From the NCBI GenBank assembly GCA_013180625.2, contig SNVD02009651.1, positions 337,329 to 401,328 on the forward strand: a stretch of 64,000 nucleotides of DNA. Reading direction: 5' to 3'. This DNA is from Boswellia sacra. Taxonomy: Eukaryota > Streptophyta > Magnoliopsida > Sapindales > Burseraceae. A program made the translations under genes and the position numbers. Position 1 is the first letter of the stretch. Each line of letters opens with the position of its first letter. Of this stretch, positions 1-64,000 are shown piece by piece. A model generated the notes under the pieces. It did not search any database. It was not told the origin of the DNA and saw only the letters and a list, made by a program, of their open reading frames with translations.

Positions 1-579
1 GCTTTTATTAGGTGTTTTAAAATCAACTACTACTTTTTAATAATAATTCTATAACCATGAGTAGGCCTTGCACATGAAGATATGTATCAATAAACCACTA
101 TTACTTCAACTTATTATTGATTTTAGATATTGTAACATATTACCTTCACTAGACATACAAATTTTCAATGCTTAGTTTGTTGAAGTGCATGGTGAGAATT
201 GCTCAAACAGGAATTGGGTTGATGAGCACAGAAGTGATTTCATCTTTCACCTTATATGAGTTGGTGTAACAATCATAACCTTGTATACAAAATCGATGAC
301 CCATGAAAAATTGAGTATGCGCTCAAGGAAGGGCATTGGAACTGCTGTTGGTTAATTTTAGCATCTCTTGATTAACAACCTTCCACGCACTAGAAATTTC
401 TTTTTCGAGAAAAACCTGATTGTTCTTCCTTAGAAACGCAATGTTGCTTCGTGTAGCATTCCACAGCCGAGGAACCATGTCCTCTTTTGCTCCAACTACA
501 TATAAGATTTGCAGAATTTAGAAATTTTTGATAGTCAATGTTTGATTGACCGTGTTATAAGAATTGTAGAATAGTAATG

Positions 580-740
580 TTAAATTTACAATCTGAATAT
601 AACCCAATGTTTACAGTCTAATGTGACAGTCTAAGTTATAAAATCTTACTCAATATGTAACTTCCATTATCCATTATTGTTTTTTCCTCCTCCATTGAAT
701 TTTACTCCTATGCCAAGTTATAGACTTTGAGTTGAAAATC
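580..740. mobile_element. MITE-like hairpin in last intron of TPS copy 1
   Basis: A short non-coding segment with imperfect internal inverted repeats (TGTGACAGTCTAAG against its complement downstream) lies in the intron between exons 6 and 7. A clearly related segment occupies the same intron of copy 2 at about 13590-13760. The insertion therefore predates the copy 1/copy 2 duplication. Family not assigned. Confidence 0.5.
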
Positions 741-761
741 TAGCATTATTGACCATAAAGA

Positions 762-888
762 AGGCTATATCTACAACCAATTCCTTACAACTTGAGTTGG
801 CAAAAATTCACTAAAAGAAAGAAGTTATATGTCTCATAGGATTTTACCAACTCATGTTGTAAGGAGTTGGTTGTAGGTGTAGTATTTT
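762..888. mobile_element. MITE with terminal inverted repeats (CTACAACCAA family)
   Basis: The left arm CTACAACCAATTCCTTACAA pairs with the right arm TTGTAAGGAGTTGGTTGTAG, with an AT-rich loop of about 50 bases, giving a long hairpin typical of a MITE. A second member is at 4257-4418 and a left-end remnant at about 13776 in the same intron of TPS copy 2. No target duplication could be fixed with confidence. Confidence 0.6.
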
Positions 889-3309
889 TTTTTAACATAT
901 TATAATTTCATTAAATTTTGGATTTGTTTATCAACATTAATTACTCTATATATATATATAGCACAAGAAAATATATAAGGAAAATGTGTGATATTTTATG
1001 TACAATGAATCTATAAATCTAACTTCATACAAACAAAATATCAATAAATAAGGAACTTATAGTTAATGACGTAATAATCAACTATTTGGATGAGATCTTC
1101 AACCAACAGTGTGGATTGTATGTATAGAATTACTTGGAGAAAATTGTTATTGGGGAAATCTTTTACTTTTTACTTTTGATTTTTATCCTTCTTTACTGCA
1201 GCAGTTTCCTATATATTAAGTCCTATCGACATGGAAATTGATCATTGATATATTTAATTGTACCATACCTCTCATAATACTATATCATCCATGAGTCAGC
1301 AAACAGTTGTTGAGGCTACAATTATCTCTGGGTCATTAGAGATCCAATTAAAGACCTGCTTGTAATCAGCAATCTCTCCCATGCCTAGGAAAGAGGTTGT
1401 TGCCAGCGTTTTATAAGCATAAGTACTGAAATCTTCATATACTTCTCTATGGCTGGAACATAGCCTTCATTGCACCACGTGGTTTCAACTAAGTAACCTT
1501 CGACTAGTCGCTTCATCTAGGACATAAATAAATAAATTCAATTCGAGTTAGTGCCTAATTAATTGGTAAGTAAAGGGTAAGAGATTACTTCTTCTTTCAT
1601 ATAGTGTACACTATATGATCTTCCTCCCTTTGAAAGCTCCTCCTCTGCTTCCATGTAAATGTCTATGAGTGCCTGGTATAGTGGTTTCATGTACTCTGGA
1701 AGACTATCTAAGTGGTAATGTCCCCCCTAAAATAACTTAAGTGAAGATAAAATATAGTTTAAATTGAACAAATTAATCTAGATCTTGATAAATTTAAAGC
1801 TCAAAGAAATTATCTGTTAAATATTTCTTTTGAGAATGACCTTTTGATAGCAACATTTAATATCTCAAGTTCTTCAAGGAAGCCATAGACATCGTAGGTA
1901 TCATCCATAATGGATTTCATGGCTATTACTTCTTCTTCCTAAAGTGTGCTGGGGTTCGAAGTAGACTTCCATAACCTAGAGATAGAGTTCAACCACTCTA
2001 TCTCTTGCGTATTGCAAATTCTTTGCAAAGTCTAAACTTTTCCACCACCTGCAATGCTAGTTCATTGTTTTTAATTTTCTATTGCTTAATTTAATAATGT
2101 TATGGTGAACTTGTAGCTGTTTGAGAACTTTAATAGTGGAACTTACTCGATGAGGCCTCTTAGCTCCTTCTGGTGTTGTGCTTGTAACATGTTAAATCTA
2201 GATTTGTAGACTTTAGTAGTGTCTCATTCTTTTTGGATTTTCTTCAGAGTAGAAATTGATATAATGCCATGCCTCAAACCTTGTTAAGCCTTTGCGAAGG
2301 GGCCTGTTCAAGACATGAATTATATGTTGTCCAACATGAGGACTTACTTGAGTTAACCTTGCCTTGAGGTGAGATGTAGTGAAATCTATGGCATCGTCCA
2401 GGACATCTTTTCCACATATGTGAAAATGTGCGACCTCATATAAACTTAGCCTCTTACATCATTAGCTAAGGAGGATTTGAACTTTCCGTGTTCACCTTTG
2501 AATTTGCCAAATATATCTGCTTTACGATAAAACACTTGGTGAAAATTAATCTATTCAAGAGCATTGGTGAATTTCAAGTGCCATTATATCTGTATATAAG
2601 GGATGAGACCCACTCATGACACGGAACATTGTATCCTTGTTGTCTAAGTAATCGGAATCCAAAAGCAATGCAGTGTTCAAATTGTTATTGTCATCGCTTT
2701 CATGATAGAGTTTCTCTAGTTCGTCCTCTATCTCTTTATCAAAATGGTATGCCACTCCTAAGCGCTAAATTAGATCAATCAAGCTCAATTTATCTGAAGT
2801 CGTATCTAGCAGCATAAAGATTAACATCTTTCTCACTTCCGGCTTCAGTCCTTCAAATTCTTTTTTGTAACATCAACGGTCTAAACAAGATTTTAGCCGG
2901 GAAAATAAAACAATAATGCATTGTTAACCAAATATGAAATTTCATTAATTATATATATCTGTGTGTGTGCACGTGTATGCGTAGATATATCATGTATCTT
3001 AGTTGCTTTTAATTTTTATGGACAAAAAAAAGAACAATATTTAGAAGTTTGTTTAATGCATGCTAGCTTCAGCTAATGTTTTGAATTGCTTAATTTTAGC
3101 TTGAGATGCCTATAAACTAGGTTGAAGATGAAAATGATTACGTGCAAATGATAGCAAATTAGATATATATATCAAAGTAGATACCAACGGATGAGAAAAG
3201 GAAATGATTTCTCGAAATGGTAGGATGATAATTTACTAATTGGCAGTCAATATTTTGCTTAGCTTTTTAGTGAGAAAGAGCTCGGAGCTGCTGAAACTTA
3301 AAGAGACAT

Positions 3310-5036
3310 AGTATATAGATTAGTATTGTGTGGATGATAGTGCCTTCATGCTCATGGATTATAGAATTTGTCAAGTAAAAAGTAAAAGATTTTTCTATTG
3401 ATCAATTTGTTTTTTTAATTTTTAAGGATCTTTTACGCATCACCATTCATATATTGATGGTTAAGATTTGTTTTTATTCTATTTTCATTATTCAAGTTTG
3501 TATGTACCAAATAAAAAGATGATAAGCAATACTTATCCATAATAGGCATCCATCTAGAAATTATTCTTAGCATGTATTCATATTTAATTTGTTCATTTCA
3601 CTCATCTTTTTTTTTTTTTTTTGCTTCGAGGAAACTTCTAACACTAACATATTGACGTCATCTAAATTCTTCTCCCTTATAATTATTGTTTTAACTCCAA
3701 TGATCGACGGTGATAATTTATTTGACACAAACTTTTAAATGTGTGTGTGTGTATACACATATACATTGAAAGTTAAGAAATTGTATTTAATGCTGCCAAC
3801 TTATCAATTATCTTAACCATTAGATTTTGTGGATTAATGATTAGAAATTTGTGTCTAATTTTATGTCAAAATTATATATATAAACGTGATTATCTATATA
3901 TAAATACTGACTATTTGTCATAATTATGATTTTATTAGTTAAGTGTACAACGTTGTATTTTAGGTTCTTTTATATTTTTTGAAATAAACATGCATTTATG
4001 AAAGAGTACTGATACACTTTATAAAATGAGTAATGATACACTTCTAAAATTTTTATCCCAAATGATATGGCAAATAAAGTGTTTTTTATTGAATGGATCA
4101 TGAGATGATCTAGTAAATCATTACATCATCAACACCTCTACTTAACAATTATTAATTGAATACACATTTTTTAGATTCAAAATTTAGGATACAATTTTGG
4201 ATGAGTATCATTATTTCTAAAATTTGTTTCAAAATTATGCGTCCCAAATAATATAAGGGCAATGCTACACTTACAACCAACTGCTTATCATCTATGTTGA
4301 TAAGAATTCACTAGAGAAGAAAAAAAATGAGAAAGAAAAGTTATATATTCAATAGAATTTTGTCAACTCAGGTTGTAAGCAGTTGGTTGTAGGATTTGAC
4401 TGTAGATGTTGTATTATTCATGATATAATATAATGAATTTAAAACTTTTCATAGCATTCATTATATCAATAAATTATTTATTTGTTCATCATTAATTAAA
4501 TATATAAAATTTAGAACAAAATTTGAGATTATTATTGTCATTCTTTCCCAAAAAGATTAAGAACGGTAAAAGAAGGTAGGACCTTAAATCTAATTAATAT
4601 TAAATATACAAGCATTCATTAATTTATTAAAAGAACAAGACCGGATAATCTATACTCTATGATTCTCATCTCAGAGTTGGTTTTATGCCGATGCATGCAA
4701 TATCTTCTCCATATATGGAATAATAAAAAAGTATTTTCAGCCGAGAAACAATAAACTCTCAACCACATATGTAAGAAGATATTATTAGTCAATAATGAAT
4801 GAGAAACATTGTCCAGATTTTACTTAATTAATCAACAAGTAAATATAGTGCTACTTGTTCATAGAATGACTCTCTAATTAGTAATTACCAAATCCGGCAT
4901 CTGAATAATATTAAAATCCGGACCATTTAATTTTAACCAACATGCATCTATTGATTTATATTTATTTAAAGTTTATCGATTAAAATTAACTATTAAGTCA
5001 TTCAACACTTTTACCTTCAATCCAATGTTATTATTA
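3310..5036. other. Upstream flank of TPS copy 1, duplicated block
   Basis: No gene seen. The stretch holds the former promoter region of copy 1. The part around 4560-4800 clearly matches 17230-17435 upstream of copy 2 (shared words such as TTTTCAGCCGA and AACCACATAT), showing that the tandem duplication carried well over 1 kb of upstream DNA. The TATA-like element of copy 2 is degenerate here (about 3355). Confidence 0.6.
4257..4418. mobile_element. MITE, second member of the CTACAACCAA family
   Basis: The arms TTACAACCAACTGCTTATCA and GTTGTAAGCAGTTGGTTGTA form a hairpin around an A-rich centre. The ends resemble the element at 762-888. No coding capacity. Confidence 0.6.
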
Positions 5037-7303
5037 AGGATTATTATTTACCCCTTGAGATTAGGCCTAATTTTAGTTTCATTCCTAGCTTTTTAGAAAT
5101 ATTATTTGTTCCTTGAGGTTTCATTTTACCGTCACCAATTAACTGAGAAATGGCAAATCCATAATATTGCCTTGCAAAGAATTTAAAATTCAAAAGAAAT
5201 CTGTTCTTGGTAACTTAACTTACAGAGTCAAACATTTCCGAGCAACCTCCAAACCTTCAAGATCAACCGTTGGAGCATCTTCAACTATAACAAAGCACAT
5301 AAAAGTCATGATTAGAACAATGAGCATGAAATACCGAATTAAATTGACTGATAAAATATAATCCCTAGTTGAAGTTTAAGCATAAGAGATTTGAAGAGAA
5401 ATAATTGATAAGAAGGAATAATTTAAGAATTTAATGAAAATATGAACTTGATACGATAATAACAAAGGAGTGGGATAGAGGTAGAGAAGAGGAGAGGGTG
5501 CGACCAGAGTTGAGGAAGTGGAGGAAGGAGCGAATGAGGTAGCGAGAGAGAGGGGGATTGTTCTTCAACTTGGAGTTGGCAATTGAAAGAGAAAGAATTA
5601 GTTAGCGAGCTAAAATATAAAACAAAAGAATGGAATTCCTTTTTCTTCAATTTTCCTTTGTTTTCCTCAATTTTCTAAGACTCTAAACAAAAAACCCCTA
5701 TTCACAAGCAAAAAACCTGTTGGATGAAAAATCTAGACAACCAATGAGATCAATATTTCAAGCCACGTCATAAAGAGTTAGTCGACGAAGACTTTACCCT
5801 TACTCCCAATATTGAGACCTTTTGGTTGACCAGATAACTACATAACAAGAGTCTTATTTGGTCGACGAAGAATACGACTTTCAATTTCACCTTCAAAATA
5901 TTGCATGGCATAAGTTACTAAATTATAGCTATCAATGTCAGAAAAAGTACTTAATAAGAACTGCTCCCCCTGAGTTCAATGATTATTTTTCAAGTTCAAC
6001 AATATTTTATAAAATATTAGAGGCACAAGGCTCTATAGAAACTTCTCTTCAAGTGTCTCTCGAATGAGATCCTTGTCCTCCAAGTGTCTCCGTGGCTCCA
6101 GGTGTGATCACCAGCTTCTTTGCATTCAATGAGATGTTACTCCTCCATCATGCATGGCAACACCTGTATAAGAGTTACTTCTATAAATAAACTCCTTTGA
6201 TTTAAGCCGGGGTGGAGGGGAACAATTTCTCTCTCTAGAAACCTTCCTTTATCTATCTCATCTCCCCCTGGTCGATAAAAAATTTTCACTTCATAGTTAA
6301 TCTCGGACTTGAGCGTTGGAGGATTATCGCCGGCAACACCACCGGCACCTTTGATGCCTCATTTTCTATTTTTGTGGAGATCATTCAAGCCACTGGATCC
6401 TTGGTTGATCAAAATACAATAGCCATCTTGACGGACACGTGACCCAAAATTTTCTACTTTCCCTTCCTTCTCCGTACACTCATCACTGCCTTTTAGCTGA
6501 GTTAGGTCCTCCAAAACAAATACAAATTTTACTGCTGAGCTGGAGGTCGACTGATTTTTAGCATCAACAACACCTTTCAACCAAAACTCATGAAAGAAAA
6601 AGTGAATCAATACCCAATAATTTTGGAAGCTCTATGCTTGTAAGTATTACCGATTAAATGGATTTGATGCACTAGACCATGGAGGGGAAGAGAGGGATCG
6701 TGTTTTGGAACATTGAGGGGAAAGCAAGAGAGAGGGGGTTTGATGAAGGAGATCCTTTGGACGGAGAAAGAGGGGTGACGAAGAGAGAGGGTATCGTCTC
6801 TCTTTTACATCTTCTTGCCCATGAAGATCGGTGACAGTTTTGGATAAGATTGTAAGCGGAGAAGACGAGATCAGCAGCTCATGTTGGGGTACAGATAAAG
6901 CTAGCAAAATGTGGGGTGCAGAGTAGAGGTAGTGATAGTAAGAGATTGGTGGCAAACATGAGGAATTTAGGCTTTGGTGAGGTGGCTGTTGCACCTACTG
7001 TGATGTGAGAGGTGGTTGGTGGTGGTGGTAATGTGTGGTACAATAGTAGCACTAGTTTGTTTGGGTTTGGGAGAGAGGGAAGAAAGGATAAATATATTAA
7101 TTAATAATTTAATAAATAAGAATATATAAACAAGAGGCCGTTAAAGTCATTATACTAATATTTTAATACAAGATTACGATTATACCTCTAACTTTGTTAG
7201 ATTTAATGTCTGATTAGAAACCTTAGGAGGCCAATCCATATTTCTAGAAAGTCAGGAAAAAAACTTGAATTAGGCCTAACCTCATAGGGTTTGTTATAAT
7301 CCC
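5037..7303. mobile_element. Non-autonomous Mutator-like element (MULE)
   Basis: The element has long diverged terminal inverted repeats of about 80-90 bp. The left end begins AGGATTATTATTTACCCC and the right end, read in complement, begins GGGATTATAACAAACCC; both continue through the shared words TTAGGCCTAATT and TAGAAATAT. It is flanked by the exact 9-bp direct repeat TTATTATTA at 5028-5036 and 7304-7312, the duplication length typical of Mutator elements. No transposase is visible. The interior holds retroelement-like pieces (about 6290-6350 resembles an LTR/leader tract) and a possible spliced exon at about 5222-5280 on the minus strand that I could not identify. Confidence 0.8.
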
Positions 7304-7609
7304 TTATTATTATTCTTTAAACATCAAATCTATGTCTCTTTCCTGCGTCTGACTCTATCTTCCTTGTTCTCTTTTATTGATAATGTAGATTAAAGCAATG
7401 TTAATCTAAAACTTATTATAACGAAAAGATAGATGAACTTGAAAGAAAGAAAGCTCTAAATAGTAACTAAGATGTATTACAATTTAGAAGAAGCTAGAAA
7501 GTTTGTGAAGGTAAGAATAAAGATAAATGCCGTCAAGAGTTGAAGAAAGATAAAGAGAATATAAGAATTGATAATTGACTTTTCTGGTTCAAGTTTTCTA
7601 TATGCATAA

Positions 7610-8286
7610 AGGGGGCGATTATTTTTTTATCTGAAATCTGAATGGATCTAAATTTGACAAAATCTGAATAGATCTAAAAACAAATGTTTGAATTATATGT
7701 TTATTTTTTATGTTTTAAGATCTGATAATAAGTTTTATATTGTTTGTTTTTAATGACTAAAAACATCTGAAAATGAATAATTTTGACAGATATGTCCTCA
7801 TTTAATATTATGTATCTTGTACATTGTATATGTTATATAAACATCTGTAAATAATCAATACATAGAATACTATAGTGCCATAAAAAATTATATTGTTAAT
7901 TAATATGTCTCACATATATTATGAAACTTTTTTAATTACTATGTAATTAAAAAAATAAATGGTATTCAAAAAATTATTGTAACAATAGAATAATTAAAGA
8001 AAAAAGATTAATTTGATGCTTGCAAGAGTTTAGGATTGGGAAAATATGCAAAGAATTTGCAAAATAGAAATGAATTAAAATTATCAAGGTATTTTAGAGC
8101 ATAAAAAATAGATAATCCATTCAGATGTTTTCACATTTACATAAAAGCTAGAAAATATAACTTTTTCTATTCAGATATAATCATTTGAGAAAAAGTGTTC
8201 AGTTCAAAAACATTAACCGTAAAAAGGTCTGAGTCCGAGATCCGATTAGTAAAATTTAAACTTTAAATGGAAAAATAATCAACCCT
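7610..8286. mobile_element. Harbinger/Tourist-like non-autonomous element
   Basis: The left end AGGGGGCGATTATTTTT and the complement of the right end AGGGTTGATTATTTTT are inverted repeats, flanked by TAA on both sides (7607-7609 and 8287-8289), the 3-bp duplication of PIF/Harbinger elements. The 677-bp interior is AT-rich, repeats the words TCTGAAT and ATCTGAA, and has no coding capacity. The superfamily rests on duplication length alone. Confidence 0.6.
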
Positions 8287-8384
8287 TAAGACAACTTAAT
8301 ACTGTTACTCACCTTTTCTTAGTGATGAACTTTAATTGATAATTTTTAGATAAATGTATGCCATTATATCACTACAAGAAAAAA

Positions 8385-9230
8385 TGTCATATTTGGCGGT
8401 CTTTGACCGTCAAATATGACCATATTTGGCGGTCATAAAAACGCCACCAATGGCACCACCAAATATGGTGATTTTGACAATATTTGGCGGTCGGTCAGAA
8501 CGCCAAATATAGTGTAAATCATATTTGTCAAATAAAAGCGCCAAATATAACTAAAAAAATACTGTACAAAAAATCACATATTTGTCACTTTTTTGACAAA
8601 TTTAGTGGCTTTCAACGGTCAAAATTTTTGAATTGTACCATATTTATCGCTTTTTGACTGATAAATATGGCTTGCTAACGGTCAAATTTTTTAAATTTTA
8701 TGATATTTGACGCTTTTTGACCGATAAATATGGCTTGCTAATGGTAAAATTTTTAAAATTTTATCATATTTGACGCTTTTTGACCGATAAATATGATTAT
8801 ATTTTGAACTGTACCATATTTATCGCTTTTTGCCCGATAAATATTGCTTGCTAACGGTCAAATTTTTTAAAATTCATCGTATTTGGCGCTTTTTGACCGA
8901 TAAATATGATTCCATTTTGAATTGTATCATATTTATCGCTTTTTGCCTGATAAATTTAGCATAATAACGGTCAAATTTTTTAAAATCATCATATTTGATG
9001 CTTTTTGACCGATAAATATGATTATATTTTGAATTGTACCAATAAATATGATTCCATTTTGTATTGTACTATATTTATCACTTTTTACCTGATAAATATT
9101 GCTTGCTAACGATTTAATTTTTTAATTTTCTTCATATTTGGCGCTTGTTGACTGATAACTATGATTCCATTTTGTATTGCACCATATTTATCGCTTTTTG
9201 CCCGATAAATATGGCTTGCTAACAACAGAT
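8385..9230. repeat. Subterminal repeat array of CACTA-1
   Basis: About five to seven degenerate copies, at irregular spacing of roughly 115-180 bp, of a unit containing ATTTATCGCTTTTTG, TGACCGATAAATATG and GCTTGCTAACGGTCAAA. The repeats lie just inside the left terminus and continue the TTTGGCGGTC motif of the first 100 bp. This fits transposase-binding subterminal repeats; the role is inferred from position. Confidence 0.7.
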
Positions 9231-10170
9231 ATGGTTCTTGCTGCTTAAGAAACATAACAGTACTAATATTTGTTATTTTTCTACCCTGTGCGATTTTGTC
9301 AATACTCCGATTTGGCATATACAACACACACAAATATCTCTTGTCCTAGATTTATCATACACTATTAAAATAAATGATCTGTGTGAGTGTTTAATTAAAA
9401 AGAGATATAAATGGTTCTTTGTAACAATCATAACAGTAGACATGTCAACAAGCAAATTAAATAGTACCAAAAAAAGAACAATTTATAGGATCAATGTCAT
9501 CCAGCAATGCATAAGAACAATAAGAATATCTTCGGATTGCATTTGTGCATAAGGTACATGGCAAAAAGGACAATGTAGTCGATCATCAGATGTAAAAGTG
9601 CAGTAAAAACTAGCCATCTTTCTTCAGAGGTCATACAACTACACTAAGAATTAGAAACATTTCTTCAGAGTTCCACAAACCTGATGCTTGGCAATTGAGT
9701 AAAATGCAGATGATTATACCACCATTTGTTACCATGAAGCATCATGCAAATTAATCCTAACAATAAGTATATCCCTTCTGTTGCTGAGAAAATTGGAAAA
9801 AAGGTGTGAGAAACAAAAGTTTGCATCATAGTCCCTAGGAGTGAGCCTTGAGAGAACAAAGTTTTGCACTAAACTGAAATTAAAACAAGAATTTTACTAC
9901 GTTTTGGTTGGAAAAGAAGACATGAGATTGTTTAGTACTTCCTTTCTATTATAATTGTAATCTTCGTCTAAACTCAACAAATGAGAAAAAAAGCAATCGA
10001 AAAGGCACATTTCATTGCATTATTTATCTTTAGCAGTTACTATGTTGTTCCCATATTTCACTTTTTGTGGGCCCTGAATAATTTCATAAACAATTTATAT
10101 GCATCAAGATGAATAAGATCTTGAAAAGAACTAGAACATACTATTTATTATAGTCTACAGCTAGACTTAC

Positions 10171-10305
10171 CAAAACTGTCTCGAAATATGTTAATATGTC
10201 CACCCCAAGAGCTTCCATTGAATTTGTCAAATTATTACGAATTTTTATGGCAAGGTTATTTGGATGATCAGTCGCACCTTGTCTTTCAAAACCAGCAGCT
10301 GCAAC
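10171..10305 (-). pseudogene. Captured exon of plastid dihydrolipoyl dehydrogenase (exon C)
   Basis: The 135-nt segment is an uninterrupted 45-codon exon with an AG acceptor (after 10306) and GT donor (before 10170). It reads [10 protein letters not shown] then [18 protein letters not shown] and [13 protein letters not shown], matching the segment after the active-site disulfide in plant plastid LPD (E3 of the plastid pyruvate dehydrogenase complex). It is colinear with two further exons to its right. Introns remain, so the capture was from genomic DNA and not from mRNA. The fragment cannot make an enzyme. Confidence 0.85.
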
Positions 10306-10426
10306 CTACCACAAGTTACAAGAACAGGGCACTGTATAATGAAAAACAAGATACTCCTATTACCACAAAAAGAGAGAGAGAGAGAGAGAGAGTAGATATA
10401 CAATCATAAAATTTTAGCTTCTATAC

Positions 10427-10573
10427 CTGCAGACCTAAAGACTTTATGTGATGCTCACTCTGAAGTTCATGTATTCGACCACTTACAGCCAGAAGGGCTT
10501 TAGAAGGTACACAACCTCTGTTCACACATGTTCCCCCTACTACATCCCCCTCAATGATGGCAGTTTTCAATCC
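10427..10573 (-). pseudogene. Captured exon of plastid dihydrolipoyl dehydrogenase (exon B, active-site disulfide)
   Basis: The exon has exactly 49 codons with canonical splice sites on both sides. It includes [20 protein letters not shown] and continues [18 protein letters not shown] is the redox-active disulfide of the FAD-dependent pyridine nucleotide-disulfide oxidoreductases. The family here is the plastid LPD branch, judged from the [14 protein letters not shown] context and HHIKSLGLQ at the exon end. The open frame is undamaged, suggesting a fairly recent capture or little time for decay. Confidence 0.9.
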
Positions 10574-11111
10574 CTGCAATGATCAAGATTAGCCAAGCTG
10601 TTCAGAGTCAAAGAAGAAGACGTTTACATACTCAACTTGACCCTGATGGGTAGAATCTGTACAACTACAATCAATGCTCCATAAAATATCTGAAACAAAT
10701 GCCACATAATCATCTTATCTCAACACCTAATATCAATACACTTTTCATCCATTTTATCCATCATAGTCCTATTCATGCTTGCCTGTAATACGCAATCAAA
10801 TTCCCTGCATTCAAATTCTTTTCAATTTATAAGTATTAAGGGTCCATGATGCTCGCCTAAATTCCACCCAAAATAATACCAAATAAGTATAGTAAATAAC
10901 TCAGTAATCACATCATGAGAGAGTGAAAATAAAAGAGAATGAAATAAAAACTGTTAAACAAATAAAAGAGATGACATGGCAACAAGGAGGCAACGGCAAT
11001 ACTAAGTTTAGATACAACGAGTTTTTACTAAGAAGTAATAAGCATGGATTTTTTTTTTTACTAAGTTGAGCTAAGCATCACACTTGCAATTACAATTGTG
11101 AGTGAGAGTAC

Positions 11112-11190
11112 CTTCTCTACAGCATGCAATGCAACTCCATGGCCTCCAACGCCAGCTCCAATAATAACCAGATCATAGAAGAAAGAGTAA
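11112..11190 (-). pseudogene. Captured exon of plastid dihydrolipoyl dehydrogenase (exon A, FAD-binding)
   Basis: The segment reads [19 protein letters not shown] then VEK and ends at a GT donor. The GxGxxG motif is the FAD-binding Rossmann fingerprint at the start of the mature enzyme. It precedes exons B and C in the correct order, so a contiguous piece of the parent gene, introns included, was taken up. The upstream boundary is uncertain; sequence 5' of about 11190 no longer resembles LPD. Confidence 0.8.
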
Positions 11191-11640
11191 CGTGTCTTAA
11201 ACATTTGTAATCTAAAAGCTTCATAATTTTCCCCGTTTGCCCTCATTTTCAACATAACCATACAGAAAGCAAAGAAGAAGAAAAAGAAAGTAATCATAAT
11301 AAATCCACCATAAGTGAGTGTGCTCAACAAAACCCAATCCTTGTATGTTCAATTCGTCATCATTTCACTCACTTTCTGCAGACCAAACAAAAATCTATAC
11401 ATACAAAGCAACCAAAACATCAGACACCTAAATAATCCCTAATTCCCCGCAATTCCACAAGAAGCAAAAGGAACCCAGACACTAAGAACAATAAAACACA
11501 AAAGCAACACAAAATCCCTTCACAAGTAATCCTAAAGTGAACTAAGCTCAAACAATTGGAACATCCGCCCACTTTCCCGTCACTTTCTCGAGAACCAAAC
11601 AGAAAAGAGCAAGTGAAAAAAATGATGAGAAAATGCTCAC

Positions 11641-11738
11641 TTCTTCCTCAGATCCAGTGCCATAGAAGGAGCAACGGTAGCGTCGAGCAAGGCGACATCA
11701 ATCGGCTGGCTTAAATCCCGAAGCTTCTCAGCCGCCAT
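11641..11738 (-). pseudogene. Captured first exon of exportin-1 (XPO1/CRM1)
   Basis: Starting at an ATG, the reading MAAEKLRDLSQPIDV then LLDATVA is the highly conserved N-terminus of plant exportin-1, the nuclear export receptor. After this, one nucleotide is missing; in the next frame the sequence continues as an FYGTGSEEE-like end followed by GTGAGC, a good donor. In the present frame it reaches a stop at the junction. The exon is in the same orientation as the LPD exons and about 450 bp upstream of them, so CACTA-1 joins pieces of two unrelated genes in one potential transcript. Confidence 0.85.
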
Positions 11739-12264
11739 AGCTGGAGTCAGCGAGTTGCAGGGCTATTGGAGTCGGTAACTCGTGGGACAGCTGGAGTCGG
11801 TGAGGCTGGAGTCGGCGCTGTGTGATGTTGGAGTAGGCGAGTCACGGGGCTGCTACTGTCGGCGCAAGGCAGGGCTACTAGAGTCGGCGATTTGAGCTAC
11901 AATGAAATTGATTTGAGAAGAAACATGGAATCATAGGAGGGATTTGAGAAGAAATCGATGTGAGTAGATGATGAGTGGGTAAGGGAGTAGATGATGGCGG
12001 CTAGGGCAAAAGAAGGAATAAACAACGTGAATAAATGGGAGGGAAATAAAAAAGGGAAAGAGGGAAAATTAATATAAAGGTTTTTTTGTAACGTATATAC
12101 GTGTCACTTATTTAAAAGTGATAAATGAAATTCTTGCAAGTGACAAATAATATAAAAAAGTAGAGTTGACTTTCTAGATCAGACTATATTTCTCACTATT
12201 CTAAAAAATTGTCAAATAAAAATTTTACAAAGTGACAAATATTTAATAAATTATTGTAGTGTAT

Positions 12265-13010
12265 CTAATGGTTAAAATTAAATTAAGTGATAAATTTTAA
12301 TGATAATTGGTAAGAATTGATAAGTTTTACATAAATCTGAGGATTAGCTCTACATTTATATATATTTCGTGTTTAATCCGTGATTAAGTTTGGAAAATTT
12401 TATAATATTCTTAATATTTTTGCAACTTTTAAATAACCATCAGTTTCTTCTATTAAAAAGGCTCAAAGTTTTGGATCCAAGACAAATTCTCTCTAAAACC
12501 ACAATAAACAATACTGAATGATTTACTGTCGTTGCATAATATCATATTTGATTGTTAAAGAACTACTTTATTTACGTTCCTAAGTATCTCATAGATTGAA
12601 GATCTATGATAAAGATTCATATAAATAGGTAAATTTGTTCAAAAAATAGTAACTTTTAATAATCTTACCCACTAGTTAACTTTTATTCTTTCCCCAAGTG
12701 AAAATCGTGTGATACTTTTATTTCCATCATTTTAGTTGTTCGAGTTTGTCATGGACTGTATAATCTAGTACCTAGAAGTAGACAAATGGTAAGAATTTGA
12801 AGATAAGGGTAAGCTCAAGTTAGGTAAGAAATTAGATTGAAATTCAACTCCATCCAAAACAATGAAAGAGATATGGGAGTTCGAAGAGATAGCAAACCAA
12901 GATTTTCTCTCAAAGGCTAAAGTTTAATGTTTCGATGGATGTTTGTAATTTAATTATTTAAGAAAAATTGAGATTAAGGGATTTTAGAAGAAAATTTGGT
13001 GTGTAATAGC
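12265..13010. other. Intergenic spacer between CACTA-1 and TPS copy 2
   Basis: AT-rich sequence without an open frame or recognisable repeat. From about 13010 the sequence matches positions 1-200 downstream of TPS copy 1, marking the duplicated 3' flank. Confidence 0.5.
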
Positions 13011-13207
13011 TTTTATTATGTGTTTTAAAACCAAATACGCATTTTAACAATAATTCTATAAACATGAGCAAGCCTCGCACATGAAGATATGTATGATAAA
13101 CCATTATTATTTCAACTTATTATTGATTTTAGCTATTACAACATATTATCTTCACTGAACATACAAATTTCAGTGCTTAGTTTGTTGAAGTGCAAGGTGA
13201 GTACTGC

Positions 13208-15958
13208 TCAAACAGGAATTGGGTCGACGAGCACAGAAGTGATTTCATCTTTCACCTTATAAGAGTTTGTGTAACAATCATCATCCTTGTATAGAAAATC
13301 CATGACCCGTGAAAAATTGAGTAGACACTCAAGGAAGGGCATTGGAATTGCTGTTGGTTTCAGCATCTCTTGATTAACAACCTTCCACGCATTAGAAATT
13401 TCTTTTCGGAGAAAACTGATTGCTTCTTCCTCAGAAACGCAATGCTGCTTCGTGTAGCATTCCACAGCTGACACTACATGTTTCCTCTTTTGCTCCAACT
13501 GCGTATAAGATTTGCATAATTTAGAAATTTTTGATAATCAGATGTTTGATTGACCTTGTTATAGGAATTGTAGAATAATAATGTTAGACTTACAACCCAA
13601 ATAAAACCCCAAATCTACAATATTCTGATGTGATAGTCTAAGTGGTAAAATCCTATTGAAGATGTAATTTTCCTCATTCATTTTTATTTTTTCTTCTCCA
13701 TTAAATTTTGTCATATAGACTGCCACATCAGGCTGTAGACTTTGTGTTGTTAAGCCTAATACTACTAATTATAGGTAATACTATATTTACAACCAACTTT
13801 TTACATTTTACTTTTGATTTTTATCTTTCTTTGCTAATGTAGTTACTTATTTAGTGCTATCAACGTGGAAACTAATCGTTGATATATTAGTTGTACCATA
13901 CCTCTCTGGTTACTATATCATCCATGAGTCTAGCAATAGTTGATGAAGCTACAATTATCTCAGGGTCATTAGAGATCCAATCGAAGGCCTGGTTGTAATT
14001 AGCAATCTTTCCCATGCCAAGGAAAGATGTTGTTGCTAGCATTTTATAACCACTAGTCACAAGTGCTGAAATCTTCATATACTCCTCCATGGTTGGAACA
14101 TAGCCTTGGTTGCACCACTTGGCTTCAACTAAGTATCCTTTGACTAGTCGCTTCATCTGGGACATAAATAAATAAATTCAATTCGAGCTGGCACCTAATT
14201 AATTAGCAGGTAAAGTGTAAGAAATAGATTACCTCTTCTATCGCGTAATCTACCATATATGATCTTCCTTCCTTCGAAAGCTCCTCCTTTGCTTCCATGT
14301 AAATGTCTATGAGTGCCTTGTATAATGGTTTCATGTACTGTGGAAGAATATCTATAGTGGCAATGTCCCACCTAAAACAACTCAAGTGAAGACAAAATTT
14401 GGGGTAAATTGGACAAATTAATGTAGACCTTGATAAATTTAAAGTTCACAGAATTATCTGTTAAATATTCTTGCTGAGAATGACCTTTTAATAGCATCAG
14501 TTAATATCTCAAGTTCTTCAAGGGTGGCATAGACATCGTAGGTGTCATCGATAATGGATGTCATGGCTATTACTTTGGTTAGGATGCATCTTCCGAAAGT
14601 GTATTTGGGCTCGAAATAGACTCCCAACATCCAGAAATAGAGCTCAACCAATCTGTCTCTTGCATATGGCACCTTCGTTGCAAAGTCCAAACTTTTCCAC
14701 CACCTGCAATGCAAGTTCAGAGTCTTTAATTTTCTATTGCTCAATTTAAAACAGTTACGTTAAACTTTTAGCCGTTTAAGAACTTAATAGTTGAACTTAC
14801 TCGGTGAGGCTGCTTAGCTCCTTCCGGTGTTGTGCTTGTAACATGTTAAAATCTAGTTTTGCAAACTTCAGTAGTGTTTGATTCTTTGGATTTTCTTTAG
14901 AGTAGAAATTGATATAATGCCTTGCCTCCAACCTTGGTACGCCTTTGTGAAAGGGCCTATTCAAGGCATGAGTTATATGTTGTGCAAGATGAGGACTTAC
15001 TTGAGTAACCCTTGACTTGAGGTGAGATGTAGTGAAATCTATAGCGTCGTCCAGGACATCTTCTCCACATATGCCAAGATGTGCAGCCTCATACAAACTT
15101 AGCATGCCTGTCACGTCATTAATCATGAAGCTTTTGAACTTTCCCTGTTCGTCTATGAATTTGCCAAATATATCTGCTTTACAATAAAACCCTTGGTGAA
15201 AATTAACAATCAAGAGCATTGGTGAATTTCAGGCACCATTATATCTATATATAGGGAATGAGGCACACTCACGACATGGAACATGGTATCCTTGTTGTCT
15301 CAATAACCGAAATCTAAGAGCAGCAGTGTTCAGGTTGTTACTATCATCGCTTTCAAGATAGAGTTTCCCTAGTTCATCCTCTATCTCCTTATCAAAATGG
15401 TGAGCCACTCCTAAGCGCTGAACAACATCAATCAAATTCAATTTATCTGAAGCCGTATTTGTGGCACAGATTAACATGCTTCTCACTTGTTGCTTCAGTA
15501 CTTCAAATTCTTTCTGAGTCGCGGCATTGATCTGTACAAGATTTTTACCAAGAAAATAAACAACAGTGCATTATAAAACAAAACTATGAAATTTCATTAA
15601 CTATGCATCCATTTGTGGATGTATCATTTATGCATTTATCTCGGTTGCTTTTATATGGACAAACAAAGAAACAATTTTTTAATTAAAGTGAATTGCATGC
15701 TAGCTTCAGCTATTAACTTGAGTTGCTTACAGCTTCAGAATTGCCTACAACTAGCTAGATAGAAATATGAAAATGATCGCACGCAAATTAGTGATAGAGA
15801 ATTTATCAAATAATGGAAGTAGATACCATAGGATATTGAGAAGCATAAGAAAGGAAGTGATTTCCCCAAATAGTAGGATGATAATTTGCCGATTGGCGAT
15901 TAATGTTTTGCTTAGGCTTTGGGGTAGAAGCAGGAGCTGCTGAAACTTGAAAAGACAT
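13208..15958 (-). CDS. Terpene synthase, TPS-a type, probable cytosolic sesquiterpene synthase (TPS copy 2, intact)
   Basis: Seven exons at 15827-15958, 15273-15531, 14801-15173, 14485-14703, 14233-14371, 13902-14156 and 13208-13498 sum to 1668 nt, 555 codons plus stop, the usual length for TPS-a enzymes. Every intron is GT...AG and phases agree. It would ionise and cyclise a prenyl diphosphate, most likely farnesyl diphosphate, using Mg2+. Exon 1 starts MSFQVSAAP with no transit peptide, hence cytosolic. [11 protein letters not shown] is the N-terminal Arg/Trp motif with Gln in place of the second Arg. Exon 4 holds RDR and IIDDTYDVY (DDxxD). The exon 6/7 junction gives [11 protein letters not shown], which fits the NSE/DTE motif. 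The exon 3 acceptor could alternatively lie 3 bases upstream. The product cannot be told from sequence. It is the only undamaged member of the cluster. Confidence 0.93.
13590..13760. mobile_element. MITE-like hairpin in last intron of TPS copy 2
   Basis: CTACAATATTCTGATGTGAT pairs imperfectly with the later CCACATCAGGCTGTAG. The copy 1 counterpart is at 580-740. It sits inside the intron between exons 6 and 7 and leaves the splice sites intact. Family not assigned. Confidence 0.5.
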
Positions 15959-18900
15959 TGTATATAGATTAACGTTGTGTGTCTGATATTGCCGTCGTGC
16001 CTATGGATTATATAGTAGAACTCATGCATCTAGAGATTATGCTTAGCATGTTTTTCATCTCATGTTCATTTAACCCATTTTTTTGTATCTCTATGTGAGA
16101 AAATCTTATCAAGTTTTTAATTTCAACAGTTGACAATGATTTTTTTTCCAATACCTTAGTTTTTTTTTTAATTTCTATAATTGGCAATGACTATTCATTT
16201 AATCAATACAAAAACTTTTGAGAAGTTTGTATTCAATTCTTAGAATAACCTTAATCCATTATATATATTATGTTGATGATTATGTGTGCCTTAAAGGCAC
16301 ATGTTATGCCCTTACAAATTGTATAAATTCTTTTGAAGGTTGTATAAATTCTCTTCAAATTGTTAATTCTATCAAAAAATGTGTAAAAAGTATTAAATAC
16401 GAATTTGAATTGAATCTATATAATCTTTAAGGGCTTAACATGTACTCTTAGAATACAGTTAAGGCTACCTTTTTATGATTGGTTAGTCTGCAACAAAGAA
16501 CATTATGTTTTAGGTCTAAGATGATTTCTTGAAATAAATATGCAGTGCAGAACCAAGGGTGCAGTGCAACCGAGTTTTCTGAAAATTTCTAAATTCATAC
16601 AAATAGTTTGAATTATAAAACTTAGAACCTTGATTCAAAACAAAATTCCTTACCTATATCCCATTCAAACTTTAGAAAAAAAAATTATTTATATGGAAAA
16701 GATTCGTTGCACATCTTGTACCATATTTAAAAGAAAAATTTCCTTCGTATGATCTCATCTTTTACTATTTTATTATAAGTAATCACCTAAATTATAACTT
16801 ATCAAGTCAGAACTTTCCACTATTCTCATCTCTTTCTTTCTAAATTTTAGTTTAATGTTTACATAAATAAATATGGGATGAGATATTTCAACTTAAATTT
16901 TTTACTTAAAATTTCAACCATTAATTCAAGTTGATCCAATAGTGTTCAAATTTTATGAGTTAGTTATATTAGATGTGTTATATCAACTTTTGATCTTAAC
17001 CAGAAGATCTAATGGAATGAATGGTTAAAATTTAAGTTTAGATTTAAATAAAAACTTTAAGTTAAAGTATGACATTCCGATAAATATTCATACCTTGTTT
17101 GTCATACATATTTCATGTATATATAGATTTTTTCATTAAAAAATTTACTTAAAGAGTAAAATCTAAACAGTAGTGCAAAAATTTTAGCCCACCTAAAGAA
17201 AATTTTCTAATTACTGCCCTGTAAATATACATCTCCGAAAGGGTTAAAAAGCGCATGAAAAGAGGTAGGACTGTAATTAACATAAACATTCACCGGTTCA
17301 TTGAAAAAATGGATCTGATATGTGATTCTCATTTTAGAGTTGCTTTTATGCATACAATTTATCTTCCATATATCAATGGGAGAAAAGTCTTTTCAGCCGA
17401 AAAACAATAAATTCTTAACCACATATATAAGTCCAAATTCAGGACAGACATTCTTAACATGAGATTTTTGATTATTTAAATTATATTCTTGTGATGTGTT
17501 TCTTGATTGAAAAAACCGCTAAGAGCAGTTTGCTGGTGGCAGTTGTATAAGCTCCAAGCCGATATAAAATGTTTAGAATATTGTTTTAATTAAAAACTCT
17601 TCATGTCAATTTATATAAATAAATTAAATCATTAATCTTATTTAATATTAACAAATTTCAAAATTTATTCATTTAAAAGTATTATATCACATTGGTTTAT
17701 ATGTTAATTTATAAATTAAAGTAGTATTATACTTTTATATATATAAGGTCATTTTTAACATTTTCTTGCTCTCTTCAAGGTTAATTTTGGCAAATCCTAT
17801 TCTTAACATTTTTGCCTGTTCATCAATTAATTACTGCTTTTTTTAAAAAAAAAATTCCAGTTGTATAAGAAGTTTGCAATCCCAGCGAAGTAATTATAAT
17901 TATTCACGTGAACGTAAATTTCTATTTTGTTAAAATCAATCCTCATATATACTCATAGTTTAGCTCTTCTATTAATTCTTTTATTTTCTAATTAATTAGA
18001 TAAATTAAATAACTACTAAACAGAGGAAAGAAGGGAAAATAAACATGAGAAAAAGAAAAAAACCAGTGACTTAGAATAGTGCATATTGTTCAGACATAAA
18101 AAATTTAAAATGAGTAATCGGTTTTAAAGATAAAAAAGGATTTAGGTGGCATCAAATTCAACTTTGTATACCTGGCTAAGTTACATTTATACTAAAGATC
18201 TCAAGGCCATGGAATCCCCTAATCTTATTTTTCTAAACATTTATTTTAAGGATCTTACAACCAATGTCAACTAAAATTACGTTAAATGGTCGATATTTAT
18301 CCACTTACTATATCTTGTTTTCTTTATCTGCTAAAATATCCTATTTTTTCTGTTGATTTGCTATTTATTAGCGCTAACATGTATTAAAAACAACTCACAT
18401 TCCATGAGAAAAATTTTCTATTTTCTTTCTTTAATCAATGATTGTAGAAGGAAATTACTACACTAACCTGTCTTGCTTGGACCATTGTGATTATGCACTA
18501 TTGAGCCAGTAGTTGAATGTCCTTATGCTAAATGCTTCAGGGGCTTCTTCTCTAGACTAGTAGAGATACTTGTAAGGGCACTTTGGTGTCTAAGTCAGGT
18601 ACAAGGGTGTAACTATTTTTTTTTTTGGGATGAGCTAAAAAGATTTGAAAGCAAAATTGGTGAACCTCAATTAGGAGATTTTATTAATTAAAAAAATTGA
18701 TACACCTAATTCGTCGGACACAAATAACCTTACCCTTGAAAATATAAATTTTATTCAAAAATAATTAAAATTATACTATGATAAAATGAAAATAAACATA
18801 ATTTGAAAATGAGATAAAACATTATCGAAGTTGTGCTCTACGTTGCTTCAAGGTATATAAATTTCTATTATTGAATCTGCGTCAATACTTTAATTCCTTT

Positions 18901-19458
18901 CTTATCTAATAATGAGAATTCTTTTGTAATATGGATAAATGGAAAAAGGAAATTAATTTTATATATTAACTCCGTTATAATAAAAATTAAATGAAAATAG
19001 AGAAATATTATTTTAATAAAGATTAATCAAAAGAGGTGATAAAATTGCTTCAGGCAACTCTTTTAAGAAGACTAAAATTTAGAAAATATAATATGTTTAT
19101 GAAAATATAAAATGATTTATAATAGATAAAATTATATAAATTTTGAAATAAATTATATATAAATTTATTCTAAAAAGTGTAATTGCTTCTGCCCCTACTA
19201 GATTATTTTCCTCATCCTTATTGATAAATAATAGTTTTTGTCAAACCTCTATAAATAGTTGCTAGGGTTTTAAACATTATATTTTGTAGGGTCTCTTCTT
19301 TTGAGGGACTCTTAGGAGATTATAGGTAAGCTATCATAAGTATTTGGTTATTGATAGATGATATAGTTGGCATATTAGGAACTTGGTTTTTACAGAGATA
19401 GTTTTCTGATGATGAAGTATTTTGAAAATCATATCTATTATGTTACTTCTTATTTTAG
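15959..19458. other. Upstream flank of TPS copy 2, no gene seen
   Basis: AT-rich, no supported coding sequence; short open frames such as 16218-16430 lack any recognisable feature. Segments recur elsewhere: 17230-17435 matches 4560-4800, and 17430-18430 matches 20670-21430 and parts of 46000-47640. These are copies of the duplicated TPS upstream block. Confidence 0.55.
16007..16014 (-). promoter_or_regulatory. Probable TATA box of TPS copy 2
   Basis: TATATAAT on the minus strand lies about 50 nt upstream of the start codon, leaving room for a short leader. A similar element is at the same place in copy 3 (about 39480, TTATATAAG) but is degraded in copy 1. Confidence 0.5.
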
Positions 19459-22390
19459 TATGCCAAATTGGCATGTTTTTCATCCCATGTTCATTTAAGT
19501 TCTTTTTTCTTTCTTGTCTATATGCTTTTAAATCTGCAATATAGATAACATCTCTATGAATATCTTCTTAGAGGCTGTACGGCTTCAACGCTATAGATTG
19601 AATATTCTTTATTTTAAAAAATGAACTATTTTACTTGGTCATATTAAAAGCAATATAATTAGTTAAAAATCCATCATATATGGATCAAACTCTAATATAT
19701 ATGTCTGGAAGAAGCATTTTAATTAAATCGGTTGTTGAAAGTAGCACTTTTAGTTCCTTAACTAGTGATAATTAATTCATTTAACATAAAAAAAATAATT
19801 CTTCAAAGAACTTTGAATCATTGAATCATATATATATATATTAGAAATTGTTAACTTAAATAAACAAAAATGTGATATATTTAATTAAATTTCAGGTTGG
19901 TGATTATCTATGTCATAAATCTATTGGTTAAGCATATAAATGACATTTTTATTTTAGGTGATGATTTCTTGAAATATAAATGTCAAAATTAAAAGGAGCA
20001 TCTTTTTATTTTTATTTTTAAGATATAAGCAATTTAACTAAAAAAACCCAGGATCTAATAATTATTTATAATTGTTGATCTGATTTCTAACTGATCTTTT
20101 TTTATTTGATTGATGTTCAAACAAATTAAATTAATAAATAAAAAGAATAAAGATAAATCTTAATCATCAATATTTAGTGAATATTGATGCATCAAAGGAT
20201 CTCAAAAAATAAAGCAAAAATTTGTCTTTAATTTTTTTTTCTATTTTATTATTCTACTATAGATTCAATAATCTATTCTAAATTAGAAAAAAAAAAGTTA
20301 GCTCATTTTTTGAATCTGTCTAATTTAGATTATTTCAATGTTTTATTGTTTATTTGATGTACAAAAAAAACTTTTTGAATTATTGGTAGAAAGGGATTTT
20401 GCTAATGAAAAAGCTTTCAATGCCTCCCAATATCGCCCATTTTCCAAACACTTTTACAAGCACACTTCCTCGATATAGAATTACGTTCTTTTAGAACTGT
20501 CATTCATAAGATAGAATGTTATTCATTGCTAAAATTGGACACACACAAGCAAGCATGCACACGCGCACACACATATATATATTGAAATTGTAAAGTGTTT
20601 TAGTAAAAAAACAAAGAAAAAATCTCAACCACACAAAAACAGTATACCAATACACAAACTCTAGAAAGATTGTCAAGAGTCGAGACCATTCTTAACATAA
20701 GATTTTTGATTATTTCAATTAAAGCTTGTAATGTATTTCTCAATTGGATAAACTCAGCAGTTTCCTGGTGGTAGTTGAATAAGTTAACGTAGCTTTTGTG
20801 TATATGAAGGTGGCACTTTAACCTTTGTCTTGGTCTCTGCAATGTGCATCATGATTAAGCACGGAAATCGTATTTTTAACAATTTTGCCTTTTATACAAT
20901 TAGTTCATATTTTTTAACAAATTTTATTCGTATACAAAGTTTTCCAATCCCAGAATAGCAATTCTATATAATTGGTTATATGAACATAAGTTTTTATTTT
21001 GTTAATCAAACCTTTTTTTATACTCATATATAGTTTACTTCTTCTATTAATTTTTATGTGTGCGAATTAATTGAACAGAGGAAAGAATTCAAATAAAAAA
21101 ATTGAAAAAAGAAAGAAAAGGAAAAGAAAAGACAACTGTAAGCTTATAATGATGTGTTGTTGAGAAATTTAATATTTAAAATGATTATATGATTGAAAAT
21201 AAACATAGAACCAATTCAAGCTGTACAGTTGGCTAAGTTGAGTATTTTATAATCCATATCAATCAAAATATTATTATATGGTCGAGATTTATCCACTTAT
21301 TATGTGTGTGTGAGTATATGTGTGTGTGTGTTTTTTTGTCGTAATTTTTCTTTTGATTTGCTATTGATTGGTGCTAACATGTATCAATTAAGACAACTCA
21401 TGATATGACAAAATATGAGTATTTTTTCTCCAAAAAAGTTTAAGAAAATAGGGGAAAGAAAAGGGGCAAGAACTGGTGACGAATTGAAATTAGTTTATAG
21501 TTGTGATTGGAAAAAAAAATTTATAGAAGAGGTACAAAATGTTGCAATATTCTAAAATCAAAGTCTTGTTTGTCCACTTGAGGTGAACAAGAAAACGTGG
21601 ACCACAAAAAGTAGAAAGAAGAAATCTTATTGGTCCTCCTGAGGACTAAAATATATAACAAGTACAAAGAGATCTAATTAGTCCATTTGAGGTGAATTAG
21701 AATAACAAATGAAGAATTCTTGTTAGTATGAGTATGCGGTACTATTTGAACCCCATTTTATCAACTAGAGGCTCTCTTCTCCACTTCAAATGAGGATTAA
21801 ACGGTAGAAAAATTATTGCCAAAAGCAATCTTATATCATCAATTCATTTCTTTAGTGCAACTTAATTTCTCTTTCAAGAAATCATATTATTAAATCTTTA
21901 ATTGCATTGCGTTCCAAATCTCAACCTCTAAGATTTAGCTTTTGTTTCAATGCAAAGGGTTAGTTTTGTTGTTCTTCCTCATCAATAGTTGATTTCTCGG
22001 CACTTGCAAGCTTCTCTCACATGAAATATTTATTTATATATCTCCTTTAGTGTTTATTATCATCCTCCATTCATAAAGCACAGGAGAATTTCCCTTCATT
22101 TCTTATGCTAGACCCTCTATATTTAAAAATAAAAGTGCGTTTACCTCTGCAAATCATATTAAAAATAAAATTAGAAAAATATTTTTGTCAAATATTTGAA
22201 GTCATCTCTTTAAAAATTTCTTAAATTATCGTAGCATAAATGTTTGGATATATCCTTAATTAAAGAAATAGGTGTTGCAGTAACTTATGTGGAGGTTAAT
22301 AAAGGTGGAGGAACGGGAGGCATGCATCCAACAGTTCATGCTTCATAGAAAAAAAGTACCAATTATTGAATAATAAATTTTATATATTGT
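19459..22390. other. Orphan TPS upstream block
   Basis: The block begins with sequence resembling the promoter-distal flank of the TPS genes (GCATGTTTTTCATCCCATGT, compare 16040 and 39535) and continues through 20670-21430, a second copy of the block already present at 17430-18430. No TPS exon is attached to its left. The simplest reading is a duplicated unit whose gene was deleted. Simple repeats include (GT)n near 21303-21345. No gene seen. Confidence 0.5.
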
Positions 22391-22395
22391 AATTT

Positions 22396-22942
22396 TGATG
22401 CAATGTGACTCAAGCCACTGCATCTCAACCAGCAACATGCTGCTGTTTTGCTGCTGTCTGCATGCTGTTTTGCTGCTGTCTGCATGCTGTTTTGCTGTTG
22501 TATGTCTGCTGTTTTTCTGCTGTCTGTCTGCAGCCGTCTTGCTGTCTATTTTTTGGTTGCTCTATTTACATTTATAGTCAGCCACCTAAAAAGGCTATTA
22601 ATACTGATGTGCAGTAAATGTAGAAAAAGCAGGTCATGTAAGTTGTATAAAACTTGAAAAATAAAGCTGAGTGAAAAGAAGCAAAAACAGAGAGCTTAGA
22701 GTGGTTCTAAGCTGAGAGTGCAGTGAGGAGAGTGTGTAATCCAAATTCTCTCTAGTGCATTCATTTCTATCCCTCCCGTGGAGTAGATCATGGATCGAAC
22801 CACGTAAATTTTGGTGTGTTCTTGTTTATGTTTCTGCACTTAAATTCAGTTTGTATGCTTGCAAGAGAGCACAGAAAATTTCCAGATTTTCTGCTTCAAG
22901 GCAACCTACTCTAGCCACAAATTATCTCCAGATTTCTTCACA
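22396..22942 (+). repeat. 5' LTR of the Tork-like copia element
   Basis: 547 bp. Near the start it has a CTG-rich run of imperfect repeats (TGCTGTTTTGCTGCTGTC type, 22439-22545). It carries CCGTGGA...GAACCACGTAAA near 22776-22808, a pairing motif also seen in the unrelated SIRE-like LTR. TSD AATTT to the left. Confidence 0.92.
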
Positions 22943-23034
22943 ACTAGTATCAGAGCTGAGGTTTAAAGATCTGAAGGTGGTTTGCCTCAAACAAATAAGG
23001 TTTCTTTGCTGAGAGAGAAGATCTTGAAGTTGTA

Positions 23035-26000
23035 ATGGCAAACCAGAAAATGGAGATAGAAAAATTTGATGGCAAGACAGATTTTAGTTTATGGAAAATG
23101 AAGATTCAAGCATTGCTTGGAAACATGGGGCTTGATGAAGCCTTGGAAGATGAAGAAAAAGTGCCTGAAGATTCAACACCAGAAAAATGGGCTAAAGTTC
23201 AGAAGAATGCTAAGAACACAATCATTCTTAGCTTGGGAGATCAAGTTCTTCGGAAGGTGTCCAAAGAAACCACAGCTGCATCAATTTGGAAGAAGCTTGA
23301 AGAAATCTATATGGTAAAGTCTCTACCTAATAGAATTTATTTAAAACAAAAATTCTATGGATTTAGGATGGATGAATCTAAATCAGTAGATGAAAATATA
23401 GATGAATTTACCAAGATAAGTTTAGATCTTGAGAATGTAGGAGTGAAAGTAGAAGATGAAGATCAAGCTGTCATTTTGTTAAACTCACTGCCTAAAACAT
23501 ATGACCAGCTTAGAGATACTTTGAAGTTTAGCAAGGATACTCTAAGTTTAGAAGGAGTTATTGCTGCAATTCATTCAAAGGAATTAGATCTTAAGATTGA
23601 AGGAAAAAGTTCCAACTCTGGAGAAGGCCTTATTGCTAGAGGAAGAGCTGAAAAAAGAAACTTTAATGCTAAAGGTAGCCATGGTAGATCAAAATCTAAA
23701 TCTAGAGGTAAATTCAGGTGCTTCCATTGTAACAAAGAGGGACATATCAGACGAAATTGTCCTGATAGGAAAGGTAGAAAGAAAAATGATGCAGCAAAAG
23801 ATGAAGAGAGTGGCAATGCAGCTGTAGCTTCACAAGGATTTGATGATGCAGAGGTGTTAATGGTGACAGATTTAGAACAACATGGTGATTGGGTTCTAGA
23901 CAGCGGTTGCACCTTTCACATGTGCCCAAATAAGTCATGGTTTTCCACCTACAAACCATTGAATGAAGGGAAGGTTCTCATGGGAAATAATGAAGCTTGC
24001 AATGTGGCTGGTATTGGAGAAATAAAATTGAAGCTTCATGATGGGATGACGAGGACATTAGCAAATGTAAGACATGTTCCTAGCTTGAAAAGGAATCTAA
24101 TATCAGTTGGCATGTTAGATTCTAATGGTTACATAGCTAGGGCTGAAAATGGTGTTCTAAAAATCCTAAAAGGAGCCATGGTTGTCATGAAAGGATACAA
24201 GAAGAATGGCATTTACATTCTAAATGGTGAAACAATTTCTGCAGCAGCTGCAATAGCATCAAAATTAGAGGTGAATGCAGCTAATTTATGGCACATGCGT
24301 CTTGGACATGTTAGCGAGAAAGGATTGAAGATTCTTGAAAAGCAAGGTGTCTTTGGAAAGCACAAACTACCGAAGCTGAAATTTTGTGAACAATGTGTTT
24401 TTGGAAAGAAAACTAGAGTGAAGTTTGCTGCAGCAGAGCACAACACCAAAGGCATCCTAGAATATGTCCATTCAGACCTATGGGGGCCAGCCAAGACTAA
24501 GTCACTAAGTGGTGCCAGGTATTTTCTCACTTTTCTTGATGATTTCAGTAGAAAAGTATGGATTTACATGCTGAAATCTAAGGATGAAACATTAGAAAAA
24601 TTCAAACATTGGAAGATAATGGTAGAAAATCTAACCGGCAAGAAACTAAAATTTCTTAGAACTGATAATGGTCTTGAGTTTTGTGGGGAAGAAGTTACCA
24701 AATATTGTCAAGAACATGGTGTGGTTAGACATAGAACGGTAAAGGGTACTCCTCAACAAAATGGGTTAGCTGAAAGAATGAATAGAACCATTCTAGAGAG
24801 GGTTAGATGCATGCTGTTTAATGCTAAATTACCTGCAAGATTTTGGGCAGAGGCTGCTGCTACTGCTTGTTATTTAATCAATAGGTGTCCTTCAACTGCA
24901 ATAAAGTTGAAGACTCCTCAAGAAGTGTGGACTGGTAGAGTACCAAGTCTTGATCACTTGAAAGTGTTTGGAGCAACTGCCTATGCACACATTAGGCAAG
25001 AGAAGCTTCAACCAAGAGCACTCAAATGCTTGTTTCTTGGCTATCCTCCTGGAGTGAAAGGATACAAATTATGGTGTCCTGAGCTTGGAAAAGCAATAAT
25101 CAGCAGAGATGTGCTTTTCAAGGAAGAAGAAATTTTGGGATTAGATGAAAGTTCATGTCACAAGAGTAGTGTGTATGATAAATCTCAGCTTGCTGAATTT
25201 GAGTTTGAGATGAAGTCTCAAGATGTTGAGCTGAAAAATTCAGAAACTGAAGACGAGACACATGATAATGATGTGGAGCATGGTGAAGGGCAGCAAGATA
25301 TGCAAGAAACTCATCTTGATCAAGATGAAAATTCTGAAAATGGTGCAGAAGAGTTGCAAGACTATTTGCTTAGTAGAGATAGAGCTAGAAGAGAAATAAA
25401 AGCTCCTAAGAGGTTTGCTCAAGCTGATATTGTTGCCTATGCTTTACAAGTAGGAGAAGAACTTGAGCAAGAACCCACAAATTACATTGATGCTGTGACG
25501 GGAAAGAATTCAAAGCATTGGATAGCTGCAATGAGGGAAGAAATGAGTTCTTTGGTAAAAAATCAGACCTGGGAATTAATTCCAAAGCCAAAAGGAATTA
25601 AAGTGATAGGTTGCAAATGGATTTTTAAGAAAAAATCTGGTATAGATGGAGTACAACCTGAAAAATTCAAAGCTAGACTTGTAGCTAAGGGATATTCTCA
25701 AGTGGAGGGTATTGATTATCAAGAAATATATTCTCCGGTGGTGAGATATACATCCATTCGTCTTCTATTGGCAATGGCAGCTCAAGAAGACCTGGAAATA
25801 GAACAAATGGATGTAAAAACGACTTTCTTGCATGGAAACATTGAAGAAAAAATTCTGATGCAGCAACCTGAAGGCTTTGAAGTTAAAGGCAAGGAAAATC
25901 ATGTGTGTTTGCTGAAAAAATCACTCTATGGGCTTAAACAAGCCCCTAGACAATGGTATAAAAGGTTTGATAGTTACATGATTGCAAATGGACTAAAGAG

Positions 26001-26970
26001 AAGTCAATTTGATAATTGTGTGTACTATCAAAAATTCTGCAGTGGTGATTATCTCTATCTGTTGTTATATGTTGATGACATGTTGTTGATAGGAAAGAAT
26101 AAGCAAAGTATCAACAAGTTGAAGCATTTACTAAAATATGAGTTTGATATGAAGGACATGGGAGCTGCAAAGAAGATTCTTGGCATGCAGATAATTCGGG
26201 ACAGATCCAAGAATAAATTATGGTTGAGTCAGAAAGATTACATAGAAAAATTGCTAGTCAAGTTCAACATGAACAAAGCAAAGATGGTTTCCACTCCTAT
26301 GGGTGAACAAATCAAAATTTCAGCAGAAGATTGTCCCAAAACAGAAAAGGAGAAGGAGGAAATGGCTTCTATACCATATGCAAGCTTAGTTGGATCTTTA
26401 ATGTATGCAATGGTTTGCACTAGACCTGACCTTGCATATTCAGTAAGCATGGTTAGTAGATATATGAGTAATCCTGGAAGAATTCATTGGCATGCTGCCA
26501 AGTGGATACTAAGATATCTAAGAGGTTCAACTTCTCTTGGATTATGTTATGGAAAAGGTCATGATTCAGGTGGAGTTTTGGAAGGATTTGTAGACTCAGA
26601 TTATGCTGGAGACAAGGATAATAGGAGATCAATCACAGGTTATGTGTTCACAATTTGGGGAAAAGCAATTAGTTGGAGAGCAGGGCTGCAAAGCATGGTT
26701 ACTCTTTCAACAACTGAAGCTGAATATATTGCAGCTACAGAGGCAGTCAAAGAAGGTTTGTGGCTTAAAGGACTAATTATGGAGTTAGGTGTTGATCAAG
26801 ACAGTTTTATACTCCATTGTGATAATCAAAGTACCATCCATTTGATCAAGAATCGAGTTCATCATGGTAGAGCAAAGCACATAGATGTCAATATATCACT
26901 TTGTAAAAGAAATTGGAGAAAAAGGAATCGTTGCAATGAAGAAAATACCTACTGCAAGAAACCCAGCTGA
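23035..26970 (+). CDS. Copia gag-pol polyprotein, one frameshift near the C-terminus
   Basis: A 1311-residue frame with domains in the copia order: gag (about 1-200), zinc knuckle CFHCNKEGHIRRNC (about 229), aspartic protease with LDSG (about 286), pre-integrase LWHMRLGH (about 420), integrase with DLWGP, FLDDFSRK and TDNGLEF (475-660), reverse transcriptase with LLLYVDDM (about 1008) and RNase H with VDSDYAGD (about 1185). Gag resembles the Tnt1/Tork group. After KHIDV, about 26890, an extra base shifts the frame. The expected C-terminal tail continues in another frame to a TAA at 27041-27043, so about 50 residues of RNase H tail are replaced by nonsense residues. Otherwise the frame is undamaged. 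It could recently have been active; autonomy now is doubtful. Confidence 0.93.
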   Translation: MANQKMEIEKFDGKTDFSLWKMKIQALLGNMGLDEALEDEEKVPEDSTPEKWAKVQKNAKNTIILSLGDQVLRKVSKETTAASIWKKLEEIYMVKSLPNRIYLKQKFYGFRMDESKSVDENIDEFTKISLDLENVGVKVEDEDQAVILLNSLPKTYDQLRDTLKFSKDTLSLEGVIAAIHSKELDLKIEGKSSNSGEGLIARGRAEKRNFNAKGSHGRSKSKSRGKFRCFHCNKEGHIRRNCPDRKGRKKNDAAKDEESGNAAVASQGFDDAEVLMVTDLEQHGDWVLDSGCTFHMCPNKSWFSTYKPLNEGKVLMGNNEACNVAGIGEIKLKLHDGMTRTLANVRHVPSLKRNLISVGMLDSNGYIARAENGVLKILKGAMVVMKGYKKNGIYILNGETISAAAAIASKLEVNAANLWHMRLGHVSEKGLKILEKQGVFGKHKLPKLKFCEQCVFGKKTRVKFAAAEHNTKGILEYVHSDLWGPAKTKSLSGARYFLTFLDDFSRKVWIYMLKSKDETLEKFKHWKIMVENLTGKKLKFLRTDNGLEFCGEEVTKYCQEHGVVRHRTVKGTPQQNGLAERMNRTILERVRCMLFNAKLPARFWAEAAATACYLINRCPSTAIKLKTPQEVWTGRVPSLDHLKVFGATAYAHIRQEKLQPRALKCLFLGYPPGVKGYKLWCPELGKAIISRDVLFKEEEILGLDESSCHKSSVYDKSQLAEFEFEMKSQDVELKNSETEDETHDNDVEHGEGQQDMQETHLDQDENSENGAEELQDYLLSRDRARREIKAPKRFAQADIVAYALQVGEELEQEPTNYIDAVTGKNSKHWIAAMREEMSSLVKNQTWELIPKPKGIKVIGCKWIFKKKSGIDGVQPEKFKARLVAKGYSQVEGIDYQEIYSPVVRYTSIRLLLAMAAQEDLEIEQMDVKTTFLHGNIEEKILMQQPEGFEVKGKENHVCLLKKSLYGLKQAPRQWYKRFDSYMIANGLKRSQFDNCVYYQKFCSGDYLYLLLYVDDMLLIGKNKQSINKLKHLLKYEFDMKDMGAAKKILGMQIIRDRSKNKLWLSQKDYIEKLLVKFNMNKAKMVSTPMGEQIKISAEDCPKTEKEKEEMASIPYASLVGSLMYAMVCTRPDLAYSVSMVSRYMSNPGRIHWHAAKWILRYLRGSTSLGLCYGKGHDSGGVLEGFVDSDYAGDKDNRRSITGYVFTIWGKAISWRAGLQSMVTLSTTEAEYIAATEAVKEGLWLKGLIMELGVDQDSFILHCDNQSTIHLIKNRVHHGRAKHIDVNISLCKRNWRKRNRCNEENTYCKKPS

Positions 26971-27092
26971 CATGTTAACCAAACCTCTCCCAACAGAAAA
27001 ATTCAGGCTCTGTTTGAGCCTAATTGGAGTCACCAAGGTGTAATTGAAGAATTGGAGGGAGAATGCACTGATCTTGAGTCAAGGTGGAGAAT

Positions 27093-27650
27093 TGATGCAA
27101 TGTGACTCAAGCTACTGCATCTCAACCAGCAACATGCTGCTGTTTTGCTGCTGTCTGCATGCTGTTTTGCTGATGTCTGCATGCTGTTTTACTGCTGTTT
27201 TGCTGCTGTATGTCTGCTGTTTTTCTGTTGTCTGTCTGCAGCCGTCTTGCTGTCTATTTTTTGGTTGCTGTATTTACATTTATAGTCAGTCACCTAAAAA
27301 GGCTATTAATACTGATGTGCAGTAAATGTAGAAAAAGCAGGTCATGTAAGTTGTATAAAACTTGAAAAATAAAGCTGAGTGAAAAGAAGCAAAAATAGAG
27401 AGCTTAGAGTGGTTCTAAGCTGAGAGTGCAGTGAGGAGAGTGTGTAATCCAAATTCTCTCTAGTGCATTCATTTCTATCCCTCCCGTGGAGTAGATCATG
27501 GATCGAACCACGTAAATTTTGGTGTGTTCTTGTTTATGTTTCTGCACTTAAATTCAGTTTGTATGCTTGCAAGAGAGCACAGAAAATTTCCAGATTTTCT
27601 GCTTCAAGGCAACCTACTCTAGCCACAAATTATCTCCAGATTTCTTCACA
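27093..27650 (+). repeat. 3' LTR of the Tork-like copia element
   Basis: 558 bp, nearly identical to the 5' LTR apart from scattered substitutions and an extra 11-base unit in the CTG-rich run. The right flank starts with the duplicated AATTT. Confidence 0.92.
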
Positions 27651-27655
27651 AATTT

Positions 27656-28665
27656 TCTGCTTGTTAAATAAGGAGAAGGAGATGTGAACATTTAAGATAT
27701 AATAGTGTGACTCGAATAGAACCACTCTCGGGTGTTTTTTGTTTTGTTTGTTTTTTTTTATTTGCATTTGCATAGATCTCAATTTGATTAAAATAAAAAT
27801 GGGTTTGAAAAAGAAAAACATATGAAACTATTAATTTGACACATATGCTCTTACTAAGTAGTATATATGTTTTATATTATATTTTACACATTATAGAAAC
27901 ATTTACAACTAATAAAAATTGAAAACTTAAAATGAACTTATTTAAGTGTCACAAAAAAATTGTATATTTTAATTTATTTATTTTATAATTATTGTGAAAA
28001 AATAAAAACAAAAAATATTTTAAGGAAATAATAAAATAAGAAATATTTAAAACTTTTATGGTATATTGCAGAATAAATTAAAATTAATCATTCATAATTT
28101 ATTTTATTCAAAAGTTTTTAACATTTTTCATTTAGATAAATTTATCTAAGAGCATACTTCAATCCAATACAAAAAAAAAATTGTAAATGAATATAAAAAT
28201 TTTTTACATTTAGATACTTCAAACGTAAAAAATATTGTAAATACATATATAAAAATTGTAAACGAACATATAAAAGTTGTAAAATAATACAAAAAATCGT
28301 AAAAATTGTAATTAGATAAAAAGGTAGTAAATATACATATGAAACTTGTATATGTTAATTATACAATTTTTTAAAATCATTTACAAATTTTATATATTTA
28401 TTTATGACCTTTATATAAATTTTTACTATTTTATTGTGCCTTGAGACCAATACTGTAGAATAACCCTAGATTAACTTAATTAGTTTCAAACTAAATGATG
28501 GCCTGAATTATTCTTTTGTTTTAACATTATAATGCGCACAGATATGATCGTAGTAACAAGTTGGTCACTTCAATTGACAGCGCATGCTGGCCTTCACACA
28601 TGAAGAAATGTCTACGAACTTAACCAACATTACTTTAAATTAATTACTTTAGATATCATAACGCA
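27656..28665. other. AT-rich spacer, no gene seen
   Basis: Very AT-rich. From about 28180 to 28400 the words TTGTAAA, AAAATTGTAAA and ACATATAAAA recur in irregular array, possibly an old satellite-like or MITE-derived stretch. No open frame supported. Confidence 0.4.
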
Positions 28666-29814
28666 TTAATTCTCTTGAATAAACATACAAATTTCATCAA
28701 ATGGGATCGGGCTGACGAGCACAGAAGCAATTCCATCTTTCACCTTGTAAGATTTGCTATAACAATCGTCATCATGTATAGAACAACTATGGTCCTCGAA
28801 AAGTTGAGAATGTGCTCAAGGAAGGGCATTGGAACCGCTGTTGGTTTCAGAAACTCTTTATTAATATCTTTTAATGCATTAGAAATATTTCCTTTGCGCA
28901 ACAATCTGATTGCTTCTTCTTCGGAAACTCTATGCTTCTTCATGTAGCAGTCCACAGCCGTGGCAACATGTTTTCTCTTTCGCTCCAACTGCAAATATAG
29001 ATATGCATAATTGAGAAAATTTTGATTTTGCTGAATGAAATTTTAGACTAATTTATAATCTTTCCCTTCTAAATTAGATTCTTATCCTCTGTCCTTCCTA
29101 GAATTTTGTTCGTCATTTTTTATCTTACTAAACCTCTGAGTCAACATTTAACTCAACTCTTCCTTTATTTATTATATTATATATTAAGTGCAAGTTGGAA
29201 AGTTTTAAGTGCAACTTGCACTGATTAATATATATATATATATATATTTTATAATATATAAATAATCATATATCAATATAAAATGTATACCTCTCTGGTT
29301 GCCATATCATCCATGAGTCTGGCAATAACTGTTGAAGCTACAAGAATCTTAGGGTAATTGGAGATCCATTCAAAGGCCTGCTAATTGCCGACCTCTCCCA
29401 TGCCAAGGAAAGAAGTTGTTGCCAGCAAGTGATACGTAGTAGTAACTAGTGAAATCTTCATATACTCCTCCACTGGTGGAACTTTGTCTTGATTGCACCA
29501 CTTGGCTTCAACAAAGTAACCCTGGACTAGTCTCTTCATCTGGTACATATATAAATATATTCAATGCAAGAGTGACTAAGTAATTATCAGGTTAAAGGTA
29601 ATGTACGTATAAATGGATTACCTATTCTATTGCATAATTCATACAATATGATCTTCCGTCCTTAGACATCTCCTCCTCAACTTCACAGTAAACTTCTACT
29701 AGAGCCTCATAAATCAGTTTCATGTATTCTGGAAGAAGATCTTTGGTGCTGATGTCCCATCTAAAAATCAAGTGAAGACAATACTCCTTATAATTAAGCC
29801 AAATTGGGAGAAAT

Positions 29815-29815
<1 letters not shown>

Positions 29816-29855
<40 letters not shown>
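29816..29855. repeat. (GA)n microsatellite in TPS copy 3 intron
   Basis: About 20 uninterrupted GA units between exons 4 and 5 of the pseudogene. Confidence 0.9.
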
Positions 29856-29859
<4 letters not shown>

Positions 29860-30010
29860 ATATTAAAGAGCTGAAAGGTACTACTGAACAGTATTTTTCG
29901 GTATTTTTCTTAAACCTGACCGATTAGTAGCGTAGGTAAGTAGTTCATGTTCTTCAAGGGTGCCATAGACATTGTACGTCTCATCTAAAATGGACACCAT
30001 AGATACTACT

Positions 30011-30413
30011 TGAAAGAAAAGATACAAAAACAAAGATTCTTTTATTTGTTTTCTTTGTGTGTTAATGGAACTGAGTACACATCTCTTTTATATAGTTCAA
30101 AATCATGTGAAAACTATTTTCCTAAATCTTCTGTAACTGTCCTAGAAATCCGGTAACAAACTATGCAAAACATGCATGCTTTGGAGCTAAGCACAGGTGA
30201 GTGACGCGGGCTGGTGTACAGGTGAGGGACTCGGGCTTTACGTAAACTTCATATGCTGCATGTGAAGGACAAGGGTTATGCTACAATGAAACACGAACCA
30301 CCTCAGCTAAGTTACATCATGTTGCTGTTGCTTTATGTGCTGCATGTGAAGGACGTGAGTTATGCTACAATGGAACCCGAACCTCCTTAGCTAAGTTACA
30401 TCATCTTGGCTAT
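30011..30413 (-). mobile_element. Solo LTR inserted in exon 4 of TPS copy 3
   Basis: A 403-bp insertion flanked by the 5-bp repeat CTACT (30006-30010 and 30414-30418). Read on the minus strand it has a TATA-like CTATATAAAAGAGATG, ends in CA, and contains an internal duplication of about 85 bp (two copies of GATGTAACTTAGCT...CACATGCAGCA). No coding or primer site is present, so it fits a solo LTR of an LTR element. The expected TG at the 5' end is not clear. Confidence 0.65.
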
Positions 30414-31113
30414 CTACTTCGGTAAGGATCCTTCTTCCTAAAGTGTATTGGGGCCTGACGTGCACTCCCACCATCCAGACATAAAGTTCTACCATTCTAT
30501 CTCTTGCATATGGCAGCTTCGTGGCAAGGTCTAAATTTTTCCACCACCTGCGACGTTGAGTCAGTTTCGGTAATAAACAACTTTCCATCAATTTAAGAGT
30601 TATATCTTTTGGCCAAACTTTCTACTAGCTAAAATAATTCTTTTAAGCTGAATTCGCTGACAAATCAGAATATGAATACTTGAACTCACTCGGTGAGGCT
30701 GCTTAGCTCCTTTTGGTGCTGCGCTTGTCCCATGTTAAAATCTAGTTTTGCAAACTTCAGTAGTTTTTTACTCTCTGGACTGTCTATCGAGTAAAATTCG
30801 ATGAAATGCCTCGTCTCCAACCTTGGTAAGCCTTTACGGAAGGGCCTGTTCAAGGCGTGAGTTATATGTTGTGCAACATGAGGACTTGAGTAACCCTTGA
30901 CTTGCTGTAAGATGCAGTGAAATCTACAGCTTCATCCAGGACATCTTCTCCACGTATGCCAAGATGTGCAGCCTCACACAGACTTAGCATGCCCGTTACA
31001 TCATTAATAAGGAGGATTTGAACTTTCCATCTTCATCTTTGAATTTGCCAAATATTTCTGCTTTACAATAAAACACTTGATGAAAATTAATATATACATT
31101 CGGGAGCATTAGT

Positions 31114-31643
31114 TGTTGTACCCCATGGAGTCCCCATTTGGATAGTCCTCATTTAGAGTCCCATATTAATTGGTTAAGGGAAGGTCATGGAGCTTATATA
31201 TGGGAGGAGTTCCTCCACCTAATAGACTAGTCTTTTGGGCTGAATACTTACTCCATATATGATAGTCAATTTGTTGAATTGTTGTGTGCGTAATGCGGAA
31301 GCGTAACAAATGGTATCAGAGCTTACCCAAGACAGCAATGTGAACTCATTTGGTTCGGGCAAGGATGGTGCCATTGTCCACCGAGACCTTGTCTTTGTAG
31401 AGGATTATCATTGGTTCAGACAAGGATGGCGTCGCCACCTGCCGGGGCCTTGTCTGAGAAGGGGGATTGTTGTACCCATGGAGTCCCCATTTGGATAGTC
31501 CTCATTTGAAGTCCCACATTGATTGGTTAAGGGAAGGTCATAGCATCTATCTAATGGACTAGCCTTTTGGGCTAGATACTTACTCCATATATGGTGACCC
31601 ATTTGTTCAATTGCATGTTGTTGCATAGTGCAGAAGCGTAACA
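31114..31643 (+). mobile_element. TRIM (terminal-repeat retrotransposon in miniature)
   Basis: LTRs at 31114-31308 (195 bp) and 31468-31643 (176 bp) start TGTTGTACCC and end GCGTAACA. They flank a 159-bp interior with a primer site TGGTATCAGAGC right after the left LTR and a purine tract GAGAAGGGGGA before the right LTR. The exact duplication TTAGT lies at 31109-31113 and 31644-31648. The interior has no coding capacity and contains an internal repeat (CAAGGATGG...CCTTGTCT twice). It sits in intron 2 of TPS copy 3. Confidence 0.92.
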
Positions 31644-31823
31644 TTAGTGAATTTCAGGCGCCATCATATCTATATATAAGGGATAACACACACACCACAT
31701 GGAACATTGTATCCTTGTTGTCTAATTAACCGAAATCTGAGAGCAGTAGTGTTCAAATTGTTGATATCATTGCAATCATCTTGATATAGCTTCTCTAGAT
31801 CATCCTCTATCTCATTCTCAAAA

Positions 31824-33707
31824 TAAGGCTACATGATAATTTTGATGATAACAATACACATTGATTCATTGAGATTTTCTAACATGTTTATTTATTTGCA
31901 AGAGTAAGATCATTGAAATAATTGTAAAATCACGAAGAGGCTTATTAAAATGAAGTGTTGAAGCTAAGGAGAAGACTACATGTTAAAGGCACCAAAGTTT
32001 AAGAACAAGGATTGACTCAAGGAATATGACACATGAGCAATATTCAATCAATTGGTCATATCTATCTCTATAAACCTCTAAATGATGTGATTCTTAAGCG
32101 TTTGGAAAGCTTACTTAATTTATAACATTTCATATGTTTTAAAGAAATTCAAATTTCAAGTGAAAGGTTGCCCAAATCATCATGCAATTTGAAAGACAAA
32201 TGGAAGCAGCTGACATGAGCACCGAATACTCTTTTGGACATATCTTGAGCTAGAAATATCAAAATTACTTGATTCTTATGGCATTAGAAATAGGACTTAA
32301 TGAGGCACATTTCATATGTTTTAATGAAATTCAAATTTCAAATGGAAAGCTGACATAATTGATATGCAATTCGGTAGACTGACACAGAAAAGAAAAATCA
32401 ACTCATATGAGCACTGAATAATGTTTTATCCATATCTTGAGCTAGAGATATCCAAATGACTTGATTCTTATGGAATTGGAAAGATGATTCAATGGATAAC
32501 ATTTCATATTCTTTGAATAAATTCAAATTGCAAATGGAAGGCTAACATAATATATATACAATTCAGTGGACTGACACAAGGAAGAAATATTAAGTCACAT
32601 GAGCACCAAATGGTGTTTTGGCCATATCTTGAGCTACAGTTATCCAAATGACTTGGTTCTTGATGCATTGGAAAGATTATTCAATTGTACAAATCTTTTA
32701 TGTTTTGCAGATTTTCAAATTTCAAACGAAATATTGACAAAAATGGCAGAAAAAATTACAGTTTTTATGGTGGGCAAAAACTTTGGAGTTAGTGTCTTCA
32801 TTTGATTAAGTTCATCCCATTTGCCTATAAAAGGAGCCCTTCTCCCATGCATTTAGCAAGAAGAAGAGAAGAATCCATCAAGCCACAAATAAGGAAAATA
32901 TCAAGTTTATAGAGCTTTTATATTCTTTATCTACTCTTTGAAGAGAGTTGTACTTTTATTATAAAAATTTTCTTTGTTCTAATATTGTGGTGAGAGTGAG
33001 ATCTTCTTGTAAAGGATAAAAGTTATCCTTGAGAGAACTCTTTCCTTGGTGAGGTTGTTCATCAAGAAGAACTCTTGGTGTGGTGTTATCAAGAGTTGAA
33101 GGAAGTTGCCTTGGTGAGGTTGTTCATCAAGAAGAACTCTTGGTGTGGTGTTATCAAGAGTTGAAGGAAGTTGCCTTGGTGAGGTTGTTCATCAAGAAGA
33201 ACTCTTGGTGTGGTGTTATCAAGAGTTGAAGGAAGTTGCCTTGGTGAGGTTGTTCATCAAGAAGAACTCTTGGTGTGGTGTTATCAAGAGTTGAAGGAAG
33301 TTGCCTTGGTGAGGTTGTTCATCAAGAAGAACTCTTGGTGTGATGTTATCAAGGGTTGAAGGAAAAAGTCTTGGTGAGGTTGTTCATCAAGCAAGTTGTA
33401 AAGATTTCTACAACTTAGTGGAAAGCTTAGCTCGTGGAGCTAGGAGCCCGTGGACGTAGGCAAGGTTTGCCGAACCACGTAAATTGAGTTTGCACTCTCT
33501 CTATCCCTATACTCTTTATATTTACTTGCACTTGTGATTGTTCATTATTGCATTCTCTTGATTGCATTCTATTTTCATCTTCTTCACCTTTATTCTCAAA
33601 GAAAGAGTTAAATAATTTTGATCTTTCAAGAAAAGTTTTCTAAATCCATTTTGATAAATAAAAACCCAATTCACCCCCCCTCTTGGGTTGCCATACCTGG
33701 GTCAACA
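31824..33707 (+). repeat. 5' LTR of the SIRE-like element, with two internal repeat arrays
   Basis: The first array (about 32060-32770) has about four degenerate units of roughly 190 bp, each holding ATGAGCACYRAAT and ATCTTGAGCTA words. The second (33040-33390) has about six units of exactly 65 bp holding GGTGAGGTTGTTCATCAAGA. A TATA box TATAAAAGGAG is at about 32826. GTGGACG...GAACCACGTAAA lies at 33447-33483. Confidence 0.85.
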
Positions 33708-33765
33708 AGTGGTATCAGAGCAAGGTTGCTCATTTTTTTTTTTAAATCTTAACCGATTTTGAGCT

Positions 33766-34646
33766 ATGGCAACTTTTAATCCAGCTTCATATGTTGAGGA
33801 GCTTTCTATCTCTAGACCTCCATTTTTCAATGGAAGTGATTACTCTTATTGGAAAACTAGAATGAGTATTTTCTTGCAATCTTTTGATTATGATTTATGG
33901 TCTATTGTTTTGGAAGGACCTTTTGTTCCTACCAAAATTGAAAATGGGAAAGCATGCTTAAAGAACCTAAAGAGTTTAGTGAAGATGATAAAAAGAAATT
34001 GAGTTTGAATGCTAAAGCTATGAATGTGTTATATTGTGCTCTAGATAGAAATGAGTTTAATAGAATATCTACTTGTTCTACGGCACAAGAAATATGGCAC
34101 ACACTTGAAGTAACTCATGAAGGAACTAGTCAAGTTAAAGAATCCAAAATTAGTATGCTAATTCATAGTTATGAGCTTTTTAAGATGAAATCGGATGAAT
34201 CAATTTCTGAAATGTTTACTAGATTTACGGATATTATTAATAGTTTGAAATCTCTTGGTAAATCTTATTCTAATGTTGAAATGGTGAGAAAGATTCTTAG
34301 GTGTCTACCAAAATCTTGGGAGCCAAAGGTGACGGCAATTCAAGAAGCAAAGGACCTCACCAAACTACCATTAGAAGAACTTATGGGTTCTCTCATAACT
34401 CATGAAATCATCTTGAAGGAGAATGAAGAAGAAGATTGCGAAGTGGCAAGCATATGCTTCATGGCTTTAAGAGAAGATGAGGTAAGTGTTCTAAACTATG
34501 ATCCTAAGCTTTCATATGATGAATTACTTGAAGCATTCCAAAATTTACATGTGCAAGTTGATAAACAAAATTCAAAAATCAATGCTTTCAAAAAGAAGTC
34601 AAAAATCATGTTATCTCAATTAGAAGAGTTGGTGGAAAATAAATGA
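33766..34646 (+). pseudogene. Gag of the SIRE-like copia element
   Basis: The frame starts MATFNPASYVEELSISRPP, with the FNGSDYSYWKTRM block typical of plant copia gag (DUF4219/UBN2 type). A frameshift near 33955 moves it to the frame ending at 34646. Further on, 34695-35072 continues in a different frame with a coiled-coil-like Lys/Asn/Glu-rich stretch and the zinc knuckle CTYCGRKGHKVYSC. No intact gag can be made. Confidence 0.85.
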
Positions 34647-35159
34647 AGCTTTAGAAAATGAAAATGAAATTTAAAGCAAAAAGATTTTGAAAGTTTGGAA
34701 AATCAAATACATTTATTAAAAACTGAAAATGAGATTTTAAAACAAAAGAATTTTGATAAATTGGAGAAACAAAATGCTATTTTGGAAAAGAAAAATAATG
34801 ACTTAAGAAATATTGTTGATAGTTTTACAAAAAACACAAAAAATTCGAACTCTATGTTACAAGATCAGAGGTGTGTTCTTGATAAAAGAGGGTTAGGATA
34901 CAAAACTCATAAAAATCAAAAGTATTTTAAAAACTATTTTGCTCATGTATCTTCTAGGAATAATCCTAATCATTCATGTACTTATTGTGGAAGAAAAGGA
35001 CACAAAGTTTATTCTTGCTATATTAAGAGAAATCCTAATTTGAAACAAATATGGGTTCCAAAAAGTACCTAACTAACCTCCAAGGACTCAAGAACATTTG
35101 GGTACCAAAAAGTCTCTCTTTAAATGTTGATTGTAGAAACGAAGGAGTGGCAAACACAA

Positions 35160-36600
35160 GTGGTATTTAGATAGAGGATGCTCAAGGCATATGACCGGAG
35201 ATACCTCCAAGTTCTCAAGATTAATCATGAAGAAAGGAAGATATGTGACATTCGGTGATAATGCCAAAGGAAGGGTAATCGGACATTGTGATATTGGTAA
35301 CCATTCTTCACCTATTATTGAATATGTTTTGCTTGTTAATGGTTTAAAACATGATTTGATTAGCATTAGTCAATTGTGTGATCAGGGATATTTTGTTGCT
35401 TTTGAGCCTAATAGATGTGTGATTAAGGATGTTAGTAACAATAAGACATTATTTGTTGGTAATAGATGTAGTAATATTTATACAATTGATATTGATGTTA
35501 ATAATTATGTAGAAAATTGTTTCATTGTTAATCATGATGCTAGGTTATGGCATAGAAGGCTAGGTCATGCTAGCATGGACACAATTTCAATAATTTCTAA
35601 AAATGATTTAGTTGATTGTCTTCCAAAAATAAAATTTCAATAGGATAAGATTTGTGATGCTTGTCAATTTGGAAAATAAGTGAGAACTTCTTTTAAACAA
35701 AAAGAAATTTATTTCAACAATACAATTACTTCATTTAGATTTATTTGAACCATCAAGAACTCAAAGCCTTGGTGGAAAGTATTATGCTTGTTATTGTGGA
35801 TGATTATTCAAGATTCACTTGGGTGTTATTCTTGAAAACTAAAAATGAGGCCACACAAGCTTTTTCAAAATTTACAAAAGAGTCCAAAATCAAAAAAGGT
35901 ATTCTATTGTGTCTATTAGAAGTGATCATGGTGGTGAAGTAGACAATGCTATATTTAAAAATTTTTGTGATGAAAATGGTTTTGAACATAATTTTTTCAC
36001 GCTTAGAACTCCACAACAAAATGGTGTTGTTGAGAAAAAAAAAATAGGACTATCCAAGAAATTGCTAAGACCATGTTACTTGAAAATAATTTGTCAAAAT
36101 ATTTTTGAGCCAAAGCCATTAATACCGTATGTTTTATAATCAATAGAGTTCATATTAGAACTTTAATTAAAAAAAAAACTCTTGCTATTGAAGAATCTAT
36201 GCATGTTTGATGAAACTAATGTGATTTCTTCAAAGAATTTAGATTATGATATTGTTGAGGTAGAAAGGCAAATCAAGGAATCAAGGCTTGATGAAAAGAG
36301 TCAAAATGAATTACAATTTCAACAAGAAAAGCTTGAGCAAGTAAATGATTCTTCCCAAGAATTACCAAAGGAATAGAGGTACACAAAAGCTCACCCTAAA
36401 GATCTCATTATTGGTGAATCTTCACAAGGTATGAGAACTAGATCTTCTTTCGGGAACTTTTGTAATCATTTTGTATTTGTCTCTCAATTTGAACCAAAAT
36501 CTTTTAAAGAAGCCGAAAATGACGAAAGTTTGATTTTGGCTATGTAAGAAGAATTGAACTAATTCGAGAGAAATCAAGTTTGGGAATTAGTCCCTAGACC
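35160..36600 (+). pseudogene. Protease-integrase remnant of the SIRE-like element
   Basis: The protease signature reads WYLDRGCSRHMTG, with Arg in place of the catalytic-loop Ser of DSG. The pre-integrase LWHRRLGHASMDT and integrase pieces (VDDYSRFTWV near 35800, RSDHGGE near 35915, TPQQNGVVEK near 36010) follow with several stops. At WELVPRPK, about 36580, where the reverse transcriptase starts, the sequence jumps to the 3' non-coding region, so reverse transcriptase and RNase H are deleted. Confidence 0.82.
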
Positions 36601-36917
36601 CAAATATGACTAAACCCCATAGTCAAGATAGATTTTGCATAATGAGAAAAGAATTAGGCATCTTGGATATGTCTTAAATTTGTTTTTATATGATAATCTT
36701 TGAATGGTAGCATATGTTAAGGGGGAGTATATATTTAGGAGGAGGAGTTAATTTGATTACATCTTTTTAATGATAACAAAAGGGGGAGAAATTGTTGGAT
36801 TGCTTATATTCATAACAAGTGCCATTTTTTTGTTTATTCTTGCTTTTATTTTCATTCTTGATTTTAGATATTATTTTAAAGCAATCAATGGTTTTTCATC
36901 ACAAAAAAGGGGGAGAT

Positions 36918-38776
36918 TGTTAGTCCTAAGGCTATATGATAATTTTGATGATAACAATACACATTGATTCACTGAGATTTTCTAACATGTTTATTTATGT
37001 GCAAGAGTAAGATCATTGAAATAATTGTAAAATCAAGAAGAATCTTATTAAAATGAAGTGATAAAGCTAAGGAGAAGACTACATGTTAAAGGCACCAAAG
37101 TTTAAGAATAAGGATTGACTCAAGGAATGTGACACATGAACAATATTCAATCGATTGGTTATATATATCTCTATAAATCTCCAAATGATGTGATTCTTAA
37201 GCCTTTGGAAAGTTTACTCAATTTATAACATTTCATATGTTTTAAAGAAATTCAAATTTCAAGTGCAAGGTTGTCCAAATCAACATGCAATTTGAAAGAC
37301 AAATGGAAGCAGCTGATATGAGCACTGAATACTCTTTTGGACATTTCTTGAGCTAGAAATATCAAAATGACTTGATTCTTATGGAACTAGAAATAGGACT
37401 TAATGAGGCACATTTCATATGTTTTAATAAAATTGAAATTTCAAATGAAAGACCGACATAATTGACATGCAATTCGGTGGACTGACACAGAGAAGAAAAA
37501 TCAACTTATATGAGCACTAAAGGATTTTTTATCCATATCTTGAGCTAGAGATATCCAAATGAATTGATTCTTATGGAATTGGAAAGACGATTCAATGAAC
37601 AACATTTTATATTCTTTGAAGAAATTTAAATTTTAAATGGAAGGCTGACATAATACACATACAAATCGGTAGACTAACACAAGGAAGAAAAATCAAGTCA
37701 CATGAGCACCGAATGGTGTTTTGGCCATATCTTAAGCTACCAATATCCAAATGACTTAATTCTTGATGCTTTCGAAAGCTTATTCAATTATGCAGATATT
37801 TTATGTTTTGCATGTTTTCAAATTTCAAACTAAACATTGACAAAAATGGCAGACAAAATTACAATTTTTATGGTGGTCAGAAAATTTGGAGTTAGTGTCT
37901 TCATTTGATTAAGTTCATCCCATTTGCCTATAAAAGGAGCCCTTCTCCCATGCATTCAGCAAGAAGAGGAGAAGAATCTATCAAGCCACAAATAAGAAAA
38001 ATATCAAGTTTATAGAGCTTTTATATTCTTTATTTACTTTTTGAAGAGAGTTGTACTTTTGTTGTAAAATTTTCTTTGTTCTAATATTTTGGTGAGAGTG
38101 AGATCTTCTTGTAAAGGATAAAAGTTATCCTTGAGAGAACTCTTTCCTTGGTGAGATTGTTCATCAAGAAGAACTCTTGGTGTGGTGTTATCAAGAGTTG
38201 AAGGAAGTTATCTTGGTGAGTTTGTTCATCAAGAAGAACTCTTGGTATGGTGTTATCAAGAGTTGAAGGAAGTTGCCTTAGTGAGTTTGTTCATCAAGAA
38301 GAACTCTTAGTATGGTGTTATCAAGAGTTGAAGGAAGTTGCCTTGGTGAGGTTGTTCATCAAGAAGAACTCTTGGTGTGGTGTTATCAAGGGTTGAAGGA
38401 ATCTTGGTGTGATGTTATCAAGGGTTGAAGGAAAAAGTCTTGGTGAGGTTGTTCATCAAGCAAGTTGTAAAGATTTCTACAACTTAGTGGAAAGCCTAGC
38501 TTATGGAGCTAGGAGTCCGTGGACGTAGGCAAGGTTTGCCGAACCACGTAAATTGAGTTTGCACTCTCTCTATCCCTATACTCTTTATATTTACTTGCAC
38601 TTGTGATTGTTCATTATTGCTATTCTCTTGATTGCATTCTATTTTCATCTTATTCACCTTTATTCTCAAAGAAAGAGTTAAATAATTTTGATCTTTCAAG
38701 AAAAGTTTTTTAAATCCGTTTTTATAAATAAAAACCCAATTCACCCCTCTCTTGGGTTGTCATACCTGGGTCAACA
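36918..38776 (+). repeat. 3' LTR of the SIRE-like element
   Basis: It begins TGTTAGTCCTAAGG and ends GGGTCAACA. It matches the 5' LTR with scattered changes and fewer, partly truncated, 65-bp repeat units (38140-38470). Exon 2 of TPS copy 3 resumes directly after it. Confidence 0.88.
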
Positions 38777-39647
38777 GGTAAGCCACTGCAAGGCGCTGAA
38801 CAGCATCAATTAATCTCAATTTATCGGAATACTTATATGTTCTTGAGATCAACATCCGCGTTACTTCTTGCTTCAGTTCATTATATTCTTGTTCAGTAGT
38901 AGCCTCGATGGTCTGGACCAGATTTTTGCAGACAAAGTAAGCAGCAGTACGTTGTAAAATAAATATAAAATTTCTTTCTTTAAATAAGCATTCATGGACA
39001 ACAAATCTAATATTTATCAGTTGCTTCTATGGATAAACAAAGAACAATATTTACAAGTTTATTTTGAATGCATGCTGGCTTTTAGATGTTGGGTGGCTTG
39101 ATTGAGATGCCTATGTAAGTGAATGTGTCCTTGGTGATGTGGAGAGTTGGATATTTAATAGAAATATATATATTGGGGAGTAAAATATAACGATTATATA
39201 TATAACTGGTCATTTGAACCAATTAAATACAAAACTAGAAGATGAAAATAATCGCATACAAATTGCTGATAGCAAATTAATAAAAAGAATTAGATGCCAC
39301 AGGTTGAGAAGCATATGAAAGGAAATGATTTCCCCAAACGGTAGGATGATAATATGCTAATTGGTGATTTATGTTTTGCTTAGCTTTTTCGGGTGTAGGG
39401 ACTACTGAAACTTGAAAAGATATTGTATATATAGATTAATGTTTAGTATGTGAGTGACAGTGCCTTCACACTCATTTCTTATATAATAGTCACACAATTG
39501 GCAACCGACAATTATGCTAGCTTAAGCGGCATGTTTTATCTCAGGCATGTTCATCATATTTAACTTCTTTTCTTATATTATTGATCAATTAAGGGTTTTG
39601 TTCATATGTCATACCACTAATTATCATTACAAGAAAATAGGCTTTTT

Positions 39648-40010
39648 ACGGCGGGCCGAAACCGCTGTAAAAAGCCTTTTATGGCGGGCACACAACGGTT
39701 TTAGCCCGCCGTACAAAATGGTGCCGTAAAAACTCATTTTTACTTTTTACTGAGTTTTTACTTTTTACTGCGGTTTTAGCCCGTCGTAAAAGGTTTTTAC
39801 CGCGATTATAATGACCGCCGTAGAAATTCGTGGTCTTGCGCAAAATTTTTACTGCGGGCAGGTGGCCTGCCATAAAAAGCTGTCGTATTATTTACAGGCT
39901 TGTGGCCCACCGTAAAAGTTGGCGTGTTATTTACCGCAGGCTTATAGCCCGTCGTAAAAAGCAAACGTAAAATTATTTACCGCGGGCTAGTGGCCCGCCG
40001 TAAAAAGTCT
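39648..40010. repeat. GC-rich subterminal repeats of CACTA-2
   Basis: About eight inverted and direct copies of a GGCGGGC/GCCCGCCGTAAAAA unit, for example ACCGCGGGCTAGTGGCCCGC at about 39981. They form short hairpins, stand out in AT-rich surroundings, and recur in fewer copies inside the right end (45600-45700). Confidence 0.75.
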
Positions 40011-41234
40011 ACTTGCAGTTCTATTGGGACAAAATTGAGAATTCATATCAAATTCAATAAGTCAAAAGTGCCCAAGGGCAACAAATAGTAATTAATTATA
40101 TACTTATCTATTTCTTCTAAGATGTAGAATAAAGAATTGAAACTCAATTGAGGAGATTAATAGTAGCATAATCTGACATCCAGAGTCAAAAGTAGTCGAA
40201 ACACACATCAAATACAATACTATCTTAGAACAATTCAGGTTCCTATAGAGATAATATAAGCTCCACCACTACAAATTCACTTGACAAGGTTTTACAACAA
40301 TCATCATAATCATAGACTTTGTGGCGAACACAGGATATAAGATAGGAACTTTCTTCATGCAAAGAAAGTAGAGGTGAGGTAAAAAGATAAGATCTCAACT
40401 ATGAACTACTATACTGCCATGACAGCTGGTCGCAATTTTCATCAACAACTCTCCTTCTTCCCACTCATGCAAACTTTTCTGTGCTGAATTTTACAGCCAA
40501 ATAAGAAGGCTGACATCTTGCTGAGGCACTCTGCTAAATTCTGTTCTTCGATTTCTCCAATGCTCTTGGAGTTGTAGACCAAGTCAAAATATACAGTTAA
40601 AAGAAAATAAAGACTCGTTCATTAATCTCAATGCAAAATGCAATCTAAACTCACATGCCAATATGACAAATTAAAAATCATTTATGAGATACTCAGCATA
40701 GGATTACTCATGTAAGATCAGAGAAACAAGGAAATATAACTAAAATATCATGTCATATTGTAGCCAAGGGAAAATCAAGATAGACACAAACAATTTCATT
40801 CAGACATTCTTCTATAAAACAAGATTCATGTGTATAAGCAGTCAAGTAATAAAAGTCAAAATATCATTTAATTCCTGCAGCCCAATTATGATGAATAAAC
40901 AGAACCTATAGCAAGTTGTAAACCTTCAATCTCCATCAAGTCAAAGGTGCGAATGACATAAAGTTTCATCCTAAAAACCTATAGGATACGAAGCCCTAAA
41001 GAACGTTGCAGATGTAAACTGCTCTATCTCCTGTCTCCTTTTTGTTTATTTATTTCCATTTTCTAATCCTTACAATAGATTGGTCATACAACCAGTTGAT
41101 TCAATATCAAAGAAAGAAAAAAGAAATTGGCCACCTGAAAAGAATAATCAGAGGGGAGCAAATTGGCCAAGCCATTCATTAAATTAAAAAAAAAAAATTT
41201 TTTTTTTTAATTAACATGTCAAAAGGATTTTCAC

Positions 41235-41363
41235 CTTGAGCGTAGGGAGAAGCCTGTCAATAAGCTCTTTAGCCTCACCGTGATACCCGGCACTTCCAAT
41301 TGCATGGTGACCAACAACGATTTTCCACTTTGCAGTTGACTCTCTCATTGCCGATTGCAGATC
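41235..41363 (-). pseudogene. Captured purple acid phosphatase exon
   Basis: The reading [20 protein letters not shown] continues [17 protein letters not shown] to a GT donor. VVGHH is the conserved metal-ligand block of plant purple acid phosphatases, and KWKIVVGHH...SAGHHG context is typical of the small plant PAP group. Only this exon is seen. It is the most 3' captured piece in the transcriptional orientation. Confidence 0.82.
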
Positions 41364-41659
41364 CTATTGTGATCATGCCATATAAAATTTGATTAAATTC
41401 TATTCAAATTAATTTGAGTTAATTCAGGAAAATGTCCTTTAAATTGATTTATTGATTTTGAAATTTCTTGATATATAGTAATTTTCTTGATAAGCACTTC
41501 GAGGCAACACCCCTCGCCAATCATAGTTATGTTTTGAGTCTATTAGCATTTTTGAAAGATTAAAGCAAAATCAGGAGAATATGAAAAAAGACGAGATGAA
41601 ATCCATGTTAAGCGCAAGAAACAAACTGGTCTTCACGATTATCAAACTAATGCTGGATG

Positions 41660-42120
41660 TAAATTACCTTTTAAGATGTCAGCAGCATTAACTTCAGCTT
41701 CCTGCACATGAACCTAAAATGGAAAGTAAAAGGTTCAAATTCAGATATGTAATTCATTAAAGAACAATATCAATAGAAAAGAAACACAATTCTGAAGTTG
41801 GCATGTCATAAGTAAAACATTCACAAGTTTAGAACTTACACGATAAAATTCTCAATGAGCTGTCCCTTCATCTCTAAAGATTATATTGAGGATGTCTATA
41901 ATGCTTTCTAGCATGTGGGAAGTGTCCATTCCCTTCTGCATCTTGTCTTCCCGAAGAAGTTCAACACCTTCCTCGATTGTATCAATGAGCTCTGAGGTAG
42001 TTTCTTGTATGATATTCAGATCAGCAAGTAGTTCCTAGATGTAAGGCCCTGGCTTAGTAAATCCCAACTCCTGGGAATTAATTGGAACTTCAGCAATTCT
42101 CTTCTCCGGCTTCAGAAGAA
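41660..42120 (-). pseudogene. Captured unrecognised gene fragment in CACTA-2
   Basis: Coding-like reading of 42120-41850: KRIAEVPINSQELGFTKPGP, then an in-frame TAG, then LADLNIIQETTSELIDTIEE and EGVELLREDKMQKGMDTSH. The composition and the lack of other stops suggest a host exon; a second piece may lie at 41690-41720 (HVQEAEVNAADILK). I could not name the parent protein. Confidence 0.5.
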
Positions 42121-42407
42121 GCGCTGCATAATACACATGACAGAGAAATATGACCATATATATTATGAAAACGATGATCATGAGAGTGCTTGAAGAAATA
42201 GAACAGAGAAACACCACATGTAAACTAATAACTACATGGAGATAAAGTTGCAATAACATCTGGATTTCAATTGGCCTGGTCTTTTCTTCCACTCATTATT
42301 TATAAAAAATAGTTTAAATTTTATTGGCATGAAAAAGAAACCGCAAAACTGTAAGATGAACAAGTGGTCCACCACAACTACCAAGAATAAAAAAGCAACC
42401 GAAAGAA

Positions 42408-42469
42408 AGAGCTTCTGGAGCAGATCCTTTCCATGACAATGCAACCGAAAATGGAAAGCACTCATTGAC
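42408..42469 (-). pseudogene. Captured Hsp110/HSP70-14-like exon piece (b)
   Basis: Reads VNECFPFSVALSWKGSAPEA after an AG acceptor. This matches the start of the substrate-binding region of plant Hsp110-type chaperones. It is colinear with, and downstream of, the piece at 43148-43287. After EA the similarity stops. Confidence 0.8.
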
Positions 42470-43147
42470 CTTCAAAATAGAGAAAAAAGAACAATGACTA
42501 ACCATTTTCACATAATTATTATCGAAGCATATTAATACAAAACAACCACCCCTAGCAACATTTAAACGGTAAAATTAATCAGGACAAGCCTCAATCTGAA
42601 ATAAAAGATAATCATTAGAATATGAGAAATATAACCTTGCGCATTGCATGATTCTAGCTTCTGAAGGATTGTAAAAGGTTGCAACTATAGTGACATATAG
42701 ATACATTATCTAGGGATATTCCAGTACCCAAGTCTTACCATTAAACATTGTGTTATTAATGGTGAATTAAGAAATCTCAAGAATATGGAAACAAATATCA
42801 ATGGAACTAAAAGCATAGCAGTTTAGCCATCCAACAAAAACATTGCCCCACAAAAAGAAATCAGAAAGAAAAATCATAAAATCTGACATTTAAAAAGCTT
42901 ATTGCCCAAAGAAAATACATACCTAGACTTCTTAACAAAAAAAGGAAGACAATAAACAATACACCACCTAGAGCTTCAATTATCTTAATAGATACCATCT
43001 AAGTCACCTCCACGGAAAAGGAAAAGTTGAATATTGTTGGCCTTACAAAGTTCAAAACAATTCCCACTCTTTAGATTGAAGCAGTATCGTCAATGGCAAT
43101 GACCAAATTGAAAACTTTGTTGCCCTAAGTCGAAGGAAAAGTTGAAA

Positions 43148-43287
43148 CATTCAATATTCAAAGGTGCCCCAGGATTGGCACTAAGAACCTTCTTCAACTT
43201 CTCACAAGCAGCCTTAAGTTGAAAGCAAGCCCGAGCATTCTGCAAAACAACAATCTTGTACTCTTCCTTGAATTTAGCAGCAAAATG
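43148..43287 (-). pseudogene. Captured Hsp110/HSP70-14-like exon piece (a)
   Basis: Reads [12 protein letters not shown] then NARACFQLKAACEKLKKVLS and ANPGAPLNIEC, a conserved stretch of the nucleotide-binding domain of Hsp110-type chaperones. It starts abruptly only about 28 bases after a PDS5 exon donor, so the two parent genes are joined within what would be a PDS5 intron. Similarity ends after IEC. Confidence 0.85.
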
Positions 43288-43315
43288 TTAGAATAAAACT
43301 TTCTAGAGAAGTTAC

Positions 43316-43463
43316 CTTCTTATCCCGAAGTCTTTCAATAGCTTCAGATAATAGTTTTGGTGGAATAAATTTCAGGTTAGACCTGGCAAGATCACAGGCA
43401 ATGATCACCGCCTCTGTCCTCACTTTATCATCAAAGTCTAAGAGTCAACTTTCAAGGGCAGCT
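43316..43463 (-). pseudogene. Captured PDS5 cohesin-regulator exon (c)
   Basis: Reads [20 protein letters not shown] then [20 protein letters not shown] and DKK before a GT donor. This matches the HEAT-repeat region of plant PDS5 sister-chromatid cohesion factors. A TGA replaces a codon in the LEGRLLDF-like start. Confidence 0.85.
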
Positions 43464-43568
43464 GCTAATTAAGTTATAAAATAAGGTTATTTGTAAATTA
43501 GATTTTCGGGGCTCAAAAATCATAAAAATGATATATTCAAGAATAAATAGAAGTCTTGAATAGCTTAC

Positions 43569-43785
43569 TGAGAATCTCCTGAGATTCCGTCCCAAATGGA
43601 TTGGCCAAGTAGCAAGCCTTAGCACATTGTAGAGCACATACTTTAACTTCAGCAGATTTGTCGGAGAACCTTTTCAAGAACTCTATCAAAAGCTCACGAT
43701 ATCTTTCTGCAACATTATTTTCTGGTAGTGCAAACAATTTTCTAATTAAGTTAACAGCTTTTATTCGGATATCAACCTGATCAAT
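43569..43785 (-). pseudogene. Captured PDS5 cohesin-regulator exon (b)
   Basis: After an AG acceptor it reads IDQVDIRIKAVNLIRKLFAL, then RYRELLIEFLKRFSDKSAEV and CAKACYLANPFGTESQEIL, to a GT donor. Open through its 217 nt. It is the best preserved captured exon in CACTA-2 and strongly PDS5-like. Confidence 0.88.
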
Positions 43786-43942
43786 CTAGATATAAATTGA
43801 AAGAGTTAGTAAATACACACATGAGAACAAATTTCAAGATAGAAAAGAAGAGCACAAATTGAGAAGAAGTAATCAAAGTCTTCATTTCATGCTAATTAAT
43901 AAGACAATACCAAAAATTGAAAACAGAAAGACTAAGCCATAC

Positions 43943-44057
43943 CAATAATTCTTGGATCAAGTTTGGGATGACAGCAACAAGCATCTGAGGAGCACACTGA
44001 AAAATTTTAAACATAATCTCATGGTAAAATTCTTTGAGCTCACTCCCTACAGAATCT
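43943..44057 (-). pseudogene. Captured PDS5 cohesin-regulator exon (a)
   Basis: Reads GSELKEFYHEIMFKIFQCAP then QMLVAVIPNLIQELL to a GT donor. The IFQCAPQMLxAVIPNLxxELL block is conserved in plant PDS5. Introns to exons b and c are retained, so the capture was at the DNA level. Confidence 0.85.
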
Positions 44058-44959
44058 CTGTCCGAAAAACAAAATGTTAAAAACCCACAACCAAATGGCT
44101 CAAGCTGTTCTGCACAACTTTGGATTATAGAAACAATAAGCTAAGAAGTAGCAAAATATGCATCCTGCTATGGAGGAAAAGAACAAAAAGGATGCATTAA
44201 ATTTCTAGACCCACAAAACAAATTCTCTAAACAAAAGAACGAGAATTCAGCTGTTACTAACTAAGCTTTTCTAAGACTAGGTTAGGCAGTGAGGTCACAT
44301 AAACGAAAAGAGATGCAAGGATTCCTTGACACAAAGAAGGCACAATCTACATCTACATTTCCAAAACTAAAAAATATAGATTGAAAATAATATAAAATGA
44401 AACATTTATTAGAGCAAAACAAAAATAAAAATGAACTTTAAATAAGTAGTATACTTTTTAAAACCAGAAAAATCAAACATTCCAGACAATTTTGAAAGAA
44501 GGGATATACATAGTATCATGATATACCAATTTCAAAACCCAGATTTTTGGCAGCACTAAAGTCAAAAATGAAGATAATCATCATTACACAAAGTGTGAAA
44601 ATAATCACTAAAATAAAATTATAAAACAATTAATTAATAAAATTTGATTAACAATTTTAACAGAAAATAAAAATCTAACATACAACAAAAGATTTATTCA
44701 TCTAGAGCCAAATAAGACGCAATTGCAAACAACACAAGATCTAGCACTGAGATATTATACAAATCAGTTACTAACATGTGGCAACATTGCAGAGTTCAAG
44801 GTGTAGGTTCCAAGTTCCAATTCTGACTTCGAATTTGACCCCAATTTCTTTTCCTCTAACCATTTTTTTGCCTCCACAACAGCTGCAATACAGAGATCAG
44901 GCGTGTCGGCATCTGAAATATAATTATAGCAGTAGTCAATTTCATAATTTGACAGCTAA

Positions 44960-45150
44960 ATTTTTAACATTTTCTTTTGTTTGGAGAATTTGTGAGAAAG
45001 CAATACCATTCCCAACTGCTCTACTAGGTTTACTTAAACCTCGATCCTCTGCATCTTCAACGATAGGGCCATCTACAACTCTTGACTTAATAATATTTGT
45101 CAGTCTATCAAACTCTTCCCTGGTCAAACATAAACACCATTCCTGACTTA
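44960..45150 (-). pseudogene. Captured unrecognised exon at the upstream end of CACTA-2
   Basis: The open reading contains NGLTLSQEWCLCLTREEFDR then LTNIIKSRVVDGPIVEDAED and SKPSRAVGNGIAF. It looks like real coding sequence of a host gene and is in the same orientation as the other captured pieces. Parent gene not recognised. Confidence 0.5.
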
Positions 45151-45735
45151 GAGTCAAACCATTTAAAAGAGAAGTAACAAAAAAATAGCCCGAGATGAAG
45201 TTAATAATATAGATTGACAGAGAGAATGAGAGATACCTATAGATGTGAGATAAAGATAGAGACGAGAGAGAGTGACTGAGACGCCAACGGAGATAGAGGC
45301 AGCGACAGCAATCGATAGAGACAGAGACAAGAGAGAGTGACTGAGATGCTGACGGAGACAGAGGCAGTGACAGCAATGGAGGCAGATCAAGATGAGAGAG
45401 AGTGACTGAGCACCGACAGAGACAGAGGTAGTGACAACGACGGAGGGAGATAGAGTCAGAGGAAGAGAATAGAGAGACAGATGAGATGAGGGATTTGGGT
45501 TGATGGGAGAGAAGTAAATTAGGGATTACGAATTAGGGAGAAAGAAATTAGACAAGAGAGAGGAGGGAAATGGAAATGTTTTTCATCGGCTTCTATTGCA
45601 GTCATTAGAGACAGCGGTAAATTTATTGTTTTTTACTGCGGGCTTATAGCCCACTGTATAGTTTATTTTTTTGCTGCATTTTTAGATGCCCGCCGTAGAT
45701 GAGTGTAGTAAAAGCCTATTTTTCTAGTAGTGTAT

Positions 45736-47189
45736 TTTTTGCCTGAAAGATGATAATTATCTTATAACTCACCATATGATCACATAATTAAATTATTTGC
45801 CTAGATAACTACGAAACCCAAAATTAGTTTACTTCATTTAAACAAATTAATCCAATCTAATTTATTAAATAATCATTATATATATATATATATCTGTGAC
45901 CTTAATTACTATATTTATGTATAGTTTATGGTAAATTGGTACTTGTACTACTCTCAAAATGGTTCTCATTGAATTGCTTTTTTGCATGTAGTGTACTTGT
46001 TGGCTTGTCTATGGAAATAAGAAAAAGAGTACTGTGAATTCAGAAAGATTTTCTAATTAACGCGAGGTTCTTGATTATTTAGTTTATAATATTTTCAATA
46101 GGAAAAATTGTGTTTTTAACATTTCTCAGGAGATTCTTTGTCTCCACAAGCTAAGTTTGGAAAGGCTTTTTTCCTTTTTTTTAAAATTTTTTTAATGAAC
46201 TTGATTCCTTTTTTCAGAACATTTAATTAAATAAGAAGTTCCCAATGGCAGGTTTGCCAGCAAGTGCTAATAATAATTTATATGAAAAAAAACATTTTAT
46301 TTTTATTCTTAAAAAAAATCAAATCTCATACTCAAAGTTCGCTTCTTCTATTAATTTTCATATTTGCTATAATTGATTTCTTTTATATTTCCACCCAATT
46401 AGACATTCAAATCAAAAAAAAATTCTAAAAAAAAAAAAGAAAAGAAAAGAGATATCTTAGATCAATAACATTAAAATAATTGTTGAGAAAACAATAATTT
46501 TTTATATACAATGAACTCATACAATCCAATATATACACATGGCATAATGTCTTTATATGAATGCTTGTTACCTCATTTATTATATCTTATTCTGTTTGTT
46601 TTTAATTTTTATCTAGCGAATGATATATTGCCATATCACATTTAATAAGTTGTAAAAATCAATTATAGATATAATATTACTAACCGTAAAAATATATAGA
46701 ATTAAAACTCTATATGATATATGATAACAAAAGCTTTATAGATACGTACATGCATACATAAATTTATCCACCATTTATTTATTTATCATTGTTGTTTTTA
46801 AGTTGTGGAGTCTAATCAATGCCTTATGCTCAATACCCTACATTGAAGCATCAAGCAGAGACATGGTAGGTATTGATATGAAGCTTCATGGATCTCTACG
46901 ATAGCATACCAAGCACCCCAGCCCTTGTCTTTAGGCGTCATAGACAGACTTGCAGATGTAAAGCCACGGTGTTGCACAATCTGAGCCACGGCATTGGTGC
47001 GAAAGGGCATATTCATAACTACAATTGTTTACCTTAGACATTATTATGTTTTGGGGAGTTATCAAAGTGATTGTGTGAAGTATTGAGAGAGATTTTGTAA
47101 TCTTGTGTGTTATGTGCTTTAATTTCTTTGCGTTATTATTATTCTTCTCAAATTAAAATAAATTAGGATGTTAAATTGGTAACAACACT
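45736..47189. other. Remainder of TPS copy 3 upstream block, no gene seen
   Basis: Pieces match the upstream blocks at 17430-18430 and 20670-21430. An open frame at 46816-47016 on the minus strand (FRTNAVAQIVQHRGFTSASL) has a coding-like look but I could not identify it. The stretch was displaced from its TPS gene by CACTA-2. Confidence 0.5.
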
Positions 47190-47493
47190 TGTAGAGGCTT
47201 TAGGTATCTAACCCAAAAAGGCTAACTTGATAGGTAGAGTGATCAACCTCTTTATATACCCCGAGACACCACCCTCCCCTACCTCCACCCCCGTGGACAA
47301 GACTCTCTTGATAGAGGCAGTAACATCAACCCTCCTTGTCTAGAACCAGGAACTCATCATATTTGGTACCTAGGTTTGGCTCTTATGCCACTTGTAGAGA
47401 CTCTAGGTGTCCAAATCCAAAGGCTAAAATGATAGTTGGAGCTCTTTATATGCCCCAAGATCCCCTTTTAATCATCCAATATGGGACTCAACA
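47190..47493 (-). mobile_element. TRIM-like element, diverged
   Basis: Terminal direct repeats of about 100 bp (47393-47493 and about 47190-47290) both end in CTCTACA on the minus strand and share the TAGCCTTT and CATATAAAGAG-like blocks. Just inside the 5' copy is TGGCATAAGAGCC, a diverged methionine-tRNA primer site. The interior is C-rich on the plus strand and non-coding. No clear target duplication. A (TTG)n run follows at 47497-47517. Confidence 0.65.
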
Positions 47494-47836
47494 ATTGTTG
47501 TTGTTGTTGTTGTTGTTTTGCAATAGAATCATATAATCAATTTAGTTGATTTGCTATTGACCAGTGTTGACAATATTACTTAAAACAAATCACATGCTAT
47601 GATAAAATTTTACTATTTCCTGTTCTTCAAAAAATGGATTATAAATTTATATTAAATTAGAGGGAAAAGAGAGAGTAAGAATATTTAGAAAATCAATATT
47701 TATATCTATATCTATTGAGATCTTCAAGTTTATAATTAGGAGCTAGTTGACACTACTTAATTGAACTGGTTTCTTTAAAAATTTTAAGGAATGAACTCTA
47801 CAATACTTGCTCTATGTACTATATTTTTCTTGTTTT

Positions 47837-49821
47837 CAGGGACGGAGCCAGCAAATTAAATTAGTGGGGGCAATAACTTCCAACAACAATATAAAAATAA
47901 ACAAGGGAAACAAACATACAAAAAATCTTGGCATCATTTAATACTACATATGCATCAAAACATAACAAAAGTTGAAGAAACTTCCAGGACATGTTTAGGA
48001 AAAACCACCGAAGGAGTTCATAACTCATAAGACTAAAGAAATACAAGCACACAAAAGAGCTTCCATTCATAATAGATGTTGTAAGAGCAGTCAACCATGA
48101 AATGGCAAAATATTATTCAAAACCTGAATTAATATGAACAAGAACTCAAGATCAATTTCAGAATAATTTGTCTCCAAAAATTTAAAGTCGAATTATGATA
48201 CTAAAAAAATCATACATGAATAAATCAAAACTAATCTTACCCAAGTAATGATATTGATGTATATTACCTCATTTTAAAAATTCATAGTTGTCCTCGACGG
48301 CTTTTCATGTTTTGGAACCGCTGCATGATACACTCATTATCAATGTTATCAAACACATCTTTTTCAATGTATACAACCAAGCTATTACTCAACCAACGAT
48401 CTCCCATTCGATTCCATAATCGATTCTTGACAATATTCATGGCTGAAAATGCCCTTTCTACACTAGCAGTTGCAACTGGTAGAATCAATGCTAATGTCAT
48501 CAATAAATAGACTAATGAAATACTTTTCCATGCTGTTTCAAAATTAAATTTAAATGTTAAATCAATGAATAATCAAATTATGTTTCCAGCAAAAAGTAAT
48601 AAAACTATAAATTATAACTAATTAACTATCATTTAAAATATTATAAAAGTTATTAGCATAATGAATAAAGGTATACATAATATCTTTCTTAGCAAAAATA
48701 TTAAAACCTTAGCTTATGACTGATTAACTATCTAATGAATAAACATAATATATTCAACTAATTAATAAATAGATTATGTTTCTAATTAAGCAAAAGTAAT
48801 AAAACTTTAGATTATCACTAATTAACTATCAATTGAATTTTATATATGTTGTGAGGCTACTAGCTTAATGAATAATTTTATATATTAACCTAATTAATAA
48901 ACAGAATATATTATAAGCAAAAGTAATAAAACATTAGATTTTTACTAATTATTTAGATTTTTACTAATTAATTATCAATTAAAATTTTTATATGTAATTA
49001 GCCTAATGAATAAATTTTACACGTATATATTAAACTAATTAATAAATAGGTTATGTTTTAAACATTAGATTATTATAATTAACTATCATTTAAATATAAT
49101 GTGTTACTAAACTAATGAATAATTGTAGATATACATCTAATTAGTAAACAGATTATTTTCTAAGCAAAAATACTAAAAGTTTGGATTATCACTAATTGAC
49201 GTAATTTGAATATTAGATATGTTATTAAACATACAAATTTCACAAAGTAATAATACCATAAAAAAACAAGTAGATAAGTGAATAAATTTTCAAATAACAG
49301 TATAGGAATGAAGATAATGAAAAATACTATTAATTTACCTCAAATTTAAGGTCTTGATGGAGAAATGTCCAAAGTAAGATGGTGAGAGGCTAGAGGATTA
49401 GAGCTCTGTTCCTGGATGAGAGAGCTGTGGAGTGAAATGGAGAGCTTGAGAAAAAAGAGTAAAGGAGTGGTGTGGTGTGAAAATGTGTATTCAGAAGAAA
49501 GAGTAAAGGAGGTGGAGTGTTGTGGAAACGTGTATTGAGAGGTGAGATATATTATTTTTAATTTGAGTTAATAATATAAAAATTAAAGTGGGCTGAAGTT
49601 TATCAAATTGGACAATAATAACAAATGGAAGTGGACAACTTTTTAAACCAATGAATTATTGAAGCCCAAAAAAATGAGATAAGCCCAAATTTTTAAAAAT
49701 AATGACACATCCAATATGGCCTAAATATCTACAGTCCGGCCCAAACACACATAAATTTCTGCTTTTTCCAAATTCAGTGGGGGCAATTGCCCCCACTCGT
49801 CCCAACGTGCCTCCGTGCCTG
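47837..49821. mobile_element. hAT element, internally deleted
   Basis: The ends CAGGGACGGAGCCAG and, in complement, CAGGCACGGAGGCACG are short inverted repeats, each leading to an AGTGGGGGCAAT motif. The exact 8-bp duplication CTTGTTTT flanks it (47829-47836 and 49822-49829), the hallmark of hAT elements. Only the C-terminal part of a transposase remains; most of the 2 kb is AT-rich. Confidence 0.93.
48282..48503 (-). pseudogene. hAT transposase C-terminal dimerisation fragment
   Basis: Reads LPVATASVERAFSAMNIVKN then RLWNRMGDRWLSNSLVVYIE and FQNMKSRRGQL stop. This is the hATC dimerisation domain of hAT transposases of the zinc-finger (TTF-type) group. The DNA-binding and catalytic regions are absent, so the element needs a helper. 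Confidence 0.88.
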
Positions 49822-49829
49822 CTTGTTTT

Positions 49830-51024
49830 ACTTTCATTGCTTAATTTATTCTATAAATTATTGACTGTTTAATTTCCCTATTGCTTTGGTTTAATACTTC
49901 TACATTCTTTGATTCCCCACAGCTGCCCACCAGATCCAACTGTCATGCTAAACGCCAATGTCGACGCCCAATTGTGTCGCTTACATGGTGGCTGGTGAAA
50001 CATATGCGCCCTAATCTCCAAGTTACCGGACTGAAACAGCCCAAAAAGGTTAATTAGCCCATGGTTACAAAGTAGGTACACATTATGAAGCCCTAGGATG
50101 ATAAGGATCTAATCCAATCAAGGCCCATGAACTTAAGTATTACAAAAATAAAGACAAATGTCTACTAACACACACCAAACGTATCCCTAACATTGAGAAA
50201 GTGGACATCATTCGCTACATAAAGCTTATCCAACTCTAGTTAATTATTTGTTGTGATATTGATTGCAGTTAATGGATTTAAACCAACTACTAACTTGGTC
50301 ACATTGACAATATATTCTCCATAATCAATGACTCAAGTATTAGAGTGTTCAAATTGACAACTTTGATCTATTGGTGTTCATTGACAATAATAACTTTGTT
50401 TCTAGTTACAAGAGGTGACCTATGACAATTTTATTAAGGAATTTGGCTGCCAAATTCTTGCAAAAATAATTATTATCCTAAATTTTCTCTTTCAATTCAT
50501 AACAACTTTGTATTCTATTATTATTGAATCTAAATTCAAATTTAGTGAAGGGTTAATGTGAAGTAATGTATAAATGATTATTAATGTTCATATTTCTTGT
50601 AAAAGTTATATTTCTCATATAAATATCTCTTTTAAATAATATTAATCTATTTTGAAAATGGTAGTTCAAAAATAATTTAAAATTATTTAACTTGACAATC
50701 GTTTCAGAAACAATAAATATATTCTTAACATGTATTTTAAAAGGTATAAATTAGGACTTCAAAAATTGCATTCTTTCAATATAACAATTATTAAACCCAA
50801 TGATGTTTCTAATAGAAACACAACTTTTACAAGTATTTAAAAAAATTTATAGTGAAAATAAACACAACCTTTTTAAGTTTGTTATGTGATATTAAGCGAT
50901 CATATGCATGTTAAAATAAAACACGATCCATAATATTTATATAGATGATTGGTACATATTTAACACTAACATTACACCTGCTCCTTATTAAAAGGATCCT
51001 CTTAAGATATTTTTTTTTTCAAGC
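49830..51024. other. Spacer, no gene seen
   Basis: AT-rich with one GC-richer patch at 49910-50080. No open frame or repeat recognised. Confidence 0.4.
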
Positions 51025-51663
51025 TTATAATGGTACAGGAGTGATAAGCAGAGAAGTGACAAAATTCTTGAGCATAACTTTAGCATGAGTGTAGCAATCT
51101 TTGTTCTTGTATACAACATCTATGACTCGAGCAAGATTGAGTACTTGCGCCAAGAGTGGCATTGTTACAGTGGTTGGGTGGAGGCATTCTTCATTTATAT
51201 CCTTCTACGCATCTGTAACTTGTTTTCGCAGCAAATTTCGAGCTTCCTCTTCTTTTACACCATGTTGCTTCATGAAGGACTCGATGCTTGTGGCAACATG
51301 CTCTCTCTTTTGCTCAAGCTGCACATATAAATGGATTACATTCAAGTGATACCACATATAAATTGGATTGTGCATGCTAGTAAGAAATATATATAATATG
51401 ATAGTTATTTACTTACCTCGTGCGAGACCATGTCATCCATGAGTCTGCAAATTATTGAGAAAGCCTTAACCATCTTTGTATTGTTGAATAACCATTCAAA
51501 AAATTCTTTTGTTGCAATATCTCCCATGCCCACAAAAGAAGTTGCCATTAACACTGAAGAGGCAGAAGTGACTAATGCAACACTCATGTACTCTTCCAAT
51601 GTTTGTACATGTTTTTTATGAAACCATTTAGCCTCATAGAAGTAATTTCTAACAATAGGCTCC
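51025..51663 (-). pseudogene. Sesquiterpene synthase-like pseudogene fragment (TPS copy 4)
   Basis: Only the last two TPS exons survive. Exon 6 (51417-51663) is open and reads MEPIVRNYFYEAKWFHKKHV through ICRLMDDMVSHE, the NSE/DTE region. Exon 7 (51025-51318) starts LEQKREHVATSIESFMKQHG but has TAG where Trp is expected after VTDA. Upstream exons are missing; a copia LTR lies about 80 bp further upstream. The sequence is clearly more diverged from copies 1-3 than they are from each other, so it represents another TPS-a paralogue. Confidence 0.88.
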
Positions 51664-51744
51664 ATCTAAAAAGCCAAGAAACCAATTATTCAAAGTTACT
51701 ATTAATTACAACAAGAATGAACACATGCATACCAAACAATTTGT

Positions 51745-53069
51745 TGTGAAGAAGAGTGGCACACACACTTACAAGTAGCTTATTACAGAATTAATCTAGG
51801 AGATTAAGCACATACCCAAGCAAAGTAAAACAAAGAAAAACACAAAAAACACAAGGAGTTATACTAGTTTAGACCATAATATGTGATCATACGTCCAATT
51901 GCTGGTGATGATCAATCCACTATGGTAAAAAACAAAGAGGTACAAGAGTATTTATAGGGACAACTAGAAGAAGTTTAGTCTCTCACACACCCAGAAGGCT
52001 TCCAATCTCTCTAAACCCTAACCTTTTTATTTTCTCTCTTTGCAGCTCTCCTAGAACTCTCTTTTACACTAAAAAACACGTCCCATTTTTATAGTCCAAG
52101 GCTTATAGGCCATTTACTTGTGTAACAAGAAATCCTATTTTAACTAGGAAATAGTGTTACGCTCCTGCGTAACACTACTCGCCAAATGATCTGTGCCACT
52201 ATGTCAAATGATCCGTGCCGCTATGCCAACTTTCTGTTTACGTATGTCTGACGCTACATCTGATGTAGATTTTGGCATGCCTACACACTTCCAACTTTGC
52301 TCCTACACCATTTTTCTGCCTGTACTACGCAATTTGAGCCACAGACTTTCTCCACCTTGGATCAAGCTTGTGTTTCCATACTGTAAACCACCATAGTAGA
52401 TTCCAGTCACGTCCAACTTCAAGCTAAATTGTCCATCCACCACTCGTATTAAATCCGAACAAGTGTTGAACTTGACACTCGTAATAGGCTTAGTGATCAT
52501 ATCAGTCAGATTTCTTTTAGTGTGAATTTTAACTACTGAAACCTTCCCTTCAGCAATAATATCTCTGATGAAATACAGCTTGATATCTATGTGTTTGGTT
52601 CTCTCATGATACATTTGATTTTTGGTCAAATGTATTGCACTTTGGCTATCACAAAACACTTTTACCTTTTCTTGCTTCACACCAAACTCACAAACCCTTG
52701 CAGCCACAGTGCTTCTTTCACAGCCTCTGTAGCAGCAATATCTTTCACCTCAGTTGTTGAAAGAGCCACAACTAATTGCAAATTGGCTTTCTAACTAACA
52801 GTGTAACCAAACAACGTGAAAGCATAATCGGTTAACGACCTTCTTTTATCAAGGTCACCAGCAAAATCTATATCCACATATCCCCTCAGCTTCTCATCCA
52901 AGCCTTTGCTTTTCTCGTACACTAATCTATGGCTTGAAGTACCCTTGAGATTTTTGAATATCCACTTGACAGCTTCCCAATGATTTCTACCCAGATTCGC
53001 CATGAAACGACTCATCAAGCTAGTTGCATGCACGAAGTCCAATCTCGTACATACCATGGAGTGTGATGA
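51745..53069 (-). mobile_element. Copia retrotransposon 3' part with LTR
   Basis: The probable 3' LTR is 51745-52343 (starts TGTGGCTC after a purine tract GGTGGAGAAAG, has CTATAAATAC as TATA, ends TTCTTCACA). Upstream on the minus strand are RNase H pieces: MVCTRLDFVHATSLMSRFM (about 53060-53000), GYVDIDFAGDLDKRRSLTDY (about 52890) and, after a frameshift, FCDSQSAIHLTKNQ and ERTKHIDIK (52560-52660). The coding part is cut by the CACTA terminus at 53070, so the rest lies outside the window. Non-functional. Confidence 0.82.
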
Positions 53070-53208
53070 CACTACAAGAATTTTTTGCATATTTGTCACT
53101 TCATAATATTTTTATTTGGCAATTTTTTTAAAAAGTAAGAAATTTAACCATTTCTTAAAATTCAAACCTATCAATTCATCTTATTTGTCACTTTTTGTCT
53201 TTATTAAA
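53070..53208. mobile_element. CACTA terminus (CACTA-3), same family as CACTA-1
   Basis: Starts CACTACAAGAATTTTTTG and continues ATATTTGTCACTT...ATTTTTATTTGGCAATTTTTTT, which aligns with the complement of the right end of CACTA-1. It interrupts the copia RNase H region, and after 139 bp is itself interrupted by the Athila LTR. Its other end is not in the window. Confidence 0.75.
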
Positions 53209-54616
53209 TGATAGGTGTCTATTTATGTATTACTTTTATATCAATTCGTCCATGTTTCTTTGCTATATTCCGTGGTATTTTTATGTTTTTGTGTGTTTTG
53301 ATGTTTCTAGGAGTTTTGGAGCAACTTGCACAAAAATGGAGTAAAACCCTTCATTTTTACCTCTGCTAGTCAGTGATTTTCTCGGATTTAGTTGTATTGA
53401 TATACAATGAACCCGACGACATATTATATACCGTTGGAAAGCTCTCGAAGTCTATTTTCTGGAGAAATTTACGGTTTATAAATCCATTCAGTGTACCAAA
53501 AGTTGTAATCAAAACAGTGTGAGATGTATAGAAATATAATTCCACAAGTCACTGTAGCATGTATAATACGGGGCACTGTAGCAATTCACTGTAGCAGAGT
53601 ATTTAAACACATTTTAGGGTTTTATTTTGATAACTTGAAGAGGGGAGAACGTGGTGGAGGCTGCAGCTCTGGAATTCTTTCATCTCTTGGAGTTCTTGAA
53701 GGAGAAAGGAAGCTTTGAAAGAGGAAGAACTACAATCCAAAGAGAATTACATCAAATTTGCTAAGTTTTTCCCTTCCCTTTCATTTTCTGGAATGTCTCC
53801 ATGTTGTATTGTATTTACCACGTTCTTAAACATGTGTAACTGAATCTGAATTGGTTGAGGGTGATTTCAAAGCCCCTGATATGGTTTTTGTAAGTTGATT
53901 GTGTAAGGAATTGTTATCCAATTCTCTAATTGAAGTTGCTTGTATTCTCCCATATTTAATGCTTATGATTGCTTGCTGATTGTATTTGGGTGGCCAACTG
54001 AATATAATCTGGTTATTATCTATTGCTAGACTAGAAATCTTGATCCGTAATTGTCTTGAATTTCTAATCATTAGTAGCAAAATTGTGATCAGAGATAGCA
54101 ATTGGAGAATATAACCTAAGTTAAATAATCCGAGCTTGTGTGTTTATTGCTTAGATCAACCTATCTTTCTTATCATAATGCATCCATTGAATTAAACTCA
54201 GAGAGCTTGTTCTAGGTTGTTTAATGGATAGAGATTAAATAAAGAGCTTGTTTTATTTAACAACAAAGTAAGGAAAGATTGGGATAACAGAGCTTGTTGT
54301 TATCTACGGTTGATAATTTCAATGGTGTAATTGGATGACAATTCTATGATTTATTCGCAAATCCATATCTTGTGGTAGAGAATGATCCCTTAGCCAAATT
54401 TCTGTCATTGATTTTTCACTTCAATTAAGTTTGCATTGTGTTATTCTTTATTTGCATTAATATTTCATCTAGTTAAACAATCAACAAAACCCCCCATTTA
54501 TTTGTTTTCGCTTTCGAATAACAAATTCAATTAGAATCAATCCTCGTGGGAACGATATCTTACTTATCACTTTATTACTTGTGCGACTAGTATACTTGCT
54601 AGTTTCGAACGCATCA
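53209..54616 (+). repeat. 5' LTR of the plus-strand Athila element
   Basis: 1408 bp, begins TGATAGGTGTC and ends CGAACGCATCA. It contains AATCCTCGTGGGAACGATAT near its 3' end, a block characteristic of this group. Confidence 0.85.
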
Positions 54617-54728
54617 AGTTTTTGGCGCCGTTGCCGGGGATTGATTTTCTAATCGATTTGTTATTTTGTTTTCATTGTTGATTCGTATTTTTTTGTTTTT
54701 CTTCTCTGATTGTTTGTGTTTAGGAGAC

Positions 54729-56662
54729 ATGGCAGTAAACTTTCAACAATTTAGTAGCCGATTTGAGCCACAGTTACATTGGAGTGTAAATGAGGTAAGC
54801 ACTCAGAACATTGACCAACAACTTTCTGAGCTAACTTCTCTTGTGGAAAACATGGCTGTAGGAGATATGCAGAAATCTTTTGCATGTGATGTATATTCTA
54901 CCATGGAGCATCCAATCAACATGTATCCAACTTTACAAGAAGAATATATGGAACAAGCCAATGCCATGAATGGATTTCCAGGACAAACAAGGCAATGGTA
55001 TGATCCCTTCTCTAACACTTATAATGCTGGATGGGGAGATCATCCTAATTTTTATTACTGGAATCATCAACCAATCGCCCCAAATGCCATACCAAATCGG
55101 ACGCAAGGTTTTAATCAACCTAGAGTGCAGCAACCATTTCAAATGCAACCACCACCAATGCCACATCCAGCACCGCAACCAGCTTCGCAAAACTCAGGTA
55201 TGTCTCTCCAGGACATTGTTAATGCACTTGCCACTAACACAATGCAATTCCAGCAGGAAAATGGGGCAAGTATCCAAAACCTCGCAAATCAAATGGGACA
55301 ATTGGCTACTAGCATGAGCAAATTTAAGGGCCAATGCTCAGAAAAATTATCTTCTCAAACGATGATCAATCCAAGAGAGAATGCTTGTGCGATAACTTTG
55401 CAAAGTGAAGAGCAAATTCTAAGTGGAGAGCAATTGAAAACGGGAGCAAGTATCCAAAACCTGGCAAAGAAATCACAAACTAATAAAGGAGATGACATCA
55501 CATCCACCATGAACAAAACATTGACTTCTCAGGTAAATCCTATAACTCCCCTTCCTTCATATGTTTCTCCTCCACTTTTTTCTAGTAGATTTGCAAAAAC
55601 GAAGGAGGAACAAGAACAAGAAATCCTGGAAACTTCTCACAAAATCGAGGTAAATATACCACTTCTGGATGCTATCGATCAAGTACCTCATTATACAAAA
55701 TGCCTCAAGGAGTTATGCACCAGCAAAAGAAAGTTAAAAAGAAATGAGAAAGTAAGTGTGGGGGAAGATGTTTCAGCTGTATTGCAAAGGAAAATTCCTC
55801 CAATGTGCAAAGATCCAGGTACGTTCACCATGCCATGCACCATTGGTAAAACAAAGTTTATGTTAGATTTAGAAGCATCTATTAACATCATGCCATATTC
55901 TATTTATGCTTCTTTAAATCTTGGACCTTTTGCGGAATTGGTATTACCATTCAAATTGCTGATCGTTTTAATGCATATACCAAAAGAGTTGTGGAAGATG
56001 TGCTTGTGCAGGTGAATCAATTGGTTTTCCCAGCAGACTCTTATGTTCTTGTAATAGAGGATGAGACATCTCCTAATCCAACACTGATTCTTATAGGGAG
56101 ACCATTCTCGAAAACTGTTAGAACCAAGATTGATGTTCATGATGGCACTCTCATCATAGAGTTTGATGGCAAGGTGATATGTTTCAATATTTTTGAGGCA
56201 ATGAGGTACTCTAGTGACTTACATTCGGTTTTTACAGTTGACGTTGTTGATTCTTTGCCACAACAATACTTTGAGTTAACTCGCAAGAATGGATTGGATG
56301 TAGCTATTAGTGAGCATATAGGGACAGAAAATTCCAATGAGTCAGGAATTTTGATACAAGTGTCCAAAGAAATGGAGGAAGCTGTGGCAAGCTTAGATGA
56401 GACCATAGCAATAACCACAAATAGATTCTTGGGTGAGAATGATACTTTGCCAATTACAATGGAAATGGGCCTTGCACGAATACAAGAAGAGAAACTCGTC
56501 CAAATACTTATAGATCACAAAATAGCTATTAGGTGGACGATTGCTAACATCCAAGGCCCAGCCATATGCATGCACCAATTCTTGTTGGAAGAAGGACCCA
56601 AGCCCAATAGAGAAGCACAGCGGAGATTGGACCCTCCCATGATGGAACCAACGTCGGGCTGA
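54729..56662 (+). pseudogene. Athila gag-protease, frameshifted and truncated
   Basis: The start is the ATG at 54729 (MAVNFQQFSSRFEPQLHW), after the leader. Gag has a Pro/Gln-rich middle and NQMGQLATSMSKF. The protease-like region (CTIGKTKFMLDLEASINIMP) carries Glu at the DLGAS-like catalytic position (DLEAS), so the protease is probably dead. A frameshift near 55940-56015 moves into the frame with LVFPADSYVLVIEDE and GRPFSKTVRTKIDVHDGTL. The reading runs to the start of the reverse transcriptase (REAQRRLDPPMME) and then jumps at about 56645 to post-integrase sequence (CCAAGCGCTTATTGGGAGGC), a clean deletion of the catalytic core. Confidence 0.87.
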
Positions 56663-57113
56663 GGACGTTAAACCAAGCGCTTATTGGGAGGCAACCCAAT
56701 GTTTTTGAAAAATAAATAAAAAATGAAAACAAAAAAATAAAATAATGTAATAATGATCGATTTTTGTGTCTCGAGGAGATTCCTTTCGTAGGCCATCAAA
56801 TTGATCAGGTTTTATCTCTCTTTGCCATCTGTCTTATTTTATATTTTTTTTATTTGTTTTTGACTTTTGTTTGCTATTGTTTTGTTATCTCTTTTATGTG
56901 TCTTTAGTTTCGTTTCTTTCTTCTCTGTTTTTTTTCCTCTTTTCCTTCCTTGTGTTTAATTGATTATTTCATCTTCGAATTCATTTGTTCAGACATCTTG
57001 AGGAAACATCCAAAGGGAGCTGACACATTACCCGAAGGTTTAAACGTGCAATATCTTGGGGAGAAGACAGACTCAATCGCATTATCGGTAATATCTCTCC
57101 TTTCTTCTCTTCA

Positions 57114-57639
57114 ATGGATGCTGATATCTTTCTATCGAACCTTCGTAAATATTTTCCTTCACTTCCTCAAAATGCTGTGTTTAAAATTTATAAAGTACGG
57201 ATGACTAGACTTTGGGCATTGATGCTCCTAAATGTCCCTGCTGATATCCGTTGGCTTATTGAAGCCAAGGTGAGATTGTCCGGTGAGCCGGACATTAATC
57301 TCGCAAAATACATGCCTGGTCTAGGAAGAGCTACTACGCCAAGAGGCGAAGAGCGAAAAGGTTACAAGTATGTTATAAATGTGCTAGATGGAATTGTAAC
57401 CAGACTTGTCGTTCATTAGGTTTTGCGTCCAGGAATAGAGAAGATAAACTTTCATTTGTTAAGAATGGTTTGAGTAATGAGTCGCTGGATAATGTTTTGT
57501 TAGCTCTCGAGTCACATTCTTGTGGACTTGTTCAGCGTGAATTGCTTAATCTATGGACACAATTTCGTGATGATTGCAGTGTTATAGTACTAGGGAATCT
57601 GCTAAAAACGACCCTATTGACACATATCCGAAAAAGAAT
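57114..57639 (+). pseudogene. Post-pol ORF region of plus-strand Athila
   Basis: Reads LWALMLLNVPADIRWLIEAK, then in a shifted frame CYKCARWNCNQTCRSLGF and NGLSNESLDNV...ESHSCGLVQRELLNLWTQF. The second half matches 61498-61911 of the minus-strand Athila, so it is a conserved post-pol product of this family. In Athila elements this position is called env-like; I see no signal peptide or membrane segment here, so function is not claimed. Confidence 0.6.
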
Positions 57640-59143
57640 TGTCTCCCAAGTATAGGCGTGTCGAAGTAATAAACCCGTGAGTCCGGGGTCGATCCCACGA
57701 GGAAGGGGATTTTAGCGTTACAATTATAAGTTAAGCCATATGATTGAAAGAATTGAAAGAAATGATAAGCTAATCTCAACAAATATGTAAGATGGTAGGC
57801 TGTATTACCGACCATTCAAATATAAAACAAAAAGCAAGAGGAGGTAAAATCATCCATGGAATAGGTGGTATAACCAACCATAGTAAATTAAAGAACAATT
57901 TCATAAGGTGGTAGAACCTACCATAGTAAATAAAATAAAAAGTTAATAAACAATAGAATAATTAAAATACAAGAGGAATTAACACAATAACAATGAAGGC
58001 TAAGGTTAGGGATCCGCCCTTGATATTTCAAATAAGGATAATTAACCCATTTTAGTTATATGAATTATATTTGTTTCATTACCAATATTTATACCACTTC
58101 TTGTAAATGGTTCAAGCATCCAATGTGCCAATCACCATATGTCTACAACAAATCAAGGTTCCTAACTAGATTCGTGTCTGTAAGGAAGAACCATACATCA
58201 TCTAGAAATGATCCAAGCATTTTGATGTGTCCAAGGCTTGTCGACAATGATCCAAGCCGTCCACTTTACGAGTGGGTGTCAAGATGATTAAGAAATTTAT
58301 AATATAAAATCATATTGAATAAACATTATAAGATAAAGATTATTAAGCACATATTAGGTTCGAGAATCCTATTCTCATATCAAGTGTTTCACCCTTTCAC
58401 CTTAGCAAAAGAGAAATTAGAAGAACATTATAATAGAAAGAAATAAAATGCAAGAAAAAGGAAATTCATTAATAACATAAACACACAAAACACAATACAA
58501 GATCCTAGCCAAAGCCAAAATGTTCCAGCCAAGGCCAAGATGTCCCAATGGGTCACAAGGCACCTCTATTTATAGATACATCCAGGGGCAAACTTGTCAA
58601 ATTACAAGGGCATAATTGTCAAATATTAGTTGTAAATATCTTTTGACAATTGGGATCATTAGGCACCGACTTTGACCATCAATTTTGATATCTAAATGTT
58701 GTGAATTTTAATCACATGTCTTCATGAAGTTTGTAGATATTTCTATCAGCTTTCTATAACATATTTGATTTGCACATTTGATACGTATTTTGAGAGATAC
58801 GATCCAAATACTGAGGCCTGGTCAAACTGGGCCGAGACTGTAGATGGGTTCACTTCAAGCCCAATTTTGGTCCACTAAGAGCCCGAATTTGCTGATTCTT
58901 GTGAAATGCAATCTTGTAGACAATTAAATCAGCTTTCCAAAACATTAAGAATTGCACCATTATGATCTATAAATAGAGAGATATGCCCATTTTACTGAAC
59001 CTGTAACAAACCAAAATTAAGAGAAATTAATTCCAAAGATGCAAATGCTACAAATATGCTTAAGTTGAGGAATTTTAATGACACTATTAATGCAATATGA
59101 TGAACTAAACTCTTATTAAACATGCTTATTTAAGTGTTCATCA
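57640..59143 (-). repeat. 3' LTR of the minus-strand Athila element
   Basis: 1504 bp, starts TGATGAACACTTAAATAAGC after a purine-rich AGTTGGAGGGTA and ends CTTGGGAGACA. It abuts the broken post-pol ORF of the plus-strand element on its left. Confidence 0.82.
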
Positions 59144-59159
59144 TACCCTCCAACTAGCT

Positions 59160-60470
59160 TATTGCTAGTTCTTAGCAATTAAGGCGTTATTATTTAGAAG
59201 TGATTTATAGAATTTTACATCCAAGGTGGTCATTATTGCACTCTCATTGATTTTATCCAAATAAATAAACTCTCAACCAATTTTTTTTAATGACTCATGT
59301 ACCCTTCAATCAAGATATCAACAAACCTTCTTTTTATGCTCAGTCGACACATGACTATGGGGCTTATTAGAACGAAGCCATATCGGTTCTAATATTTATT
59401 AAGGCTAACAACTTTAAGGTAGGTGACATTTCATTTATTTTATATATATATGTGTTTGTTGTGTTTTTTTTTTTTTTTTTTGGAAGAATGCATCTTTAAC
59501 CCATGTAGCGAGCCTTAGGCTAATGGCTCCAGACCAGTTGACCTTAGGGCATTAGGTGTTAAGACACCCCTTCGAGCTTAACGACTCGGGTTGCCGATGC
59601 TTTATTTTTGCTTAGAAACTTATGGATAGTGCAATGTTCAATCCCATTAAGCTTTCTCCTTAATTCATGTAGCGAGCTTTGGGCCAATAGCTCCCAAACC
59701 AGTTGGTCTTAGGGTATTAGGTGTTAAGGCACCCCTCGGGCTTAATTGCTCGATTTAAGGAGGCTACAAGACCAAACTTTATCCACAATTGCTATTTTTT
59801 TCTTTTTTTTTCTTTCGTTTTTTTTTTGCTTTTTTTTTTTTTAACTTTCCCCTTCCTTTGTGTTGTTATCCTAAACACCAAAAAGAACTCAAATATTTAA
59901 CAACATTTCATTTTGCCACCCACAATCAATGCATCAAGGTATGTGTTGTGTGTGAAGAATTCTCATGAATACTTGCTTAATGAGTACATAAGCACACATT
60001 TTTTTTATTAAATGATAAGGTTGTGAGAGTTCATAGATTTGATTGATTCAAAGTGAAATGAATAAGACCTCCTTGTTATAAAATTCAAAAATCAAGACTA
60101 AATAATATCAAGTTAGCTAAAATTAGTTCACAAGATCAAAATAAAATGACAAATTGGTTAGAATGGGTTTCAAGAGTTCAAACTGGCCCTCCATATTCTG
60201 CCATTCCTGACCCAGAATGCGTCTCAAGAGGATTTGAACTCCTTACACCGCACTCTGAATCTAATTACTAACTCGCTTCTTTTTTTTTTTTTGCAAGAAA
60301 AAATAAAATTTAAAGACACACTTATGTCTACTATCCTTCCCCCCCAACAAAATGAAACATTGTCCTCAATGTTTAAATTTAGAGAGATAAAGTTAGAGAC
60401 ATTACCTGAAGCTTCTGTTATTCCAAGAGAGATGACCTGAAAGACTCATAAAATAACATGCTAAAATAAA
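59160..60470 (-). other. 3' non-coding region of the minus-strand Athila
   Basis: No gene. It contains a direct duplication of about 90 bp: 59503-59590 and 59665-59750 share TGTAGCGAG, CCAGTTG and TTAGGTGTTAAG. Homopolymer T runs are at 59469-59482, about 59822-59842 and 60279-60291. The word ATTGAGGACAATGTTT (complement of about 60355-60370) is typical of the 3' region of these elements. Confidence 0.6.
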
Positions 60471-60476
60471 TAAAAT

Positions 60477-61175
60477 TCAAAGACACAAAAAAATTAAACG
60501 GAGATTCAGATCCAATTTGCACTTTTTGTTTTGCCCTCCTGCCCAATTAATTTGAGTACTAGCTGGGTCCCCCCCCCCCCAACCCACAACACCCCCCCCA
60601 GGTTCATAACTCAACTTCTGTAATTTGTCAAGTAACTCACCAGCAGAAGTGGCAAAAAAAAAACAAGGATCTTTCTCGCCCAATGTGGGATAAAATTTTG
60701 TTCCACAGCTGCATCAACAAAACTTTTCAAAGGATCAAAGAAATTTTTAACATTCAACAAACCTATGGGTTTTTGATGGAGATTCAGTTGGGCCCAAGAA
60801 GCAATTTGAAAAATTTCTTCAAGAGTGCCAAAGCCACCTGGTAAAGCAATAAAGGCATCTGAATTGATGAGCATATGTGCCATGCGTTCATGCATAGAGG
60901 AGACCTGTAACTCCTCCCAACTGTTTTTCCAACAATACTTTCTACAGCCAAAGCTTTAGGAATAACTCCTAAAACTTGAGTACCCCCTACATGTGCAGCT
61001 GTGGACCCCAAACCCATTAACCCGAGGCTCCTCCCCCATAAACCACATGAATCTTTCTTTCAACCAGTAGCCTACCAAGATAATTCGCTACTTCTACGAA
61101 CTCTTCACTTTTACCTGGTCGAGATCCACAGAATACACATATCCTTTGGATTCGACGTTTTGAAGTTCCCTCCAT
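60477..61175 (-). pseudogene. Intronless LOG-like (cytokinin-activating) pseudogene inside Athila
   Basis: Starting at ATG 61175 the reading MEGTSKRRIQRICVFCGSRP is a typical LONELY GUY N-terminus. LOG enzymes release free cytokinin bases from nucleoside monophosphates in the cytosol. Later pieces include GLMGLGSTAAHVGGTQVLGV, FIALPGGFGTLEEIFQIASW (with PGGxGTxxE, the family's nucleotide-binding signature), AQLNLHQKPIGLLNVKNFFD and SAGELLDKLQKLSYEPG. Single-base losses near 61020 and 60905 and an error in a T run near 60655 break the frame. Plant LOG genes normally have several introns; here the whole coding sequence is contiguous, so it derives from mRNA. It is in the same sense as the host Athila. 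Poly(A) tail and target duplication could not be identified. Confidence 0.88.
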
Positions 61176-61497
61176 GTCTATTTGACTCTCTAACTATGTG
61201 TGAAGAAGAGACCAAGACATGTGGTATTTATGGAGTGCAAAAAGGTATGTTAATGATGATATCTATCTAGGTAGCTCGATTGTTTGTTGAAAAAGTTGAC
61301 AATAATGCAAAAAAAAAAAAAGGTCAAAAGATGATGAAATAAGACACCATAAGTCAAACAAAAGATACAAATTCAGAAATGACAGCAATGAGGTATTAAA
61401 ATTCAAAAATGATGGCACGCATGCATATGTACAGGTAGTTGTGACTGTGGCTCACATCTTCCTCTGGTTTTACGTCCAGAAACGGCTTAAACACCTT

Positions 61498-61911
61498 CTA
61501 TGAGTTGGGGATATGCTTCCCATCCAGTTTTCTTATAAACTGGCAAACAGGGTCTTTTTGAGTCAGATTCCCAAGACTATAGCGTTCCTGCTCATCTCGG
61601 AATTGTGTCCACAAATTAAAAATTTCACGCTGCCCAAGTCCACAAGAATGCGTCTCAAGAGTCGTTCGGATATCATCCAAAGACTCCTTACTCAGTCCAT
61701 TCTTGATGAACTGTAGTTTATCCTCTCGATTGTTAGACAAATATCCCAAGGAGTGGCAACGCTGATTACAAGGCCCATCTTGCACATCTGGGACAAACTG
61801 TATCCTTTTCGCCTTCGCTTTTTGGCATAAGAGCTTTTTCCCAAACCTGCATATGGGAAACCAGATTAATCTGAAAACTCCAAAGAATCGAACCTTGGCT
61901 TCATTAACCAT
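61498..61911 (-). pseudogene. Post-pol ORF of minus-strand Athila
   Basis: 137 codons, open: KAKRIQFVPDVQDGPCNQRC then NREDKLQFIKNGLSKESLDD and HSCGLGQREIFNLWTQFRDE. It matches the plus-strand element's post-pol region at 57400-57639. Cys residues (CNQRC, HSCG) are conserved between the two. It is probably a fragment of a longer protein and its role is unknown. Confidence 0.6.
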
Positions 61912-62162
61912 CTTAATCAGCAGAAACCCTTACGCATCAACCACCTTAGTCTTTCTGCACGAGCTTTAATAAATTTTAAGCAATCATTTTGAGGAAGAGA
62001 GGGAAATGTTTGTGCAATTTTGAGAGAATGGTTCCATGGTGAAGAAAATGAGAGAGAAGAAAAAAAAATGGATTCAAGCAACAGTTTTTAGGGAACTGAA
62101 AAACCGACTTTAATAGTCTACTGGAGTACCGTATCCGCCACTTGACCGGGAAAAATCAATCC

Positions 62163-63722
62163 TTAAAAAGGATTGATTAAAGCAGTGGACTCTTCGTTTT
62201 GGTCAAAATTTTCAAAGAATGGTTTTAATCGTTGTCCATTAACTTTAAACACATTACCATTCTTGGGGTTCTCAATTTCAACTGCTCCATGAGGGAAAAC
62301 AGTTTTAACAATGAAAGGCCCAATCCAACGAGACCGAAGTTTACCAGGAAACAAATGCAATCTTGAATCATACAAAAGAACTTTTTGTGAAGGTTCAAAA
62401 TATTTTCTAACAATGGATTTGTCATGAAAAACCTTCATTTTTCTTTGTAGATTTTAGAATTTTCATAAGCCTCATTCCTGATTTCTTCAAGTTCACTCAG
62501 TTGGAGTTTACGTAACTTGCAAGCATCATTCAAGTTTGTGTTAAATGTTTTAATGGCCCAATAAGCTTTATGTTCATTTTCCACTGGCAAGTGACAAGGT
62601 TTTCCATAAACTAATCTATAAGGAGACATTCCCAATGATGTTTTGAAAGCAGTTCGGTAAGCCCAAAGTGCATTATTAAGTCTTAAAGACCAATCTTTAC
62701 GATTTGGGTTAACCGTTTTTCTAAGATCTGTTTTATCTCCCTATTAGCTAATTCAACTTGTCCACTTGTTTGTGGGTGATAAGGTGTAGAAATTTTATGG
62801 TTATTCCATATTTTTTCATTAAAGTTTCAAATGGTTTGTTACAAAAATGTGTACCCCCATCACTAATAATGGCTCGAGGAATTCCAACTCTACTTAAGAT
62901 ATTCTCCTTCAAGAATTTGACAACTGTTTTGTGATCATTGTTTCGACATGGAATTGCCTCGACCCATTTTGAAACATAGTCTACTGCAACAAGGATGTAC
63001 ACAAAACCAAATGACGGTGGAAAGGGTCCCATAAAATCAATACCCCAACAGTCAAAGATTTCAACGATAAGAATGGGATTCAACGGCATCATGTTTCTTT
63101 TTGAAATAGATCCCAATTTTTGACAATTTTCACACGTTTTGCAAAATGCATGTGCATCTTTAAATAAGGTGGGCCAATAAAATCCACATTGTACGATCTT
63201 AGCAGCTGTTTTTCTAGATGAAAAATGTCCTCCACATGCTTCAGAATGACAAAAGTTAATGACACTACTTACCTCATTGTCGGGTATGCATCTTCTCATT
63301 ATTTGGTCTGGACAATATTTGAACAGATATGGGTCATCCCAGTAAAAATTTTTCACCTCGGTTAAAAATTTTCTTTTATCTTGAGCATTCCAATGAGGTG
63401 GCATTTTCCCTGTCGCAAGAAAATTTACAATGTTAGCAAACCAAGGTACAGTAGCAACAGAAAAAAAAAATTCATCAGGAAAAGAATCATTGATAGGTGA
63501 AGTTTCAATTAATTTCTCTGTCGTTAGTCTTGAAAGATGATCAGCAACGACATTCTCGACTCCTTTCTTATCCTTTATTGTGATGTTGAATTCTTGGAGC
63601 AATAAAATCCACCGTATCAATCTAGGTTTTTCATCCTGTTTAGACATTAAATATCTCACAGCTGCATGGTCAGTGTAAACAATCGTGGGAGAACCAATTA
63701 AATACGATCGAAATTTGTCCAA
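62163..63722 (-). pseudogene. Athila RNase H C-terminus and integrase, frameshifted
   Basis: The main frame (62748-63722) has the RNase H end ([29 protein letters not shown]) and integrase with a zinc-binding HHCC domain ([17 protein letters not shown]) and the catalytic core ([25 protein letters not shown]). A frameshift after KKYGITIK precedes the pieces at 62435-62635 ([20 protein letters not shown]) and 62163-62438 ([20 protein letters not shown]), the integrase C-terminus. The wording of the catalytic core is Athila-like and not Ogre/TatI-like. Confidence 0.9.
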
Positions 63723-64000
63723 TGCAAATACTCAAGTAGTTCTTTTTCAATTGTTGTATAATTCATTTGTGCATCATTTAAAGTCCTACTTGCATAGTAT
63801 ATCACATAAGGCTTACCTTCTTTTCTTTGTCCTAAGACAGCACCAACGGCATAGTCACTTGCATCACACATCAATTCAAAAGGCAAGGACCAATCAGGAG
63901 ATTGCATAATTGGAGCAGTTGTTAAAAGTCCAATTAATTTATCACAGGCATTTTGACATTCTTGAGTCCATTCAAAAGAAGTGTCTTTTATTAAGAGGTT
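63698..64000 (-). pseudogene. Athila reverse transcriptase/RNase H junction, partial
   Basis: Runs in from the window edge: FEWTQECQNACDKLIGLLTT, FELMCDASDYAVGAVLGQRK and YYASRTLNDAQMNYTTIEKE, the start of RNase H. A frameshift after KELL (about 63730) separates it from the next frame. The catalytic YxDD part of the reverse transcriptase lies beyond the window. Confidence 0.88.

What the first reader, a model, noticed from the sequence alone, without database searches (positions are those of the whole stretch)
39625..45732. CACTA-2 has collected at least three host genes in one orientation
Inside perfect CACTA-type boundaries (inverted ends, TAT duplication) are exons of PDS5, Hsp110 and a purple acid phosphatase, plus two coding-like pieces I cannot name, all readable on the minus strand with retained introns. 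A single transcript could splice them into a chimera or feed small RNAs against the parent genes (cohesin regulation, chaperone, phosphate metabolism). The number of donors in 6 kb is high.
Basis: partly seen in the sequence, partly recalled or inferred. Interest (0 to 1): 0.82.

Follow-up and report, generated by a model that had tools for sequence, protein, structure and literature searches.

The report
CACTA transposon carrying five gene fragments
A plant jumping gene without a transposase of its own has picked up broken pieces of five ordinary host genes, all pointing the same way; it is a good example of a known kind of gene-capturing transposon, and several of the pieces already look decayed.

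Summary
At 39625-45732 lies a 6108-bp non-autonomous CACTA-type element: imperfect inverted ends (CATTACAAGAAAA / CACTACTAGAAAA), a TAT duplication, and GCCCGCCGTAAAA-type repeats crowded at both ends. Six-frame Pfam scans found no transposase. Inside are fragments of five host genes, all on the minus strand. Four internal introns keep GT-AG ends and phase, so capture was from DNA.

In-frame stops sit in PDS5, Hsp110 and RTEL1, and none of 496 ordered multi-donor exon subsets stays open over three donors; two-donor products remain possible. Transcription and small RNAs are untested. The element lies about 200 bp upstream of a broken terpene synthase, in the same orientation.

Soybean Tgm-Express1 (5.7 kb, five donors; PMC1947982) is a close precedent: new member of a known kind (Pack-CACTA). 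Host genome, parent genes and other copies could not be searched.

The parts
39622..39624 (.). target-site duplication TAT, left copy
39625..39654 (+). left terminal inverted repeat, CATTACAAGAAAATAGGCTTTTTACGGCGG
39636..40014 (.). left subterminal region: direct and inverted copies of GCCCGCCGTAAAA / TTTTACGGCGGGC
   Evidence: 16 motif copies (<=3 mismatches) in 552 bp of the two ends, 0 in 5556 bp of interior, 3 in 57892 bp of the rest of the window
41235..41363 (-). PAP17 exon, 43 codons, open
   Evidence: 77% identity to Coffea PAP17 residues 197-239
41475..41538 (-). PAP17 exon remnant (NYDWRGVLPR...), donor site not recognisable
   Evidence: Metallophos frame match covers about 41534-41220 at E 0.036; Coffea PAP17 reads EYDWRGVTPPKTYTRNVLKDLQSAL here
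41668..41713 (-). RTEL1 second exon (VHVQEAEVNAADILK)
   Evidence: assignment to RTEL1 rests on recall of plant RTEL1 plus splice sites and phase, not on a database match
41840..42123 (-). RTEL1 exon, ARCH domain, two in-frame stops (42035-42037 and 41852-41854)
   Evidence: PF23109 E 9.6e-18; 3.7e-8 and 1.2e-4 for the two halves
43144..43302 (-). Hsp110-type HSP70 fragment with an in-frame stop at 43288-43290
   Evidence: PF00012 E 7.8e-7; frame match covering 43302-43141; Hsp105/SSE1 best in PDB
43316..43461 (-). PDS5 third exon, in-frame stop at 43445-43447
   Evidence: part of the PF20168 match (joined exons) and one of two stretches; splice sites
43569..43785 (-). PDS5 second exon
   Evidence: PF20168 E 1.2e-13 in its frame
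43943..44140 (-). PDS5 first exon held
   Evidence: PF20168 best stretch of a frame scoring E 1.3e-23 together with the third exon
44772..44912 (-). KAKU4 second exon held, open
   Evidence: 73-74% identity to Pistacia proteins over the spliced pair
45007..45142 (-). KAKU4 first exon held, open; similarity is clear from about 45124 downwards, upstream limit uncertain
45249..45451 (.). about three copies of a 65-bp repeat (CT-rich on the minus strand) between the right end and KAKU4
   Evidence: families D3-D5
45629..45701 (.). right subterminal repeats
45703..45732 (-). right terminal inverted repeat, CACTACTAGAAAAATAGGCTTTTACTACAC on the minus strand
45733..45735 (.). target-site duplication TAT, right copy

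Best explanation
This is a non-autonomous Pack-CACTA transposon. Shown: CACTA-type ends with a 3-bp duplication, subterminal repeats confined to the two ends, no transposase match, and an interior with intron-containing fragments of KAKU4, PDS5, Hsp110, RTEL1 and PAP17, in that order along the minus strand. Inferred: the fragments were captured at the DNA level, probably one after another, by related elements inserting side by side and the outer ends being moved as one unit (the published model for Pack-TYPE elements). The whole was moved by a transposase supplied in trans and inserted at a TAT site about 200 bp upstream of a terpene synthase gene. The cargo has partly decayed since, so its likeliest present role is passive: it may be silenced or give aberrant transcripts, but is not a new protein-coding gene.
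For: Ends and duplication. Motif copies 16 in 552 bp of ends, 0 in 5556 bp of interior, 3 in 57892 bp elsewhere. Donor identities. Four of five internal introns have GT-AG ends and matching phase. No transposase family in six-frame Pfam scans at E <= 0.5. Capture model and multi-locus Pack-CACTA in PMC8903248 (sections 8-10 read).
Against: The left end is CATTA. No second copy in the window and no genome to search, so the ends are not shown to move as a unit. The empty site was not shown: the left flank's similarity to terpene synthase copy 2 stops 46 bp before the junction. Long stretches between fragments (40015-41234, 42124-43143, 44141-44771) are unassigned. The stepwise route is taken from work in other species.
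Confidence: 0.88

Rival explanations
1. The element is an active exon cassette: a minus-strand transcript splices captured exons together, and perhaps into the terpene synthase downstream, giving chimeric proteins.
For: All five donors read in one direction, the same as the neighbouring terpene synthase. Each of the nine exons listed has an AG before and a GT after it, though one donor is cryptic, one acceptor lies in a neighbour's intron and the first KAKU4 acceptor is uncertain. Two-donor open stretches exist, up to 167 codons (PDS5 plus 28 codons of RTEL1). Tgm-Express1 fragments are spliced as extra exons into F3H transcripts (PMC1947982, passages).
Against: In-frame stops in PDS5, Hsp110 and RTEL1; none of 496 ordered exon subsets keeps three donors open. 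The terpene synthase copy is itself broken: the place of the start codon reads ATA and a repeat-bounded insertion splits its N-terminal domain. No RNA data.
Confidence: 0.12
2. The element is a source of small RNAs that act on the five parent genes.
For: A known possibility for captured gene fragments (recalled for rice Pack-MULEs, no call here). It needs no open frame.
Against: No small-RNA data; identity to the true parents is unknown (best foreign matches are 73-77%); the inverted repeats found in the element have arms of at most 27 nt, so no long hairpin of the cargo.
Confidence: 0.1
3. The gene fragments reached this locus independently of the CACTA ends, for example as filler DNA at breaks, and the ends are a coincidental pair.
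For: Long unassigned stretches; left end CATTA; a 3-bp match is weak in A+T-rich DNA.
Against: Both ends share the same locally confined subterminal repeats and a common AGAAAA-TAGGCTTTT terminus, and enclose all five fragments.
Confidence: 0.05

Closest known systems
Tgm-Express1 (soybean wp allele; PMC1947982)
   Same: [quoted passage not shown] here 6.1 kb with five.
   Different: Other donors (unknown protein, CDC2, fructose-6-phosphate 2-kinase, malate dehydrogenase, cysteine synthase). It sits in an intron of F3H and its exons are known to be spliced; here the element is upstream of a broken terpene synthase and RNA is unknown.
Tpn1 family (Ipomoea nil; PMC5105172)
   Same: CACTA family with conserved terminal and subterminal repeats, interior replaced by host genic sequence, 3-bp A+T-rich duplications, mean length 7081 bp.
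   Different: Ends and repeats were not compared letter by letter. A Tpn1 member in DFR-B makes chimeric transcripts, untested here.
[quoted passage not shown]
   Same: CACTA ends around coding DNA, often from more than one locus in maize, where Pack-CACTA hold the most distinct loci.
   Different: That study reports 5-nt duplications for its CACTA set; here 3 bp, as in Ipomoea Tpn1 and lettuce LsC1.

Membership tests
CACTA (En/Spm) superfamily | terminal CACTA motif at both ends | tested here: inconclusive
   Right end CACTACTAGAAAA, left end CATTACAAGAAAA: one mismatch in the motif at the left
CACTA (En/Spm) superfamily | 3-bp target-site duplication | tested here: met
   TAT on both sides; 3 bp in Tpn1 and LsC1, though PMC8903248 reports 5 nt
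CACTA (En/Spm) superfamily | subterminal 10-20 bp repeats in direct and inverted orientation | tested here: met
   16 copies in 552 bp of ends, 0 in interior, 3 in the other 57892 bp
CACTA (En/Spm) superfamily | other copies with the same ends, moved by a CACTA transposase | not testable with these tools
   No second copy in the window; host genome search did not complete
Pack-CACTA | no transposase gene of its own | tested here: met
   No transposase family among Pfam matches in six read-through frames at E <= 0.5
Pack-CACTA | host coding DNA inside the ends | tested here: met
   Five donors
Pack-CACTA | parent genes elsewhere in the same genome | not testable with these tools

The most novel reading that the evidence does not exclude
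The element works as a mobile exon cassette upstream of a terpene synthase: its same-direction exons, three of five from nuclear-structure or genome-maintenance genes (KAKU4, PDS5, RTEL1), give two-donor transcripts or small RNAs that alter expression of those parent genes or of the terpene synthase cluster.
Probability: 0.05. Interest if true: 0.6.

Novelty: new member of a known kind. Interest (0 to 1): 0.27.

Why it matters
It is a clear multi-donor Pack-CACTA, close in size and donor number to the soybean element that showed captured exons can be spliced. Five donors with retained introns, all in one direction, within defined ends make it a useful case for asking whether capture is directional and whether cargo is silenced or expressed. 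It does not change the picture of the class.

Tried and rejected
Phosphatase piece: Pfam alone gave E 0.17, below cut-off, and the PDB listing was dominated by spurious matches to repeat proteins; settled. KAKU4 piece: nothing in Pfam and nothing with the first exon alone (3 candidates, none at E 0.001); found with the spliced pair. My first guess from memory was a nucleoporin, not borne out. RTEL1 piece: three PDB rows at E 0.27 to 1, no relative; settled by Pfam. The frame at 40493-40558 matched nothing in Pfam, and the piece at 42988-43089 got no match in the frame scans. Rfam at gathering scores: 0 matches in the window.

Empty site: the left flank matches the terpene synthase copy 2 region up to 46 bp from the junction. 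The right flank has weak similarity (62-74%) at 46037-46438 to 17436-18061, in the same order and strand, but also to 20868-21205 and 19973-20174, so it may be a dispersed repeat. No alignment crosses the junction.

Prior reports: the search for CACTA with KAKU4 gave 3 papers, none about such an element judging by title and start of abstract (listing only). No search was made for the other donors or their combination. Catoni 2019 (PMC6379663) is not held; known here only through PMC8903248 and PMC13317346. PMC2613891 and the other listed papers were seen as listings only.

Full report
What was checked. The finding is a 6108-bp stretch, 39625-45732, with TAT on both sides. Its ends are CATTACAAGAAAATAGGCTTTT on the left and, on the other strand, CACTACTAGAAAAATAGGCTTTT on the right: inverted repeats, but not perfect ones. 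Beside both ends lie direct and inverted copies of GCCCGCCGTAAAA. With up to three mismatches there are 16 copies in the 552 bp of the two ends, none in the 5556 bp between, and 3 in the other 57892 bp of the window. This is the layout of CACTA transposons as described in PMC8195511 (passages) and, for 3-bp duplications, PMC5105172 (passages). Six read-through frames gave no transposase family in Pfam at E <= 0.5.

What it carries, reading the minus strand from high to low coordinates. (1) KAKU4: exons 45142-45007 and 44912-44772. Of 71 candidates 5 reached E 0.001: three bear the name KAKU4 from some source (Pistacia vera, two Ricinus records), two are unnamed (Pistacia atlantica, Actinidia eriantha); identities 73, 74, 61, 61 and 52%. 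(2) PDS5: exons 44140-43943, 43785-43569, 43461-43316; PF20168 E 2.3e-50 for the joined exons; best PDB match PDS5 homolog B, E 1.6e-8. (3) Hsp110: 43302-43144; PF00012 E 7.8e-7, frame match starting at 43302; best PDB matches Hsp105 and SSE1 (3.5e-9 to 1.9e-8), then Hsp70 entries from 1.6e-5. (4) RTEL1: 42123-41840 (PF23109 E 9.6e-18) and, by recall and splice phase only, 41713-41668. (5) Purple acid phosphatase 17: 41363-41235 (77% identity to Coffea arabica, E 1.7e-13) and a remnant at 41538-41475.

Orientation. All five donors are on the minus strand. The best plus-strand Pfam match is E 0.18, although Pfam would not show a donor without a model, as KAKU4 itself demonstrates. With a coin toss for each, five alike occurs once in 16.

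Introns. Four internal introns (one in KAKU4, two in PDS5, one in RTEL1) have GT and AG ends and join exons in phase. The PAP17 intron keeps an acceptor but its donor cannot be recognised. This points to capture from genomic DNA. By the intervals exon remnants make up 1527 of 6108 bp; the rest is ends, introns and unassigned sequence.

State of the cargo. In-frame stops lie in the third PDS5 exon, near the start of the Hsp110 piece, and twice in RTEL1. The KAKU4 exons, the first two PDS5 exons and the 43-codon PAP17 exon are open. I tested all 496 ordered subsets of nine exons that draw on two or more donors. There are 232 open stretches with at least ten native-frame codons from two donors; the longest is 167 codons, PDS5 plus 28 of RTEL1; none has three donors. 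Start codons were not required and one Hsp110 donor site was my cryptic choice, so the test was generous. A chimera of all pieces is ruled out for this copy; two-donor products are not.

Where it sits. The window holds three related terpene synthase copies on the minus strand, near 1-3.4 kb, 13-16 kb and 28.7-39.5 kb; Pfam domains were tested on the second and third, the first by DNA similarity (81-83%). In copy 2 the first exon reads YTMSFQVS; in copy 3 the same place reads YTISFQVS with ATA at 39421-39423, 201 bp from the element. That M as the start is recall for this family. Copy 3 is also split within its N-terminal domain (profile 6-66 at about 38775-38963, 63-115 at about 31691-31834) by an insertion bounded by 1.9-kb direct repeats of 92% identity. 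The cargo points in the same direction as this broken gene. The empty site could not be shown.

How it most likely works. The transposase would come from an autonomous relative; a regulatory protein binding the subterminal repeats is described for the superfamily (PMC8195511, passage). For the cargo the published model is that related elements insert close together and are then mobilised by their outer ends with the DNA between (PMC8903248, sections 8-10; review PMC13317346, passages). [quoted passage not shown] I regard this copy as mostly inert; whether it is transcribed or makes small RNAs cannot be judged from DNA.

Compared with what is known. Soybean Tgm-Express1 is 5.7 kb with regions of five genes, spliced as extra exons of F3H (PMC1947982, passages including the abstract). 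Size and donor number match closely, so several donors in 6 kb is not exceptional. Differences are the donors and the insertion place. Chenopodium CACTA elements also hold gene fragments (PMC8978399, abstract and captured-fragments section).

Limits. The host genome search did not complete, so parents, copy number and age are unknown. The host is a plant, probably a eudicot by the best protein matches; the closeness to Pistacia in KAKU4 is only a weak hint at its order.

Noticed in passing
1-3363, 13009-16012, 28703-39487 (minus strand): Three terpene synthase copies in a row (Pfam tested on copies 2 and 3; copy 1 by DNA similarity). Copy 3 reads ATA at the place of the start codon and is split by an insertion.
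   Followed up: partly
31824-38779: Insertion inside the N-terminal domain of terpene synthase copy 3, bounded by direct repeats of about 1.9 kb at 92% identity and holding tandem repeats; probably an LTR retroelement.
   Followed up: partly
22395-27651: 1311-aa open frame at 23035-26970 that looks like a Copia polyprotein (by eye, no family search), between direct repeats of about 550 bp at 96.8% identity, so a fairly recent insertion.
   Followed up: no
8370-12261: Possible second CACTA element: CACTACAAGAAAA at 8370, a 3-mismatch partner end at 12249-12261, TAT outside both. Its right end is 77% similar to an inverted stretch at 53069-53193.
   Followed up: no
40015-41234, 42124-43143, 44141-44771: Long stretches inside the element with no donor assigned; a short frame at 40493-40558 looks coding-like but matched nothing in Pfam.
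   Followed up: partly
43020-43031 and 43135-43146: Short repeat GGAAAAGTTGAA at the end of the Hsp110 piece and again about 115 bp away, perhaps a trace of a template switch (seen by eye).
   Followed up: no
46037-46438: Right flank of the element is weakly similar (62-74%) to 17436-18061, which lies beyond terpene synthase copy 2, in the same order and strand; it may be part of the duplicated unit or a dispersed repeat.
   Followed up: partly
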